From positions 1 through 59,721 of the forward strand of contig JAUQPD010000024.1 in NCBI GenBank assembly GCA_030550555.1: DNA of 59,721 nt, in the 5' to 3' direction. The notes under the pieces were generated by a model. That model was not told where the DNA came from, ran no database searches, and saw only the letters and a program-made list of their open reading frames with translations. Source of the DNA: Thermodesulfobacteriota bacterium. GTDB taxonomy: Bacteria; Desulfobacterota; Thermodesulfobacteria; Thermodesulfobacteriales; Thermodesulfobacteriaceae. Numbering within the stretch: position 1 is the stretch's first letter; each line of letters starts with the position of its first letter. Positions 1 through 59,721 of the stretch are shown piece by piece. Both the position numbers and the translations under genes were made by a program.

Positions 1-2
1 AG

Positions 3-350
3 GAGTTTAGTCATGCAACAAAACTTTCTCCCTCTTGTGCCCTTGCCTATGCTAATCTTGTTTCTGCCTATGTAGTGAAGAGAAATTTAAATTTGGCAAT
101 TGAGACCTACAGAGCGGGTGTAGCAAAGGCTGGTGATGATGGATTTCTACATTTTACTGGTGCGACTGCTTTTACGCAACGGAAAGATTATGATTTAGCT
201 CTGCAGGCTCTTGAGAAAGCTCTTCAAGCTGGTTTCAGAGAGAGGAAGGCTTTTGAGGATCCCGATTTAGACCTTCTTTTTAGGGCAAGGAAGAAGGATA
301 CTTGTGACCTCTTAGACAAATATGGTCTTATGTTGAGAAAATGTCTATAA
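3..350 (+). CDS. TPR-repeat protein, C-terminal fragment (5' truncated by window)
   Basis: The frame is open from base 3, so the gene starts before the window; the GTG at 75 is an internal valine codon, not a start. Two helix-turn-helix TPR-like units are visible (ALAYANLVSAYVVKRNLNLA and the unit around FTGATAFTQRKDYDLALQAL). They are followed by a short tail with DPDLDLLFRARKK, a form common at the end of TPR proteins. The likely role is protein-protein interaction; the partner is unknown. It ends 93 bases before iorB and on the same strand, so co-transcription is possible. Confidence 0.7.
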   Translation, partial: EFSHATKLSPSCALAYANLVSAYVVKRNLNLAIETYRAGVAKAGDDGFLHFTGATAFTQRKDYDLALQALEKALQAGFRERKAFEDPDLDLLFRARKKDTCDLLDKYGLMLRKCL

Positions 351-442
351 GGCTACTTTGCTTTAAGATTAGTTCACAGAAAAAGCTTGTCTCTTTGGAA
401 AAATGTGCTAATTTGAGGAGAAAATCCACAGGAGCAAAAGTT

Positions 443-1033
443 ATGCAGGGAGTAACCAGTGTACTTCTAGCTGGAACTGGTGGGCAAGGGATTGTGTTAG
501 CAAGTAGAATCATTGCGTGGACTGCATTTAAGAGTGGTTTTGATGTGAAGGAGAGCGAAATCCATGGTATGGCTCAGAGAGGTGGATCTGTGATAGGTCA
601 AGTTAGATTTGGCAAAAAGGTCTACTCTCCGTCTATCCCCATTGGCTATGGTGATATTATGCTTGCTCTCGAAGAGATGGAAGCCTTAAGATATTTGCAC
701 TACCTTAGGTCTAATGCGGTAGTTATTCTCAATAGAAGGAGGATAGCCCCCCCTTCGCTTAATGAAGAAGAATATCCAAAGGATGTAGAGGAGAGAATTA
801 GGGCAAGGGGACATAAATTGATATCGATTTCTGCTCAAGACATAGCTCAGAAGCTTGGAAGTTTGCGCGTTGAAAACTCGGTTTTATTAGGAGTTCTTTC
901 TGTCTATCTGCCCTTTGAGGTGAGTAAGTGGGAAGAAGTGATAGCTGAAACTGTTCCTTCAAAGACGATTGAGATGAATCTAACAGCCTTTAGAGAGGGA
1001 AGAAGTTTTGGAGAATCGGTATTTCAATCCTAA
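443..1033 (+). CDS. iorB: Indolepyruvate:ferredoxin oxidoreductase beta subunit
   Basis: This is the gamma-type subunit of 2-oxoacid:ferredoxin oxidoreductases. With IorA it interconverts arylpyruvates and arylacetyl-CoA, using ferredoxin and CoA. The family signature GTGGQGIVLASRI lies near the N-terminus, followed by ESEIHGMAQRGGSV, typical of IorB. I start it at ATG 443, preceded by AGGAG about 8 nt upstream. An upstream in-frame ATG at 341 would add 34 non-conserved residues and has no support. The protein is about 196 aa, normal for IorB. Its 3' end overlaps the TTG start of the CoA ligase by 26 nt, implying translational coupling. The partner iorA is 3.5 kb away on the opposite strand, which is unusual. 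Confidence 0.9.
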   Translation: MQGVTSVLLAGTGGQGIVLASRIIAWTAFKSGFDVKESEIHGMAQRGGSVIGQVRFGKKVYSPSIPIGYGDIMLALEEMEALRYLHYLRSNAVVILNRRRIAPPSLNEEEYPKDVEERIRARGHKLISISAQDIAQKLGSLRVENSVLLGVLSVYLPFEVSKWEEVIAETVPSKTIEMNLTAFREGRSFGESVFQS

Positions 1034-2309
1034 GGTTGAGCTTCTTAATAAAGAGGAGTTAAAGGATCTCCAACTAAAGCGACTAAAGGCGGTTTTAAAC
1101 AAGGTTTATAGGAGAGTTCCTCACTATAGGAAAAAGTTCGAAGAAGCAGGTGTTAAACCAAGAAACCTGAAGACTCTTGAAGATATCAAAGCTTTCCCCT
1201 TTACCACTAAGGAAGACCTCTTTGTAGATTATCCCTTTGGTCTTTTAGCTGAGCCCTTAGAGAAGATTGTTCGTTTGCATACATCAAGTGGGACAACGGG
1301 GAAACCAAAAGCTCTTTTCTTCAGTAAGAGGGACATTTGGGCTCAAGCGGAGTTAATAGCAAGAGCCCTTGTAATGACAGGTGCTTCATCAAGGGACATC
1401 CTTCAAAATTCTATGACCTATGGATTATTTACAGGTGCCCTCGTTATGCACTATGGAGCAGAGCTTTTGGGGATGCTTGTAATTCCTGCTGGCCCAGGCA
1501 ATACTGAAAGACAGATAGAGCTCATGCAAACCTTTGGAACTACCTGTTTACATATGACTCCAAGTTATGCCCTCTATGTGGCTTCTGTCATTCAGAGTAA
1601 AGGGCTTTCTCCAAAGAGGGATTTACAGCTTAAGAGAGTCTATCTTGGGGCAGAGCCCTATAGTGAAGAGACAAGGCAGAAGATTGAAGAAATGCTGGGG
1701 GTAGATGTCTTTAATTGTTATGGGCTTTCGGAGATGGGAGGGCCAGGAGTAGGATTTGAGTGTCCTGCAAAGAATGGTCTTCATATCTGGGAGGACGCAT
1801 TTTTAGTAGAGATAGTTAATCCAGAAACTGGGGAGTGGGTGAAAGAGGGAGAAGTGGGGGAGTTGGTCCTTACATCACTCAATCGCACAGCTATGCCCCT
1901 TATTAGATATCGTACAAGAGATTTAACAAGATTCATCACTGAACCTTGCCCTTGTGGAAGAACTCATGTAAAGATAGCAAGAATTCTTGGTAGAACAGAC
2001 GATATGTTTATTATTAAAGGAGTAAACATCTTTCCTCAACAGATTGAGGCAGTGCTTATGTCTATCAAAGGAGTTGCACAAAATTATCAAATAATCCTTG
2101 AAGGTTATGATGAGATGACTGTTAGAGTGGAGATAGATAGAGAATTTTTTGATGGACGTCTGGAACGTCTCCTTGCTCTGAAAAATGAAATCACAGAAAA
2201 GCTAAGACAGGCCATCATGGTTAGGCCAAAGGTAGAGCTTGTTGAGCCTGGAACTCTACCTGTAAGTGAAGGAAAGGCAAAGAGGGTTATTGACAAGAGA
2301 ACTCTTTAA
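1008..2309 (+). CDS. paaK: Phenylacetate-CoA ligase (arylacetate-CoA ligase), copy 1
   Basis: AMP-forming acyl-CoA ligase that activates phenylacetate or related arylacetates to the CoA thioester. The P-loop-like motif [13 protein letters not shown] is present near residue 92. CYGLSEMGGPG and YRTRDLTRF are also typical of the PaaK family, and the C-terminal lid ends with the catalytic-lysine region [12 protein letters not shown]. At 433 aa it has the standard PaaK length. The start is TTG at 1008, inside iorB. It is followed by an ACT protein, and the pair is repeated downstream (2802-4559). Together with IorAB the context points to arylacetate/arylpyruvate interconversion. Which arylacetate (phenyl-, hydroxyphenyl- or indole-) cannot be told from sequence. 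Confidence 0.9.
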   Translation: MENRYFNPKVELLNKEELKDLQLKRLKAVLNKVYRRVPHYRKKFEEAGVKPRNLKTLEDIKAFPFTTKEDLFVDYPFGLLAEPLEKIVRLHTSSGTTGKPKALFFSKRDIWAQAELIARALVMTGASSRDILQNSMTYGLFTGALVMHYGAELLGMLVIPAGPGNTERQIELMQTFGTTCLHMTPSYALYVASVIQSKGLSPKRDLQLKRVYLGAEPYSEETRQKIEEMLGVDVFNCYGLSEMGGPGVGFECPAKNGLHIWEDAFLVEIVNPETGEWVKEGEVGELVLTSLNRTAMPLIRYRTRDLTRFITEPCPCGRTHVKIARILGRTDDMFIIKGVNIFPQQIEAVLMSIKGVAQNYQIILEGYDEMTVRVEIDREFFDGRLERLLALKNEITEKLRQAIMVRPKVELVEPGTLPVSEGKAKRVIDKRTL

Positions 2310-2328
2310 GGGTTAGAGGAGGGCATTC

Positions 2329-2763
2329 ATGAAGTGCGTTGAGATCATTAGTATTTTTGCAGAAAACAAACCTGGTAAGCTTGAAAAGATAACGGAAGTC
2401 TTAGCTAAAGAGGGTATAAATATTCTTGGTTTTTCTATTGCAAGTATGGGAGATTTTGGCGTTATAAAATTTTTAGTTGATGATCCAGAAAGAGCTTACC
2501 AAAGTTTTAGAGAGCGTGGTTTTACGGTAGCTAAACTTCCTGCTCTTGGAGTGGAATTAGAAGATAGACCTGGTGGGCTTCACGAAAGGGTGAAACTCAT
2601 CAGTAATAAGGGTATTAACATAGAGAGTGCCCTTGTATACGTTGCAGAGACAAGAAAAAAAGCTTACTTTGTTTTCGAAGTTGAAGATATACAAAAGGCC
2701 TGGACATTACTTAAGGATGAAAATTTGAACTTTCTCGATACATCTGATCTAAAAAGAGCTTAG
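2329..2763 (+). CDS. Tandem ACT-domain protein, copy 1
   Basis: About 144 aa made of two successive ACT domains: residues 3-70, beginning EIISIFAENKPGKLEKI, and residues 72-142, with LEDRPGGLHERVKLIS. ACT domains bind amino acids and regulate metabolism. The conserved NKPGKL and DRPGGL turns that form the ligand site are both present. ATG 2329 follows GAGGAGGGC. It sits 19 nt behind paaK copy 1, as is common for stand-alone ACT proteins next to PaaK. The inferred role is sensing an aromatic amino acid and modulating the ligase; there is no enzymatic domain. Confidence 0.85.
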   Translation: MKCVEIISIFAENKPGKLEKITEVLAKEGINILGFSIASMGDFGVIKFLVDDPERAYQSFRERGFTVAKLPALGVELEDRPGGLHERVKLISNKGINIESALVYVAETRKKAYFVFEVEDIQKAWTLLKDENLNFLDTSDLKRA

Positions 2764-2801
2764 TCAAGATCTAAAGAGGTCAAACTCAGGAGGAGGTAGA
2801 G

Positions 2802-4109
2802 ATGAATTATTGGAATAAGGATATGGAGACGCTTCCTATGGAAAAATTAAGGGAGCTTCAATTAGAAAGACTCAAGGCGATTGTTAAATATGCTTACGAG
2901 AGAGTCCCTTTCTATAGGAAGAAATTTGATGAGGTTGGCATCAAACCTGAGGACATAAAAAGTCTTGAAGACATTCGGTATATTCCTTTCACAAGCAAAG
3001 CAGACTTAAGGGAGGTCTATCCTTTTGGTATGTTTGCGCTGCCTCTTTCAGAAATTGTGGAGATTCACTCTTCAAGTGGAACCACTGGAAAGCCTGTTGT
3101 GATGGGGTATACGAGGAGAGATTTGGAGACTTGGAAAGAGGTGATGGCAAGATCTCTTGTAGCCTTTGGTGTGACTAAGGAGGATATAATTCAAATTGCC
3201 TATGGTTATGGACTTTTTACGGGAGGTCTTGGATTTCACTATGGTGCGCTTACTTTGGGTGCTACAATAGTGCCAGCATCTGCTGGAAACACAAGGCGTC
3301 AGATAGAGTTGATGAAGGACTTTGGGACCACCGTTATAGCTTGTACTCCTTCATATGCCCTTTATTTGGCGGAATATGCGAAAGATGAAATGGGAATTGA
3401 CCCACGGACTCTTAAACTCAGAGCAGGTAGTTTTGGAGCAGAGATGTGGACTGAGGAGATGAGAAGAGAGATTGAGAATCGTTTTGGGCTTAAGGCTTAT
3501 AACGTTTATGGGCTTACAGAGATAATTGGTCCAGGAGTTGCCCATGAGTGCTTAGAACAAAATGGTTTACATATCTGGGAGGACCATTTCTATCCAGAAA
3601 TTATTGACCCAGAGACTGGAGAGCCCTTACCTGAGGGAACTAAGGGAGAACTTGTATTAACCACTTTGACAAAAGAAGGAGTGCCCATGATTAGATTTCG
3701 CACAAGGGACATAACCGCATTCATTCCTGGGACTTGTCCCTGTGGACGTACCGGAAGGAGGATAGCACGGATTCAAGGAAGAACGGACGATATGATTAAG
3801 GTTAGAGGAGTTATGCTATTTCCGTATCAAATTGAAAAGGCAATTCTTGAAGTACAGGGAGTTGAGCCTCACTATCAGATCATCCTTACACGTCCTCAAC
3901 ATTTGGATGAAATAGAAGTCCAAGTAGAGATGTCAAAAGAGGTCTTTTCAGATGATGTAAAGACCATAGAGAATTTGAGAAAGAAACTTGAAAAGCGAAT
4001 TGAGGAGACTGTTGGTATACGTGTGAAAGTCACTCTTGTTGAGCCAAAGAGTTTACCAAGAAGCGAAGGTAAGGCAAAGAGAGTTATAGACAAGAGAGGC
4101 CTGATATAA
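2802..4109 (+). CDS. paaK: Phenylacetate-CoA ligase (arylacetate-CoA ligase), copy 2
   Basis: A 435-aa paralogue of the ligase at 1008. It shows the same AMP-binding signature ([14 protein letters not shown]), the same [11 protein letters not shown] motif and the same C-terminal [13 protein letters not shown] strong AGGAGG precedes ATG 2802. It differs from copy 1 at many positions, including the segment before the tyrosine-rich acyl-pocket motif ([16 protein letters not shown] against MTYGLFTGALVMHYGA). This is therefore an old duplication that may have diverged in arylacetate specificity. It is followed by its own ACT gene. Membrane segments are absent, so it is cytoplasmic. Confidence 0.9.
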
Positions 4110-4127
4110 AAGTTTGGAGGTCCAAAA

Positions 4128-4559
4128 ATGAAGATAAAACAGATCTCAGTTTTTCTTGAAAATAAGAAGGGACGCCTTTATGAGGCTCTAAAAGCCCTTG
4201 CAGATGCTGGAGTAAATATAAGAGCCCTCTCTATTGCTGATACGTCAGACTTTGGGATTCTCAGAATGATTGTAAATAATCCAGAAGGTGCTAAGAAAGC
4301 TCTTGAAGATGCAGGGTTTACTACTAAGATATCCTCCGTGATTGCAGTTGCTGTTAAGGATAGACCTGGAGGTCTTGCTGAGGTCCTAAAGATACTTTAT
4401 GATGGTGATATAAATGTAGAATATGTATATGCATTTGTAGAAAAAAGTGGAGAAGAAGCATTAGTTGTATTGAGGACAAATAATTTAGATAAGACTATTG
4501 ATTTACTTAAGTCTGCAGGAATCAAACTACTTGATAGTTCTGCTGTAGAGAACCTTTAG
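4128..4559 (+). CDS. Tandem ACT-domain protein, copy 2
   Basis: A 143-aa protein with two ACT domains, paralogous to the protein at 2329. The first turn is [12 protein letters not shown] and the second is [15 protein letters not shown] 4128 follows GGAGGTCC. The first domain has KKGRL where copy 1 has KPGKL, so ligand preference may differ. It is the last gene of the iorB-paaK-ACT-paaK-ACT operon and ends 7 nt before the convergent iorA stop. The inferred role is amino-acid-responsive control of the adjacent ligase. Confidence 0.85.
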
Positions 4560-4566
4560 ATTTTAT

Positions 4567-6120
4567 TTAATTAGTTTTCTTCAATTTTCCTGCAACTAAT
4601 ACACAGGGTCTCTTTGCTATTATAACATGGACTCCCGGAGTATCTAAAGCGGTCTTTAGGGCTTGAACGAGTTCTTCCCTTTTATAGGGATCAATTTCTA
4701 CTACAGTATCTGCACCACAGGCTTTACATATTTCTGCAAGATTTATAGCTTTTGTTTCCTCTCCTTTTGCGTCAATTCCTAGATGTGGTGTTGGCTGATG
4801 ACCTGTCATTGCTACTACCGAATTATCAAGTATACATACTGTGATATTAGCTTTGTTGTATACCGCATCAATTAAACCTGTTATACCTGAATGAACAAAG
4901 GTTGAGTCTCCAATGACTGCAACAACTCGTTTTACACCTTGTTTAGCAATACCAATGGCTTTACCGATACTTGCTCCCATGCAGAGGCAAGTATCTAAAG
5001 CATTAAGAGGTGGTTGGGAGCCGAGGGTATAGCATCCGATATCACCAGTTATAAATGTCGGTTGAGCTTCAAGAAGTGCTTTATAGAATTCCCTGTGACC
5101 ACACCCAGGACAAAGGAAGGGTGGTCTTGGGGGGACTGGTTCAGGCACAACTTGTGGAGCACGTCCAAAGAGTTTAAAAATAGGATCAGGCCCAAGCTCT
5201 CCTTCCATTGGGAAATCACCACTAAGTTTACCCCTAACTTTTGGATGATGACATCTCACAAGCTTCTCAATCAAAGGATATCCCTCTTCTACCACAATGA
5301 CTTCCTCTAAATCTTTTATGAATTCTTTTAGTAAGTTTTCATCAAGGGGATAGGCATTTACCCTGAGAATAGGAAGGTTAAGCCCCAGTTCTAAGATATA
5401 GTTTATAGTTATTCCACAGGCAACTACCCCAAACTTTCCTTCACCAGGAATTATTTGATTAAATTTATGTCTGTTTAGGATTTCAAGTATTTTAGGCTGT
5501 TTGGCATTGAGTTCTTTATGAAGAATGAGGACATGCTTAGGTATTGCTATTTGATGGACAGGATCTTTTACGAGATTAACAGGCTTTTCAGGTTGGATTT
5601 CACCAAGGGTAACAGGGCTATAACAGTGAAGAAGTCTTGTGTGACTTCTTACCATGACTGGTAGTCCGAGTTCCTCAGAGATGTCAAAGGCAATTTTTGT
5701 GAATTCCTTTGCAGTTTCTCCGTCGTAGGGTTCAAGGCAGGGGATTTTGGCAAAGAGGGCATAATATCTTGAATCTTGTTCATTTTGAGAGGAATAGGCA
5801 TTGGGGTCATCTCCAATTGCAAGCACAAAACCTCCTCTGACACCAAGGTAACTTGAGGTCATAAAAGGATCTGAGGCCACATTGAGACCGACATGTTTCA
5901 TTGAGCAGAGAACTCGTCTTCCAGTAAGACTTACTCCATAGGCTACCTCATAGGCAACTTTCTCGTTGACTGACCATTCGCAGGGAACAGAGCTATTCTT
6001 GGCAACGTATTCAAGAATCTGTGTTGCAGGAGTGCCTGGATAGGAGGCAGCATAAGAAATACCTGCCTCAATTGCTCCCCTTGCTATGGCATCAGTTCCT
6101 AACATAAGCACTCTTTGCAT
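4567..6120 (-). CDS. iorA: Indolepyruvate:ferredoxin oxidoreductase alpha subunit, lacking the C-terminal ferredoxin domain
   Basis: Thiamine-diphosphate-binding catalytic subunit that converts arylpyruvate plus CoA to arylacetyl-CoA and CO2. The N-terminal pyruvate-ferredoxin-oxidoreductase domain has SYPGTPATQI. The central motif FLCPGCGHREF and the metal/ThDP motif GDSTFVHSG are typical of IorA. ATG 6120 is chosen because GGAGGG lies 5 nt upstream; a TTG at 6135 is poorly placed. Well-known IorA proteins are roughly 600-650 aa and end in a double [4Fe-4S] ferredoxin domain. This one stops at about 517 aa just after AKRPCVLVAGKLKK, with no cysteine cluster and no space before the convergent ACT gene. 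Electron transfer must therefore use a separate ferredoxin-like protein or a different route. Confidence 0.88.
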   Translation of the reverse strand: MQRVLMLGTDAIARGAIEAGISYAASYPGTPATQILEYVAKNSSVPCEWSVNEKVAYEVAYGVSLTGRRVLCSMKHVGLNVASDPFMTSSYLGVRGGFVLAIGDDPNAYSSQNEQDSRYYALFAKIPCLEPYDGETAKEFTKIAFDISEELGLPVMVRSHTRLLHCYSPVTLGEIQPEKPVNLVKDPVHQIAIPKHVLILHKELNAKQPKILEILNRHKFNQIIPGEGKFGVVACGITINYILELGLNLPILRVNAYPLDENLLKEFIKDLEEVIVVEEGYPLIEKLVRCHHPKVRGKLSGDFPMEGELGPDPIFKLFGRAPQVVPEPVPPRPPFLCPGCGHREFYKALLEAQPTFITGDIGCYTLGSQPPLNALDTCLCMGASIGKAIGIAKQGVKRVVAVIGDSTFVHSGITGLIDAVYNKANITVCILDNSVVAMTGHQPTPHLGIDAKGEETKAINLAEICKACGADTVVEIDPYKREELVQALKTALDTPGVHVIIAKRPCVLVAGKLKKTN

Positions 6121-6214
6121 ATAGTCCCTCCACAAGAGAGATGTTTTGAAAATGTAACATACAAATAATTTTTGAGAAGAGGACGAGATGGATTTGTCTT
6201 AAAAAGGGTAGGGA

Positions 6215-6243
6215 TTGAAGAGAGGGAGTTATCTTGTTATATA
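6215..6243 (+). promoter_or_regulatory. Predicted sigma70-type promoter for tRNA-Leu(CAA)
   Basis: TTGAAG at 6215-6220 and TATATA at 6238-6243 are separated by 17 nt and lie about 35 bases before the tRNA. This is seen in sequence only. Confidence 0.5.
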
Positions 6244-6278
6244 AAATTCTTGGATTAAAATATAGTTTAAAAGGATAA

Positions 6279-6363
6279 GCGGAGGTGGCGGAACAGGCAG
6301 ACGCGGTGGACTCAAAATCCACTGGGGCTTGGCCCCGTGCGGGTTCGACTCCCGCCCTCCGCA
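6279..6363 (+). tRNA. tRNA-Leu (anticodon CAA)
   Basis: A class II tRNA with long variable arm. The acceptor stem is GCGGAGG (6279-6285) paired with CCTCCGC (6356-6362). The anticodon stem-loop is GTGGA-CTCAAAA-TCCAC, giving anticodon CAA. The variable arm is GGGGCTTGGCCCC and the T arm is GCGGGTTCGACTCCCGC. The 3' CCA is not encoded (TAT follows the discriminator A), unlike the second tRNA-Leu in this window. Confidence 0.95.
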
Positions 6364-6475
6364 TATCAATTAACCTCATCTCCTTAAGATAAAAAAATCA
6401 TAAACTAACACCATATACCTAAGAAATCACAAGGCTTTGAATAAAAGGAAGATGATTTGTAAAGTATAGGCTTTT

Positions 6476-7642
6476 TTATGTTCTCTTAAGCCTTAAGTAG
6501 TCCTTGACTATTTCTTCGTGTTCAAAGGCAAATTGGCCCCAGGGAATTTCATTGAGTCTGAATACCTTTGCCCTTGATGCGTCATCTCCTGCTCTCAAGC
6601 TACCTATGCCTTTTCCGAAAAATACATAACTAATTGAGTGAAATCGGGGATCAGATTTTGGATTTGAGTAACAACCTAGAAGACCTTCTATGTGAAAATC
6701 AAGTCCAGTCTCCTCCTTCACTTCGCGAATAACTGCCTCTTCCAAACTCTCTCCATACTCTACAAAACCTCCAGGCAAGGCCCATCCAAAAGGAGGATTC
6801 CGTCTCCAAATCAGAACAATTCCATCTTCAAAGGTAATTAGCGCATCAACAGAAGGTAGTGGAAAAGGGTGCGGTCTTAAGGCTCCTTTAAGGCCTTTTG
6901 TAATTAGTTGCCCCCTATCATGGTCAACTCCAATTACAGAGACATAAAAGCCTCGCCTAATTTCTACATATTGTTGAAAGACCTTGGTGCCAGTTAATTC
7001 ACTAAAGAATAGATTTATAGCATTATTCACAAACTTACTAAGCCCAAATCCAAAAAAACAAGGATTTCCATTTAGAAGACTAATCTCAAAGAGGCCAGCC
7101 CCCCAAGATCCAGATGATCTCAAATTTCTAAAGAGGTAAGTGCCAAAATTACTGAGAAGTCTATTTGCACATTTATTTCTAAAAGTCTCTTCAATGTCCT
7201 CAGAAAATTCAAGTTGAACAGAAAGCCCATCCTTCAGGTTAAATCTTTTGTTAATTCTTTTTTCATTAAAGAATAAACCTTCTCCTTTTTTAGCTAAAAG
7301 AAAAGTGTCAAGTATTGGATGATAGTGTAACATTTCAACTAATTCACCATCTTTTTGAAGAAGAGCAGAAATAGTAAAGTTATATATATGGTTGTTATAA
7401 TTATGAAGACCATTAGGAATTTCAATAATTAATACATTTGGAGAGTTTATTGTTTTGTAATTACGAGTGTCAGTTGTAGATATGAAATGGTTGAGGTTGG
7501 CTAAATTTTTTCTTTTATAATGAGTAATTTCCTTTGAGAGGAAGTTGTGAATATTTATTAATGTGTGTGGTGAAGAATCTTTAAAGAGAAGTTGGCCTAT
7601 GTCTTTGAAAATGTCTTTAAAAATATGAAGCGTTAAGGTCAA
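6476..7642 (-). CDS. Degenerate inositol-monophosphatase-like domain fused to a Nudix hydrolase
   Basis: A 388-aa two-domain protein. The C-terminal part (from about residue 262) is a Nudix hydrolase with a perfect Nudix box, G-x5-E-x7-REVKEETGL, at residues 292-314. It most resembles ADP-ribose-pyrophosphatase-type enzymes. Residues 60-230 align by eye with inositol monophosphatases: IEIPNGLHNY lies where IMPases have DPLDGTTNF, then LLAKKGEGLFFNEKRI, SSGSWGAGLFEISLLNG and SELTGTKVF. The metal-binding aspartates are replaced (DPLD by EIPN, and WD by VN), so phosphatase activity is unlikely. TTG 7642 has AGGAG 7 nt upstream. No membrane segment is seen. The substrate is unknown. It lies downstream of the RibD-type gene, gap 36 nt, probably co-transcribed. 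Confidence 0.75.
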   Translation of the reverse strand: MTLTLHIFKDIFKDIGQLLFKDSSPHTLINIHNFLSKEITHYKRKNLANLNHFISTTDTRNYKTINSPNVLIIEIPNGLHNYNNHIYNFTISALLQKDGELVEMLHYHPILDTFLLAKKGEGLFFNEKRINKRFNLKDGLSVQLEFSEDIEETFRNKCANRLLSNFGTYLFRNLRSSGSWGAGLFEISLLNGNPCFFGFGLSKFVNNAINLFFSELTGTKVFQQYVEIRRGFYVSVIGVDHDRGQLITKGLKGALRPHPFPLPSVDALITFEDGIVLIWRRNPPFGWALPGGFVEYGESLEEAVIREVKEETGLDFHIEGLLGCYSNPKSDPRFHSISYVFFGKGIGSLRAGDDASRAKVFRLNEIPWGQFAFEHEEIVKDYLRLKRT

Positions 7643-7678
7643 AGGTGTTCTCCTGCAATTTTTTATTGCCGATAGCTT

Positions 7679-8338
7679 TTAAGCTTTACGCCAGATAGAG
7701 ATTAGATAGTCATCTATGGCAAGGAAATCTTTTAATTTTAATTTACAAGCCTCGTTTAGGTCTTTTAGAGGCTCACCGCCAACAAGTGTAGGCACAGAGT
7801 CACCAGCAAATAGTATAGGATGTTGAATAAGGATGAGTTCATCAAAGAGCCTGTCTTTGATGAAGAAATAGTTTATGAGTGAGCCACCTTCTACCATGAG
7901 GCTTTTGATATTTCTTTCTGTAAGTTTTTGGAGAAGGGCTTTGAGGTCAGGATGAGACTCCCTTGTGACAAGCACTTCTACTCCTAAGCTCCTGAGGAAC
8001 TCTCTCTTTTCTAATGATGATGACTGAGTTGTTACTATAATAGTAGGTGCCTCTTTATTGAATATGTTTGCCTCTTCAGGTAGATTTAAGCTTTTAGTTA
8101 TAATTATTCTAACGGGGTTTTTACCAGTAGTGTATCTGACAGTAAGAAGAGGATTATCTGTCCGAACAGTTTCCCCTCCAACAAGAATTGCATCACTTTT
8201 TGCTCTAATTTCATGAAGGAAACGTTTAACGTTGTCACTTTCAATTATTAGTGTGTCCTTTGCAGAGACTCCTCTGTTTAGCGTGATTTTTCCATCAACT
8301 GTGACTCCTGATACGATTCGCACAAAGGGTTTCTCCAT
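7679..8338 (-). CDS. Stand-alone RibD C-terminal-type reductase (diaminohydroxyphosphoribosylaminopyrimidine/uracil reductase family)
   Basis: A 219-aa dihydrofolate-reductase-fold protein of the RibD C-terminal family. It shows VSGVTVDGKITL, SDAILVGGETVRTDNPLLTVR (the NADPH/substrate segment) and SLMVEGGSLINYF. In the riboflavin pathway this domain reduces the ribosylamino-pyrimidine intermediate. Bacterial RibD normally carries an N-terminal deaminase, which is absent here, so this resembles the free-standing (archaeal-like) reductases. ATG 8338 follows AGGAG. No other riboflavin gene is in the window. The exact substrate is not settled by sequence. Confidence 0.8.
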   Translation of the reverse strand: MEKPFVRIVSGVTVDGKITLNRGVSAKDTLIIESDNVKRFLHEIRAKSDAILVGGETVRTDNPLLTVRYTTGKNPVRIIITKSLNLPEEANIFNKEAPTIIVTTQSSSLEKREFLRSLGVEVLVTRESHPDLKALLQKLTERNIKSLMVEGGSLINYFFIKDRLFDELILIQHPILFAGDSVPTLVGGEPLKDLNEACKLKLKDFLAIDDYLISIWRKA

Positions 8339-8454
8339 AAAAAGATACTCCTATGCTGATGTTTACCTCTTGAAAGATAATACTTGGGAAATAGATAGTT
8401 AGATAGATGCCTTTAGGCAATTTATTTCCACTCTATTATATCTGAAGGAGAGTG

Positions 8455-11400
8455 CTAAAGTTTTCCTTTGCGGAAGCCAAAGAGAATAAGAGCTAAGAAA
8501 AGCGCAGAGAAGAGGAGATATAGATAGGGAAGGGGAGCACTTGAATAGCCTGCAGAAGCTGTTTTATGAACTTCAAGTTCAAAGCCTTCAAGGAGTTTTC
8601 CTTGTGGATGGGGAACTCCTGAGGGCTCATTTTGAGAAATGTGCTTCGTAGATGATCCCTGGGTGCTTTCTTCCATTTTCAGGTTTTCATAGGCCTTGAG
8701 AAATGTAGCTAAAAGATCCTTAGGAAGGGGAATTGAGAGAAGGACACTTTTTGTAAACTCCCTAAGAAAAGGGTTATTGCAAGTGTGATCACAACAGGCA
8801 AGGCCTACTTCCTTAACGGTTTCTGCAAATTCCCGAGCAAGAAATTCAGTCACTTCCCTTTCAGGTTGCCAGTATCCCTTTCTTATGACCTCTAACATTC
8901 TTGCTACGATTGATTGATAAGCCCATAAATTACCTGCATTTCTAAAGGCATCTTTTATCTTTAAGTTATAACGATCTTTTACATAGACCTCATACATTTC
9001 TTGCCACTTTGCGTGATCAATTATTTCTGGAGTGACCACCTGCCATCCCCAGAGGTGTTCAACCACCTTATCAATAAATCTGGCTCCTCCATAACCTTCC
9101 TTTAACATCTTTTCAATCCACTTGGGATTTAGGTAACGCGCTCTTAGTTCTCTTCCCATAAATCTTTCAAGGGACTCCTGCTTTGGTGCAAAGGGGTTTG
9201 AAAGATTGGTCACTACAAGCATTGGTGTTTTTCCATCAATTACACGGATCGCAAGGGCAATACCACCTAAATACTGGAAAAAGTCGTCATTGTCCAAGGT
9301 TGCAAAAGTGTTTGTTGATCTGCTGTGGAGAGCAATTTTGGTCCCTGAGAGGGCTTTTTTGAATAGGTATAGATGAAGTTCTTGGCTACTTTGGTTAAAA
9401 TTCTTTATGTTATATGCCTCTCCCCAGAAGCCTTGCCCATAAAGATGTCCCATTCTCATGAAGAATACCTCTGCAATCTCCTTTTCTTCCCTCCAGGTAT
9501 GAGAAAGAGGGATCACTTTATCAAGATTAGGGCCATAAGCACCAGGAGGAACGGTAAAGATCCTGACACTGGCTAATCTTGATGCTAAATCTTCTGGAAC
9601 ACCCATTTCCCTTAATTCTCTCTCAGCTTCAAGGAAATTCTTTCTAAGGTGATTTTCTTCCTCATTGAGCTCTCTGACCAAAGTAATTGCCCTATCAATT
9701 AGAGCAAGGAGATTAGGGAAAAGATCTCTATAGAGACCAGAAGGTACAATCACTATATCTGGTCTTGGTCTTTTAAGTTGGTCCTGAGGAATAAGCTCAA
9801 GATCGTAAATTCTTCCCCTCTCATCCCATTTTGGTCTTACTCCAAGTAAGAAAAGGATTTGAGCTTCCATAACACCTTCATGCCGCATGGTTTCTGTTCC
9901 CCAGAGGGTAAAGGTGAGTTTGTCTGGGAACCTATTGTGCACTCTGAAATAATCTTCAAGAAGATCATTTGCAAGTTTTACAGCAAGTTCATAAGTTGTC
10001 TTTGAGGGAATCCGTGAGGGATCAAAAGAGTAAAAATTTTTCCCAGTAGGGAGGGAGTTTGGATTCCGAAGAGGATCTCCACCAGGTCCCGCTCGAACAT
10101 ACTTTCCTTCAAGAGCACGTATTAAAGATTCAAGCTCTGCATCACCAGATGCTTTGAGACGTCTCTGGTAGTCTTTCAAAAGGGCCTCTCGTGCCTCTGG
10201 ATCCACATTTTTATCGAGGGAGACCATCGCCTTTGCAGTGGCAAGGATGGCATCCTCATCAGGAGATCTACCAAAGGTGTGAAGGCCAAAGGGGATCTTC
10301 TGCTCAGTAATTTCCTTTAAGTGTTCTTCAAGGGTTTCAAGCTCTTCTTCACTCTTTATAGCACTCAAATTTAAGTCCACTAAGAGGCCCTTCTTTTCAG
10401 CAAGTTTGTTGATCTCAACAAGTTTAGCTTCTGCAAGGGCAGGGTTTTTCTCTTTTGCAGTTTTGTAGGAATCAATAAGGTTCAGAAGAACTCGCAAGTC
10501 ATCATAGGATGAGGCTTCATCAAAAGGAGGCGTCATGTGGTCTATGATTACTGCAAGGCCTCGTCTTTTTGCCTGAGTCCCTTCACCGAGGTTGTCAACA
10601 ATATAGGGATAAATATTAGGTAGATCCTCTATGAGGACCTCTGGGGGATCCTCCTGAGAAAATCCTACCTCTTTTCCAGGAAGCCATTCATGGGTGCCAT
10701 GGGTTCCGAGATGAATTATCGCATCAGCTTTGAAAGTATTCCTCAAATAAAGGTAAAAAGCTATATATTGATGATGAGGGGAGATAGAGATGTCGTGATA
10801 GATCTTCTTTATATCTTGTTCCCAGCCTCTTGAGGGCTGAGGAGTAAATAGGATATTTCCATATACAAGGCCTGGTATTAGGATATACTTTTTTCCACCT
10901 TGATCTTTCCAAAGCATGATTTTACTATTCTCAGGTGGCCCCCAGTCCTCAAGCACCTTTTTTTGAAAATTCTTGGGTAATTTTTTAAACCACTCTTTGT
11001 ATGTCTCTATAGGAATGAGAATTGCCCGTCCCGAACGAGCAAGTTCATCGATCTCCTTTGGTGCCCAATTCCCGATGTTTCTTCCATACCTCATTATCTC
11101 CCTGAATAGGTGCTCCTTTGTAAGAGATTCATCTACACGATAGCCTTCTTTTTTCAACCTTTCATAGATGTTCCACAAGCTTTCAGGCAAAACATTCAGA
11201 TAGGAAGCCCCAATATTTTGTTTACCAGGTGGATAATTATAATAGATAATAGCAACTCTTTTTTCAGAGTTTTGTTTATCTTGAAGATTAATCCAAGCCT
11301 TAACTCGTTTAATCAGACGTTCAATTCGTTCTGGAATAGGAGTATCTTCTATATAAATTTGTCCTGTTTCTGGGTCAAGTATTTTCTCTTTTGTTGCAAC

Positions 11401-12435
11401 AATTGTGGGTTGAATAATGCCTCCCATCTCAGGCTGAGCAATCTGCCAGGATCTCTCCATAATATTAAGCCCTATGGGAGAGTTCTCCCACTCACTCCTT
11501 GTCATGTTGTAGAGAGTTATGGCATTGAGCACCGGAACTCCCAACTTTTCAAACACACGAGATGCAACCTGGGGATTTAGCCCTACCTTTAGGGAGAGGC
11601 CGATAACTGCCCTAACCCTTGAACGCCCCTCTTCATCAAAGAAAAATCTCTCAACTGCAACTTCCCCAGGGAAACCAAAGACAGGGATAACAGAAAATCC
11701 CTCCCTTTCTAAAGCTTCAATTAGGGCATTTACAACACTAATCTGACCGGTTACATAGGAATTCTTATAGAAGACAATTCCTATGGATGGTTTTCTAAAG
11801 TAATCTTCACCCTTTGCCTGATAATAGGCATCAAAGGTCTCAAAGATTTTTCCCGAAACTCGATCATATATTGCAAACTCAGGGACTCTCCTTACTGGTT
11901 CAACCTCAAGGGCATAATTAAAGTCTCTTTTCAGAGCATAGAAAAGCATATTTCTTAAATTATCGATTCCACCTTGGCTGTAATACTCATCCACTATCGG
12001 GTCATAGATGATACCGAGGCGTTTCACCTCCTCATTGTAGGAGCTCTTTCCAGAGAGTGCATATACTTTTGCACCTCTTGAAATAGCCTTACTTAGATCC
12101 TCTTTTAGTTCGTAAAAAAGTATTCGTCCCATGATGTCAATAAATATTAGATCAGATTGCCTCAAAAAACTTAGATCCCTCCTCTTAATTTCTCCTTTAG
12201 GATATAAGGTTATATTTAAATTGAGGTTTTTGATATCATTTGATTTAATAAGTTTGAGAACAAGAGTTGTATAGCTATCTCCAATTACATAACTAATTTT
12301 TAGGTTCTCTTTTCCATAATTTGCTAATGCTCCATCCGAATGAAAGATGAAGAAAACAAAAATTAATATACTTAAGCTAATTGAAATTATTAATTTGAGT
12401 TTGATCAATATTTTATTTGAATTACTCTGGAACAT
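8455..12435 (-). CDS. cobN: Exported, membrane-anchored CobN-like metallochelatase homologue
   Basis: A 1326-aa member of the CobN/BchH family, the large porphyrin/corrin-binding subunit of class I chelatases. Family motifs are YYNYPPGKQNIGASY (about 398-412) and HLGTHGTHEWLPGK (about 575-588), plus WGTETMRHEGVME and GLACCDHTCNNPFLREF. Unlike cytoplasmic CobN, it begins with a basic then strongly hydrophobic segment (residues 8-31) and an ALA-N cleavage-like site at 36-39. It ends with one hydrophobic helix (about 1298-1320) followed by RKGKL. The predicted topology is therefore extracytoplasmic body with a C-terminal anchor. It overlaps the DUF2149 gene by 14 nt and closes the riboswitch operon. 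Inferred roles are metal insertion or removal on imported corrinoids, or corrinoid/cobalt transfer across the periplasm. It is not known to be a biosynthetic cobaltochelatase. Confidence 0.85.
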   Translation of the reverse strand: MFQSNSNKILIKLKLIISISLSILIFVFFIFHSDGALANYGKENLKISYVIGDSYTTLVLKLIKSNDIKNLNLNITLYPKGEIKRRDLSFLRQSDLIFIDIMGRILFYELKEDLSKAISRGAKVYALSGKSSYNEEVKRLGIIYDPIVDEYYSQGGIDNLRNMLFYALKRDFNYALEVEPVRRVPEFAIYDRVSGKIFETFDAYYQAKGEDYFRKPSIGIVFYKNSYVTGQISVVNALIEALEREGFSVIPVFGFPGEVAVERFFFDEEGRSRVRAVIGLSLKVGLNPQVASRVFEKLGVPVLNAITLYNMTRSEWENSPIGLNIMERSWQIAQPEMGGIIQPTIVATKEKILDPETGQIYIEDTPIPERIERLIKRVKAWINLQDKQNSEKRVAIIYYNYPPGKQNIGASYLNVLPESLWNIYERLKKEGYRVDESLTKEHLFREIMRYGRNIGNWAPKEIDELARSGRAILIPIETYKEWFKKLPKNFQKKVLEDWGPPENSKIMLWKDQGGKKYILIPGLVYGNILFTPQPSRGWEQDIKKIYHDISISPHHQYIAFYLYLRNTFKADAIIHLGTHGTHEWLPGKEVGFSQEDPPEVLIEDLPNIYPYIVDNLGEGTQAKRRGLAVIIDHMTPPFDEASSYDDLRVLLNLIDSYKTAKEKNPALAEAKLVEINKLAEKKGLLVDLNLSAIKSEEELETLEEHLKEITEQKIPFGLHTFGRSPDEDAILATAKAMVSLDKNVDPEAREALLKDYQRRLKASGDAELESLIRALEGKYVRAGPGGDPLRNPNSLPTGKNFYSFDPSRIPSKTTYELAVKLANDLLEDYFRVHNRFPDKLTFTLWGTETMRHEGVMEAQILFLLGVRPKWDERGRIYDLELIPQDQLKRPRPDIVIVPSGLYRDLFPNLLALIDRAITLVRELNEEENHLRKNFLEAERELREMGVPEDLASRLASVRIFTVPPGAYGPNLDKVIPLSHTWREEKEIAEVFFMRMGHLYGQGFWGEAYNIKNFNQSSQELHLYLFKKALSGTKIALHSRSTNTFATLDNDDFFQYLGGIALAIRVIDGKTPMLVVTNLSNPFAPKQESLERFMGRELRARYLNPKWIEKMLKEGYGGARFIDKVVEHLWGWQVVTPEIIDHAKWQEMYEVYVKDRYNLKIKDAFRNAGNLWAYQSIVARMLEVIRKGYWQPEREVTEFLAREFAETVKEVGLACCDHTCNNPFLREFTKSVLLSIPLPKDLLATFLKAYENLKMEESTQGSSTKHISQNEPSGVPHPQGKLLEGFELEVHKTASAGYSSAPLPYLYLLFSALFLALILFGFRKGKL

Positions 12436-12754
12436 ATATTATTCTTCCATCTTTTAATTGATATGCAGTGCCTAGTTTTACTCCTTCCCCTACAAGTTTT
12501 CTATCAGTTATTTTTTGAACTTTTATTTCTTTACCTTTTTTAGTTATAATTTCTAATCTGCCATCTTCTGTTTTTTTAGTAATAGTGACTTCAGATTTTG
12601 GATCGAGGAATTCAAGGAGGCTGTATGCCATAAATAGTGCAATCATCATACTAACGATAAATACTACACTTGCATCAAAAAGGTTTGCAACTCCTGTAAG
12701 GGGATCTTCAATATTTTGTTCAAATGAGAGAGTCCTTCGTTTTCTTCTCTTCAT
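12422..12754 (-). CDS. DUF2149 family, ExbD-like single-span membrane protein
   Basis: A 110-aa protein with a short basic N-terminus (MKRRKRR). One membrane helix (about residues 27-48) is preceded by DPLTGVANLFD, which places an aspartate at the start of the helix as in ExbD/TolR/MotB. The small C-terminal domain predicted to be periplasmic is rich in KKTEDGRLEI-type strands. The Asp is the expected proton-path residue by analogy with ExbD. It directly follows the ExbB-like gene (gap 11 nt) and overlaps cobN, so the three form a module. It is recognised as DUF2149 from overall form; its function is undetermined. Confidence 0.75.
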   Translation of the reverse strand: MKRRKRRTLSFEQNIEDPLTGVANLFDASVVFIVSMMIALFMAYSLLEFLDPKSEVTITKKTEDGRLEIITKKGKEIKVQKITDRKLVGEGVKLGTAYQLKDGRIIYVPE

Positions 12755-12765
12755 CTGTTTACCCC

Positions 12766-13344
12766 TTAAATATTGATATCATTATTCTTGTTTTTGAGTT
12801 TTCTTAGAGTAATTTCGGTTAGGTATTCCATTTCTGCTAAATCTGCTCTAATCCAGCGTTCTTTTGTCATAGACAAAAGGAAGGCAACAACACTACATGC
12901 AAGTCCAACGACAACTGTTGTAAAGGCAGTTACCATTGAGCCAGCCATTCGTGGTAGGTCTCCTTGAGCAAGGGCAGAAAGGGCAATACCCATAGGAATC
13001 AGTGTCCCCATAAGCCCAAGAGCAGGCCCCACTCTAACTACAAAGCGAATTCTATCAAATGATTTAATCAATATAACCTCCCACTTCTGATAGATATATT
13101 CAATTTCTAAATCTATGTTTTGTCTATCTTTTGTTTCTGTAATAATCCTATTTAATTCCTCTTTAAAGGCCTCAACAAAGGCTTTATGCCCACTTTTTCG
13201 TTCTATATACTCACGAAGAAAGACTCCAAGATAAAAGAACATATAAAACACAAGGAATGTAAGACTAAGAAGCACAGGAAGAAATAGTACTGAAGAGACA
13301 ACAAAGAGAAAACTTTCAAGTAAGGCAGTCAGCTTTATCTCCAA
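12766..13344 (-). CDS. MotA/TolQ/ExbB-family proton channel protein
   Basis: A 192-aa membrane protein with three hydrophobic segments (about 11-35, 105-130 and 138-160). It carries the family core RVGPALGLMGTLIPMGIALSAL and FTTVVVGLACSVVAFLL, in which small and polar residues line the channel. ExbB-like proteins form a pentameric channel around ExbD-like dimers and convert proton motive force into mechanical work. The neighbour encoded next is the ExbD-like DUF2149 protein, then the exported CobN-like protein. I infer that it energises that pair rather than TonB, although it could also serve the divergent TonB. It overlaps the DUF2162 gene by 10 nt. Confidence 0.85.
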   Translation of the reverse strand: MEIKLTALLESFLFVVSSVLFLPVLLSLTFLVFYMFFYLGVFLREYIERKSGHKAFVEAFKEELNRIITETKDRQNIDLEIEYIYQKWEVILIKSFDRIRFVVRVGPALGLMGTLIPMGIALSALAQGDLPRMAGSMVTAFTTVVVGLACSVVAFLLSMTKERWIRADLAEMEYLTEITLRKLKNKNNDINI

Positions 13345-14045
13345 GTTCTACATCTCCCTAATAAAAAGCCTAAAATAAATACTAAAATAAAAGTAATTAC
13401 CAAAGCAATAAGGTAATCTATAGAAATTTGCATAAGATGAGTTGAAGTATTCTTTTCGTAAAAATCTTTTGCTATTTCGATTTTTGAAGGAATAATAAGA
13501 GAGCCAATTATGTAAATTCCTGTAAAAATCATCATTAGAGAAATGGCAATATCCTTCCTTTGTGGACTAATATTTTTTGTAAAAAATTTGAGTAATAAAT
13601 AATTAAATAGTACAATCAAACTAAATGTTAGACTTAATACTAAGCTTAAGTTGAAAAAGGAAATCTTGAAATACTTAGTGTAAAAAATTAGGGTGCTTAT
13701 TATTGCAGAGATACATGCTGGGCAGGGTATAAGGAGTAGTCCACGAAAGAGAGGTTTAGAAGTTTTTTGAGTTAATAGGATATAGATTCCCCACAGAATA
13801 ATGACTAAGGATATACCAATGTGAATAAGTGGTTCCTTTGAGATAAGAGATTGGGCAAAAGGAGTGAAGGATTTTGCAAGAGATGAGATTAATAGGAAAA
13901 AGATAAAATAAGAAAAAAGTGTGAGACAGATTGTCTTTATAGAACTTGAGATAGAGTAAAGCCCAAGGGCTACACGAGATGCAAGGGCATAAAGGATAAA
14001 GACAAGACCTATCGCAAAGGCATATTCACTGATCTTTTCAGTCAT
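13335..14045 (-). CDS. DUF2162 family polytopic membrane protein (putative transporter)
   Basis: A 236-aa integral membrane protein with about six hydrophobic segments and the motif LLIPCPACISAI in the middle, characteristic of DUF2162. This family is thought to be related to LysE/RcnA-type small transporters. It lies between cbiZ (gap 29 nt) and the ExbB-like gene (10 nt overlap) in the cobalamin-riboswitch operon, and no BtuCDF ABC transporter is present in the window. I therefore infer an inner-membrane route for cobalt, cobinamide or a corrinoid fragment. The twin-cysteine PCPAC could bind a metal or form a disulfide. Confidence 0.7.
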   Translation of the reverse strand: MTEKISEYAFAIGLVFILYALASRVALGLYSISSSIKTICLTLFSYFIFFLLISSLAKSFTPFAQSLISKEPLIHIGISLVIILWGIYILLTQKTSKPLFRGLLLIPCPACISAIISTLIFYTKYFKISFFNLSLVLSLTFSLIVLFNYLLLKFFTKNISPQRKDIAISLMMIFTGIYIIGSLIIPSKIEIAKDFYEKNTSTHLMQISIDYLIALVITFILVFILGFLLGRCRTWR

Positions 14046-14074
14046 AATCTAATCCCAACAGGAGTAATTTCCCT

Positions 14075-14818
14075 TTAATAATGGTCCTGCTTTTTGAGAC
14101 CTAAAATAACTGCCTCATATACTGCCTTGGCAATAAGCTCTCCAATTTTGCTATGGCCACCAGTGTAGGTAACTAAGGGACCTGTTGTCCCAGAAACAAC
14201 TACGACTGAGTCTGTGCCTGTTCCTGTTGCAATTAAATGGGGAGAATAACTACTTCTTACTTTTAGATCCTGAAAAGCAGAGGTTTTAGCTTCGGTAACT
14301 GTAATTATCGCTCTTGCCATAGCAGATTCAGTGAGAATTGCATTTGTAAGGACAATAATATTTACTGTTCCACCCCCTCTTGCTTCCTCTATGTGGTGTC
14401 CTTCGTCATATCCTGCTCTTAAGGCATTGGTCTTTGCTCCTGCAGTTACTAAAGCAGTTACAATATAGGGCTCATATCTTTTAGTTACGACTGCCAGGTT
14501 GTCCATGTCCACTGCAGTAGCAACCAATGCAACTTCCTTAGGTCTTATACTCAGAATATCTGCAATTTTCTTCCTAATTTCTTCCATGTAGACCTTGCCT
14601 CCAACCTTTGAACCAATCTTTTTCTTTTCACACAGGTCCTTCCAGATAAGGGGATGGGCAGAGTGATTCACCACTGCCCTTGCCTCTAAAAATCCGTCAT
14701 TAGTTGATAGGGTCTTTCTCTCAGTTGGAAAGGTGATAAGAAGGGTTTTCTCCCAAAGACCATCTCTGTCCTTACGAATTATTCTTGCTTCAGCTTTTAA
14801 TTCGGGGGGGGAGGACAA
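14075..14818 (-). CDS. cbiZ: Adenosylcobinamide amidohydrolase CbiZ (with an out-of-frame signal-peptide leader upstream)
   Basis: CbiZ hydrolyses the aminopropanol amide of adenosylcobinamide to give adenosylcobyric acid in corrinoid salvage. The family core is visible: VNHS, KEVALVATAVDMDNLAVV, AGAKTNALRAGYDEG, ARGGGTVNIIVLTN, GTGTDSVVVVS and YTGGHSKIGELI. The intact frame can start only at TTG 14818. Just upstream, ATG 14915 opens a second frame encoding a typical signal peptide (MLLQVLSWSLSLISIIFVSL, then more hydrophobic residues and SSQKVSSSQDIVLPP). The two frames would join exactly if the run of eight C (14804-14811, coding strand) were seven C. The native protein may thus be an exported CbiZ, with the base a real frameshift, slippage site or sequencing error. 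It lies 21 nt after btuB. Confidence 0.85.
   Translation of the reverse strand: MSSPPELKAEARIIRKDRDGLWEKTLLITFPTERKTLSTNDGFLEARAVVNHSAHPLIWKDLCEKKKIGSKVGGKVYMEEIRKKIADILSIRPKEVALVATAVDMDNLAVVTKRYEPYIVTALVTAGAKTNALRAGYDEGHHIEEARGGGTVNIIVLTNAILTESAMARAIITVTEAKTSAFQDLKVRSSYSPHLIATGTGTDSVVVVSGTTGPLVTYTGGHSKIGELIAKAVYEAVILGLKKQDHY
14804..14811 (-). other. Homopolymer (C8 on coding strand) at the cbiZ leader/body junction
   Basis: Eight C on the minus strand separate the signal-peptide frame (starting at ATG 14915) from the CbiZ frame. Removing one C fuses them without other change. Such tracts are classical sites of slippage or phase variation, and also of sequencing error. Confidence 0.7.
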
Positions 14819-14936
14819 TATCCTGAGAAGAGCTAACTTTTTGAGAGGACAGAATCAAGCTCACAAAAATTATGGAAATAAGCGAAAGACTCCAGCTCAA
14901 GACTTGAAGCAACATGTCCCCCCCTTATTTGTTAAA

Positions 14937-16913
14937 TTAATACCTCAATGTTAGACCGACTCTAATTGTCCTTTCAGGCATTGGATAGGCTTGCACATAT
15001 TCGTAGGCTCTGTTGAAGAGATTTTCAACCTTTGCATAGGCTTCAACATTTTTATGTGGCTTTACTTTCAGAGCAAGATTAAAAATGGTAAAGTCCTTTT
15101 TGGGGATTGCTTTTCTATAAGTGGGCGAAGAAAATTTCCAGTCAATTACCATTTCGTCTCCGACATAGATTCCCTGAAAGTCAAAAAGTAATCGCTGAGA
15201 GCCACCCCTCAGACCAAAAGTTCCTGTCCACTTGGGTGTCCAAAGAAGGGTAGTTGTGCCGATGTTTTGAATCTCTGCTTGGTCTTTACTCCTCATCCGA
15301 GTGTGATAGGTTAAATCCACGTATGGCTCAAGAGAAAAGGGAATGCCAAGGAAACCTGCAAGTTCAGCTGAAAAGTTTAACTCAAAGCCTTGAATCTCTG
15401 CTCCATCAACATTTTGATAGGTATTTACATTACCATAGAGAGTTACAATTTTATCCTTATAGTTTGTGATGAAATAGGCTACATCAAATTTTATCTCCCC
15501 GTATTTATAGCTAAGCCCAAAGTCAAAAGTTAAGCTCTTTTCAGGTTTGAGATTGGGGTTCCCAAGCCATCTACCCCATGGAGAGGTGTAATCAGCAGTG
15601 AGTTCATCAGGAGCAGGTGCTCTAAAGCCTGATGAGAGATTGGTCTTCAAGCTTAGGGCTTGATTTATGTTATAAGCAAGCCCTCCACGAAAGGTGAAAC
15701 GGTCAAAACTTTTTTCTCTGGGATTTACCAAGAGGCCCTCTGTAGAGAGAATCTTTGCCTTAAAATTATCGTAGCGCGAGCCCACGTTAAAAATTAATTT
15801 CTCTTCAAATGGCTTTAGTTTTAGCTCAGAAAACACTGCAAAATTCATAAACTCGGACCTTGGATAATACGGAGCGCCAATTAATTTGAAAGATTTCACA
15901 TTAATCTCACTTACATCTACTCCCATGAACAATCTGAGACTTTTTTTTGGTGTAAAATTTCCAAGTATGGAAGCTCCTGTCGTGATTGTTTTCTTTCTGG
16001 TATAATTCTTTTTCAGAGGCTCATGCCACTCATCAATATCTTCAATTCTAAATGTCTTTATTTTTAAGTAGGGGTTGCTGTAGTCTACTTGGAGGGAGGT
16101 CCTTCCTTTATCGGAATAGTCAAAGAGCTCTGGCCGATATCTTGGTCCTGGAGTACCTATTTTCCAACCTTTCATATACTGGAAATTCAGGAGAAAATCA
16201 TGTCTGTTCACAGGTTGGAATCCCAACTTTGCAGAGACTGCCTCTAAGTCCCAGCTGGTGTTGGGTATTCTTCCATAATGCTTTGCGTCGTAGTCGTTTT
16301 GAGCACTGCGAGAGATCATAATGTAGAAATCAACAGGCCCCCTTTTCCCCATAAGCTCTGCCTTCCCTTTGTAATAGTCCCAAGAACCAAGTTCAGCAGA
16401 AACTTCAGCCTCTATCCCCTCTTCCTTTGCCCTTTTGGTTATAATATTTACAACTCCTCCCATCGCCTGGGACCCATAGATTACCGATGCAGGCCCCTTT
16501 ACAATCTCTACCCTCTCTACATCATCTAAAAGCAATTTTGAGAGATTAACAGTTCCTGCAGGAGCCCCATCTATCAGAAAGAGGACTCTACTTTTTTGTT
16601 GGTCAAAAAGGTCTGAAGTAAGACCTCTTATGGCCACTCTCGAAGTGAGAAACCCTGGATATTTGTGGACATGCCCAAGTCCTGCCTGAATCAGAAGATC
16701 TCCGAGATCCTGAGCAGTGCTTAGCTCAATTCTCTCCTTAGAGATAACTTGAACAAAGGAGGTCACCTCACTCTTAGGTTCCTCTATGCGAGATGCGGTA
16801 ACGACTATTTCATCAAAGGTTTGAGAGCCCTCACCAAGGGCAGGCGAGGAGTTAGCAAGAGTAAAGATACATGGTACGAGAAAAGACAATAAAAAATTTT
16901 GTCTTTTCTCCAT
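14937..16913 (-). CDS. btuB: TonB-dependent outer-membrane receptor, BtuB-like (cobalamin/corrinoid)
   Basis: A 658-aa outer-membrane receptor. An N-terminal signal peptide (about 1-27, ending SPALGEG) is followed by a TonB-box-like DEIVVTASR (about 34-42). The plug domain contains VLFLIDGAPAG and VERVEIVKGPASVIYGSQAMGGVVNIIT. The 22-strand-type barrel ends with IRVGLTLRY, a C-terminal aromatic as needed for BAM recognition. SD GAGGAGG precedes ATG 16913. The cobalamin riboswitch immediately upstream shows that the substrate is a corrinoid. Downstream cbiZ suggests it also brings in cobinamide or other incomplete corrinoids. Confidence 0.9.
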   Translation of the reverse strand: MEKRQNFLLSFLVPCIFTLANSSPALGEGSQTFDEIVVTASRIEEPKSEVTSFVQVISKERIELSTAQDLGDLLIQAGLGHVHKYPGFLTSRVAIRGLTSDLFDQQKSRVLFLIDGAPAGTVNLSKLLLDDVERVEIVKGPASVIYGSQAMGGVVNIITKRAKEEGIEAEVSAELGSWDYYKGKAELMGKRGPVDFYIMISRSAQNDYDAKHYGRIPNTSWDLEAVSAKLGFQPVNRHDFLLNFQYMKGWKIGTPGPRYRPELFDYSDKGRTSLQVDYSNPYLKIKTFRIEDIDEWHEPLKKNYTRKKTITTGASILGNFTPKKSLRLFMGVDVSEINVKSFKLIGAPYYPRSEFMNFAVFSELKLKPFEEKLIFNVGSRYDNFKAKILSTEGLLVNPREKSFDRFTFRGGLAYNINQALSLKTNLSSGFRAPAPDELTADYTSPWGRWLGNPNLKPEKSLTFDFGLSYKYGEIKFDVAYFITNYKDKIVTLYGNVNTYQNVDGAEIQGFELNFSAELAGFLGIPFSLEPYVDLTYHTRMRSKDQAEIQNIGTTTLLWTPKWTGTFGLRGGSQRLLFDFQGIYVGDEMVIDWKFSSPTYRKAIPKKDFTIFNLALKVKPHKNVEAYAKVENLFNRAYEYVQAYPMPERTIRVGLTLRY

Positions 16914-16963
16914 AAGTCCACCTCCTCGGGCAGAGTTTTATGGAGCGGGGTTTTACCCCCTTT

Positions 16964-17150
16964 TGCTTGCTGGACAGGTCTTCCGGCTTAGGGCACCTTT
17001 GGCCTACTCGCCCGCCTTCCCAGGGGAACCGCCTTAACCGATTTCCGGAAAAGGCAGTCCTTTCCCCAGTGGCTTTAGTGGGCTTTCGTTCCCATCACGG
17101 CTGCGGGACAGCGGGGGAATCTCACCCCTCTTCCCTTAGTCCAGCAAGCA
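16964..17150 (-). ncRNA. Cobalamin (B12) riboswitch upstream of btuB
   Basis: Read on the minus strand, the element is closed by a 12-bp perfect P1 stem: TGCTTGCTGGAC (17150-17139 region) pairs with GTCCAGCAAGCA (16975-16964). It contains the conserved GCCACTG segment of the core and the 3' B12 box AAGCCGGAAGACCTGTCC. The expression platform (16914-16963) has a GGGG-TAAAA-CCCC hairpin and a CTCC (complement of 16942-16945) able to pair with the btuB Shine-Dalgarno GGAG (complement of 16922-16925). This suggests control at translation initiation. It probably governs the whole btuB-to-cobN operon. Confidence 0.93.
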
Positions 17151-17334
17151 GATCTAATTAGAATTTTTTCCTCAACCCACCTCTACCCCATTTCTCACCC
17201 CCCCACCAATCAAAATTCTCTCTCCCAGTTAGATACCCGCTCTTTCATAGCTTTGGCAAATTCAAAAATTAGATTAAATTACAATAAAGTAACACAAGAT
17301 AACATCATCCAATAATACTGGTTGTTAATAGAAA
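17151..17334. other. Intergenic region between the B12 riboswitch and divergent tonB
   Basis: This AT-rich spacer must hold promoters for the riboswitch transcript (leftward) and for tonB (rightward). TTGGCA with AT-rich downstream bases near 17258 is a possible tonB -35, but no convincing -10 at standard spacing was found. No second riboswitch was seen before tonB. Confidence 0.4.
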
Positions 17335-18168
17335 GTGAAAAAATTAACGCTCTATAGAATTCCGCATCTGCCTATTAGGAAGTTTTTAGAAAGAAATGGG
17401 CTACATTCTGGGGCTCTTTTAGCATCTCTTCTTTTTCATCTATTGTTAATCCTTTGTTTAGTTTTCACAGGCCCTCTATCAAAAGATAGTAAAAGGGAAC
17501 TAATAGTAATAGACTTTAGACTTTCTTCATTGGACCCCCTACAGGAAGGCAAAATAGCTTCTTCAAAAGGAGGTCCTCATAAACCAGTAGAGGAACACAA
17601 CCAGGAAGCAAATATGGAGAGGTCATCTGGAGTTAAAGAAGAGGAACAGAAGAAATCTCAAGAAGGCATTGAGTTAAGACAAGAGGTAAGATCGGACCCC
17701 TTGGATGGGAAGTTGAAGGTTGAAGGATTGTCTCTTAGAGAGGGGGAAAAGGGTGAAGAGGGATACAGGGATAGAGGAGGGCAAGCAGTTCTTGAGGGCG
17801 GAGCAAAGTTGGGGACTGGTGATCTGAGCGATAAGAGTTCTCTGAGTGGAGGAGATGGTGGACAAGAGAAGACAGGTGAAGAAGCATCCCAGAAGTATTT
17901 GACAGAAAATTTCAAATATATCAGGGAAATTATTGCGAGGAATACCTTTTATCCCCCACTTGCAAGGCGAATGGGCTGGAGTGGAAAGGTAACGCTCTCC
18001 TTCGTAGTTGCAGAGGATGGAAGTGTCCGTGATATACAAATAATTGAAAGATCAGGTTATGAAATCCTTGACAGATCAGCGGTAGAAACAGTAAAACGTA
18101 GTGCTCCTTTTCCAAAACCTCCTGTAGCTGTAAGAATTATCCTTCCAATAGTCTATAGACTAAACTAA
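17335..18168 (+). CDS. tonB: TonB energy-transducing protein
   Basis: A 277-aa protein with an N-terminal membrane anchor (about residues 25-46, SGALLASLLFHLLLILCLV). A long charged, Gly/Glu/Lys-rich linker follows (about 60-180), instead of the classical Pro-rich one. The C-terminal TonB domain contains FYPPLARRMGWSGKVTLSF, VAEDGSVRDIQI and the SAVETVKRSAPFPKPP motif. It transmits proton-motive energy to TonB-dependent receptors, presumably the adjacent BtuB-like receptor. GTG 17335 is used; its ribosome binding site is weak. It overlaps the convergent yihY-like gene by 4 nt. The only ExbB/ExbD-like pair in the window is the DUF2149 module in the divergent operon. Confidence 0.9.
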   Translation: MKKLTLYRIPHLPIRKFLERNGLHSGALLASLLFHLLLILCLVFTGPLSKDSKRELIVIDFRLSSLDPLQEGKIASSKGGPHKPVEEHNQEANMERSSGVKEEEQKKSQEGIELRQEVRSDPLDGKLKVEGLSLREGEKGEEGYRDRGGQAVLEGGAKLGTGDLSDKSSLSGGDGGQEKTGEEASQKYLTENFKYIREIIARNTFYPPLARRMGWSGKVTLSFVVAEDGSVRDIQIIERSGYEILDRSAVETVKRSAPFPKPPVAVRIILPIVYRLN

Positions 18169-19316
18169 GTGTCTAAAGTTATTAAATCTTTGAGACTTAA
18201 ATTTACAAGGGTCCCTTCGGTGTAAAGTTTTTCCAACAACTTCTTGAGCTCAGGATATCTGTTTTCAAAAGTGTTTAGATTTTCTGATGACACTAAGTGC
18301 TGAAGAGTAATTTTTTCTGGGGGCAGTCTAAGGAAGACTTCCTCATCTTTGAGATAAACCAAGTTCCATTTTTCCAAGTTTTTAAGGCCCTTAATGATAT
18401 CTTCACTAGAGAGGGGAAGTTCTTTTTCAAGTGAGTTAATGGTAGTAACCACTGCATCATAGAATGCCTTGGTGAGATAGAGGAGGATAAGGAGTTCTCT
18501 CAAGGGACTTTGGACTTTTGATGTGAATTTACGCCAAGGTTTTTTTTCTATAAAATAGGTAAGTTCAGCACCGAGGAGAAAAACAGTCCAATTTGTGAAG
18601 AGGAAAATAAGAAAGAGTGGAATTACCGAAAGGCTTCCGTAGAGTTTGGAATAAATTATTGCCTTTTTAACATAGACTCCAAAGGCAAAGGAAACGAAAT
18701 ACCAAAAGAGGGTGATTAGAAAAGCTCCAACTAAGGCTGGAATGCGGGCAATTTTTCTGGTAGGAAAATAGGAATAGAGAAGATAGAAGAATAGATATAC
18801 AAAAATAAAATATGTAATGAGTTGGAAATTGTGATGCAATTGAATAAAGGTGTGAAGAAAAAGGGGGATGAGGAGGACAAAAGGAGCTAAAGTTATTGCA
18901 ATCCAGTAAAGAAGTATGCGATCTCGTATAGACCTATTCTTAGGAGCAAGAAAGATTCTATTCAAAGCATCTTCAATTTGGAAAAAAATACCAAGACTCA
19001 TTAGAAAGTAGAGAACAAGACTGAATTTTCCAAGGGGAAGGTCCTTTAAACCTTTAAGAATGCTTATAATTTTTTCTTCAGTTTTTATCAGGGCTTCAGT
19101 GTAGAGATAATTTGAAAGAAAGGAGGAGATTCTTTGCAAAAGGAGATTTTCGTCTAAGAAAGTTCTACCTATGGAAAGAACAAGTCCAATAAGAGGTATT
19201 AGGGTAAGAAGAGTGTTAAAAGTTAGCCCTTGAGCATAGAGGAGGAGATTGTCGCGAGAAATCTTTGCAAAGAAAAGTTTGATAATGGAAAACCTTTGTC
19301 GAACTGAAGGGCTCAT
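18165..19316 (-). CDS. yihY: YihY/BrkB-family inner membrane protein
   Basis: A 383-aa polytopic membrane protein. The N-terminal half has the family signature LYAQGLTFNTLLTLIPLIGLVLSI and about six hydrophobic helices, including GIFFQIEDALNRIF, ALVGAFLITLFWYFVSFAFG and LSVIPLFLIFLFTNWTVFLLGAEL. The C-terminal 110 residues are soluble, with a winged-helix-like character (EDIIKGLKNLEKWNLVYLKDEEVFLRL). The family was once misnamed ribonuclease BN; its true function is unknown. ATG 19316. Monocistronic as far as can be seen. Confidence 0.85.
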   Translation of the reverse strand: MSPSVRQRFSIIKLFFAKISRDNLLLYAQGLTFNTLLTLIPLIGLVLSIGRTFLDENLLLQRISSFLSNYLYTEALIKTEEKIISILKGLKDLPLGKFSLVLYFLMSLGIFFQIEDALNRIFLAPKNRSIRDRILLYWIAITLAPFVLLIPLFLHTFIQLHHNFQLITYFIFVYLFFYLLYSYFPTRKIARIPALVGAFLITLFWYFVSFAFGVYVKKAIIYSKLYGSLSVIPLFLIFLFTNWTVFLLGAELTYFIEKKPWRKFTSKVQSPLRELLILLYLTKAFYDAVVTTINSLEKELPLSSEDIIKGLKNLEKWNLVYLKDEEVFLRLPPEKITLQHLVSSENLNTFENRYPELKKLLEKLYTEGTLVNLSLKDLITLDT

Positions 19317-19471
19317 AAATTTAATCTAAAAAGTGGATCCTTGTAAGAATAACCTTAGAAGGTCTTTACGTCAATAGAAGTTATTTTTTTCAAATAATTT
19401 GGGGATGGGGGTATTTGAAGGGTCTCTTAATGATATAAGAGGAATTGTGAAAAGAATTAGTCACAAGGGTT

Positions 19472-19825
19472 TTAGCCCTTCCATTCACCATCTTCCACTA
19501 AAATTCCATCTCTTACAGGCCGAATCCAAAAATACATCCAGGCCTCAAACTCTTCTCCTTTAACCACCACCTTCACTTTTTCCCTTCTATAATAGCGGGG
19601 GTGACCCTCAAGTTTGTCACACCTTTTAAGAATCTCAAGACTTACCCGATATAGTTCTCCCTTAATACTTGCAACTTTTTTATCTCTTGTTACAACAGGC
19701 ACTCCTATGTCAAACATAACAAACTTCTCAACAGATTCTCCCTCACCAATAAACTCTGCCCCTTTCAGATATCTATGATTTGCCTGTCCCCTCTTTAAAG
19801 TTCCATAGACAAAGAGATACTCCAT
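19472..19825 (-). CDS. Gamma-glutamylcyclotransferase-like (AIG2/YtfP family) protein
   Basis: A 117-aa protein starting with LFVYGTLKRGQANHRYLKGAEFIGEG, the YGTLxxG substrate-loop signature of this fold. The predicted catalytic Glu lies in CDKLEGHPRYYRRE. C-terminal strands are EEFEAWMYFWIRP. Family members act on gamma-glutamyl amines or peptides, but for the YtfP-type group the substrate is usually unknown. The 155-nt gap downstream to the yihY-like gene holds no recognisable feature. Confidence 0.85.
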   Translation of the reverse strand: MEYLFVYGTLKRGQANHRYLKGAEFIGEGESVEKFVMFDIGVPVVTRDKKVASIKGELYRVSLEILKRCDKLEGHPRYYRREKVKVVVKGEEFEAWMYFWIRPVRDGILVEDGEWKG

Positions 19826-19957
19826 AGGAATCGTAGACTTTTAACCTATCAAGTAAATGTTATAATTCAAAATTATAAACTGAATTGAGAGGATTTGGTC
19901 TTGAAATAGCTAAAATTTAATTTAAATTTAAAATAGATCTAAACTAGGAGGTCAGCC

Positions 19958-21580
19958 TTGAATCCGAGAATAATCCTCTTTGATACAACTCTCAGAGACG
20001 GAGAACAGTCTCCAGGGGTATCATTAAACCTTAAACAAAAGATTGAAATTGGGAAAGCCCTTGCTGAGCTTGGCATAGATGTAATTGAAGCTGGGTTTCC
20101 TGTAACTTCACCTGGGGATTTTCAGGCAGTTCAGAGCCTTGCTAAAGAAGTAAAAGGTGTAACTATTGCAGCTCTTGCAAGGGCAAACAGAAAGGATATA
20201 GAGGTAGCCTGGGAGGCCATACGTTTAGCTGAATCTCCGAGAATTCATACCTTCATTGCCACCTCCGATATTCATCTCAAATACAAACTAAAAAAGAGTA
20301 GAGAGGAGGTTCTTGAGCTTGCAAGAGAAGCGGTGAAATTTGCAAAGAGTCTCTGCCCAGATGTAGAGTTTTCCGCTGAAGATGCAACGAGGAGTGACTG
20401 GAAATATCTTTCTGAGGTAGTATTGGAGGTCGTAAAGGCTGGGGCAAAGACAGTTAACATCCCCGATACTGTTGGATATACAGTTCCTCAGGAGTATTTC
20501 GCGCTCATTAGCTTTCTTATTGAGAAATTAAAGGAAGAGGGATATGAAGAGGCCCTAAGAAGTGGGGAGTTAAGGATTTCTGTCCACTGCCATAATGATT
20601 TGGGGCTTGCGGTAGCCAATTCGCTATCTGCCATCCTTGCAGGAGCAACCCAAGTTGAAGGCACAATCAATGGAATTGGGGAAAGAGCAGGGAATGCAGC
20701 TCTCGAAGAGGTTATCATGGCTTTGAAAACGAGAAGTGATTTCTTTAAAACTAAGCTTGGTTATGAACCTGAGCTTCGTGTTAATACTCGCATGATTGTG
20801 CCAGTAAGTCAACTTGTATCCAAGCATACGGGAATGGTTGTTCAACCAAATAAAGCTATTGTAGGCGCTAATGCCTTTGCTCATGAATCTGGGATACACC
20901 AACATGGTGTGCTTTGCGAAAGGAGTACCTATGAGATTATTAATCCTATAGATGTAGGCTGGACAGGGTCTGCAATTGTTCTTGGGAAACATTCAGGAAG
21001 ACATGCTATATCCTTTAAACTGGAAAGTATGGGATGGAAACTCAATAAAGAGCTTCTGGATAAAATCTTTGAGCGATACAGAGTAGAGGTAAAGGACTTT
21101 CTCAGACAGGTTGATGACTCTTATCTCGAGGGAATAGTGCTTGATATATTACTTGAGGATGAATATAGATATAGACTCCTTTCATCTCAAGTGATAAGCG
21201 TACTGAGTGGTTCTTTGAAGCCTATTGCACAAGTTGAGATTGAAGACCGAAAAGAGGGTAGGAGAGTCTCTGTTGGGCTTGGGGTAGGCCCAATTGATGC
21301 AGCTTATAAGGCTGTTGCAAGTGCTCTTGGATATAGTTTTGATGGTGAAAATAACAAGAATTCCCTTAGACTTGTGGATTTTCACATTGATGCCCTTTCT
21401 GGGGGAACCTCAGCTGAAGGTATCTGTGGTGTTATACTTGAAGATCCCTCAGGCCACAGGTCTGCAGGGCTTGGAAGAGATGGAGACATAGTTATTGCAA
21501 GTCTAAAGGCCCTGATTAAAGCCTTAAATCGGCTTGAAGCTTATAAGGAGAAAGGTGAGAATCTAAAGGCCTCACTTTGA
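19958..21580 (+). CDS. leuA: 2-isopropylmalate synthase
   Basis: First committed step of leucine synthesis: acetyl-CoA plus 2-oxoisovalerate to 2-isopropylmalate. The TIM-barrel motif FDTTLRDGEQSPGV is at residues 7-20. The metal ligands are in SVHCHNDLGLAVAN, and NGIGERAGNAALEE is typical of LeuA. The C-terminal regulatory domain (about 400-525) contains GTSAEGICGVIL and should confer leucine feedback. The 540-aa length is typical of the long bacterial type. TTG 19958 has AGGAGG 6 nt upstream. The 3' end overlaps the convergent TPR lipoprotein by 9 nt. Citramalate synthase is the main alternative, less likely given the full regulatory domain and motif set. Confidence 0.9.
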   Translation: MNPRIILFDTTLRDGEQSPGVSLNLKQKIEIGKALAELGIDVIEAGFPVTSPGDFQAVQSLAKEVKGVTIAALARANRKDIEVAWEAIRLAESPRIHTFIATSDIHLKYKLKKSREEVLELAREAVKFAKSLCPDVEFSAEDATRSDWKYLSEVVLEVVKAGAKTVNIPDTVGYTVPQEYFALISFLIEKLKEEGYEEALRSGELRISVHCHNDLGLAVANSLSAILAGATQVEGTINGIGERAGNAALEEVIMALKTRSDFFKTKLGYEPELRVNTRMIVPVSQLVSKHTGMVVQPNKAIVGANAFAHESGIHQHGVLCERSTYEIINPIDVGWTGSAIVLGKHSGRHAISFKLESMGWKLNKELLDKIFERYRVEVKDFLRQVDDSYLEGIVLDILLEDEYRYRLLSSQVISVLSGSLKPIAQVEIEDRKEGRRVSVGLGVGPIDAAYKAVASALGYSFDGENNKNSLRLVDFHIDALSGGTSAEGICGVILEDPSGHRSAGLGRDGDIVIASLKALIKALNRLEAYKEKGENLKASL

Positions 21581-22333
21581 TGATTGAATCCTTTTTAATA
21601 GGAAGATTCTATCCTCTGCAAGATTGCTCCACTCAGAGCCTGGATTAAGTTGAATAACGGAGTTCCAGACTTCCCTTGCAAGATCAACTTTTCCTTGCCT
21701 AAAGAAGATTTCACCAAGATAAAAACGGGCTTCTGCATTAGCTCGATCACTTTTGAGTACTCTTCTCAGATAGAATTCGGCACTATCAAAATCTCCTTCA
21801 TTCAGATGGATAAGAGCAATATAGATAAGTGCCTTTGTTGCAAAGGCGTTTTCTCTTAACGCGGTATAGAGCGTATTCAAAGCTCTTTCTTTGTCACCAA
21901 GCTGATAATATGACCAACCCAGATTTGTTCTTGCAATGTAGGCATTTAAATAGAGCGGATTTTCCAAAGCTCTTTCAAAATACTGAATTGCCTCTTGATA
22001 TCTGCCTTGGAGCATCCTGAGAGAGCCAAGGTTAGTGAGAGCTTCAGAATATTTGGGATCTCTCCTTAAAGCTTCAAGAAGGGCCTCTTCTGCCTTATTG
22101 TATTCTCTGAGGGCCATGTAAACAGTGCCAAGTAATGTAAAGGTTTCTGCATCGCAGGGTAGAGTTTGCCTTGCAAGTTCAAGTTCTCTTAGGGCTTCGT
22201 TGTAGCGATTCTCTGCAATGTAGAGTCGGGCAACCTCTTTGTGTGAAGCCAATTTCTCCTGATAATACTGTGGTTGGGCTTTACAGGAAATAATAAAGGC
22301 CAAGCAAAATGAATAGATGAGAAATCTTTTCAT
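21572..22333 (-). CDS. pilW: TPR-repeat lipoprotein, PilW/PilF-like
   Basis: A 253-aa lipoprotein. The signal MKRFLIYSFCLAFIISC has a lipobox ending at Cys17. It is followed by five to six TPR units (for example NEALRELELARQTLPCDAET, YQEAIQYFERALENP and GDFDSAEFYLRRVLKSD). This layout matches PilW/PilF pilotins, outer-membrane lipoproteins that help assemble the type IV pilus secretin. No other pilus gene is in the window, so the symbol is tentative. It is transcribed after yjbQ (gap 3 nt). Confidence 0.7.
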   Translation of the reverse strand: MKRFLIYSFCLAFIISCKAQPQYYQEKLASHKEVARLYIAENRYNEALRELELARQTLPCDAETFTLLGTVYMALREYNKAEEALLEALRRDPKYSEALTNLGSLRMLQGRYQEAIQYFERALENPLYLNAYIARTNLGWSYYQLGDKERALNTLYTALRENAFATKALIYIALIHLNEGDFDSAEFYLRRVLKSDRANAEARFYLGEIFFRQGKVDLAREVWNSVIQLNPGSEWSNLAEDRIFLLKRIQSSK

Positions 22334-22336
22334 CGA

Positions 22337-22723
22337 CTAACCTTCTATGAACTTAATGTATATTTTTCTTGTTCTTGGGCCATCATATTCAGCAAAGAAA
22401 ACCCTCTGCCAAGTTCCAAGAACAAGTTTCCCTTTCTCCACAAGTAGGACCATAGAGGGACCTGTAAGACTTGATTTAATATGCCCAGGGGAATTACCCT
22501 CGAGATGTTTATAGGGATACTTCTCAGGGGCAAGATGAGCAAAAATTGCAAGGATATCCTCTTTTACTGAGGGATCAGCTCCTTCGTTAACTATAATTCC
22601 AGCGGTTGTATGAGGATTAAAGAGAATGCAAATCCCGTCTTTGTGAGGGAGAACCTTTTCAATTTCTGCAGTGATATCGATAAGTTCGGTCTTTTTTGTA
22701 GATTTTATTGTAAGTATTTCCAT
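22337..22723 (-). CDS. yjbQ: YjbQ family (UPF0047) protein
   Basis: A 128-aa protein of the YjbQ family, which has been reported to have secondary thiamine-phosphate synthase activity. Signatures are GICILFNPHTTAGIIVNEGADPSVKEDI, with a conserved His, and HLEGNSPGHIKSSLTGPS, with a His-containing active site. LGTWQRVFFAEYDGPRTRK is also conserved. It is cytoplasmic and trimeric in known members. The physiological role is unclear. ATG 22723. A promoter may lie in the 56-nt gap to the divergent L,D-transpeptidase. Confidence 0.88.
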   Translation of the reverse strand: MEILTIKSTKKTELIDITAEIEKVLPHKDGICILFNPHTTAGIIVNEGADPSVKEDILAIFAHLAPEKYPYKHLEGNSPGHIKSSLTGPSMVLLVEKGKLVLGTWQRVFFAEYDGPRTRKIYIKFIEG

Positions 22724-22812
22724 GTTTTCTTATTTTTAGAGGCTTTTAAAATATTGTCAAGAGACTTTTTTTTGAAATTTTGGAAATCGAAATCTATGGA
22801 GTTTGTGCCCTG

Positions 22813-23658
22813 GTGGTGATAAGAGAATTTATGCTTTTTGTCCTCGTAATTCTTATTCTCCTAATTACAGAGGCTTCTTCATATTGTGAGGAAATTGTTT
22901 TGATTTATGATAAGGCAACCTATGAGCTAAAGGTGAAGAGGGGTGAAGAGGTGGTAGCTAAATTCCTTGCAGGGCATGGTGTGCAGAGCCCTCTTCCGAA
23001 AAAAAGAAGAGGAGATTTGACGACACCTGAGGGATTTTACTACATAACTGCCATTCGACCATCTCAACAGTATTTCTATTTTATTGAAATATCCTATCCA
23101 AATTGGAATGACTTTTCTTGGGCCTATTATAGGCGAGAAATAGGTTGGTCTGATCTTGAGAGAAGGGAAGGGAAAAAGTTGGGATATGCTATTGGAATTC
23201 ATGGGGGTGGAGCCTTTAGGTGGGAACGAGGAAGAGCTAATTTAAACTGGACTCAGGGGTGTATAGCCCTAAATAATGAGGATCTCAAAAAGCTACTTCA
23301 ATGGATAAGACCTGGAAATAAAGTGTATATTGTTGATACAAACAAAGACCTCTTTGACCTACTTAAGAAGTTTGCCTATCCTATTTTAGTTAGACCTTTA
23401 GATTTCTGGGAAGGTGCGTTATACTTAAAAATTGATGATAAGACTTTCTGGTATTTTCGCTTAAAAGAGACAAAGGCTGGTAAGAGAGTACTTATCTGGG
23501 AGGAGTGGAAGGGAGGTTATCAGACAAGGCGGGAAGAAAGTATTGGCGAAGGGAGATTTAATCCAGAATTAGAGAGAGAACTCAAGATGAGTTTTGTAAG
23601 TAAAATTTACAACCTCTTAAAGCCGATGGAAGAAAAGGATTTAGAGCAATGGAAGTGA
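22813..23658 (+). CDS. L,D-transpeptidase (YkuD) family protein, periplasmic
   Basis: Candidate cell-wall cross-linking or editing enzyme of the YkuD fold. The N-terminal signal peptide is MLFVLVILILLITEASSYC (Met at 22831); GTG 22813 with GGAG upstream gives a basic n-region, but the true start is uncertain (TTG 22780 and ATG 22831 are alternatives). The catalytic domain (about 40-160) has GDLTTPEGFYYITAI, IGIHGGGAFRW and the catalytic cysteine in NLNWTQGCIALNNEDL. The usual SHGCIRM is replaced by TQGCIAL, as in the YafK/DpaA-like subgroup, so hydrolysis or amidase-type editing rather than 3-3 cross-linking is possible. It overlaps panC by 10 nt. Confidence 0.82.
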   Translation: MVIREFMLFVLVILILLITEASSYCEEIVLIYDKATYELKVKRGEEVVAKFLAGHGVQSPLPKKRRGDLTTPEGFYYITAIRPSQQYFYFIEISYPNWNDFSWAYYRREIGWSDLERREGKKLGYAIGIHGGGAFRWERGRANLNWTQGCIALNNEDLKKLLQWIRPGNKVYIVDTNKDLFDLLKKFAYPILVRPLDFWEGALYLKIDDKTFWYFRLKETKAGKRVLIWEEWKGGYQTRREESIGEGRFNPELERELKMSFVSKIYNLLKPMEEKDLEQWK

Positions 23659-24548
23659 TAAAGGAAATTTCTGTGATGCAAAAAATCGCTGAGGAGTTGA
23701 GGCGAGAAGGTTTTATAATTGGATTTGTTCCAACTATGGGGTATCTTCACGAGGGACATCTTGCCCTTGTAAAAATGGCGAAAGACAAAGCAGATAAAGT
23801 AGTAGTCAGTGTCTTTGTAAATCCTCTTCAGTTTGGACCAAAGGAGGATTATGAGATTTATCCCCGCGATTTAGAACGAGACCTCAATTTACTAAAACCA
23901 TTGGGAGTTGATTATTTATTCTCTCCCTCAGTTGAAGAAATGTATCCGCGAGGGTTTCAGACCTTTGTAGAGGTCACTGAGCTAACCAAGGGGCTTTGCG
24001 GGGCTTTCAGACCAGGGCACTTTAGAGGAGTAACCACTGTTGTGCTTAAGCTTTTTAATATTGTAAAACCTCATTTTGCGGTCTTTGGTCAGAAGGACTA
24101 TCAGCAGTTTAAGGTTATAGAGAGAATGGTAAGGGACCTCGACTTGGATATTCAGATTTTAGCTCATCCCACTGTTAGAGACCATGATGGCCTTGCCCTA
24201 AGTTCCCGCAATAGTTATCTTTCGGAGGAGGAGAGAAGATCAGCTATTTCCATATATCAGGCTCTTAAATATGCAGAAAGGCTTGTTTTCGGAGGTGAGA
24301 GGGATCCCCATCGGCTAGGAGCTCTTATTAAAGAATATATAGAAAAATTTCCTCACAATAGAGTTCAGTACATAGAAATAGTTGACCCCGAGACTCTTGA
24401 ACCCGTAGAGAAAATAGAAAAAGATGTATTGATAGCCCTTGCAGTCTTTGTAGGAAAAACAAGACTTATTGACAACAGGCTTATCAGATTAGTAGATGAA
24501 TACATTGCAATGGAGGCAAGGGATGAAGAGAAAATTCCTCAGAGTTAA
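23649..24548 (+). CDS. panC: Pantothenate synthetase (pantoate--beta-alanine ligase)
   Basis: ATP-dependent condensation of pantoate with beta-alanine to pantothenate. Motifs are PTMGYLHEGHLALV (HxGH nucleotide-binding site), VFVNPLQFGPKEDYEIYPRDL, FGQKDYQQFKVIERMV and ALSSRNSYLSEEERR (KMSKS-like). The 299-aa length is typical. ATG 23649 lies inside the end of the L,D-transpeptidase gene, and the 3' end overlaps panD by 26 nt. Translational coupling of panC and panD fits their shared beta-alanine branch. Confidence 0.95.
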   Translation: MEVIKEISVMQKIAEELRREGFIIGFVPTMGYLHEGHLALVKMAKDKADKVVVSVFVNPLQFGPKEDYEIYPRDLERDLNLLKPLGVDYLFSPSVEEMYPRGFQTFVEVTELTKGLCGAFRPGHFRGVTTVVLKLFNIVKPHFAVFGQKDYQQFKVIERMVRDLDLDIQILAHPTVRDHDGLALSSRNSYLSEEERRSAISIYQALKYAERLVFGGERDPHRLGALIKEYIEKFPHNRVQYIEIVDPETLEPVEKIEKDVLIALAVFVGKTRLIDNRLIRLVDEYIAMEARDEEKIPQS

Positions 24549-24882
24549 GATCCATCAAGCAGTGGTAACGGGGAAAAATCTTTTTTACGAGGGTAGCCTA
24601 ACTCTTGATAGAGAAATTATGGAAAAGGCAGGTCTTTTACCCTATGAGGCGGTATGGGTCTACAATCTCAATAACGGTGAGAGATTTGAAACCTATCTTA
24701 TTGAGGGTGAGAAGGGAGAGGTGATTCTCAATGGAGCTTCAGCAAGGCTTGGTGAAATAGGAGACAAGCTAATTATTGTTGCTTATGCATATGTAGATGA
24801 GGGGGAACTTCCATATTTTAGGACGAGGTTAATTTATCTAAATGAAAAGAATGAGATCACCCAGATCAAGGGAGCAGGTTAA
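24523..24882 (+). CDS. panD: Aspartate 1-decarboxylase (pyruvoyl-dependent)
   Basis: Makes beta-alanine for pantothenate. The N-terminus MKRKFLRVKIHQAVVT matches the family. The self-cleavage site is Gly24-Ser25 in FYEGSLTLD, where Ser25 becomes the pyruvoyl group. NNGERFETYLIEG and NGASARLGEIGDKLIIVAYA complete the barrel. I use ATG 24523, preceded by GGAGGCAAGGG, rather than an upstream ATG 24496. About 119 aa, the usual size. It overlaps panC at the start and rimO at the end (41 nt). Confidence 0.94.
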   Translation: MKRKFLRVKIHQAVVTGKNLFYEGSLTLDREIMEKAGLLPYEAVWVYNLNNGERFETYLIEGEKGEVILNGASARLGEIGDKLIIVAYAYVDEGELPYFRTRLIYLNEKNEITQIKGAG

Positions 24883-26146
24883 AAGGGTCTATCCGGTTAG
24901 CCTTGGTTGTCCCAAAAATAAGGCTGATTTTGAAAAGCTTCTCCACATTTTATGGGAAAAGGGATTTGAGTTTACCTTAGATCCCCAAGAGGCTGATCTA
25001 TTCTGGATAAATACTTGTGCCTTCATAAGGCCTTCAGTTGAAGAATCGTTAGAACATATATTTGAACTTGGGGCGATAAAGAGGGCTACTCAAAAGCTCA
25101 TCGTATCTGGCTGTTTAATTGAAAGATATGGAGAGGCAAAACTCAAGGAGCTCCTACCAGAGGTAGATGAATTCTATGGAATAGAGCCTTTTAAATACTT
25201 TGCTGAAGAGGAGCCTCTTGAGAGATTACTCTCTGAAAGCCCCTTTTATGCCTATTTGAAAATCACGGAGGGATGTAGTCATCGCTGTAGTTACTGCACT
25301 ATTCCTAAAATAAGGGGACCTTTTAGAAGTAGGCCCTTTGAGAAAATTCTTGAGGAAGCAAAAAAATTACTTGATAAAGGAGTAAAGGAACTCATTCTTG
25401 TAGGTCAGGATACCACCATATATCTCAGAGACAAGGGAGAGAAGAGAGGACTCATCTTACTTCTCAAAAAATTAGCTGAATTACCCTATGATTTCAGAAT
25501 AAGAATACTCTATATGCATCCCTCACATGTAAACGAGGACCTTATCAAAGAGGTCATGGGCATACCAAAGGTTGTGCCCTACTTTGATCTGCCTATACAG
25601 CATGCCCATCCAGAAATTTTAAAGGCCATGCGTAGGTCCTATTCTCCAGAGAGGCTTATCAAACTTGTTGATAGGATAAGGGAGATTAACCCTCTGGCTT
25701 CAATTCGCACAAGTATAATTGTTGGTTTTCCTGGAGAAGGAGAGAAGGAGTTTAACTTTCTACTTGAATTTCTGAAGGAAGTTCAATTTGACTATCTTGG
25801 GGTTTTTCTCTTTTATCCTGAAGAGGGCACTTTAGCTGAAAAAATGGTCCCTCAAGTATCTGCAAAAGAAAAAAATAGGAGAAAAGGTGAGATCCTAAAG
25901 CTACAAAAAGAGATAACTAAGGAGCGACTTAGGAGACGAGTTGGCCTTGAGGAGGAAGTTCTTGTGCTGGGAGAAGACGAAAGAGGAAGACTATTTGGTA
26001 TTTCAAAGATTCAGGCACCTGAAATTGACGGAGTAACTTACATAATAGGAAAGGAAAACCCTCTCCCGGGATGTAAAGTTTTAGTAAAAATAAAGAAAAG
26101 CGGGTCTTATGACCTTTGGGGAGAGGTGTTACCCTTAAGTGGATGA
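24842..26146 (+). CDS. rimO: Ribosomal protein S12 methylthiotransferase RimO
   Basis: Radical-SAM enzyme that adds a methylthio group to an aspartate of ribosomal protein S12. The N-terminal UPF0004 domain starts YPVSLGCPKNKADFEKLL, with further cysteines in NTCAF and VSGCLIERYG for the auxiliary cluster. The radical-SAM motif is EGCSHRCSYCTIPKIRGPFRSR. TSIIVGFPGEGEKEF and FDYLGVFLFYPEEGTLA favour RimO over MiaB. A C-terminal TRAM domain is present (about 375-434). The start at ATG 24842 lies within panD. It overlaps the convergent MFS gene by 40 nt. Confidence 0.93.
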   Translation: MKRMRSPRSREQVKRVYPVSLGCPKNKADFEKLLHILWEKGFEFTLDPQEADLFWINTCAFIRPSVEESLEHIFELGAIKRATQKLIVSGCLIERYGEAKLKELLPEVDEFYGIEPFKYFAEEEPLERLLSESPFYAYLKITEGCSHRCSYCTIPKIRGPFRSRPFEKILEEAKKLLDKGVKELILVGQDTTIYLRDKGEKRGLILLLKKLAELPYDFRIRILYMHPSHVNEDLIKEVMGIPKVVPYFDLPIQHAHPEILKAMRRSYSPERLIKLVDRIREINPLASIRTSIIVGFPGEGEKEFNFLLEFLKEVQFDYLGVFLFYPEEGTLAEKMVPQVSAKEKNRRKGEILKLQKEITKERLRRRVGLEEEVLVLGEDERGRLFGISKIQAPEIDGVTYIIGKENPLPGCKVLVKIKKSGSYDLWGEVLPLSG

Positions 26147-27384
26147 GTTTCAGGCAGTAAAAGGAGCGTAAAAATTATAGCAATTCCTGCAACTAAGGAA
26201 AGATAAAATCCGGGAAATGTGATAAAATTTTTCTTTTCAACAAAAAAAGTTGCAACCATTGGAGCAGTTCCTCCAAAAATAGCAAGAGACACATTGTAAA
26301 GAACCGAGAAAGAGGTGGTTCTAATCTTTACAGGAAAAATCTCCGCAAGAGTAACTGGTAATACACTCATAAAAAATCCCGAGATGAAAGCATAGATAAG
26401 GTGGGAGAGAAGAAGTAGTGAAAAGTTCTTTAACATAAGGGTGTTTAAGAAATAGGAGAAAAGGAAGTAAAGTGATAAGGAAAAAATAAACAGAGGTTTT
26501 CTGCCTAGTCTATCAGAAAGATAGGCACAGGGGAGAACAAGGGCGTTTAATAGAGCCATAGCAAGGGTGTTTGAAAGGAGTGCAAGATCTGGAGAAATGC
26601 CAAGGTATCTAGAAAAATAAGTTGGATAGTAAACAAAGAGTATATAAAAAGCTACTCCTTGGACCATTGAGAGAACAAGTGCCAAAATAAAGGCTTGAGG
26701 ATTTTGCTTTATAGCAACAATTAGAGGAAATCCCCTCATAGGAGAGAGTTTCTCTCTGACAAAGGCAGGAGTTTCATAGGTATGTCTCCTAATTATGTAT
26801 CCGACTACTGCGAGAAAGATAGTAGGTAAATAGGCAAGTCTCCAACCATAGTAAGTTACGAATTCTGGAGAAAAGAAGTGATAAATTAAAGTTGCAACAA
26901 GCGATCCTAAGAGGATTCCTAAAATTGCTCCGAAGAGATTAACACTGCTCCAGAGGGCCCTTTTATCTGGAGGACTATGCTCAAGAAGAAAGGCAACAGA
27001 GGTCGTATATTCACCACCTGCTGAAAGGCCCTGAAGGAGTCTTAGAGATGTGAGTAAAAGGGGGGCTAAGATTCCAATAACCTCATAGGTTGGAAGGAAG
27101 ATCATTAGAAAGGAAGGGACACCCATTAGTAATATGGAAATAAGAAGGGCTGGTTTTCGTCCGCATTTGTCTGCAATGTAGCCAATAAGGAGAGCACCAA
27201 GGGGTCTTGCAAAGAAACCCATTGCAAAGGCAGAAAAGCTAAGGATTAGTGAGACTGCTGGATCTGTTGTGGGAAAGAATAGCCGGGCAAACTCCTTGGC
27301 AAAATAGCCATATATTACAAAGTCATACCACTCTAATACATTTCCAGTGATTCCTGTAAAGAAAAGAACTCTGCGTGAAGCCAT
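26107..27384 (-). CDS. MFS transporter, metabolite:H+ symporter (MHS, ProP-like) family
   Basis: A 425-aa, twelve-helix carrier. The N-terminus GITGNVLEWYDFVIYGYFA and the loop GYIADKCGRKPALL are typical of the MHS family (ProP, KgtP, ShiA, citrate carriers). RLLQGLSAGGEYTTSVAFLLE lies in helix 5 and LSDRLGRKPLF in the second half. The substrate cannot be deduced; organic acids or compatible solutes are likely for the family. It sits 3 nt after the hslU stop on the same strand, so it may be read through from hslVU. Confidence 0.88.
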   Translation of the reverse strand: MASRRVLFFTGITGNVLEWYDFVIYGYFAKEFARLFFPTTDPAVSLILSFSAFAMGFFARPLGALLIGYIADKCGRKPALLISILLMGVPSFLMIFLPTYEVIGILAPLLLTSLRLLQGLSAGGEYTTSVAFLLEHSPPDKRALWSSVNLFGAILGILLGSLVATLIYHFFSPEFVTYYGWRLAYLPTIFLAVVGYIIRRHTYETPAFVREKLSPMRGFPLIVAIKQNPQAFILALVLSMVQGVAFYILFVYYPTYFSRYLGISPDLALLSNTLAMALLNALVLPCAYLSDRLGRKPLFIFSLSLYFLFSYFLNTLMLKNFSLLLLSHLIYAFISGFFMSVLPVTLAEIFPVKIRTTSFSVLYNVSLAIFGGTAPMVATFFVEKKNFITFPGFYLSLVAGIAIIFTLLLLPETHPLKGNTSPQRS

Positions 27385-27387
27385 CTA

Positions 27388-28725
27388 TTAGAGGATATAT
27401 TTCATGAGTTCTTCTCTCTCGATGATTTCACCTAATCTTTCACGGACATACTGAGGAGTGATAACAACCCTTGTTGGAGCAATATCAGGCGCCTCAAAGG
27501 AGAGATCTTCAAGAACTTTCTCAACCACTGTATATAGACGTCTTGCTCCTATGTTTTCCATTTTTTGATTAATTTCATAGGCAATTTGAGCAATTTCTTC
27601 AATGGCCTCTCTTGTGAATTCAATTTCCACATTTTCTGTTGCAAGAAGAGCCTGGTATTGCTTTATAATTGCATTCTCTGGTTCTGTTAGAATGCGCACA
27701 AAGTCTTCCTTAGTTAGAGGGTCAAGCTCTACTCTGATTGGGAATCTACCCTGAAGCTCAGGGATGAGATCTGAAGGTTTGGCTATATGAAAGGCTCCAC
27801 TTGCAATAAAAAGGATGTAGTCTGTTCTGACCATTCCATAACGAGTATTGACAGTGGTTCCCTCAACGATGGGAAGGAGGTCCCTTTGGACTCCTTCTCT
27901 TGAAACGTCTGGCCCAGCTGTTTCACCCCTGCTTGCAATCTTATCAATTTCATCAATAAATACGATTCCACTTGTCTCAGTTCTCTCAATAGCTTCTTTT
28001 ATAACTTTGTCCATATCAATGAGTTTGCTAGCTTCTTCCTTGATAAGAAGGGGTAGAGCTTCTTTAATTTTTAGTCTTCTTTTTTTGGCCCGAAAGGGCA
28101 TAAAAGTGGTCAACATCTCTCGGAGTTGCATCTCTATCTCTTCAAGCCCTGTTGCTGTCAAGATCTCAATTGTTGGAGCACGATCTCGAAGCTCAATTTC
28201 AATTTCAATTTCTCTTTCGTCAAGTGCTCCCTCTCTAAGCATTTTCAAAAATTTCTCCTTTGTCAGAGGGTCATAAGTCACTTTGGAGGAACTCTGAGGA
28301 AGAAGAAGATCAATAATTCTCTCCTCTGCAAGTTCTTTTGCTCTATTTAAGACCTTTTTTTCCTCTTCCTCTCTTACCATTTGCACTGCAACAGCAGTGA
28401 GATCCCTAATCATGGACTCTACATCTCTCCCCACATAACCAACCTCGGTAAACTTTGTTGCCTCAACCTTAATAAAAGGAGCCTTGGCAAGCTTTGCAAG
28501 CCTTCTTGCTATTTCTGTTTTCCCAACACCCGTTGGGCCAATCATTAAAATATTTTTCGGGTAAATCTCGTCTTTGAGAGGACCTTTTAACTGACGTCTT
28601 CTCCAGCGATTTCTAAGAGCAATGGCAACTGCTCTTTTTGCTTTTGCTTGCCCTACAATATAACGATCAAGTTCTGCAACAATCTCTCTTGGAGTGAGTT
28701 CTCTGTCTTTTTTCTTTGCGCTCAT
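27388..28725 (-). CDS. hslU: ATP-dependent protease ATPase subunit HslU (ClpY)
   Basis: AAA+ unfoldase of the HslUV protease. It begins [21 protein letters not shown] and has Walker [18 protein letters not shown]. The pore motif is in [16 protein letters not shown] and Walker B is [11 protein letters not shown]. The I-domain (about 110-230) is charged and coiled. Arg-finger/sensor 2 residues lie in [17 protein letters not shown]. The C-terminus EELMKYIL corresponds to the HslV-docking tail. At 445 aa it is typical. It overlaps hslV by 4 nt (ATGA). Confidence 0.96.
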
Positions 28726-29249
28726 AATTCCTCTATTATGATTTCCGAATTAGTGTATATGCAGATCTCACTTGCAATTCTCAAAGAGATCTCGGCAATT
28801 TCTCTTGCAGAGAGATTTGTATGTCTCAACAGAGCCTTTGCAGAGGCAAGTGCCATTGGACCACCAGAACCAATAGCAACTACATCCTCATCAGGCTCAA
28901 CTACATCACCTGCCCCAGAAATCAAAAGGATGTGCTCCTTGTCTACTGCAATAATGAAGGCTTCAAGCCTGCGAAGGATTTTGTCAGTCCTCCAGTCTTT
29001 GGCAAGTTCAACTGCGGCTCTCAAAAGCTGACCTGAATAAGCATCAAGCTTTTTTTCAAGTTTATCAAAAAGTGTGAGTGCATCAGCTGTAGCCCCAGAA
29101 AACCCAACTATGACTTGCCCCCTATAGAGTCTTCTTATTTTTCGGGCCCTATGTTTTAATACAGTATTTCCAAAGGTGACTTGCCCATCCCCAGCAAGGG
29201 CGACTCGTCCGTCTCTTCTTACCGCAATTATAGTTGTGCCATGAAACAT
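28722..29249 (-). CDS. hslV: ATP-dependent protease proteolytic subunit HslV (ClpQ)
   Basis: Threonine peptidase forming a double hexamer. The N-terminus [20 protein letters not shown] contains the nucleophile Thr after removal of the short MFHG propeptide. [24 protein letters not shown] and [17 protein letters not shown] are family-typical, as is [18 protein letters not shown]. The 175-aa length is standard. First gene of hslVU, 56 nt from the divergent chlI gene; promoters for both must lie there. Confidence 0.96.
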
Positions 29250-29305
29250 GTTATGGTATTTATATCACAACTTAATTAAAATAAAAGTGGCAAAATTTAG
29301 GCCCT

Positions 29306-30340
29306 ATGAAGTCCCATCAATATCCCTTTTCCGCAATTGTGAATCAGGAGGAGCTAAAACTTGGTTTAATTCTCAATGTAATTGATCCCAGCATAGGAGG
29401 GCTTTTAATTGTTGGAGAAAGAGGCACAGGAAAGAGCACTGCGGTAAGGGCTCTTGCTAATCTTCTTCCAGAAATTACTGTTGTGAAAGATTGTCCCTTT
29501 AATTGTAATCCTCAAGGCCCGCTTTGTACCTATTGTGAAGAGCTCCTCAAGGTTGAGGGGACCCTTCCTGTGACCTCAAAAAAGATGGAAGTTGTGGAAT
29601 TACCTCTTGGTGTAACCGAAGATAGAGTGCTCGGAACCCTCGACTTAGAGTATGCCCTTCGCTATGGAAGAAGAAAATTTGAACCCGGAATCCTGGCTAA
29701 CGCCAATCAAAACTTCCTCTATATTGACGAGGTAAACCTTCTTGAAGACCATATAGTGGACCTCCTACTTGATGTCTCCGCAATGGGGATACACAGAGTT
29801 GAAAGAGAGGGACTCTCCTTTGTGCATCCCTCTCGGTTTATCCTTGTGGGATCTATGAACCCAGAAGAAGGGGATCTTAGGCCCCAATTCTTAGATAGAT
29901 TTGGTCTCTCTGTAAAAATAAAAACTATAACCTCAAAGGAAGAAAGAAAAGAAATTCTTAGGAGAAGACTTCGCTTTGATCTTGAGCGCGAAGAGTTTCT
30001 CCGTGAGTGGGAACCAGAAGAGCAGGCACTTAGAGAGAAGATTATTAGAGCTCGGGAACTCTTACCAAAAGTGGAAACTACTGAGGTGATTCTTGATCTC
30101 ATTGTAGAGCTCACAACAGGTGTGACCCTTGATGGTCATAGAGGAGATATTGTTCTCTTAAAGGCAACAAGAGCCCTCTCTGCCTTTGAGGGAGAGAGCT
30201 TTACAAAACCTGAACATCTCCTTAAAGTTGCTCCTCTTGCTCTCAGACATCGGCTAAAGCGAAAACCCTTTGAGGCTCCCGAAGAAGAGGAGAGAAAACT
30301 TTATGACCTTCTCTCTCTACTCTCCCGAAAAAATCTATAG
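29306..30340 (+). CDS. chlI: Magnesium/cobalt chelatase AAA+ ATPase subunit (ChlI/BchI family)
   Basis: A 344-aa AAA+ motor of class I chelatases. Walker A is GERGTGKSTAVRAL (37-50). The family insert DCPFNCNPQGPLCTYCEELL is present, as is ELPLGVTEDRVLGTLDLEYAL. Walker B is FLYIDEVNLLEDHIV, sensor 1 is LVGSMNPEEGDLRPQFLDRFGL, and VTLDGHRGDIVLLKATRALSA follows. In cobalamin- or chlorophyll-making organisms it drives metal insertion with ChlD and a CobN/BchH subunit. No chlorophyll genes are seen, so a cobalt-related role with a CobN-like partner is inferred. It overlaps chlD by 38 nt. Confidence 0.9.
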   Translation: MKSHQYPFSAIVNQEELKLGLILNVIDPSIGGLLIVGERGTGKSTAVRALANLLPEITVVKDCPFNCNPQGPLCTYCEELLKVEGTLPVTSKKMEVVELPLGVTEDRVLGTLDLEYALRYGRRKFEPGILANANQNFLYIDEVNLLEDHIVDLLLDVSAMGIHRVEREGLSFVHPSRFILVGSMNPEEGDLRPQFLDRFGLSVKIKTITSKEERKEILRRRLRFDLEREEFLREWEPEEQALREKIIRARELLPKVETTEVILDLIVELTTGVTLDGHRGDIVLLKATRALSAFEGESFTKPEHLLKVAPLALRHRLKRKPFEAPEEEERKLYDLLSLLSRKNL

Positions 30341-32231
30341 CTCCCAGGTAGAGGCCATTAAAATCCATACAGAAAAGGCCTTCCCAGAGATAAAGGGAAA
30401 TTTCTATCCAAAACTTGGACTCTTGTTGAACCTAATTGAGCCTGCTTGTGGTGGTATTTTCATTGTGGGAAAAAGGGGAACTGGGAAAACAGCACTCCTT
30501 CAGGATTTTAAAAGGCTCTGCCTAAGGATGAATAAGCCTTTTCTGGAGGTTTCTGCCACTCACTCCAAAGAAGCCCTCCTCGGTTTTCCCGATTTTGAAC
30601 AAATTTTAAGAAAGGGAACCTCTTCTTATTGTCAAGGTCTCCTTGAAAGAGCTCTCGGGAAGTTTCTCGTTATTGACGATTTTCACCTTCTTGAACCTGA
30701 AATTCAAAAGATCCTAATCCACAATAACCATAAATATGTCCTGATTGCCACCCTCTCTTCCGATGAAAACCTCAATCAATGGAGCTTAGATAAAATTGGA
30801 CTCTTTTCACAAACCCAAGAGTTCACTGAAAAAGATAAAAGAAAAGAACTCCTTATCCTAAAAATTATATCAGAGCGAACTTGGAACTTGCCTTCTGGTT
30901 TTCACCAGGCTTTAGATCCTGAATACTTTAATCTACTAAAGGAAACGCAAAGACAATTGCATAGGTTAACAGTAGATGAAAAAGCTATTTCTAAAATTGT
31001 TGATAGGATTAATGAACTTGGTATACCTTCTCATAGAGCTGAGGTTACCCTGTATTATGCCCTAAGGGCCCTCTCAGCTCTTCTCCTTTCTAAAGGGCTT
31101 GTTCTTGAGCTTCTTCCGTTACTTGAGCCCCTTGTTTTTAGTCATCGTCTCACAATTGAAAGAGGGACCTTAAAAGAGGGGGATAGAGATGTTGAGAAAG
31201 AAGGGCTTATAATTAGGAAAGATGGAGTTATGTGGAGTGACAAAGAGGGTGCAAAGGGGTTAGATAGAAACAGAGCTTCTCAAGATAGTGTGGAAAAAGG
31301 CAAAGAGGAAGAAGTAAGTGTCCCTTTAGATATGTTAGAGGATTGTATTTCCCGTAGGTCAAGGGAGGAGGTTTTTCCTATAAGAAGAGTGGGAGATCTT
31401 TCTTATGTTCTTAGAGAAGTTAAAGCAGAACACTCGGGTCTGAGAAAAGAAATTAGGGTTAATTTTGAAGGGAAGAGTAGATCGGGAGTTAGAGAGAGCC
31501 TCAAGAAGGTTTTTAGGGTGAAGTTTGATATCTTAGGGACTCTTATTAGAGCATCCTTACTTCAACCCATTAGAGGGGGCTGGAAAGAGGGAGAGGTCGT
31601 TAAAATCTATAGGGAAGACCTTGTCTACAGAAGGGTTCCTCAGAATTTGAGAGCCCTTTATTTATTCGTAGTTGATGCCTCTGGATCTCTTGGGGCAAGT
31701 AAGAGGATGGGGTTTGTTAAAGGAGCAGTTGCTTCTCTTTTTGAAGAGGCCTATAGGAGGAGAGATCAGGTTGCAGTGATTGTTTTCAGGGACTTTTCTG
31801 CAGAGCTTTTGCTTGCGCCAACAAGATCCTCCCATATTGCCCTTGAGAAGATTAGGGAGACAATCACGGGGGGCTATACTCCCCTTTCAGCAGGGCTTCA
31901 AAAAGCTCTTATCCTCTCTCAAAGCTTTAGGCAGAAGCATAGGTTTAATCCAATTTATCTTATTCTTTTAACTGATGGCAGGGCTAACATCTCCATTAAA
32001 AAAGGGGAAGACCCCTTTGAGGAGGCTTTGAAAATCTGTCACTCCCTCACGAGAATTTCAAATCTCTACAGTGTGGTTATTGATAGCGAAAGTACTGAAA
32101 GCGAGATCAGGTTTGGCCTTGCAAGGGAGCTTGCAAGGGCTTTAAGTGCAAGATACTATAGTCTTGATGAAGTAATATGGTCCTCTCTTGGCAAGACAGG
32201 AAAATCCTTTAAGATAATTGCTACTCTGTAA
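30303..32231 (+). CDS. chlD: Chelatase subunit with AAA+ and VWA domains (ChlD/BchD family)
   Basis: About 642 aa. The N-terminal AAA+ domain has an intact Walker A (GKRGTGKTALL), where many ChlD proteins are degenerate, and FLVIDDFHLLE as Walker B. A charged linker (about 290-350) leads to a C-terminal von Willebrand A domain. The MIDAS motif is DASGS at 458-462, then GGYTPLSAGL and LLTDGRANI. ChlD couples the ChlI motor to the metal-substrate subunit. ATG 30303 with AGGAG upstream is preferred to TTG 30270. The next gene, reverse gyrase, follows after 12 nt, so it is probably on the same transcript. Confidence 0.88.
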   Translation: MTFSLYSPEKIYSSQVEAIKIHTEKAFPEIKGNFYPKLGLLLNLIEPACGGIFIVGKRGTGKTALLQDFKRLCLRMNKPFLEVSATHSKEALLGFPDFEQILRKGTSSYCQGLLERALGKFLVIDDFHLLEPEIQKILIHNNHKYVLIATLSSDENLNQWSLDKIGLFSQTQEFTEKDKRKELLILKIISERTWNLPSGFHQALDPEYFNLLKETQRQLHRLTVDEKAISKIVDRINELGIPSHRAEVTLYYALRALSALLLSKGLVLELLPLLEPLVFSHRLTIERGTLKEGDRDVEKEGLIIRKDGVMWSDKEGAKGLDRNRASQDSVEKGKEEEVSVPLDMLEDCISRRSREEVFPIRRVGDLSYVLREVKAEHSGLRKEIRVNFEGKSRSGVRESLKKVFRVKFDILGTLIRASLLQPIRGGWKEGEVVKIYREDLVYRRVPQNLRALYLFVVDASGSLGASKRMGFVKGAVASLFEEAYRRRDQVAVIVFRDFSAELLLAPTRSSHIALEKIRETITGGYTPLSAGLQKALILSQSFRQKHRFNPIYLILLTDGRANISIKKGEDPFEEALKICHSLTRISNLYSVVIDSESTESEIRFGLARELARALSARYYSLDEVIWSSLGKTGKSFKIIATL

Positions 32232-32243
32232 TCAGGAGGAGAG

Positions 32244-35200
32244 ATGTTATTCTATCTTGCGAAGGGGTGTCCAAACTGTGGAGGGCAGATTTCTGATGAG
32301 AGATTGTTTTTGGGACTTCCTTGTGAGTCCTGTCTACCAAAAAAGACTCTTGAAAAAAAAGGGAAGGACCTAAAAGAGATTATAGATTCTCTTAAGAGAC
32401 AAAAAAGACTTAGAAATCTTAAGACCTTCGCAAAGGTGGAAGAGGATGTTCAGAAGTTCATAGAGGTCTTTGAGGAGATCCTAAAGGTCAAACCTTCATC
32501 CCTTCAGATAAGTTGGGCAAAACGTTTTTTCCTTGGGGAGTCCTTTGCCATAGTTGCTCCAACTGGAACTGGGAAGACAACATTTGGTCTTCTCATTTCT
32601 CTGATTAACCCCGGAAAGACCTTGATAATTGTTCCTACAAAGGTGCTTGTTGCCCATTTGACAGAACGTCTCCTTTCACTTCAAGAAAAGACTTCCAAAA
32701 CTGAGCTCAGGACAAAAAAAATCCTTTCTTACACCGGTTCTTTAAAAGAGAAAACAATACTTGAAAAGGGCGACTTTGACATTTTTGTCTGTACTCAAGC
32801 CTTTTTTCATAGAAACCTTGATCTTCTGCGAACAGTAGATTTTTCTTTGATATTTGTTGACGATGTAGACTCCTTTTTGAAAAGTGGCAAAAATGTAGAG
32901 CACCTATTTCTTTTACTTGGATTTACCGAAGAGGAAATTCAACTTGCCTTAAAGAGAGACAAAGACGAAGAGGATTATGAGGAACTAACAAAAATAAAGG
33001 AACGTCATCAAAAGAAATTAAAAAGATTAATAGTTTCTTCTGCTACTCTTAAACCAAGAACAGGAAGAGCTATTCTTTTTCAAAATCTTCTTGGCTTTGA
33101 GATAACTCGATTTGTTTCTTCGTTGAGGAAAGTAAGAGATCTTTATCAGGTCGTGGAGACCGGAGATTTACATGGGCTATGTCAGCAAGCTTTGTCTGCC
33201 ATTGAGGTGCTTCGCGAGGGGGGGATTCTCTTCGTTGAGGAGTCCTTTGGCAGAGAGGGAGTAGAACAGGTAACTAATTTTTTCAGGGAGAGAGGGCTAA
33301 ATGTCATTTCCTACTTAGAAGTAGATGAGGAGGAATTGCTCGAACAGCTCAAGTCAGGAAAGGTGGATCTTGCTGTGGGGCTTGCAAATCTCGGGAATCC
33401 TCTTTTGAGAGGTATTGATCTACCAGAAGTTTTACGATATGTTATTTTTCTTGGAGTTCCAAAACATCGATTCCCTCTGCTAAAAACAAAGGAAGGTTTT
33501 GAACTCCCCCTCTCCATTCCTTTTCTTCACAATCTCATACTCTCCCTACTTCCCCTGTTTGTTGACGAGGAGAGATTACAGGGCATCTCCTATTTGAATT
33601 ATCTGAGGAAATATCTTACTTTGAAGGATGAACTTCTCTCTCAATATGAGGGTATTCTAAAACGAGTAACAGAGATAAGAGATTTCTTAAAGACCAAATT
33701 GCTTGATCCTGAGTTTATAGAAGCTTTGAGAAACTCTGATGAGGTCTTTTTAGAGGTTCAAGATGACACCTACTACGTGGTCATTGGGAATGCGCAGGTC
33801 TACTTACAAGGTTCTGGGAGAGTTTCCAGGCTAACCGCACGAGGACTTCTCCCAGGGCTCTCTCTTCTCTTTGTCGAAAATTTCAAGGCCTTCAAGAGCC
33901 TAAAGAAACGTTTGAGATATTTTCTTGGCGAGGAGCCCGAATTTTTACAAGTAGACCTTGCAACCCTAAAGAAAATAGATGAAGAGCTACGGGAGGAACG
34001 AAGGAACCTCGCCTCCGTGAATCAAGACTTCAAGAATTATCTCATAATAGTTGAATCTCCCCATAAGGCAAAGACAATTGCAAGTTTTTTCGGAAAACCT
34101 TCGAAGAGGCGAATTAAATCTCTTTGGGTCTATGAGATTCCGCTTGAGGATACTCTATTGTCTGTATGTGCAACAATGGGGCATCTATTTAATCTCTCAA
34201 GAACTAAGGGTATATTTGGGGTGATCTCTGAAAATGGACATTTTCATCCAGTCTTTGATACTATTAAGATTCTAAAAGAATCTAGGGAAGAAATCGTTGA
34301 TGAAGATTTAGAACAGAGTGAGGAGGTCTTTGATAAGGGTGAAATAATTGAGGCCTTGCAGAATCTTGCTTATTGTTCCACAAAAACCTTCATTGCCTCC
34401 GATCCAGATTCTGAGGGCGAGAAGATTGCCTATGATCTTTTCATTAATCTGAGACCCTTTCAGAAGGAGATTAAGAGACTGGAATTTCATGAAGTGACTC
34501 CGCGAGCTCTAAGAAGGGCCCTTGAAAATCCTGGTGACATAAACCTACATAGGGTTATGGCTCAACTTGCAAGACGGGTTGCAGATCGCTGGGTTGGATT
34601 TTCCCTCTCAAGAGAATTATGGCAAGCTTTTCAAAAAAGAACCCTCTCTGCAGGAAGAGTGCAAACCCCTGTGCTCGGTTGGGTCATAAAACGGGCAGAA
34701 GAGGCAAAAAGTCACAAATATCGTCTTCAATTCTATTTAGGTGAACGCCCCTTTGTCCTTGAATTTGAAGATGAAGAATTAGCAAAGAAAGTGCTCTCTG
34801 AACTTCCAGAATTAAAGATAAATATTCTTGAGGAATTTGTTGAGGACCTTTCACCTCCACCTCCTTACACGACAGACACTATTCTTGAAGAGGCCTACTA
34901 CTATTTTCGTTATCCCACCTCTAAGACCATGGCCCTACTCCAAGAGCTATTTGAGCTTGGGCTTATCACTTATCATAGGACAGATTCAACGAGGATCTCC
35001 GATGTTGGCAGATATCAGGTTGCCAGACCTTATATAGAGAAGACTCTCGGGGAGGACTATTTCTATCCAAGAGAGTGGGCTAGAGAAGGGGCCCATGAGG
35101 GAATACGTCCTGCTCATCCCTGGGATGTAAGTGAAATAAAACTGCGAGTTGCCCATGGCTTTATAACCTTCAGAGAACCAAGAGATTCTTTACGACTTTA

Positions 35201-35750
35201 CGATCTCATATTCCGAAGATTTATGGCAAGTCAGACAGTCCCCGTCAAGATTCGGAAAGGTAGACTTGAGTTTATCCTTCCCTCCCATAAGTGGGAAGAG
35301 GCCCTGCCCCTTGAAATAATAAAATCTGGCTTTGACCACTTTTGGAAAATTCCAAGCCCCTTTGTAATTCCTGAAGTAATTACTCCTGAAAAAGCAGAAA
35401 TTCATCGAGTACCAAGGGTCTATCTTTACAATCAGGGAAGCCTAATTCAGGAAATGAAAAAAAGAGGCCTTGGTAGACCATCAACCTATGCAGAGATTGT
35501 CTCAACCCTACTTTACAGACGTTACATTATAGAGATAAAAACTGGTGCCCTAGTACCTACCCCTCTTGGAAAAAAAGTCTATGAATACCTTTACCAGCGA
35601 TTTCCTCAATTTGTCTCTGAAGAGTTCACAAGAGAATTAGAAGAATTCATGGATGCTGTGGAAAGAGGCGAGAAAAATTGGGAAGAAATTTGTATCAAGC
35701 TCAAAGGCCTCGTTGATGAAGTCTTAAGATATAATTTAGATAAAAATTAA
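32244..35750 (+). CDS. rgy: Reverse gyrase
   Basis: ATP-dependent type IA topoisomerase that introduces positive supercoils, found in thermophiles. A 1168-aa single polypeptide. An N-terminal zinc finger has Cys 9, 12, 27 and 30. The helicase-like half has Walker A APTGTGKTT (105-113), a DEAD-type VDDVDSF and SSATLKPR. The latch region is followed by the Toprim domain YLIIVESPHKAKTIASFF, with DPDSEGEKIAYDL acidic residues. The catalytic tyrosine is Tyr910 in LGLITYHRTDSTRI. The second zinc finger often found in the topoisomerase half is not evident. ATG 32244 follows AGGAGGAG. Confidence 0.96.
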   Translation: MLFYLAKGCPNCGGQISDERLFLGLPCESCLPKKTLEKKGKDLKEIIDSLKRQKRLRNLKTFAKVEEDVQKFIEVFEEILKVKPSSLQISWAKRFFLGESFAIVAPTGTGKTTFGLLISLINPGKTLIIVPTKVLVAHLTERLLSLQEKTSKTELRTKKILSYTGSLKEKTILEKGDFDIFVCTQAFFHRNLDLLRTVDFSLIFVDDVDSFLKSGKNVEHLFLLLGFTEEEIQLALKRDKDEEDYEELTKIKERHQKKLKRLIVSSATLKPRTGRAILFQNLLGFEITRFVSSLRKVRDLYQVVETGDLHGLCQQALSAIEVLREGGILFVEESFGREGVEQVTNFFRERGLNVISYLEVDEEELLEQLKSGKVDLAVGLANLGNPLLRGIDLPEVLRYVIFLGVPKHRFPLLKTKEGFELPLSIPFLHNLILSLLPLFVDEERLQGISYLNYLRKYLTLKDELLSQYEGILKRVTEIRDFLKTKLLDPEFIEALRNSDEVFLEVQDDTYYVVIGNAQVYLQGSGRVSRLTARGLLPGLSLLFVENFKAFKSLKKRLRYFLGEEPEFLQVDLATLKKIDEELREERRNLASVNQDFKNYLIIVESPHKAKTIASFFGKPSKRRIKSLWVYEIPLEDTLLSVCATMGHLFNLSRTKGIFGVISENGHFHPVFDTIKILKESREEIVDEDLEQSEEVFDKGEIIEALQNLAYCSTKTFIASDPDSEGEKIAYDLFINLRPFQKEIKRLEFHEVTPRALRRALENPGDINLHRVMAQLARRVADRWVGFSLSRELWQAFQKRTLSAGRVQTPVLGWVIKRAEEAKSHKYRLQFYLGERPFVLEFEDEELAKKVLSELPELKINILEEFVEDLSPPPPYTTDTILEEAYYYFRYPTSKTMALLQELFELGLITYHRTDSTRISDVGRYQVARPYIEKTLGEDYFYPREWAREGAHEGIRPAHPWDVSEIKLRVAHGFITFREPRDSLRLYDLIFRRFMASQTVPVKIRKGRLEFILPSHKWEEALPLEIIKSGFDHFWKIPSPFVIPEVITPEKAEIHRVPRVYLYNQGSLIQEMKKRGLGRPSTYAEIVSTLLYRRYIIEIKTGALVPTPLGKKVYEYLYQRFPQFVSEEFTRELEEFMDAVERGEKNWEEICIKLKGLVDEVLRYNLDKN

Positions 35751-35816
35751 CATTGCCCAATTTTTGAAAAGTGATATATAATATTTTTTAGAATTTACCC
35801 ACTAGGGGGGATGTAG

Positions 35817-36725
35817 ATGAAATTTAAGAACATAATCTTTGGTTTACCAATAGCCTTTGGGATATATCTCCTTGCGGTTGCAACAGAGAAAACTCTCTTT
35901 CCAGACAATGCCTATCTCCTAAGTATCGTCACATTTGTCTACCTAATTGCGGGAATAATTTATTTATCACATTGGATTTTTAACTGGGAAAAAGGAGCCC
36001 TCCTTGGTTCTATTGTAGGCTGGGGTGGCTTTACAGCAAATCTTTTGGGATTCATTCTACGATGGATACAGACCTATGAGACTGGTTATGGCTATTTTCC
36101 TCTCTCAAATCTTTATGAATCACTTATCTTTTTTGCCTTGTCTCTCAGTGGCATTTATCTCTTTTGGGAACTTAGACTTGATAAGAAGATTTTCGGAAGT
36201 TTGGTCTTCATCCTGGTAAGTCTTATAATGGCCTTTGCAAGCTTTGTTACTGACTCAAGTATAAAGCCATTAATTCCTGCATTAAAGAGCAACTGGCTAA
36301 TAGCTCACGTTATTACTTGTTTTCTCGGCTATTCTGCCTTTGCGGTAGCCTTCGTGGTAGGAATTTTTTATCTATTGAGTGACAAAGAGAGCATTAAGTC
36401 CCATCTTCCTCCAAAGACCGTGTTAGATAATTTGATGTACAAGAGTATCCTTTTTGGATTTTTCTGGTTCAGTATAGGAATTATTACAGGAGCAATTTGG
36501 GCAGATCAGGCATGGGGGAATTATTGGAGTTGGGATCCTAAAGAAACTTGGTCTCTTATTACTTGGCTCGTTTATGGAGGTGCAATTCATGCTCGGATCA
36601 CAAGAGGTTGGCAGGGTAAAAAAATAGCTTGGCTCTCTATTATTGGATTTGGAGCTGTTCTCTTTACATATTTTGGAGTGAACTTTTTACTCTCAGGTCT
36701 CCATAGTTATGGAGGCCTAAGCTAA
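35817..36725 (+). CDS. ccsA: Cytochrome c biogenesis protein CcsA/CcsB-type (system II haem-handling protein)
   Basis: A 302-aa integral membrane protein with about eight helices. The tryptophan-rich WWD haem-binding motif WGNYWSWDPKETWSLI is present, with flanking histidines in SNWLIAHVITCFLGYSAFA and GGAIHARITRGW. System II CcsA delivers haem for covalent attachment to c-type cytochromes, with CcsB/ResB (not in the window). ATG 35817 follows GGGGGGAT. It is 12 nt before the CBS protein. Confidence 0.9.
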   Translation: MKFKNIIFGLPIAFGIYLLAVATEKTLFPDNAYLLSIVTFVYLIAGIIYLSHWIFNWEKGALLGSIVGWGGFTANLLGFILRWIQTYETGYGYFPLSNLYESLIFFALSLSGIYLFWELRLDKKIFGSLVFILVSLIMAFASFVTDSSIKPLIPALKSNWLIAHVITCFLGYSAFAVAFVVGIFYLLSDKESIKSHLPPKTVLDNLMYKSILFGFFWFSIGIITGAIWADQAWGNYWSWDPKETWSLITWLVYGGAIHARITRGWQGKKIAWLSIIGFGAVLFTYFGVNFLLSGLHSYGGLS

Positions 36726-36737
36726 GGGGGGTCTATT

Positions 36738-37481
36738 ATGCTTGTAAAAGATTGGATGTCTGAGCATGTAATTACACTTGATGAAAATGTCTCCATTATG
36801 AAAGCTATTCAGGTTCTTAAAGAACACAAGATAAGGAGGATTCCAGTAACTCGAGAGGGAAAACTCGTTGGAATTGTAACTGATAGGGATATTAAAGAAG
36901 CAACTCCTTCTAAGATTACTACTTTTGAAGTCCATGAGATGTATTATCTACTTTCTGAGCTTAAGCTAAAGGATGTCATGACAAAGGATCCACTGACTGT
37001 AAAGCCCGATGATACTGTAGAGTATGCTGCAGTCTTAATGCTTGAGAATAAAATATCAGGTTTACCAGTAGTTACCGACGATGGTCAAGTTGTTGGAATA
37101 ATAACTCAAACAGATATTTTTAAGCTTTTTGTAAACATAACAGGAATTTATTATAGTCCCTATCAGATTTGTCTTTTAATAAATCATTCAAATGAACTTT
37201 TGGAATTATTTCAGATACTTAAAGATTTTCAGGTAACAGTTTACAGTCTCTTGACATGGAAAGAGGAAACTGCTTTACCTACCGAGGGAGAAAGTAAAAC
37301 TTCTTCAAGCGAAGAAAATAAGAGAATAGTCTTTGTAAGACTTGAAGAAATGGGTCAGGAAAAACTGGAAACTCTTCTACAGGAACTTAATAAAAAATTT
37401 CGTGTCCTCTATCATTTAAAAGAGGATATAAGCAAACTCCCTAGAAAGGAAATAAAAAATAAAGAGGAATCGTTTATTTAG
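36738..37481 (+). CDS. CBS-pair protein with C-terminal ACT-like domain
   Basis: A 247-aa protein. Two CBS domains span residues 1-55 (VKDWMSEHVITLDENVSIMKAI, VGIVTDRDIKEA) and 75-130 (VKDVMTKDPLTVKPDDTVEY-like core, VVGIITQTDIFKLF). The C-terminal 100 residues resemble an ACT-like fold, with an N-E-rich linker near 180-195. CBS pairs bind adenine nucleotides and regulate partners. No target is obvious; it follows ccsA after 12 nt. Homologues are often annotated acetoin-utilisation (AcuB)-like, but no acu genes are nearby. Confidence 0.8.
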   Translation: MLVKDWMSEHVITLDENVSIMKAIQVLKEHKIRRIPVTREGKLVGIVTDRDIKEATPSKITTFEVHEMYYLLSELKLKDVMTKDPLTVKPDDTVEYAAVLMLENKISGLPVVTDDGQVVGIITQTDIFKLFVNITGIYYSPYQICLLINHSNELLELFQILKDFQVTVYSLLTWKEETALPTEGESKTSSSEENKRIVFVRLEEMGQEKLETLLQELNKKFRVLYHLKEDISKLPRKEIKNKEESFI

Positions 37482-37620
37482 TATCATATATTAATTATAA
37501 TGTGAGTTCCTATCACTCCAAGAGGGGAAGAGTTCTTAACAAACATTCAAATAGTAATAATAGATTTAACACAAACTTTAAAAGTTTATATTTCAAGAAG
37601 TTATTTAGTGTTATCAATAG

Positions 37621-37911
37621 CTACTTATTACCAATTACCTTTAAGAATTCGTCGACTCTAAGTGCAGGAAGTGTCATTAATTCAACGGTCCCTCTTGAAC
37701 CAAGTTCAATTGACATTTTCATAACTGTTTCATTATCTGGAGCTTCAATGATATTTACGAAGTCATAGGGTCCGAGAACTGCATATTGTTGAAGCACCTT
37801 TACACCCATTTCTTCAAGTTCCTTGTTTACTTCAAAGATTCTGTGGGGCTTTTCTTTGATTGTCTCTCTTCCAGCATCTGTTAATCTACTTAAAACAACA
37901 TAGATTGGCAT
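37621..37911 (-). CDS. GYD domain-containing protein
   Basis: A 96-aa ferredoxin-like alpha/beta protein of the GYD family: YVVLSRLTDAGRETIKEKPHRIFEV, AVLGPYDFVNIIEAPDNETVMKM (the GPYD corresponds to the GYD motif) and LGSRGTVELMTLPAL. Function unknown; dimeric in solved members. SD AAGGAGGGC precedes ATG 37911, with a good promoter upstream on the same strand. The 139-nt gap to the CBS gene contains an AAACTTT-A-AAAGTTT inverted repeat, a possible weak hairpin. Confidence 0.85.
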   Translation of the reverse strand: MPIYVVLSRLTDAGRETIKEKPHRIFEVNKELEEMGVKVLQQYAVLGPYDFVNIIEAPDNETVMKMSIELGSRGTVELMTLPALRVDEFLKVIGNK

Positions 37912-37940
37912 ATCAAGCCCTCCTTATTTAATTTTATATA

Positions 37941-37969
37941 ATTATCAAAAAAAATTTTATAATTGTCAA
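37941..37969 (-). promoter_or_regulatory. Predicted promoter for the GYD gene
   Basis: On the minus strand, TTGACA (37969-37964) and GATAAT (37946-37941) are separated by 17 nt, about 30 bases before the ATG. Confidence 0.6.
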
Positions 37970-38138
37970 GGGGTAGAAAGAAAGGAATAATCGCTCAGCT
38001 GATTTGTCCCTGGTCAGCATTCAATTGTAAAGCGAGCTCCTCATCTAAGAATGTAAAAATGCTATCTTGAGGCTCGAGATTTCTAAACAGAGGAGCTTAT
38101 TAGCAATCTCGTGCCAAAAAAAATACCCTCGACTCTAT
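37970..38138. other. Intergenic stretch with a possible coding remnant on the minus strand
   Basis: No intact gene is present. The minus strand around 38085-37995 reads LFRNLEPQDSIFTFLDEELA and then a stop after about 30 codons, which looks protein-like but is not recognisable. It adjoins the decayed DUF2325 copy. Confidence 0.3.
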
Positions 38139-38402
38139 GGGGCTCACCTAAAATGAAGGTTGTCTCGGAAGTTAGGGGAGGAGAGGGGGAGGGGATGAGT
38201 AAATTTTCTTGTCAGAATCTCGAAGATGCCCTTACTCAGGCAGATTTGATCATTGTTGTGCCTTCGTTGGTTTATCATGAAATAGTTAGATTAGCAAAGA
38301 TAATCGGCTGTCACATGTGCATTTTCGTAAACAGAAGGGCTCTGGGAGATAAAAGACAAATTATCTATCCCTTGAGAAAAAAAAAGGGATCCTAAATTTT
38401 TT
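38139..38402 (+). repeat. Imperfect direct repeat, copy A (DUF2325 region)
   Basis: It begins ggggctcacctaaaatgaag and ends at CCTAAATTTTTT. It corresponds to copy B at 39036-39387, but is about 88 nt shorter because the segment encoding the first third of DUF2325 is missing. Confidence 0.75.
38195..38395 (+). pseudogene. Truncated DUF2325 paralogue
   Basis: From ATG 38195 about 66 codons encode QNLEDALTQADLIIVVPSLV and VRLAKIIGCHMCIF, closely matching the intact gene at 39093. The N-terminal Rossmann-like strand and loop are deleted, and two of the four C-terminal cysteines are lost (CIFVNRRALGD in place of CIFCKQKGLCE). The Fur-like palindrome and promoter in front of the intact copy are absent here. 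The frame is still open, so a small product is possible, but the pattern is one of decay. Confidence 0.7.
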
Positions 38403-38417
38403 GTTGTCTCTAAAAGG

Positions 38418-38954
38418 CTACTGCACTTTTTCCCATTCAAATCTGAGGATATTTTTGTTTTCTTGGCTAAAATCTATTCCTACGAGATAGATTTCTTTCA
38501 TCTTCCCCAAATACTTTTCTCCATACCCCCTACTTTCTATTACTTCAAATATCACAACCTTTTCTCTAAATTTTCTACTAAGCTTTACTATTAATTCGTA
38601 AAACCGCCTTTCAAGAAGGGATTCACTTAAGTCTATTTCATAATTTTTTGCATGTTCATTGAGGATAGAGTAAATCAGCTTTTCAAGTACTTCGTTTGAG
38701 GTAGTAACCATCTGACCAAAAGATATGTGAATTACTGGGAAAGGTTCTACTCCAGTCCCAGTTTTTCTCAAGATATAGACCCTGAAAGAGTTCCTTTTAT
38801 CTAAAAATGCTTGCTAAAGGGTGTCCACAAAGAGGGATTTGCCAAATCTTCTTGGGCGACTGAGGAAATAAAAAGTCCCTTCATTAACAAGCTCATCTTT
38901 AAGATCTTTTAGAAGCTCTTTGATGTAAATGAAATTAAACTTTGGGTTTCCCAT
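38418..38954 (-). pseudogene. Remnant of an AAA-ATPase-like / PD-(D/E)XK (DUF1703) protein
   Basis: Reading leftward from ATG 38954, the frame gives the P-loop segment FYFLSRPRRFGKSLFVDTL. It then hits an in-frame TAG (38816-38814), and continues QAFLDKRNSFRVYILRKTG and PVIHISFGQMV without a frame change. The last part, FEVIESRGYGEKYLGKMKEIYLVGIDFS, matches the C-terminal nuclease-fold end of this family. Full-length members are about 500 aa; here only about 178 codons remain, so the middle is deleted as well. These genes are often mobile or multi-copy in anaerobes. The residual open frame is 38771-38418. Confidence 0.75.
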
Positions 38955-38983
38955 TAACAATCTCACGCCCTGAAAGAAACCCC

Positions 38984-39028
38984 TTGACAAAACAAAAATT
39001 GAATATAAAATTGAAATTCAAATTCAAT
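38984..39028 (+). promoter_or_regulatory. Promoter region with Fur-like operator upstream of DUF2325 gene
   Basis: TTGACA lies at 38984-38989 and TATAAA at 39004-39009 (14-nt spacer, shorter than ideal). The palindrome ATTGAAATTCAAATTCAAT at 39010-39028 has eight of nine symmetric pairs around a central C. It resembles the 19-bp Fur box and abuts the -10. Confidence 0.6.
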
Positions 39029-39035
39029 TATTTAG

Positions 39036-39387
39036 GGGGCTCACTTAATATGAAGGTTGTCTCGGCAGTTAGGGGACGATAGGAGGGAGGGTATGACAGT
39101 AGTTGTCCTTGGTGGGCATGATAGATTTGAATCTCCACTACGAAGTTTTGGAAGAGAGAGGGGAATTAAAGTCAAGTTTATCAGCAAACCAAGTCAAAAT
39201 TTGGAGGATGCCATTACTCAAGCAGATTTGATCATTGTTGTGCCTTCATTGGTTTCTCACGAAATGGTTAGATTGGCAAAGAAAATTGGCTGTCATAAGT
39301 GCATTTTCTGTAAACAAAAGGGCCTCTGTGAGATAAAAAGACAAATAGAGCTTTACCTGGAAAAAAAGGGGAGGTCCTAAATTTTTT
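39036..39387 (+). repeat. Imperfect direct repeat, copy B (DUF2325 region)
   Basis: The intact counterpart of 38139-38402, sharing the leader tgaaggttgtctcgg and the 3' half of the gene through CCTAAATTTTTT. It includes about 50 nt of conserved untranslated leader. Confidence 0.75.
39093..39380 (+). CDS. DUF2325 family protein
   Basis: A 95-aa protein starting VVVLGGHDR, with QADLIIVVPSLVSHEMVRLAKK typical of DUF2325, an uncharacterised Rossmann-like family often found near iron or redox genes. The C-terminal cysteines at 67, 70, 73 and 79 (CHKCIFCKQKGLC) could bind a metal or an Fe-S cluster. ATG 39093 has AGGAGGGAGGG directly upstream; the upstream in-frame start at 39057 is rejected. A Fur-like palindrome lies 65-83 nt upstream, and the feo locus follows, so iron-linked expression is inferred. 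Confidence 0.8.
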   Translation: MTVVVLGGHDRFESPLRSFGRERGIKVKFISKPSQNLEDAITQADLIIVVPSLVSHEMVRLAKKIGCHKCIFCKQKGLCEIKRQIELYLEKKGRS

Positions 39388-39395
39388 AGCTACTT

Positions 39396-39414
39396 ATTGA
39401 AAATAATTTTCAGT
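39396..39414. promoter_or_regulatory. Fur-like operator upstream of the FeoA-GGDEF gene
   Basis: ATTGAAAATAATTTTCAGT is a 19-bp palindrome, eight of nine pairs matched around a central A, close to the general Fur-box form. It lies 31 nt before ATG 39445. Confidence 0.65.
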
Positions 39415-39444
39415 ATTAATTATTAAAACTCAGGGGGAGAGGAT

Positions 39445-40212
39445 ATGGGTATTAGGGGTGACAAAACCAAGGAAAAGACCCTGTATTGCTTAAAGCTTAT
39501 CCCTCCTGGGGAGCAGGTAGAGATCTTCAATATTGCCACAGAAAGTTCCATCCTCAGAAGATTGAGGGATCTTGGTTTAAAAGAGGGGGCAGTGGTTGAG
39601 GTAGTGAGCAGAGATCCTCTTGCAAGGAAGATGATCCTGAGGATGGGTGAGAGTTTATTTGCCCTAGATGAGGACCTATGCAATGGTATCTTAGTTAGGC
39701 CATTGATTGCCTGCTACAGGGAAATGAAGGAAAGGGTTTACTATGACATATTGACTGGATGTTGTAGGAGAGAGTTCGTAGAGGAAACACTTGAGAGATT
39801 AGTGACTCAGGTTCCCTGTGCCTTGGTCCTCGTTGACCTGGATGATTTCAAGAGAATAAACGATACCTATGGACATCTGTGTGGAGATTGTGTCCTGAGA
39901 GAGATAGGAAAGGTCTTAAGAAATAATATCAGAAAACAGGATCTTGCAGTTCGCTGGGGAGGAGATGAGTTTTTAGTTTACCTGGCAAGGGCACCTATTG
40001 ATCTTGCACAAAGAATAGGTGAACGCTTGCGAAGCGAGATTATAAAAATGTCGCTTATGTGGGAGGGGGAAATGGTAAGAGTAACCGCAAGTGTTGGGGT
40101 CTGCGGGGTTCCTCCTATAAGAAGCTTTGAGGAGTTGCTAAAGGCGGTGGATCAGGCTCTATATCAAGCAAAAAGAGAGGGCAAAAATAGGGTTGTGCTT
40201 TGCCTAAGATGA
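39445..40212 (+). CDS. Diguanylate cyclase with N-terminal FeoA-like domain
   Basis: A 255-aa fusion. Residues about 14-86 form an FeoA/SH3-like domain (SSILRRLRDLGLKEGAVVEVV, then KMILRMGESLFALDEDLCNGILV). Residues about 98-255 form a GGDEF domain with DILTGCCRREFVEE, LVDLDDFKRINDTYGH and an intact RWGGDEF (172-176). It also has an RxxD inhibitory site (RKQD, 163-166) five residues before it, so it should make c-di-GMP with product feedback. No membrane segment is seen. ATG 39445 follows GGGGGAGAGG. The stop overlaps the HD-GYP start by 4 nt. I infer that the FeoA domain senses iron status or interacts with FeoB/FeoC-like partners. Confidence 0.88.
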   Translation: MGIRGDKTKEKTLYCLKLIPPGEQVEIFNIATESSILRRLRDLGLKEGAVVEVVSRDPLARKMILRMGESLFALDEDLCNGILVRPLIACYREMKERVYYDILTGCCRREFVEETLERLVTQVPCALVLVDLDDFKRINDTYGHLCGDCVLREIGKVLRNNIRKQDLAVRWGGDEFLVYLARAPIDLAQRIGERLRSEIIKMSLMWEGEMVRVTASVGVCGVPPIRSFEELLKAVDQALYQAKREGKNRVVLCLR

Positions 40213-40892
40213 AGCCGAGGGTTTGCATCTTTGTTAGTTCAGAGGAAGTGCTCTATGATCCTAAAGCTTGCTCTGAACTCTATGTAACGGTTCATCAGTT
40301 AGTGGAGCTATTTACAAATCTTTTTGAGGGAAAAGACGAATTCACGAAGAACCACTCTGAGATTGTTGCGGTAGTAGCTTATATGCTTGGAAGGGCCGTT
40401 GACCTTCCACCTCGGGCCTGTGATCTTCTCCACATTGCAGGACATCTCCACGATATAGGAAAGCTTCACATCCCTAAGGAGATCTTGAGAAAACCAGGAC
40501 CCCTTAACACTGATGAATATGCCCTGGTAAAGAAACACCCTGAAATAGGGGCCAAGTTGCTGAGCCCAATTCGGATCTTTCAGGGACGAGGAGGGGTTCT
40601 GGAGATGGTGCTCTATCATCACGAGAGATGGGACGGGAAGGGGTATCCCAAAGGGCTTAAGGGAGAGGAGATTCCACTTGGTGCTCGTATCTTAGCTGTT
40701 GCTGATGCCTTTTCTGCCATGGTTTGTAGAAGACCCTATAGGGAGCCACTCTCGCTCGAAGAAGCCCTGGAAGAAATTAAGAGACATGCTGGGACCCAGT
40801 TTGATCCTCTGTTGGTAGAGGTCTTTTGCGAGATCTTCCCCAAGGTTAGGGCCTGGGCTGAGCCTCTCGTGTGGGAAGGACTGTCACCTTAG
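40209..40892 (+). CDS. HD-GYP domain protein (cyclic-di-GMP phosphodiesterase)
   Basis: A 227-aa protein. The HD-GYP core spans residues about 35-215, with metal ligands in KNHS (His49), HLHDIGKLHIP (HD 81-82), KKHPEIGAKLL, VLYHHERWDGKGYPKGLKGE (GYP 145-147) and ILAVADAFSAM. The motif set is complete, so activity on c-di-GMP (to pGpG or GMP) is expected. The short N-terminus (1-30) has no recognisable sensor. ATG 40209 overlaps the GGDEF gene stop (ATGA), so synthesis and degradation enzymes are translationally coupled. It ends 67 nt before the feo operon. Confidence 0.9.
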   Translation: MKPRVCIFVSSEEVLYDPKACSELYVTVHQLVELFTNLFEGKDEFTKNHSEIVAVVAYMLGRAVDLPPRACDLLHIAGHLHDIGKLHIPKEILRKPGPLNTDEYALVKKHPEIGAKLLSPIRIFQGRGGVLEMVLYHHERWDGKGYPKGLKGEEIPLGARILAVADAFSAMVCRRPYREPLSLEEALEEIKRHAGTQFDPLLVEVFCEIFPKVRAWAEPLVWEGLSP

Positions 40893-40899
40893 AGGGGTC

Positions 40900-40944
40900 T
40901 TGACAAAAAAGACTGTCTTATTATAATTGAGACTGAAATTCAAT
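40900..40944 (+). promoter_or_regulatory. Strong promoter plus Fur-like operator of feoA-feoA-feoB
   Basis: TTGACA (40900-40905), a 16-nt spacer and a perfect TATAAT (40922-40927). ATTGAGACTGAAATTCAAT (40926-40944) overlaps the -10 and matches the operator at 39010 in 16 of 19 positions. Repression by a Fur-type regulator is inferred. Confidence 0.7.
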
Positions 40945-40959
40945 TTTTATGGAGGATTT

Positions 40960-41295
40960 ATGAAGGGGAACGTAGAAATGCCTCTTGCATTGCTTGAAGA
41001 GGGAGAAAAAGGAATTGTTGTTGAAATAGATGAAATTTTTTTTGAAAAAGAGATGTATTCACTAAAAAATTCATGTGAAACTGGATGTATTTTTTGTAGA
41101 GGGCGAAGAAGGGGAGAACGAGGTGGTTTAAGAAGGCTAATTGATATGGGATTTGAGAAGGGAAAAGAGCTTGAAATGATCAGAAATAGGCAAGGTCAGC
41201 CCCTTATTGTTAGGCTTGAGAATAGTCAGATCGCAATTAGTAGGGGCCTTGCTATGAAAATTTATGTCAAAAAAAAAGAGGAGGTAGGAGCATGA
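40960..41295 (+). CDS. feoA: FeoA-family protein with cysteine-bearing insertion
   Basis: A 111-aa FeoA-like protein (PLALLEEGEKGIVVEI at the start, GLRRLIDMGFEKGKELEMI and IAISRGLAMKIYV later). Standard FeoA is about 75 aa. Here about 30 extra residues sit in the first loop with Cys39, Cys43 and Cys46 (CETGCIFCRGRRRGERGG), spaced C-x3-C-x2-C. FeoA supports FeoB-mediated Fe2+ uptake; the cysteines suggest an iron-binding or Fe-S sensing role. ATG 40960 follows GGAGG. The stop overlaps the next feoA by 4 nt. Confidence 0.82.
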   Translation: MKGNVEMPLALLEEGEKGIVVEIDEIFFEKEMYSLKNSCETGCIFCRGRRRGERGGLRRLIDMGFEKGKELEMIRNRQGQPLIVRLENSQIAISRGLAMKIYVKKKEEVGA

Positions 41296-41519
41296 AGTTG
41301 GCAGAGTTGAATTCTGGTGCCAAGGCAAGAATTGTGTCTATCAGAGGAAAAAGTGGTATTAAGAAGAGGCTTCAGGATATGGGAATTCTGCCAGGGGAAG
41401 AAATTGTTGTCCAAAAGGTTGCTCCCCTTGGTGATCCTATTGAAGTAATAGTCAGGGGCTATAGCTTATCGCTTAGAAAGGGAGAAGCAGAGGACATTGA
41501 GGTGGAGGTGCTTGAATGA
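41292..41519 (+). CDS. feoA: Ferrous iron transport protein A
   Basis: A 75-aa canonical FeoA with KLAELNSGAKARIVSI, GIKKRLQDMGILPGEEIVV and APLGDPIEVIVRGYSLSLRKGEAEDIEVE. Small SH3-like cytoplasmic partner of FeoB. Both ends overlap neighbours by 4 nt (ATGA), so the three feo genes are tightly coupled. Confidence 0.95.
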   Translation: MKLAELNSGAKARIVSIRGKSGIKKRLQDMGILPGEEIVVQKVAPLGDPIEVIVRGYSLSLRKGEAEDIEVEVLE

Positions 41520-43669
41520 AGGAGATAAGGATTGTAGTTGCAGGAAATCCTAACACAGGAAAATCTACCTTAATAAATGCCATTTCAGGAGCAAAACTAC
41601 AGGTTGGTAACTGGCCAGGTGTTACTGTGGAGAAAAAGGAGGCAGAGTTAACCTTTTTTGATTACAAACTCAAATTTATTGATCTTCCTGGTGCATATAG
41701 CTTGAGTCCCTTTTCCATTGAAGAAAAGATTGCCAGAGATTTCCTTTTCACAGGTGCCTATGATGTCATTCTTTGTGTTGTGGATTCTACTAATCTTGAA
41801 AGGAATCTCTACTTTGTTATCCAGCTTATGGAACTTGGTAAACCTCTTGTGCTTGCCTTGAATATGTTTGATGAGGCAAAGAAGCTTGGCTATAAGATTG
41901 ATGTGAAGCTTTTGGAAGGGCTCCTTGGAGTCAGGGCAGTTACGACAGTTGCAACAAAAGGAGAAGGAATTGATGAGCTAAAAAGAGCTCTCGTTGAGGT
42001 TGCAGAAAGAAAAATACTTCCAAAGAGGTTATCCTACGGAGAGGACCTGGATTTTATCCTTGAAAGGCTAAGGGTTAAGCTAAGAGAGATGAATCCGGAA
42101 CTTGGGAAAGAGTTTCATCAAATTGGGGTTCTTCTGAAGATACTTGAGGGAGACAGGGAGCTTATTGAGTTATTAAAGATCAAAGTTTCTGAGGAGGAGA
42201 TTCGGGAGTTGACTGAGCACATCGAAAAAGTGCATGGAGAAGATATTGAAACCTTTCTTGCAGATGTCCGCTACGGGCTTGCCTCTGGAGTGGTCAAACA
42301 GGTTCTATCAAAGCCAGAAATACGAAAGATAACCCTGACAGAGCGGTTGGATCGGGTCTTTTTAAACCGTTATTTGGGAATTCCTGTATTTCTTCTTCTG
42401 ATGTGGATCCTCTTCAAACTTGCCTTTGATATAGCTAATCCTTATGTAGACTTCGTTGATGAGACTATTAGTGGACCAGTCGCCAAGTGGAGTGGTGCCT
42501 TGTTAGAGGTGGTGTCTGCTCCTTCCTGGTTAAGTTCCCTTATCCTGGATGGTGTGATTACAGGTGTAGGCATTGTCCTCAGTTTTCTTCCAGTTATTGG
42601 GATGGTTATGCTTCTTGTGACCCTTCTTGAGAGTTCAGGTTATATGGCAAGAGCTGCCTTTCTTATGGACAGGATTATGAGGACCTTTGGTGTTCAGGGA
42701 AAATCCTTTATTCCAATGCTTCTTGGTTTTGGTTGCAATGTCCCTTCAGTGTATGCCTCAAGGGTTTTAACGGAGGAAAAGGAGAGAAGGCTGACTATCT
42801 TTCTTGTGCCCTTTATGTCATGTGGGGCGAGGCTTCCTGTCTATGTGGTCTTTATAAGTGCCTTCTTTCCAGAGAGATCGGGAACAGTGCTCTTTTTCCT
42901 ATATGTTTTAGGGATTCTCGTTGCTATATCTGTAGGGATTATCTTTCATCGTTTATTCTATAAAGGGGTTAGTTCTCCCTTTATAATGGAACTTCCTCCA
43001 TATAGGTTCCCCACCCTCAGGGATCTATGGGTGCATACTTGGATGAAACTTAGACATTTTGTGATAAAGGCTGGGACCTGGATACTTGCAATAAACATTG
43101 TGATTTGGGTGTTACTCAATCTTCCCTGGAAGCCAGAAAACCCTCAAGAATCCCTGCTTGGTAAGATTGGGAGTGCAATAAGCCCTATTTTTAAGCCTCT
43201 TGGCTTTGGAGACTGGGCTTCTGCTTCGAGTCTTCTTGCTGGCTCTCTCGCAAAGGAGGTTGTGGTCTCCACGATGGCCCAGATTTATGAAGCTGAGAGA
43301 CCTAAGGAAGAGAATGGTGAAATTAATTTTCTTGAGGATTTGAAGGATATAGTGATTAACTTTGGGGCAAAGACAAAAGAGGCAGTTGTTAATGTTTTTT
43401 CGACCTTTGGAATAGCAACCCTTGAGCCAGAGGGGCCTGAAGAGGCAGAGGGTTTGTTGGGAAGGCTTCAGGGCCACTTTACCCCTCTTTCAGCTCTTTC
43501 CTTTATGGTGTTTGTTCTTCTCTATTGGCCCTGTTTTGTTTATGGGATTGCAACCAAGGCAGAGCTTGGGAGTTTTAAGCTCTACGGTCAGGCAATATTG
43601 CTTCACACTGCAATTGCTTGGATAGTCTCCTTTCTGATTTATCAATTGGGAAGACTTCTTGGTTTTTAG
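41516..43669 (+). CDS. feoB: Ferrous iron transport protein B
   Basis: A 717-aa Fe2+ transporter. The N-terminal G domain has GNPNTGKST (10-18), GNWPGVTVE (switch I), DLPGAYSLSP (G3) and ALNMFD (G4, NxxD type). A helical GDI domain follows (about 165-265). The membrane domain starts near residue 285 and contains LMDRIMRTFGVQGKSFIPMLLGFGCNVPSV and the LVPFMSCGARLPVYV gate. A second gate lies near LAGSLAKEVVVSTMAQIY. No FeoC gene follows. Regulated, by inference, from the Fur-like operator at 40926. Confidence 0.96.
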   Translation: MKEIRIVVAGNPNTGKSTLINAISGAKLQVGNWPGVTVEKKEAELTFFDYKLKFIDLPGAYSLSPFSIEEKIARDFLFTGAYDVILCVVDSTNLERNLYFVIQLMELGKPLVLALNMFDEAKKLGYKIDVKLLEGLLGVRAVTTVATKGEGIDELKRALVEVAERKILPKRLSYGEDLDFILERLRVKLREMNPELGKEFHQIGVLLKILEGDRELIELLKIKVSEEEIRELTEHIEKVHGEDIETFLADVRYGLASGVVKQVLSKPEIRKITLTERLDRVFLNRYLGIPVFLLLMWILFKLAFDIANPYVDFVDETISGPVAKWSGALLEVVSAPSWLSSLILDGVITGVGIVLSFLPVIGMVMLLVTLLESSGYMARAAFLMDRIMRTFGVQGKSFIPMLLGFGCNVPSVYASRVLTEEKERRLTIFLVPFMSCGARLPVYVVFISAFFPERSGTVLFFLYVLGILVAISVGIIFHRLFYKGVSSPFIMELPPYRFPTLRDLWVHTWMKLRHFVIKAGTWILAINIVIWVLLNLPWKPENPQESLLGKIGSAISPIFKPLGFGDWASASSLLAGSLAKEVVVSTMAQIYEAERPKEENGEINFLEDLKDIVINFGAKTKEAVVNVFSTFGIATLEPEGPEEAEGLLGRLQGHFTPLSALSFMVFVLLYWPCFVYGIATKAELGSFKLYGQAILLHTAIAWIVSFLIYQLGRLLGF

Positions 43670-43777
43670 GAATGAGTCATAAGGGAAGTTTTATTGGTTT
43701 AATAAGTCTGCCTTGGGCTAAAGCTTGCTGATAGCGGTTCAGAAGGTAATCATTTAGGTTATAAGTTGGAAGGGGGC
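43670..43777. other. Intergenic region after feoB
   Basis: No gene, hairpin terminator or repeat was recognised before the tRNA promoter. Confidence 0.4.
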
Positions 43778-43805
43778 TTGACTTTTATTTTGGGGAGGTT
43801 ATAAT
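43778..43805 (+). promoter_or_regulatory. Predicted promoter for tRNA-Leu(GAG)
   Basis: TTGACT (43778-43783), a 16-nt spacer and TATAAT (43800-43805), 27 nt before the tRNA. Confidence 0.65.
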
Positions 43806-43831
43806 AAGAAAAAAGCGAGGCATCAAACAGG

Positions 43832-43919
43832 GCCGAGGTGGCGGAATTAGGTAGACGCGCTGGCTTGAGGGGCTAGTGGGCGTTGGCCCGTGCGGGTTCG
43901 AGTCCCGCCCTCGGCACCA
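43832..43919 (+). tRNA. tRNA-Leu (anticodon GAG)
   Basis: Class II tRNA. Acceptor GCCGAGG (43832-43838) pairs with CCTCGGC (43909-43915), and A-CCA is encoded (43916-43919). The anticodon arm is CTGGC-TTGAGGG-GCTAG, giving GAG. The variable arm is TGGGCGTTGGCCCG and the T arm is GCGGGTTCGAGTCCCGC. Confidence 0.95.
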
Positions 43920-44029
43920 TTTATATACTCTCAATCTTTAACAATTCACACATCTAATCACCATCAAAAAATACTTCCATAGACGTCAAATATATCTATC
44001 TTAAAAAAAAGATGATCTGCTTCTGTTTT

Positions 44030-44860
44030 TCAGTTGAATTGTTCTTTTCGTTTGGGATTCAGATAGTCTTGAAGAGCTTCTCCAAGAAGAATAAAGGCAA
44101 GGACAGTAATTAGTATGGCAAGCCCAGGAAAAACTGATAACCACCAGGCTACTTCAAGAGTTTCCTTTCCTTCAATTAGTAGGTTTCCCCAAGATGGAGT
44201 TGGGGGCTGAACTCCTATTCCAAGAAAGGAAAGGGCAGATTCAATCAGTATTGCCTGTCCCATTCCAAGGGATGCGGAAACCATAACTGGTGGAAGGGCA
44301 TTTGGGAGAATGTGCCTAAAAATAATGCGAAATGTGCTTGCACCATAGAGCTTTGCAGAGATTACAAACTCTCTCTCCTTTAAGGTCAAAAATTCAGCTC
44401 TGACAAGTCTTGCAACACTCATCCAACTCGTAAGTCCAATGACTACCATGATAGTGACAATTGAAGGTTCAAGATAGGCTATAACAGCAAGTATTAGGAA
44501 GATAGTAGGGAAACAGAGCATAATATCAATGAAACGGGAAATAATCTGATCAACTAAGCCACCAAAATATCCAGCAAGAGCTCCAAGAGTTATGCCAACT
44601 AAAATAGATATACCGACTGCGACAATACTTACCTGAAGAGAAATACGGGCTCCATAGATTAGTCTACTGAGGAGGTCTCTTCCAAGTAGATCAGTTCCCA
44701 GCGGATTTTGAAGACAAGGACCTTTGAGAATAGCATCAACATTGATTTCAAAGGGGTCGTAAGGATAAATCAGAGGGCCAAATAGAGCAACGAATACAAG
44801 ACAAAGGAGCACAATTGCAGAGAAGAGAGCACTCTTTGATTGAAAAAAAAACTTTAACAT
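44030..44860 (-). CDS. dppC: Peptide/nickel-type ABC transporter permease (DppC/OppC family)
   Basis: A 276-aa inner-membrane permease. The N-terminal NPLGTDLLGRDLLSRLIYGARISL segment is diagnostic for DppC. The EAA loop is ISAKLYGASTFRIIFRHILPNALPPVMV and the C-terminus is ESALSFLGIGVQPPTPSWGNLL. It is 3 nt downstream of dppB. No ATPase or binding-protein gene is in the window, so the complete transporter must be encoded in separate loci. Substrate (peptide, nickel or other) cannot be assigned. Confidence 0.9.
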   Translation of the reverse strand: MLKFFFQSKSALFSAIVLLCLVFVALFGPLIYPYDPFEINVDAILKGPCLQNPLGTDLLGRDLLSRLIYGARISLQVSIVAVGISILVGITLGALAGYFGGLVDQIISRFIDIMLCFPTIFLILAVIAYLEPSIVTIMVVIGLTSWMSVARLVRAEFLTLKEREFVISAKLYGASTFRIIFRHILPNALPPVMVSASLGMGQAILIESALSFLGIGVQPPTPSWGNLLIEGKETLEVAWWLSVFPGLAILITVLAFILLGEALQDYLNPKRKEQFN

Positions 44861-44863
44861 AAA

Positions 44864-45850
44864 CTACTTTTTTCCAGTTATTCTTATACGGGGGTCAGCA
44901 AGGGCATATCCTATATCCGCAAGAAAATTTCCAAGTAAAGTGAGTATGGAAACCAATACCAGATTAGCCATTATAACAGGATAATCTCTTGCCATAACTG
45001 CTTGCCACATAAGTTGACCGAGACCAGGAATTCCGAAGATTGTTTCAAAAATAACACTTCCACCAATAAGTCCAGGGATTGATAATCCAAGTAGGGTTAT
45101 CATGGGCAAGAGGGCATTTCTTAAGGCATGCTTGTAGAGGACAACCTTCTCAGGCAATCCTTTAGCTCTTGCAAAGGTTATATAATCTGAGTGAAGCACC
45201 TCTACGAGAGAATTTCTCAAATATCGGGAAAAACCGGCAATTCCACCAAAGGTTGCCACAAAAAGGGGACAAATAAGATGTTTCCCCCAATCAAGTATCT
45301 TTTCAAAGAGGCTCATGTCCTCATAGCCAACAACAGAATGAAGCCCAGAAATGGGTAATAACTGAAGCTTTACACCAAAAATCATCATCAAGATCAGGGC
45401 AAGCCAAAAACTCGGCATTGCATATCCAAAAAGTGTAACGAAGGTAAGAACTTTGTCCCTCAAAGAACCAGCATGCACTGCTGAGTATACTCCAAGAGGC
45501 ACACTTATTAGTAAGATGAGGAGTAGAGCAAGACCATTGATAAGTAAGGTCACGGGAAGGCGTTCTTTAATCTTGTCCCAGACAGGCCTTTGATCAAGAG
45601 AGAAAGAGCGACCAAAGTCAAGTTTTAAGATCCCTTTGAGCCAATTCCAATACTGAATGTGAAGAGGTTTATCTAAGCCATACATTTTAATCAGCTTTTC
45701 CCTAAACTCTGGGGTCATTCGGGGATTGAAGTCTGTTAGGGGATCAAGAGGTCCACCAGGAGCAAGGCGAAGAATTGCAAAGGAGATCACTGTTATTCCC
45801 CAGAAGGTTATAAGAAGAATTAAAAATCTTCTCAGGAGATAGCGGAGCAT
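44864..45850 (-). CDS. dppB: Peptide/nickel-type ABC transporter permease (DppB/OppB family)
   Basis: A 328-aa permease with the N-terminus LRYLLRRFLILLITFWGITVISF. FGRSFSLDQRPVWDKIKERLPVTLLI is typical of the family. The EAA loop is FARAKGLPEKVVLYKHALRNALLPMI, followed by GGSVIFETIFGIPGLGQLMWQAV. Partner of the DppC gene that follows. The start overlaps the tsaB end by 19 nt, so it is in the same transcript as secG-dxr-rseP-tsaB. Confidence 0.9.
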   Translation of the reverse strand: MLRYLLRRFLILLITFWGITVISFAILRLAPGGPLDPLTDFNPRMTPEFREKLIKMYGLDKPLHIQYWNWLKGILKLDFGRSFSLDQRPVWDKIKERLPVTLLINGLALLLILLISVPLGVYSAVHAGSLRDKVLTFVTLFGYAMPSFWLALILMMIFGVKLQLLPISGLHSVVGYEDMSLFEKILDWGKHLICPLFVATFGGIAGFSRYLRNSLVEVLHSDYITFARAKGLPEKVVLYKHALRNALLPMITLLGLSIPGLIGGSVIFETIFGIPGLGQLMWQAVMARDYPVIMANLVLVSILTLLGNFLADIGYALADPRIRITGKK

Positions 45851-46533
45851 CCCTTCCTTTCTGCCTCTGAAGATTTAAGATAGAGGGGTAAAACCTCCTC
45901 CCCAGACAAAAGATTTGCTTCTCCCCTCTTTAGCTTGAAATAGGCAAGCTCAGCAAGAGTACTAGCTCTCAATGAGACAACAAATGGGGGAATGATTACT
46001 TTGTTTTCTGAAAGATTATTTAGCTGATCACACCACTTTTCTGGAGTTTCACTGGCAACTATTACTGGAAAGTCAACATATTTTGGTAAATCCTCAATCT
46101 TCGATAATCTCGGTTCAATAAGTGGAATAATGCGGTCCTTATCAAAGCTGTAGATGGCAAAGAAGACTTCACCTGTATAAGCATCAATCACAGAGAGAAC
46201 TGGAGTTGAAGAGGGAAAAAACCTGAAGGCGAGGACTTCAAGGCTTGAAAGAGCTATAATTTTAGTGCGATAAACAAGATGAAGGGCCTTAACTACAGAA
46301 AGGCCAATTCGGAGTCCTGTAAAGCTTCCTGGTCCAACATCAACTGCGATATAGTCTATGCTCTCAAGTGTAGTCCCAGTAGTGGTCAGTAAATTAGGGA
46401 GCTGATGAAAAAGAATTTTGGAATAGGATTCCTTTGCTAAAAGATTGATCTCACCAAGAAGTTTTTCCTTGAGTATAGCAACTCCACCTGTTTTACCAGA
46501 AGTCTCGACTGAAAGTATTAGTGGAGCTTCCAT
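45832..46533 (-). CDS. tsaB: tRNA threonylcarbamoyladenosine biosynthesis protein TsaB
   Basis: A 233-aa ASKHA-fold protein of the TsaBDE complex that modifies A37 of ANN-decoding tRNAs. The N-terminus is LILSVETSGKTGGVAIL; then IDYIAVDVGPGSFTGLRIGLSVVKAL and VLSVIDAYTGEVFFAIY, all typical of TsaB (YeaZ). The C-terminus ends LSGEEVLPLYLKSSEAERK. It overlaps rseP by 16 nt and dppB by 19 nt. Confidence 0.93.
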   Translation of the reverse strand: MEAPLILSVETSGKTGGVAILKEKLLGEINLLAKESYSKILFHQLPNLLTTTGTTLESIDYIAVDVGPGSFTGLRIGLSVVKALHLVYRTKIIALSSLEVLAFRFFPSSTPVLSVIDAYTGEVFFAIYSFDKDRIIPLIEPRLSKIEDLPKYVDFPVIVASETPEKWCDQLNNLSENKVIIPPFVVSLRASTLAELAYFKLKRGEANLLSGEEVLPLYLKSSEAERKGCSAIS

Positions 46534-47597
46534 CCAGAGAGTAGTTTAAGGATGTCGTTGTAAAAAACAGCAACTGAGAGAACGATAATGAGAATGAGGC
46601 CAATTTTAAAAATTAACTCCTGGGTCCTTAGGGAGAGGGGAGATCCCTTAATGGCCTCTATAGCGAAAATGACAAGGTGGCCTCCATCAAGCATTGGAAG
46701 TGGAAGCAGATTTATAAGGCCAAGATTGATAGAGAGAAGGGCCATAAAGGAAATAAAGGCTATGATTCCCAATTTGGCTGAGTCTCCAGCAAATTTACCT
46801 ATACTTAAAGGACCACCGAGCGTGGAAAAGGGTAAATCACCTGTAAAGAGTTTGTAGATAGCAATTATAGTGAGGGCAGTGAATTCATAGACCTTTTTTC
46901 CAGCATGATAAACCGCAGAAAAGGGATCCATCCGTTCATGAACAAGTTCAGGAACTGCCTTAAATCCAAGAAGAGGGATCTGTGTTTTCTTCCCAAAGAT
47001 ATTTACTCCTTCAACCATCTGGGGAGTAACTGAAACCTCAAAAACATTTTCACCTCTCTTAATCCTTAGGAGAAAGTCTTTGGGTTTTTCATATTTTCTT
47101 ATCTCCAAAAGAAGGTCTTCAAAGCTTTTCACTTGTTTGTTGTCAATGGCAAGAATAATGTCTCCGGGCTGGAGACCTGCCCTTTCAGCTGGAGAGTCAG
47201 GTAAAATTTCTCCGATCTTTGCAGGGGTGTAGGTTTTCCCTACAAGGGTGAGGATAGCCCAGAAGGCGACAAAGGCAAAAATAAAATTGGCAAGAGGCCC
47301 TGCAACAACTATAAGGGCCTTTTGCCAGGTCTTTTTAAAGGCAAAGGCCCTCTCTTTCTCAATAATTGAAGGTAATGTTTCAGGATGCTCACCATAGAGT
47401 TTTACATAACCCCCAAGGGGTATGGCTGAGATCCGATACTCCGTTTCTCCTCTAACAATTCCGAAAATCTTTGGACCAAAACCTAAGGAGAAAATTTCAA
47501 CTCGCACCCCCATCCTACGAGCAGCAAGAAAGTGCCCAAGCTCGTGCACATAGACAAGAATCCCAATTACTATTATAGTAGCAATAATGTATATCAT
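46518..47597 (-). CDS. rseP: Site-2 zinc metalloprotease RseP
   Basis: Intramembrane protease of the M50 family (RseP/MMP) that cleaves anti-sigma factors and similar proteins within the membrane. Zinc motif HELGH (18-22), followed by FSLGFGPKIFGI and ISAIPLGGYVKLYGE. A single PDZ domain lies at about 115-200 (GEILPDSPAERAGLQPGDIILAID); many proteobacterial RseP have two. The second zinc ligand is in LPLPMLDGGHLV. Four membrane helices. At 359 aa it is shorter than E. coli RseP, consistent with one PDZ domain. Gap 6 nt to dxr. Confidence 0.94.
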   Translation of the reverse strand: MIYIIATIIVIGILVYVHELGHFLAARRMGVRVEIFSLGFGPKIFGIVRGETEYRISAIPLGGYVKLYGEHPETLPSIIEKERAFAFKKTWQKALIVVAGPLANFIFAFVAFWAILTLVGKTYTPAKIGEILPDSPAERAGLQPGDIILAIDNKQVKSFEDLLLEIRKYEKPKDFLLRIKRGENVFEVSVTPQMVEGVNIFGKKTQIPLLGFKAVPELVHERMDPFSAVYHAGKKVYEFTALTIIAIYKLFTGDLPFSTLGGPLSIGKFAGDSAKLGIIAFISFMALLSINLGLINLLPLPMLDGGHLVIFAIEAIKGSPLSLRTQELIFKIGLILIIVLSVAVFYNDILKLLSGWKLH

Positions 47598-47603
47598 AGA
47601 AAA

Positions 47604-48761
47604 CTACCTCTTATGTATCATCCCTTCTGTGAAGGCTTTAACTTCGCTATGTAAGGTGAGAATCTCTTCAACAGTCTCTTTCCATGCTTTTGTAAATTTA
47701 AACTCATTTAGTGTTTTTTCAAGAAGAAGTGGTATCTCTGTAAATTTAATTTTTCTTTCAAGAAAGGCTTCAACCAGAACTTCGTCAGCTGATTCGAGGA
47801 TAAGAGGGTAGGGGAAGCCTGCTTTAAGTGCCTCGTAGGCAAGCTTGAGGCAGGGGAATTTTGAAATATCAACGGGGTGAAAAGAAAGCCCTGAGATCTC
47901 AGCAAGATTCAAGGTTTTCAAGGGGAGATTTAGTCTTTCAGGATAGCTCAGGGCATAGGCAATCGGAAGTCTCATGTCTGCAAGACTAAGGTGGGCAAAA
48001 AGGCTTCCATCAACAGTCTCAATAAGAGAGTGAACAACACTTTGCGGATGTATTAGCACCTCTATTGTCTCTGCGGAAAAACCAAAAAGCTGATTTGCTT
48101 CAATCACTTCAAAGCCTTTGTTCATAAGGGTTGCAGAGTCTATAGTAATCCTTGGCCCCATCTTCCAGGTAGGATGCCTCAGGGCCATCTCTGGGGTAAT
48201 TTTTTCAAAAGCCTCAAGAGGCCACTGCCAGAAAGGCCCCCCTGAGGCAGTAAGGATTATCTTCCTTATATAGGACCGCCTTTCACAACAAAAGAGTTGA
48301 AAAAGAGAAGAATGCTCACTATCAACAGGAATCAGTTCGCCACCCCCACTCAGTAAGGCCTGATTAACTAAATTTCCAGCACAAACCAAAGATTCCTTAT
48401 TAGCAAGGGCAACTCTCTTTCCCGCAAGAAGACCATAGTAGGCAGGTATCAAGCCCTTAATACCGGTAATGCCGACAATTAGGACCTCAACTTCGTCAAG
48501 CTGTGATAGGACCCTTAGGCCCTCATCTCCAACAAATATCTCCGGTTTATAGTTGAGATTGGCTTGAAGCCACTTTCTTCCTTCCTCACTCTCTACAACT
48601 AAATAGGGAACTCGAAAGGTCTCAGCTTGAACTTTTAATTTCTCTAATTGCGATCTAGCTGTTAATCCGATGATTTGATACTTATCTGGAAATTGGTCAA
48701 CAATACTCAGTGCTGAGGATCCAATTGATCCAGTAGACCCAAAGATGATAATTCTTTTCAT
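47604..48761 (-). CDS. dxr: 1-deoxy-D-xylulose 5-phosphate reductoisomerase
   Basis: Second enzyme of the MEP isoprenoid pathway, NADPH-dependent. IIFGSTGSIGSSALSI is the NADPH-binding turn. ALANKESLVCAGNLV carries the metal-site neighbourhood, and IPVDSEHSSLFQLF and TASGGPFW are family-typical. MNKGFEVIEANQLFGF and HPQSVVHSLIETVDGS complete the active site. 385 aa, normal. It sits between secG and rseP, the common dxr-rseP linkage, here without uppS or cdsA. Confidence 0.96.
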   Translation of the reverse strand: MKRIIIFGSTGSIGSSALSIVDQFPDKYQIIGLTARSQLEKLKVQAETFRVPYLVVESEEGRKWLQANLNYKPEIFVGDEGLRVLSQLDEVEVLIVGITGIKGLIPAYYGLLAGKRVALANKESLVCAGNLVNQALLSGGGELIPVDSEHSSLFQLFCCERRSYIRKIILTASGGPFWQWPLEAFEKITPEMALRHPTWKMGPRITIDSATLMNKGFEVIEANQLFGFSAETIEVLIHPQSVVHSLIETVDGSLFAHLSLADMRLPIAYALSYPERLNLPLKTLNLAEISGLSFHPVDISKFPCLKLAYEALKAGFPYPLILESADEVLVEAFLERKIKFTEIPLLLEKTLNEFKFTKAWKETVEEILTLHSEVKAFTEGMIHKR

Positions 48762-48765
48762 TAAT

Positions 48766-49107
48766 TTATTGTCTTGATGGAGGTGTGGGGATGTCTTTTG
48801 GTGTGGTAATTGGAGGAGTAGGCACAGGAGGAGTTTTCATTGGTGATTCAGCTTGAGGTTTGTCTGGAAGATGTAGTTTATGTTTACTGGATGTAAGCTT
48901 TGTTAGAAGCAAAGAATTAAGAAAAAAGAGGATAACAAGAAAAATAGTAACCTTGTTTAAGAAGCTCGTAGGCCCTGCACCACCAAAAATAGCCTCAGCC
49001 CCTCTAAATACCGCTCCATATTCTGAGCCTTTTGTGACATTAACTAAGACAATAAGTACTATTAAAATTGCAAGAATGATTTGAAAAATTATCATCAAGG
49101 TCTCCAT
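48766..49107 (-). CDS. secG: Preprotein translocase subunit SecG
   Basis: A 113-aa protein with two membrane helices (about 4-24 and 53-72). The loop VTKGSEYGAVFRGAEAIFGGAGPTSFL matches the conserved SecG segment. A Pro/Thr-rich cytoplasmic tail follows. ATG 49107 with AAGGAG upstream is preferred to a start at 49170, which would add 21 unrelated residues. First gene of the secG-dxr-rseP-tsaB-dppBC run and divergent from the MurU-AmgK gene. Confidence 0.9.
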   Translation of the reverse strand: METLMIIFQIILAILIVLIVLVNVTKGSEYGAVFRGAEAIFGGAGPTSFLNKVTIFLVILFFLNSLLLTKLTSSKHKLHLPDKPQAESPMKTPPVPTPPITTPKDIPTPPSRQ

Positions 49108-49214
49108 TGATAGCTCCTTGAGAAAGAGGTTTTCTTTAGATAAAGATAGTATAATTTTTGGAAAATGCAAAGTAGGATAGGGAAGAATATTTTCAGATAG
49201 AGAGGTTAGATCTT

Positions 49215-51122
49215 ATGAATTTTCCCATAGAGGAGGTGCGAGTCTTTATATTATGTGCGGGCTATGGCACAAGGTTAAAACCAATTACAGAGTATATACC
49301 TAAGCCACTTATTCCTCTACTTGGAAAACCACTTCTTGAGCATATTCTCACAAGACTTCGGTCTCTTAGACCAAAGGCAATAGGCCTTAATGCCCATCAC
49401 TTAGCAGAGCAAATTCTCTCTTTTAGCGAAAAGACTAGCAACATTAGGGTTTATTACGAGAAGAAAATTCTTGGGACAGGTGGCGCTTTGAAGAACGCAG
49501 AGGACTTTCTTTCTGAAGGAACTTTTCTTGTCCACAACGGTGATGTCCTTGCAGAAATAGATTATGAAAGGGCCCTCAGGTTTCATAAAGAGAGAGGTGC
49601 CTTAGCTACTCTTGTTGTGTGCGACATTCCTTGGGCAAATAACTTAGTTATTGACTATGAAGGACACCTTTTAGGAGTAGTTTCTTCAGAAAGTGAGAAC
49701 TTTTACACTCAAGGGAGTTTGTTGTCTTCAATAAAAAGAGTGGGGTTTACTGGTATTGCCTTTTATGAGCCGAAATTTCTTGAATATCTGCCTCAGGGAT
49801 ACTCGTCAGTTGTTGAAGGGTGGCTCAAAGCGATTAAAGCAGGAGAAACAATTTTAACCTATTACGCTGATGGAGCATGGTTTGATCTTGGAACCCCAGA
49901 GAGATACCTCCAGGCGGTCTTCTATTCTTTAAGAAAAAGTGGAGAAAACCTTTTTATTCATCCCTTAGCAGAAGTGGATGAGCTTCAATTTGAAGGGTTT
50001 TTCTCCATAGAGACTGAAGTTAAAATCATGGGAAGGACTTTCCTTAAAAATGTTGTTGTTATTGCAGAAAAGGAGAAAGTCACAGGATCCTACGTAGATG
50101 GAATCCTCTTTAAGGAACACTTCATAAGGCTCTCAGAGAGTGTAAAAAACTTTCAAGAAGAAAGGGGGTTTCCTGTAGGTTTTGGAGGCTCAGAAAGAAG
50201 GTTTTACAGGCTTTCGGACTCAAAGCTACTGATGATTGATACTAATAAAGATGAGGTCAAACGATTAGTTATGATAAATAAACTCCTCAGGTCAAAGGGA
50301 ATAAATCTTCCTGAGATCTTAGAACTCAGAGAGAACGAGGTTATTTTTCAAGATTTAGGGGATCTTTCCCTCTATAATTTTCTTAAGATTCATTTTTGTA
50401 AAATTCAAAGGTCTCCTGACATACTTAAAGCAATTTTTCAAAAGGTCTTAGATCAGGTGGTGAAGTTTCACCTACTTTTCTATGATCCTGAAGTAGTTCA
50501 AGTATTCCCTCTTTTTGATCGAGCTTATTTCCGCTGGGAGACTCAGTATTTTGAAGAAAAGTTTTTAGGCTTTCTCTGTGGACTAAGGGCTGAAGAGAAG
50601 TTAATTAGGGAATTCGAAAGACTGGCAGAGATAGCCTCAAGTTTTCCAAGAAATCTAATTCACCGGGATCTCCAGTCTCAAAATATTCTTATTTACAGAG
50701 GGGAAGTATACCTTATTGACTATCAGGGTGCAAGGTTAGGGCCTGCTGGATATGATCTTGCTTCTCTTGTTTTTGATCCTTATTGGGAACAACCCGAGGA
50801 TTTTCGTCTTTGGGCCATTGACTATTATATCAGAAAAAGAACTCAACTTGACGCCTCCTTTGATAAAGAGCTCTTCCTCAAGAGTCTTCCTTATCTTGCG
50901 CTACAGAGGCACCTTCAGGCTCTTTCTGCCTATGTCAACTTGAGCTACTTTAAGGGAAAGAACCACTTCTGCAAGTTCATTCCTCGGGGTCTGAAGTATG
51001 CCATAAGGGATGCAGAGGTTTTGAAGGAGGAGTTTCCAGTTCTGAGGGACTATATCTATAGATGTATAGAGATTCTGCTAAAAAGAGGAGAAAGCCTAAG
51101 TGAAGAAGTCCTTTCGGTCTGA
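49215..51122 (+). CDS. MurU-AmgK fusion: nucleotidyltransferase plus anomeric sugar kinase
   Basis: A 635-aa two-domain protein. The N-terminal part (about 8-240) is a sugar-phosphate nucleotidyltransferase: LCAGYGTRLKPITEYIPKPLIPLLGKPLLEH, LGTGGALKNA, FLVHNGDVLAEID and WFDLGTPERYLQA. The C-terminal part (about 315-620) is an aminoglycoside-phosphotransferase-fold kinase with LIHRDLQSQNILIY (catalytic HRD, N) and VYLIDYQGARLGPAGYDLASL (metal Asp). This pair matches MurU (N-acetylmuramate 1-phosphate uridylyltransferase) and AmgK (MurNAc/GlcNAc anomeric kinase), which recycle cell-wall sugars. They are normally separate in Pseudomonas. Substrates are inferred from family. Confidence 0.82.
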   Translation: MNFPIEEVRVFILCAGYGTRLKPITEYIPKPLIPLLGKPLLEHILTRLRSLRPKAIGLNAHHLAEQILSFSEKTSNIRVYYEKKILGTGGALKNAEDFLSEGTFLVHNGDVLAEIDYERALRFHKERGALATLVVCDIPWANNLVIDYEGHLLGVVSSESENFYTQGSLLSSIKRVGFTGIAFYEPKFLEYLPQGYSSVVEGWLKAIKAGETILTYYADGAWFDLGTPERYLQAVFYSLRKSGENLFIHPLAEVDELQFEGFFSIETEVKIMGRTFLKNVVVIAEKEKVTGSYVDGILFKEHFIRLSESVKNFQEERGFPVGFGGSERRFYRLSDSKLLMIDTNKDEVKRLVMINKLLRSKGINLPEILELRENEVIFQDLGDLSLYNFLKIHFCKIQRSPDILKAIFQKVLDQVVKFHLLFYDPEVVQVFPLFDRAYFRWETQYFEEKFLGFLCGLRAEEKLIREFERLAEIASSFPRNLIHRDLQSQNILIYRGEVYLIDYQGARLGPAGYDLASLVFDPYWEQPEDFRLWAIDYYIRKRTQLDASFDKELFLKSLPYLALQRHLQALSAYVNLSYFKGKNHFCKFIPRGLKYAIRDAEVLKEEFPVLRDYIYRCIEILLKRGESLSEEVLSV

Positions 51123-51390
51123 GAAGGAACTTCGTCTCTTTGTTAAGAGGATGTTTAAGGAGACCTTAAGAGGGCTTCCTGAAGAGGCAAAAGTAGAGGT
51201 ATTGGTGAAAACTCTCAGGCCCCCTAAGGTGTATCTTTTACTTCCTTTTTACTCAGAGGGAAATCTGATTCGGGCTATGGAGGTTGATTTTTTTCTTGGG
51301 GAGTTATATAATTTCGGGGTTGAGGGGGAGATAATTTATCTCGACGATAGAGTAGAAATTGAACAAACATGTTCAAATATCCAGTCTTAG
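51100..51390 (+). CDS. Small protein of unknown function
   Basis: 96 aa from GTG 51100 (GGAG about 9 nt upstream), overlapping the MurU-AmgK gene by 23 nt and mqnB by 22 nt. It is basic at the N-terminus (MKKSFRSEKELRLFVKRMFK), then mixed alpha/beta: KVEVLVKTLRPPKVYLLLPF and a C-terminal IIYLDDRVEIEQ. No membrane segment or cysteine motif; not recognised. The coupled position suggests it is translated. Confidence 0.6.
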   Translation: MKKSFRSEKELRLFVKRMFKETLRGLPEEAKVEVLVKTLRPPKVYLLLPFYSEGNLIRAMEVDFFLGELYNFGVEGEIIYLDDRVEIEQTCSNIQS

Positions 51391-51995
51391 TTCCAAGTGA
51401 AATTGAGGCAAAGTTCATTGAAGATCTACCGTTAAATCTTCAAATAATTGGTATGGGGCCTGTGGAATCTGCTCTTTCTGCTTATGAAATATTTTCAAAT
51501 CAAAGACCTTCGCTTGCCTTTCTTACAGGTTTTGCTGGAGCCTATCCAGAAACTGATCTTCGAATTGGAGACGTGGTTGTAGCAACATGTGAGCGTTTTG
51601 CAGATTTTGGCAGACTCTATTCAACTCACTTCGTCTCTTTCCCAAATCACCTACCATCAACAGATATGTGCCCCCTTGCCCATATCTTTACAGAAAAACT
51701 CATCTACATATTGGAAATTAATGGCTTTGAGCCCCAGGGTGGACCTCTGGCAACAGTTTGTTCAGCCACCTATGACCCAAAGAGAGCCCGCTACATAGGG
51801 GAAAAATTTCAGGTCCTTGCAGAAAACATGGAGGGCTTTGCAGTAGCTCGAGCTGCAAGAAGAGCCAAGGTTTTTCTACTCGAAGTAAGGGTTATAAGTA
51901 ATCTCCTATCTGAACCAGAAAAGGACTGGGATATTGAAAAGGCAGGTAAGAGACTTCGTGAGGTCTGGGAGTGCCTAATCAAAGAGTGGAAATAG
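51369..51995 (+). CDS. mqnB: Futalosine hydrolase
   Basis: Nucleoside-phosphorylase-fold enzyme that removes hypoxanthine from futalosine in the alternative menaquinone pathway. LQIIGMGPVESALSAYEI, FLTGFAGAYPETDLRIGDVVVA and ENMEGFAVARAARRAKVFLLEVRVISN (the ME and N/D purine-site residues) are typical. 208 aa. No Shine-Dalgarno is evident, so it probably depends on coupling with the preceding gene. It overlaps mqnD by 25 nt. Confidence 0.9.
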   Translation: MFKYPVLVPSEIEAKFIEDLPLNLQIIGMGPVESALSAYEIFSNQRPSLAFLTGFAGAYPETDLRIGDVVVATCERFADFGRLYSTHFVSFPNHLPSTDMCPLAHIFTEKLIYILEINGFEPQGGPLATVCSATYDPKRARYIGEKFQVLAENMEGFAVARAARRAKVFLLEVRVISNLLSEPEKDWDIEKAGKRLREVWECLIKEWK

Positions 51996-52798
51996 CTATT
52001 TCTCCCTGCCCAAACGATGTCTTTATTTTCGCAGGTCTCTTGATGAAAAAAGTTCACTCTTCTTTTGACTATCACATAAATTTTGCAGATATTGAGACCT
52101 TAAATAACTGGTCTTTGCAAAGTACCTTTGATCTCATAAAGGCTTCCTTTGCAATCTACCCTACCATTGCAGAGATCTATCAGATTCTTATCTGTGGATC
52201 TGCTATTGGCTTTGGAGTGGGACCAATTCTTGTATCTTCTCCCCGTGTAGAGGGAGAAATTAATTCAGATATGACTGTCGGAGTTCCAGGAAGATCTACT
52301 ACCGCAAACTTTCTTTTATCAATTTTCTATCCACAACTTCAAAAAAAATCCTTTCTTGCTTACAATGAGATCATTCCTGCCCTCATAGAAGGCAAAATTG
52401 ACTTAGGTGTGCTTATTCATGAGGGGAGATTTGTCTATGAAAAATATGATTTAAAACTGATTGATGATCTTGGCAGGCGTTGGGAAAAGGAGACCGGAAG
52501 ACCGCTTCCGCTTGGTGGCCTTTTTGTCAAGAGAAGTTTAGACTCCGACCTCAAAAGACAAATCTTGAAAACCTTAAAACAAAGCCTTGAATATGCGGAG
52601 GTAAATAGAGAGGAAACCTTACCACTTCTCATGTCCTATGCCCAAGAACTTGATAGAGACACTATATTTAAACATGTAGATACATATGTCAATTCTTATA
52701 CCAAGGAACTAAATAATGAAGCCATTGAAGCACTTAAGATTTTCTTTTCCTATTTTGGAATGAGACTTGAGTATTCCTATCATATATTTCAGGAGTAG
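51971..52798 (+). CDS. mqnD: 1,4-dihydroxy-6-naphthoate synthase
   Basis: Converts cyclic dehypoxanthine futalosine to 1,4-dihydroxy-6-naphthoate. Periplasmic-binding-protein fold without signal peptide: AISPCPNDVFIFAGLL, FADIETLNNW, DLIKASFAIYPTIAE, GSAIGFGVGPILVS, VGVPGRSTTANFLLSIF and GVLIHEGRFVYEKYDL are all characteristic of MqnD. 275 aa. GTG 51971. With mqnB it shows that the organism makes menaquinone by the futalosine route; mqnA and mqnC are outside the window. Confidence 0.93.
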   Translation: MPNQRVEIAISPCPNDVFIFAGLLMKKVHSSFDYHINFADIETLNNWSLQSTFDLIKASFAIYPTIAEIYQILICGSAIGFGVGPILVSSPRVEGEINSDMTVGVPGRSTTANFLLSIFYPQLQKKSFLAYNEIIPALIEGKIDLGVLIHEGRFVYEKYDLKLIDDLGRRWEKETGRPLPLGGLFVKRSLDSDLKRQILKTLKQSLEYAEVNREETLPLLMSYAQELDRDTIFKHVDTYVNSYTKELNNEAIEALKIFFSYFGMRLEYSYHIFQE

Positions 52799-52804
52799 AC
52801 TAAT

Positions 52805-53476
52805 ATGGATTTTTTAAAGATTTTTTGGCAAGTTGGGCTTGTAGGGAAACTCGTTTTTCTAACTTTATTTTTTATGAGTGTAGTTTCCTGGTATTATATT
52901 ATTTTAAATTTTTTGGTTTTTAGAGGTTTTAGAGAGGGACTTGTCTTCTGGCGAGCCCGAATAGAGACTTTGAAGAATTTGACATCCTTTATTAGAGAGG
53001 TCAAGTCTCAGCCTGATGACAGAATATCCAAAAGTTTTAAATCCTATCTTTCAAAGTTTGCAGAGATTTACAACTTCTATTCAGAGAAAAAAGAGGTAAG
53101 AGGAGGGGAAAGATCCTTTCACTGGGAGGTAGAGGAGATAGCTAGGATTGAGCAAGAGGAAGCAATAAGTGGACTTGGAAGAGGGCTTGGTTTTTTGGCA
53201 ACAACTGCAAGTACAGCTCCTTTTATAGGTCTTTTAGGCACAGTTTGGGGAATTATGAGGGCCTTCCATGAGATTGGACTCAAGGGGACAGCAACCCTTG
53301 CAACTGTTGCTCCTGGGATTGCAGAAGCCCTAATCAATACTGCCATGGGGCTTTTCGTTGCTATCCCCTCAGCCATTGCATACAACTACTTCACTCTTAA
53401 AAGAGATAAATTTCACAGAGAATTGGAATTACTCTATAGACGAATAGTAATGATATCAAAAAGAGAACTCCTCTGA
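52805..53476 (+). CDS. tolQ: TolQ/ExbB-type proton channel protein
   Basis: A 223-aa membrane protein with three helices. The first is at about 14-40 (GKLVFLTLFFMSVVSWYYIIL); the core is LGFLATTASTAPFIGLLGTVWGIMRAFHEIG followed by PGIAEALINTAMGLFVAIPSAIAYNYF, the TolQ/ExbB signature. It would pair with TolR or ExbD, but neither follows; thioredoxin does. ATG 52805 with AGGAG, 6 nt after mqnD. It could serve the Tol-Pal system or TonB at 17335. Confidence 0.88.
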   Translation: MDFLKIFWQVGLVGKLVFLTLFFMSVVSWYYIILNFLVFRGFREGLVFWRARIETLKNLTSFIREVKSQPDDRISKSFKSYLSKFAEIYNFYSEKKEVRGGERSFHWEVEEIARIEQEEAISGLGRGLGFLATTASTAPFIGLLGTVWGIMRAFHEIGLKGTATLATVAPGIAEALINTAMGLFVAIPSAIAYNYFTLKRDKFHRELELLYRRIVMISKRELL

Positions 53477-53493
53477 TTGAGGCCAATTAATGC

Positions 53494-53521
53494 TTGAGTA
53501 AACAAGGTTTTATAGTATAAT
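53494..53521 (+). promoter_or_regulatory. Predicted promoter for trxA-trxB-bamD
   Basis: TTGAGT (53494-53499), a 16-nt spacer and TATAAT (53516-53521), 37 nt before ATG 53559, which has AGGAGG upstream. Confidence 0.65.
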
Positions 53522-53558
53522 AAACCAGGCTTTGTAAAACTTAGGAGGAGGTTAGGAT

Positions 53559-53882
53559 ATGGGAGCATGCAAGGTAACAGATCAAGATTTTGAAAAGGAG
53601 GTTCTGCAATCACCTATACCTGTGCTGGTTGATTTTTGGGCAGCTTGGTGTGGTCCTTGCAGGGCGATTGCACCAATTATTGACGAACTTGCTGAGGAAT
53701 TTGCAGGAAAAGCCAAGATATGTAAACTCAATGTTGATGAAAATCCAGTGACACCTGGAAAATATGGGATCCGTGCAATTCCTACAATGATAATTTTCAA
53801 GAATGGTCAGCCTGTTGAAACTATTGTAGGAGCAGTTTCAAAGGCAACCTTAGTTAATGCTCTAAACAAAGCTCTTGGATAG
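53559..53882 (+). CDS. trxA: Thioredoxin
   Basis: A 107-aa classical thioredoxin with the redox motif WCGPC (30-34), VLVDFWAAW before it and the cis-proline segment GIRAIPTMIIF. Reduces disulfides in cytoplasmic proteins, recharged by TrxB, whose gene overlaps by one base. Confidence 0.96.
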   Translation: MGACKVTDQDFEKEVLQSPIPVLVDFWAAWCGPCRAIAPIIDELAEEFAGKAKICKLNVDENPVTPGKYGIRAIPTMIIFKNGQPVETIVGAVSKATLVNALNKALG

Positions 53883-54823
53883 TGAAAGAGGAGCTTTTTG
53901 ATTTAATCATAATAGGTGGTGGGCCTGCTGGTCTCACATCCGCTCTCTATGCGCGAAGATCCCTCCTACGGACCCTTCTCATAGAGAGAGGGCCCATAGG
54001 AGGTCAAGTCCTATACACTGATTTAATTGAAAACTATCCTGGTTTTCCAGATGGAATCTCGGGCTTTGAACTCATAGACCTTATCAGAAGACAGGTTGAA
54101 AAGCTTGGGCTTGAAATTCGCGAAGGCGAAGCTATAGACCTTCAGGATCTGGTCAAATATAAAAAGGTAAAACTTGCAAATGGTGATGAATTGACAGCAA
54201 AGGCGGTTATCCTTGCCCTTGGTGCTGAACATAAAAAATTAGGAATTCCTGGGGAGAAAGAGTTTACTGGAAAGGGAGTATCCTACTGTGCGGTCTGTGA
54301 TGGGCCTTTTTTTAGGGGAGAAAAAGTAGCAGTTGTTGGTGGAGGAAATACTGCTCTACAAGAGGCCCTGTTTCTAACTAAATTTGCAAGTAAAGTCTTT
54401 TTAATTCATAGAAGAGATGCCTTCAGGGCAACTCCCCTTCTACAGGAAAGAGTTAGAGCTAATCCCCAAATAGAGCTTGTCCTCTCATCAGTTGTTGAGG
54501 AAATCAGAGGAGATAGTCGAGTAAAGGAGATCGTCGTAAGAGACTTAAAGACTGAGGAGAGACGAAGTTTTGAGGTCTCTGGTGTATTTATTTTCATAGG
54601 ATTTGCTCCCAGAACAGAGTGGTTGAAAGGCAAGATTGAGCTTGATGAACAGGGTTTTATCATTACCGATAGGGAGATGAGAACCTCAATGAGTGGTGTA
54701 TTTGCCTGTGGTGACTGTGTGAGCAAGAAATTCAGACAGATCATTAATGCCTGTGGGGAGGGAGCGGTAGCCTCTCTAAACGCAGAAGAATACATAAAAG
54801 AGCTTGAGCATGCTAAGGTATAG
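53882..54823 (+). CDS. trxB: Thioredoxin reductase
   Basis: A 313-aa flavoprotein. FAD-binding GGGPAGLTSALYARR is N-terminal. The redox disulfide is CAVC in GVSYCAVCDGPFF. NAD(P)H-binding GGGNTALQEALFL is followed by HRRDAFRA, where the Arg pair suggests NADPH preference. C-terminal GVFACGDCVSKKFRQIINACGEG closes the FAD site. GTG 53882 overlaps the trxA stop. Confidence 0.95.
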   Translation: MKEELFDLIIIGGGPAGLTSALYARRSLLRTLLIERGPIGGQVLYTDLIENYPGFPDGISGFELIDLIRRQVEKLGLEIREGEAIDLQDLVKYKKVKLANGDELTAKAVILALGAEHKKLGIPGEKEFTGKGVSYCAVCDGPFFRGEKVAVVGGGNTALQEALFLTKFASKVFLIHRRDAFRATPLLQERVRANPQIELVLSSVVEEIRGDSRVKEIVVRDLKTEERRSFEVSGVFIFIGFAPRTEWLKGKIELDEQGFIITDREMRTSMSGVFACGDCVSKKFRQIINACGEGAVASLNAEEYIKELEHAKV

Positions 54824-55550
54824 GCTCGGTCTATTTCTTCTACTCTCCCTCTTTATAACATCCTGTACAAAGTTGTCTCAACCACTTAAGTTTTGGCAGA
54901 CAAGGGAGGTCAAAATCCGTGAGGATTCTCCTGTTTATGAACTCCTCACAAGAGCAGAGAGATACTTTCAAAGAGGTCAGTATGATCTTGCCTATCAATA
55001 CTATGAGGAAGTAAGAAACAAATATCCAGGAACACCCGAAGCGGTTCTTGCTGAGCTTAGACTTGCGGATACCAAATTCTGGTCAGGTGATTACATAGAG
55101 GCTATAACTCTTTATGAGGATTTTGAAAAATTTTATCCCAACAATGAAGCTATCCCGTATGTAGTATTCCAGATAGGAACCTGTTACTATCTTTTAAGAC
55201 AGCCGCCAGATAGAGATCCAACCTTTGCTAAAAAAGCTATTGAGACTTATCAACGTCTCATCCAGAATTTTCCCCAGAGCCCCTATACTTTGGAGGCCCA
55301 AAAACGCATTCGTGAACTCAGAGAATTACTTGCTTCTCATGAACTCTATGTAGCTCAATTCTATTTCAAGATCAAATACTATCGTTCAGCTTATCAACGT
55401 CTCCTCTATCTTATTGAAAACTATCCTGAGACTATTTCAGCAGAAAAGGCTCGTTCATTAATTCCCAGGTATTATAGGTTGGCACTCAGAGAAACTGAAG
55501 AGTTGAATAGAGGTGTAAAGAAAGATTTCTTTGGAGGCCCTGTTCCTTAG
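54810..55550 (+). CDS. bamD: Outer membrane protein assembly factor BamD
   Basis: Lipoprotein of the BAM complex. A signal peptide with lipobox FITSC puts the lipidated Cys at 19 when started at ATG 54810; an in-frame TTG at 54804 is also possible. TPR-like repeats follow: YFQRGQYDLAYQYYEEVRNKYPGTPEA, then IEAITLYEDFEKFYPNNEAIPYVVFQIGTCYYL and AIETYQRLIQNFPQSPYTLEA, typical of BamD. About 246 aa. It overlaps trxB by 14 nt and the convergent zinc-ribbon gene by 4 nt. Confidence 0.9.
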   Translation: MLRYRLGLFLLLSLFITSCTKLSQPLKFWQTREVKIREDSPVYELLTRAERYFQRGQYDLAYQYYEEVRNKYPGTPEAVLAELRLADTKFWSGDYIEAITLYEDFEKFYPNNEAIPYVVFQIGTCYYLLRQPPDRDPTFAKKAIETYQRLIQNFPQSPYTLEAQKRIRELRELLASHELYVAQFYFKIKYYRSAYQRLLYLIENYPETISAEKARSLIPRYYRLALRETEELNRGVKKDFFGGPVP

Positions 55551-55759
55551 GTCAACTCTTCAGGCAGAGCAAGCTCAATTTCTCTTCTCATAGGTTGGGG
55601 TTCTTCCTGCTCTATGAAGTCTTCAATTGTCAAGTAGGGTTCAGTTGTAGAAGGAGGAAAGAAGCCAATTTTCTCTAATTCTAAGCCCATATCTTGACCA
55701 CATCTTGGGCAAGTACGAAGTTCTTCAGAAAAGAAATAGCTACACTTTGGACACCTCAT
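55547..55759 (-). CDS. Small zinc-ribbon protein
   Basis: 70 aa. Residues 1-25 carry two CPxC pairs (RCPKCSYFF and [11 protein letters not shown]), a treble-clef/rubredoxin-like zinc ribbon. The rest is acidic and low in structure, ending PEELT. ATG 55759 lies inside the last codons of secA (20-nt overlap), with GGGGAG close upstream, so translation is likely coupled to secA. Function unknown. Confidence 0.7.
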
Positions 55760-58502
55760 CAAGCTCCCCTTTTACAAATTCTTCTCTACCGCAACATTTT
55801 TTATATTTCTTTCCGCTACCACAAGGGCACGGCTCGTTTCTACCTATTTTAACACTTCTCACAGGCTCTACCTTCTCTTCCTTTTCCTGAAAGAGGTCTT
55901 CCCTCTTGTACTGAAGCTTTCTTTCGTCAAGCTCCTCTTCTGGTATAAGATCTTCCCTTACTTCTCTCTCATCTTGGATCTCTACCCTGAAAAGATAGGT
56001 GAGGGTAGTCTCTCTAATCTTGTTCATCAGGTCAACAAAGAGATGAAAGGCCTCCTTTTTGTATTCTTGGAGGGGATTTTTCTGACCATAACCTCTTAGC
56101 CCGACACTGTCTCTAACATGGTCAAGAAGCAGGAGATGCTCTTTCCAGTGGGTATCTATTGTTGTGAGGAGAAAGTATTTTTCAAGACTCCGCAAGGTCT
56201 CAGAACCAATCCTCTTCTCCTTCAACTCGTATCTCTCAAGAACCTGAGACTTCAAATCTTTGATAAATAGCTCTCTATTGAAGGGATTCAGTGATGGTAG
56301 GGTGGGGTCAAAGGCGAAGACTTCTTTGAACTTGTTTAAAAAGTTCTGTAGCTCCTCTTCTGAAATTGTCTTTTCTTCAGGTAAAAACTCCTTTGCCATT
56401 AGGTCTATTTGTTCTTCAATCATTGAGAGGATCCAATCTTTAATTGACTCACTCTTTAAGATTTCTTTTCTTTGGGAATAGATAGTTTCTCTTTGTTTAT
56501 TCATTACGTCATCGTATTCAAGGAGATGCTTTCTGATTTCAAAGTGGTAGGCTTCAACCTTTTTCTGAGCCTGTTCAATGGCCTTATTGAGCCAAGGATG
56601 CTCTAAGGCTTCGCCTTCAGGAAGACCAAGTTTTTCCATAAAGGTTTTGAGTTTTTCGGAACCAAAGAGTCTGAGAAGATCATCCTCAAGGGAGAGGAAA
56701 AATCTGCTTGCTCCTGGATCACCCTGTCTTCCTGCACGTCCTCTTAACTGATTGTCAATCCTTCGAGATTCGTGTCTTTCAGTTCCTATAATATAGAGAC
56801 CTCCAAGAGCTCGAACCTTCTCTGCATCCTTCTGACACTCAAGAAACTTCTCATAAAGGACTTTTGCCCAATAGTCCTGGTATTTTTCTAAGGGGTTTAG
56901 CCCTTGTCTAGCCATGGCAAGAACTTCATTCCAAGCACGTTCAGGAATCTCAGACACATCATAACCTTCATTCTCTAATTGGGTCTTTGCAAGGCCCTCT
57001 GGATTTCCACCAAGAAGTATATCGACCCCTCTTCCAGCCATATTAGTAGCAATGGTGACTGCATGGGAACGTCCAGCCTGGGCTATAATTTGGGCTTCCT
57101 TTTCGTGGTGTTTTGCATTTAATACCTGATGAGGTATTTTTCTTTTTTTAAGCATTTTTGATAGAAGCTCGCTCTTTTCAATTGAAGTCGTTCCAACAAG
57201 TACAGGTCTTCCCTTCTTATAATTTTCTTCTATTTCTTCAACAACCTTTTCCATCTTCTCCTTAAAGGTCCTAAAGACAAGATCAGGATAATCGATTCTG
57301 ATCATGGGCTTGTGGGTGGGGATCACAACTACATCAAGGTTATAGATTTCTTTGAATTCACTAGCTTCAGTCTCTGCTGTTCCAGTCATACCAGCGAGTT
57401 TTTCATACATGCGGAAGTAGTTCTGGATAGTAATCATAGCTAAGGTTTGATTTTCTGCCTCTATTCTAACTCGCTCCTTTGCCTCTATCGCTTGATGAAG
57501 GCCATCGCTCCATCTTCTGCCAGGCATGAGTCTACCGGTAAATTCGTCTACAATAATGACCTTGCCGTCCTTTACCACATAGTCAACATCTCTCTTAAAG
57601 AGATGATGAGCTCTAAGGGCCTGATGTATATGATGAACAAGCTTGACATACTTTGGATTGTAAAGATTCTTTATACCAAGAAGTCTTTCACATTCTGCTA
57701 TACCCTCTTCTGTAAGATGGGCACTTTTTGTTTTTTCATCTACTGTAAAATGAATATCTTTCTTTAATTTTCTTATAATTTCATCTATATAGTAGTAGAG
57801 ATCAGTGCTTTCTTCGGAGGGACCAGAAATGATAAGAGGAGTTCTTGCTTCATCAATGAGAATAGAGTCTACTTCGTCTATAATAGCGTAGTAGTGGTCC
57901 CGTTGAACCATATCGTCAATGGAATATTTCATGTTGTCTCTAAGATAGTCAAAGCCAAATTCAGAATTAGTGCCATAGAGTATATCTGCTTGATAAGCCT
58001 TTTTTCTTTCGCTATCATCCATTCCACTCTGGAGATAGGCAACTGTAAGTCCCAAAAATCGGTAAATAGGTCCCATCCATTCAGCATCCCTTTTAGCAAG
58101 GTAGTCATTGACAGTGACAATATGGACTCCTCTTCCAGTTAGGGCGTTAAGATAGGCTGGTAGAGTAGCAACTAAGGTTTTTCCTTCACCTGTCTTCATC
58201 TCGGCAATCTTGCCTTGATGAAGGACAATGCCTCCCATAAGTTGCACATCAAAGTGGCGAAGCCCAAGAATTCTCCTTGAAGCTTCTCTAACGACCGCAA
58301 AGGCCTCTGGCAGGAGATCTTCTAAGGTTGCTCCACGACTTAGTTTTTCCTTAAATTCATTAGTTTTCCTGGCTAAGGCCTCATCAGAAAGTTTTTGAAT
58401 TTCAGGCTCTAAGGCATTAATGCGCTCAATAACTGGTTTTAATTTCTTAAGCTCCCTTTCATTTTTAGTTCCAATTATTTTGGTAATAAGTTGAGTAATC
58501 AT
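55740..58502 (-). CDS. secA: Preprotein translocase ATPase SecA
   Basis: A 920-aa motor of the Sec export pathway. NBD1 Walker A is [20 protein letters not shown]; Walker B-type is [37 protein letters not shown] and [10 protein letters not shown] are present, and NBD2 has [19 protein letters not shown] and [43 protein letters not shown]. The C-terminal zinc-binding motif is [13 protein letters not shown], for SecB or ribosome contact. SD GAGGTGAGAG precedes ATG 58502. Confidence 0.97.
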
Positions 58503-58559
58503 AAGCTACTCTCACCTCTTATTGTGCACATAAAAGGGTTCCAAAATTCAAACTAAAAT

Positions 58560-59126
58560 TTAATCCTTTTTAGTCTGAAATACAAGTGAGTTCCTTGAAA
58601 ACCTCTCCTCTTCGCTAAAGATACAACCGCAGTATTTTTGACGATAAATTCCTAATGAATGGGCCTTTTCTTTTCCAATTTTATATCCTTTGCGCCAGTC
58701 CTCGTAGAAGAACTCAATTTGATACTTTTCTGCGATCTCTTCTCCAATTGATTTAATCAGGTCGTGAAGTTGAAAGGGACTCTGGAGAAGAGTTGTAGTG
58801 AAGGCAGTATAATTAAGAGATTTGGCAAGTTTGGCTGTCTTTTCAAGTCTAATGTAGTAGCACCTTTCACATCTTTTTGGCTTCTCCCAGCATAAGAGAG
58901 TTTCCTCAAGGAAACTCTTCAAACCATAAGTTCTATCCCATATGATCTCAATTCCCTCCTGTTTAGCAACTTCTTCAAGGGCTCTAATTCTTGCCTTGAA
59001 CTCCTGAAGGGGATGGATATTTGGATTATAGAAGTAGCCAGTGAAGTAAATATTTCGCTCTCTAAGAGTTTGTATTGGATAAAGACTACATGGCCCGCAA
59101 CAGATATGTAAAAGGAGTTTAAACAC
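58560..59126 (-). CDS. queH: Epoxyqueuosine reductase QueH
   Basis: A 188-aa member of the DUF208 family, now known as QueH, which reduces epoxyqueuosine to queuosine in tRNA independently of cobalamin. Conserved cysteines: HICCGPCSLYP (Cys 9, 10, 13), RCERCYYIRLEKTA and QKYCGCIFSEEER, expected to hold an Fe-S cluster and a metal. GTG 59126 follows AGGAGATGATAA. It is 15 nt downstream of the wrbA-type gene. Confidence 0.92.
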   Translation of the reverse strand: MFKLLLHICCGPCSLYPIQTLRERNIYFTGYFYNPNIHPLQEFKARIRALEEVAKQEGIEIIWDRTYGLKSFLEETLLCWEKPKRCERCYYIRLEKTAKLAKSLNYTAFTTTLLQSPFQLHDLIKSIGEEIAEKYQIEFFYEDWRKGYKIGKEKAHSLGIYRQKYCGCIFSEEERFSRNSLVFQTKKD

Positions 59127-59141
59127 TTATCATCTCCTGAG

Positions 59142-59720
59142 TTAGGACCGAAGCTTTAAGCCAATTTCTGCAAGCCTTTTTCCAAAGGCCCTAAGAATAG
59201 CCCTTTCGTCTTCATCGATCTCTCTCTGGGAGTTATCTCCAGCGACATGTCCTGGTCCATAAGGAGAGCCACCACCTTTGGTCGTGAAAAGGTTGGTGAC
59301 CGTGTAGGGAACTCCAACAAAAATCATACCAAGATGGAGGAGAGCAGGAAGCAGTGAAAAAATTGTCATTTCTTGTCCGCCATGAAGAGTTGAAGTAGAA
59401 ACAAATATTCCTGCAGGTTTGCCAACAAGGGCTCCTTCTTGCCAAAGTGGAGAGAGTCTGTCAATTTGATTCTTGAGCTGAGCAGAGACGACCCCAAATC
59501 GAGTAGGAGTTCCAAAGGCAACAGCTCCTGCTGATCGGAAGTCGTCAAGAGTGACAAGAGGCACGTCCTTTTGTAGCTCCTTTCCTCGTCTTATGTCCTC
59601 ACGAGACTGAATTATCTCTTCAGGAATAAGCTCTGGGACTGTCCTTATGACTGGTTCTGCTCCAGGAACTTGTCGAACTCCTTCAGCTATCTCAAGGGCC
59701 ATCTTATAAGTGTTACCAAA
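59142..59720 (-). CDS. wrbA: NAD(P)H:quinone oxidoreductase, WrbA type (5' end cut by window)
   Basis: Flavodoxin-fold protein reducing quinones with two electrons. The visible part reads FGNTYKMALEIAEGV (FMN phosphate loop) from the window edge; the ATG at 59702 is internal, corresponding to the conserved HTYKMAEAIAEG of WrbA. Downstream are AVAFGTPTRFGVVSAQLKNQID, FVSTSTLHGGQEMT (FMN-binding) and GGGSPYGPGHVAGDNSQREIDEDE, all WrbA hallmarks. The first ~15 codons lie outside the window. Confidence 0.92.
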   Translation of the reverse strand, partial: FGNTYKMALEIAEGVRQVPGAEPVIRTVPELIPEEIIQSREDIRRGKELQKDVPLVTLDDFRSAGAVAFGTPTRFGVVSAQLKNQIDRLSPLWQEGALVGKPAGIFVSTSTLHGGQEMTIFSLLPALLHLGMIFVGVPYTVTNLFTTKGGGSPYGPGHVAGDNSQREIDEDERAILRAFGKRLAEIGLKLRS

Positions 59721-59721
59721 C

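Follow-up and report, generated by a model that had tools for sequence, protein, structure and literature searches.

Organization of the locus

The question raised by this locus is what a CobN-type protein predicted to be exported could do next to an ExbB-like protein and a DUF2149 protein, under the control of a cobalamin riboswitch. The window, i.e. the whole stretch of 59,721 nucleotides that was analysed, comes from a Thermodesulfobacteriota bacterium and holds a compact operon, entirely on the minus strand, where the riboswitch at the head is followed by the genes of a TonB-dependent receptor, CbiZ, a DUF2162 protein, an ExbB-like protein, a DUF2149 protein and the CobN-like protein. These genes and their order had been claimed by a first-pass annotation made from the sequence alone and are borne out by profile matches for each gene; the B12 riboswitch that it had reported matches RF00174 above the gathering score of 31.5 bits.

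8455..12435, minus strand: CobN-type chelatase-superfamily protein, predicted to be exported and C-terminally anchored (PF02514, E 0)
12422..12754, minus strand: DUF2149 protein (HmuV-type), single transmembrane segment, invariant Asp27 at the helix start (PF09919, E 7.5e-31)
12766..13344, minus strand: ExbB-like proton-channel subunit (HmuU-type; MotA/TolQ/ExbB PF01618, E 2.2e-10)
13335..14045, minus strand: DUF2162 membrane protein, predicted transporter (PF09930, E 1.2e-25)
14075..14818, minus strand: CbiZ, adenosylcobinamide amidohydrolase, predicted periplasmic (PF01955, E 4.6e-52)
14790..14915, minus strand: signal-peptide reading frame MLLQVLSWSLSLISIIFVSLILSSQKVSSSQDIVLP..., belonging to CbiZ but out of frame (read from the sequence)
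14804..14811, minus strand: run of eight C breaking the CbiZ frame, by assembly error or slippage (sequence)
14937..16913, minus strand: TonB-dependent outer-membrane receptor, BtuB-like by context (PF00593/PF07715)
16956..17159, minus strand: cobalamin riboswitch aptamer at the operon head (Rfam RF00174, 81.2 bits, E 1.8e-18; 105.5 bits with our own model)
17335..18168, plus strand: TonB gene, divergent (PF03544)

The gene set is widespread across bacteria, this family of B12-regulated operons being found in sulfate reducers, metal reducers, anammox-type MAGs (Brocadia), betaproteobacteria and Bacteroidota. A CobN gene is present in 102 of 114 related loci and ExbB is followed by DUF2149 in 108 of 108, far above chance. 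The riboswitch scan across the loci gave 74 matches in 1.65 Mb, with a riboswitch upstream of ExbB on the same strand in 54/98 loci (about 57 when over-extended ExbB starts are counted), and no cobalamin riboswitch in the two true hmu loci scanned. Two apparent variants were discarded, the long ExbB reading frame of locus L061 being a start-codon overrun and the DUF2149-BtuF-CbiZ fusion of locus L077 an artefact due to a stretch of N.

We propose, with a probability of about one half, that the operon encodes a periplasmic corrinoid (de)chelatase coupled to the proton motive force (PMF) and used for B12/cobalt salvage; such a system would be a corrinoid counterpart to Hmu, the machine by which gut bacteria demetallate heme.

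An exported branch of the CobN superfamily with a cobaltochelatase-like motif

The N-terminus (MFQSNSNKILIKLKLIISISLSILIFVFFIFHSDGALA followed by NY) and the C-terminus (LPYLYLLFSALFLALILFGFRKGKL) of the CobN-like protein both hold strong hydrophobic segments, and topology prediction agrees with the signal peptide and C-terminal anchor initially proposed. The C-terminal anchor was found in 90 of 91 exported CobN homologues versus 0 of 37 cytosolic ones. A neighbourhood survey gave the expected association, exported-topology homologues nearly always adjoining ExbB/DUF2149; none of the sampled cytosolic homologues does so, and these are often neighbours of BtuF and FecCD.

The exported CobN proteins and HmuS constitute one clade (SH-like support 0.998, 40 tips), and HmuS is the best solved-structure match of the window protein (9d26, E 3e-159). 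HmuS is a characterised heme dechelatase of Bacteroides, whose operon also encodes an ExbB (HmuU) and a DUF2149 protein (HmuV) (PMC12583661). The kind is thus already known, and the earlier statement that no assigned mechanism was known for the arrangement does not hold in general, given its homology with HmuS-HmuU-HmuV (PMC12583661, PMC13227078). In both systems an exported, anchored member of the CobN superfamily goes with ExbB, DUF2149 and a TonB-dependent receptor, but the window operon has a riboswitch, CbiZ and DUF2162 where the hmu operon has HmuY and HmuT.

Riboswitch-linked examples have also been noticed in print: a cobalamin riboswitch precedes an hmu-like set without HmuY in Bacteroides fragilis, for which a cobalamin role was suggested, and no mechanism was assigned to BtuS1 and the riboswitch-controlled hmu-like operons, which by their published description are akin to the window operon (PMC6460266; PMC10100974). 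Plasmid pSZ77 of Trichlorobacter (Geobacter) lovleyi (locus L213) has the same order, TBDR-DUF2162-ExbB-DUF2149-CobN, in a cobN cluster to which its authors assigned no role (PMC3403914); its CobN is 52% identical to that of the window and a tandem riboswitch lies upstream, but the cluster continues with exbB-exbD-tonB and a second receptor and does not include CbiZ.

The motifs of the window protein comprise HLGTHG (575-580), LDNDDFFQYLGG (1047-1058) and a CCDHTC tail near 1214-1219; HmuS (9d26) likewise has a Cys-containing tail past the end of cytosolic CobN. The first corresponds to the HFG(T/A)HG motif of the catalytic His538 of HmuS and is common to the whole superfamily. In the second, according to motif alignment, Asp1051 and Gln1054 stand where HmuS has His1209/Glu1212. 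The resulting pattern, LDxDD..Q..GG, is that of true CobN proteins (9uk9 and 9fpc, LDSDDYYQFEGG; 7c6o, ADSDDYFQYHGG), unlike the SLDHVYEFMGG of HmuS and unlike ChlH. As judged from these alignments, and as a new element, the corrinoid branch retains the cobaltochelatase active-site motif (LDNDD..Q in the window protein), whereas HmuS has SLDH..E.

In the aerobic B12 pathway, the CobN of CobNST inserts cobalt and works with the AAA+ partners CobS/CobT and ATP. It belongs to the same superfamily and shares both the HxGTHG histidine and LDxDD..Q..GG with the window protein, but is cytosolic and has no anchor. Cobalt insertion into metal-free corrinoids in the periplasm, with the PMF replacing ATP, would agree with active-site residues that are those of a bona fide cobaltochelatase. 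It is nevertheless improbable, considering that the sister protein HmuS runs in the opposite direction and that cobalt is inserted early by CbiX in this organism; moreover, metal-free corrinoids are not, to our knowledge, a common environmental substrate.

The nature of the substrate

Family membership does not settle the substrate of the receptor, since its NCBIfam matches include both TonB-hemin and TonB-B12, none above cut-off. Heme families are favoured by these profiles no less than B12, an observation that counts against the corrinoid reading.

CbiZ was annotated with a wrong start: a frameshift at the eight-C run parts the signal-peptide frame from CbiZ, while a comparable signal peptide is in frame with CbiZ in a sister genome (G128, locus L066). 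Fusions of a signal peptide, BtuF and CbiZ occur in relatives. The CbiZ partner is thereby newly predicted to be periplasmic, and often fused to a BtuF domain. Together, the riboswitch and the periplasmic CbiZ point to corrinoids.

A dechelatase for heme or another metal-tetrapyrrole that merely came under a B12 riboswitch would fit with HmuS as closest solved structure, with the heme receptors among the receptor matches and with a methionine (DIMG) aligned with that of the HmuS heme site Met79-Gly80. The other heme-related features of HmuS are not found in the window protein: besides the His1209/Glu1212 pair, His254-Gly-Arg is replaced by SLKVG, and the methionine-rich insertion of domain IV (approximately 220 residues) is reduced to about 15. 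With the linkage of riboswitch and CbiZ recurring across phyla, we consider this reading the least probable of those weighed here.

A putative motor pair distinct from that of TonB

The ExbB-like protein matches canonical ExbB with an hhalign probability of 97% and PF01618 over the cut-off. The ExbD-like Asp pointed out at the helix start of DUF2149 was confirmed as a conserved position, D27 being invariant in 34 sequences, and it pairs with the ExbD Asp in the hhalign match, a weak one (probability 1.5%). The genome search with PF02472 gave no match to DUF2149. Assignment of DUF2149 to the ExbD family was dropped for want of a significant profile match, a mismatch that weighs against the proposed machine. 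The AlphaFold2 model of DUF2149 (pLDDT 66) was too weak for use. The pair nonetheless resembles the TonB-ExbB-ExbD stators in combining an ExbB-like channel subunit with a small one-helix partner carrying an Asp at the helix start; the effector of these stators is TonB, whereas that of ExbB/DUF2149 appears to be CobN.

HmuU/HmuV have been credited with powering TonB import (PMC12583661, PMC10100974), and ExbB/DUF2149 could likewise be an ExbB/ExbD-like motor dedicated to TonB and the receptor, leaving the CobN-like enzyme motor-free. A TonB gene is indeed near in 27 loci, and divergent in the window, but most loci have none. Moreover, in 15 loci, and additionally on Trichlorobacter pSZ77, ExbB-DUF2149 has a complete set of TonB, ExbB and ExbD next to it and is therefore a second motor, distinct from that of TonB. 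The pair follows exported CobN and not receptors generally, the profiles of DUF2149 and ExbD do not match, and a control search retrieved DUF2149 in Methanosarcina acetivorans, an archaeon without outer membrane. Altogether, a TonB-dedicated motor seems unlikely. The divergent TonB probably works for the receptor together with a canonical ExbB/ExbD pair from elsewhere in the genome, where two ExbD genes are present.

It is reasonable to consider that the PMF replaces ATP for the predicted CobN-type chelatase. The absence of CobS and CobT, pointed out originally, holds insofar as none was seen; however, the window also contains ChlI/ChlD-type AAA+ genes (29306-32231), 17 kb from the operon and none inside it, with another ChlD-like match on a different contig. 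These genes weigh against the PMF-driven reading, as does the observation that NADH-derived electrons suffice for HmuS to turn heme into PPIX in vitro, with no motor needed (PMC12583661).

Import or metal removal

The reported lack of BtuCDF holds within the window only, since a FecCD-type ABC importer is encoded on another contig of the genome; its relative in a genome of the same genus (51-53% identical) adjoins cbiZ. The absence of BtuCDF was consequently abandoned as proof of a replaced importer. A de novo cbi cluster, including a CbiX-like cobaltochelatase, is also present in the genome; like the ABC importer, it speaks against a salvage machine.

An operon repressed by B12 would be expected to import corrinoid, not to dismantle it. 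Exported CobN could accordingly be the receptor of an inner-membrane importer driven by ExbB/DUF2149, passing on corrinoid, either intact or trimmed by CbiZ, to a permease such as DUF2162, with no metal removed or inserted. The riboswitch, the outer-membrane receptor and the periplasmic BtuF-CbiZ suit this possibility, as does the scarcity of ABC importer genes in DUF2149-bearing loci (4 of 110), while cytosolic CobN often occurs with BtuF and FecCD. Conversely, many members of the family have no permease in the operon, locus L082 keeps an exported CobN along with its own BtuF/FecCD genes, and both the catalytic His and the Asp residues typical of CobN are conserved. We hold import to be a serious but rather unlikely alternative, at around one chance in a few.

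DUF2162 carries an intramembrane P-C-P-x-C (residues 107-111) and H75, both of which appear invariant in the alignment; the motif, newly recognized here, occurs in 59-60/60 homologues. Its AlphaFold2 model, examined for a CcdA/DsbD or P1B-type metal-transport fold, is a helical bundle (pLDDT 84) that gave no match in a Foldseek fold search (E<=0.001), and VIA-align returned middling matches to helical-bundle transporters, with CcdA and DsbD not among the matches listed. The cargo of DUF2162 may be metal ions or electrons instead of corrinoid. It is absent from the betaproteobacterial and Bacteroidota members of the operon family, which counts against the full scheme and led us to drop it as a universal partner; HmuT was also rejected as its relative, with no profile support.

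Proposed mechanism

When cobalamin is scarce, the riboswitch would permit expression of the operon, and corrinoids would enter the periplasm via the TonB-dependent receptor, where exported CbiZ (BtuF-fused in relatives) would strip the nucleotide loop. The anchored CobN-type protein would then bind the corrinoid in a central cleft, flanked by the conserved HxGTHG histidine and the Asp-Asp..Gln site, and move cobalt across the ring, presumably outwards, as HmuS does with iron. Docked on the CobN anchor, the ExbB-like/DUF2149 stator would stand in for the AAA+ partners of cytosolic CobN and supply PMF energy with which the protein opens, closes or releases its product. The freed cobalt or stripped corrinoid could be reused through DUF2162, an ABC transporter or a cobalt transporter.

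We favour removal of cobalt by the predicted chelatase over insertion or transport because CbiK is found clustered with the operon 9 times, two Methylomonas loci have HupE/UreJ metal transporters ahead of ExbB, and the one characterised relative is a dechelatase (PMC12583661). The full combination, in which corrinoids are decobaltated in the periplasm at the expense of the PMF and an ExbB/DUF2149 stator is coupled to the anchor helix of CobN to drive the reaction, is put forward tentatively and has well under even odds.

Conclusions

This study ties the solved, heme-demetallating HmuS to a large family of B12-regulated operons, and argues that ExbB/DUF2149 serves the chelatase and not TonB, so that it would be a stator motor driving an enzyme instead of transport or motility. 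If the full combination is true, it would be the first case of a metal chelatase driven by the PMF and also of B12-type corrinoids being decobaltated by an enzyme, and would feed a route of cobalt recycling under B12 regulation. Trichlorobacter lovleyi SZ, which is in culture, carries the whole set on a plasmid, and whether bacteria can recover cobalt from foreign corrinoids becomes a testable question.

Organization of the operon and predicted export of its products

Every gene listed by the first-pass annotation was recovered on the minus strand with its family cut-off passed, and the cobalamin riboswitch it had claimed gave a strong match at the operon head:

16956-17159, minus strand: cobalamin riboswitch (RF00174)
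14937-16913, minus strand: receptor
14075-14818, minus strand: CbiZ
13335-14045, minus strand: DUF2162 protein
12766-13344, minus strand: ExbB-like protein
12422-12754, minus strand: DUF2149 protein
8455-12435, minus strand: CobN-like protein (1326 aa)

The genes are tightly packed, adjacent frames overlapping or almost abutting. Hydropathy, by which protein topology was assessed, agrees with the proposed export and anchoring of the CobN-like protein, which displays a typical Sec signal peptide and closes with a hydrophobic helix that has basic residues after it.

The annotated start of cbiZ is the wrong one. An ATG at 14915, directly preceded by a purine-rich stretch, begins a signal-peptide frame separated from the cbiZ frame by a frameshift in a run of eight C (14804-14811), either an assembly error or phase-variable slippage. 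CbiZ and the signal peptide share one frame in a same-genus genome (L066), and fusions of a signal peptide, a BtuF-like binding domain and CbiZ occur in more than 12 other genomes. Together, these sequence features suggest that the CbiZ amidohydrolase most likely acts in the periplasm.

Distribution and conserved core

DUF2149 exceeded the cut-off in 34 of 297 genomes of the same phylum. The loci compared, consisting of fetched neighbourhoods and 80 named loci retrieved with an ExbB-like alignment, include MAG-derived ones in which errors are possible. DUF2149 directly follows ExbB in all cases (108/108) and CobN is present in 102 of 114 loci; most CobN-less loci stop at or close to a contig end, but a few (L144, L146, L153, L158) cannot be accounted for in this way. 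An upstream riboswitch was found in about 57 of 98 loci, the E-values of our own RNA model being rough. DUF2162, frequent in Thermodesulfobacteriota-type loci, is missing from the betaproteobacterial and Bacteroidota loci compared, and the conserved core is therefore ExbB-DUF2149-CobN.

Cytosolic CobN homologues are numerous in the same phylum, and several of their genes adjoin receptor, BtuF and FecCD permease genes. Neither the C-terminal anchor nor the Cys tail occurs in any of 37 full-length representatives, and their active-site motifs differ (SCTDYYNYYGG or GCCCYFGTHGG). The neighbourhood survey by topology suggested in the first-pass annotation revealed no ExbB-DUF2149 beside cytosolic CobN among homologues with fetched neighbourhoods; exported-type CobN in a genome lacking a DUF2149 match was limited to a few loci (L192, L193, L194, L196), each at or near a contig end. 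Split cytosolic homologues (two genes, ~800 + 490 aa) with a GCC active-site motif and BtuF and FecCD genes alongside were also observed (L200-L204, L209).

Relation to HmuS and true CobN

The closest solved relative of the CobN-like protein is HmuS (PDB 9d26), a heme dechelatase whose operon includes HmuU (ExbB) and HmuV (DUF2149) (PMC12583661, PMC10434189; comparison loci L214 and L215). In a phylogenetic tree, HmuS and all exported CobN proteins form one clade (support 0.998), in which the window protein belongs to a corrinoid branch apart from HmuS. HmuS 9d26 and the window protein share the superfamily His and a Cys-containing tail past the end of cytosolic CobN; the two plasmid-borne HmuS proteins examined keep this tail with its cysteines missing. 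Conversely, His1209, Glu1212, His254 and the Met-rich insertion of HmuS are absent from the window protein, which at the His1209/Glu1212 site agrees with true CobN (LDNDDFFQYLGG vs LDSDDYYQFEGG).

Two further variants were observed. An exported CobN-like side branch with ExbB-DUF2149 (L132, L133, L136, L157, L159) no longer contains the catalytic His or the Asp motif, the sequence being of the GLLDxPMPAAYLGG type, and no riboswitch was found in these five loci. A CobN-ExbB-DUF2149 set on an Azospirillum brasilense Sp7 plasmid (L219, 4000-8731), located near ABC genes, a receptor and nikR, has the HmuS-like motif STDHPFEYLGG and possibly serves another metal.

A probable motor dedicated to CobN

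HmuU and HmuV have been ascribed to TonB (PMC12583661, PMC10100974), and ExbB-DUF2149 could likewise be a motor for TonB. This appears improbable, since a complete canonical TonB-ExbB-ExbD set lies beside ExbB-DUF2149 in 15 loci and, in addition, in the cultured Trichlorobacter lovleyi (receptor, DUF2162, ExbB, DUF2149, CobN, ExbB, ExbD, TonB, receptor), two ExbD genes of canonical type lie outside the operon in the present genome, and DUF2149 is found in Methanosarcina acetivorans, an organism lacking an outer membrane. These observations are most simply read as a second motor, dedicated to CobN. Profile comparison indicates that DUF2149 is not an ExbD; its invariant Asp27 and its position after ExbB suggest that it may act like one.

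Possible action on the corrinoid

Metal removal, metal insertion and hand-over are the three candidate uses. CbiK carries out cytosolic cobalt insertion. Removal is favoured, as the sole characterised relative removes metal, CbiK was found clustered with the operon nine times and, in two Methylomonas loci, HupE/UreJ metal transporters lie upstream of ExbB. DUF2162 has an invariant P-C-P-x-C, a motif that would fit a part in the transfer of metal or electrons. With CbiX, the organism would insert cobalt early and so have no need of the CobN-like protein when making its own corrinoids; an apparent CbiX-CbiC fusion was seen, in translation only, in its cbi cluster (L042, 6134-7117). BtuCDF is absent from the operon, as first noted, but the genome has an ABC importer, whose same-genus relative adjoins cbiZ, and the operon is thus not simply a BtuCDF replacement.

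No cytosolic CobN/ChlH gene was found in the genome, which has a further ChlD-like match on contig C11. Other genes of the window include:

29306-32231, plus strand: ChlI- and ChlD-type AAA+/VWA genes (magnesium-chelatase type)
32244-35750, plus strand: protein of 1168 aa similar to reverse gyrase, combining a helicase-like and a topoisomerase-like part (from translation only)

The latter suggests a thermophilic host.

Standing of the system

Riboswitch-linked hmu-like operons have been mentioned in Bacteroides fragilis (PMC10100974), a comparable cobN cluster has been described on the T. lovleyi plasmid pSZ77 with no role given (PMC3403914), and a third CobN type has been named BtuS, according to a citation in PMC6460266. 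In view of these precedents, the system is a corrinoid variant of the known Hmu-type arrangement rather than a new category.
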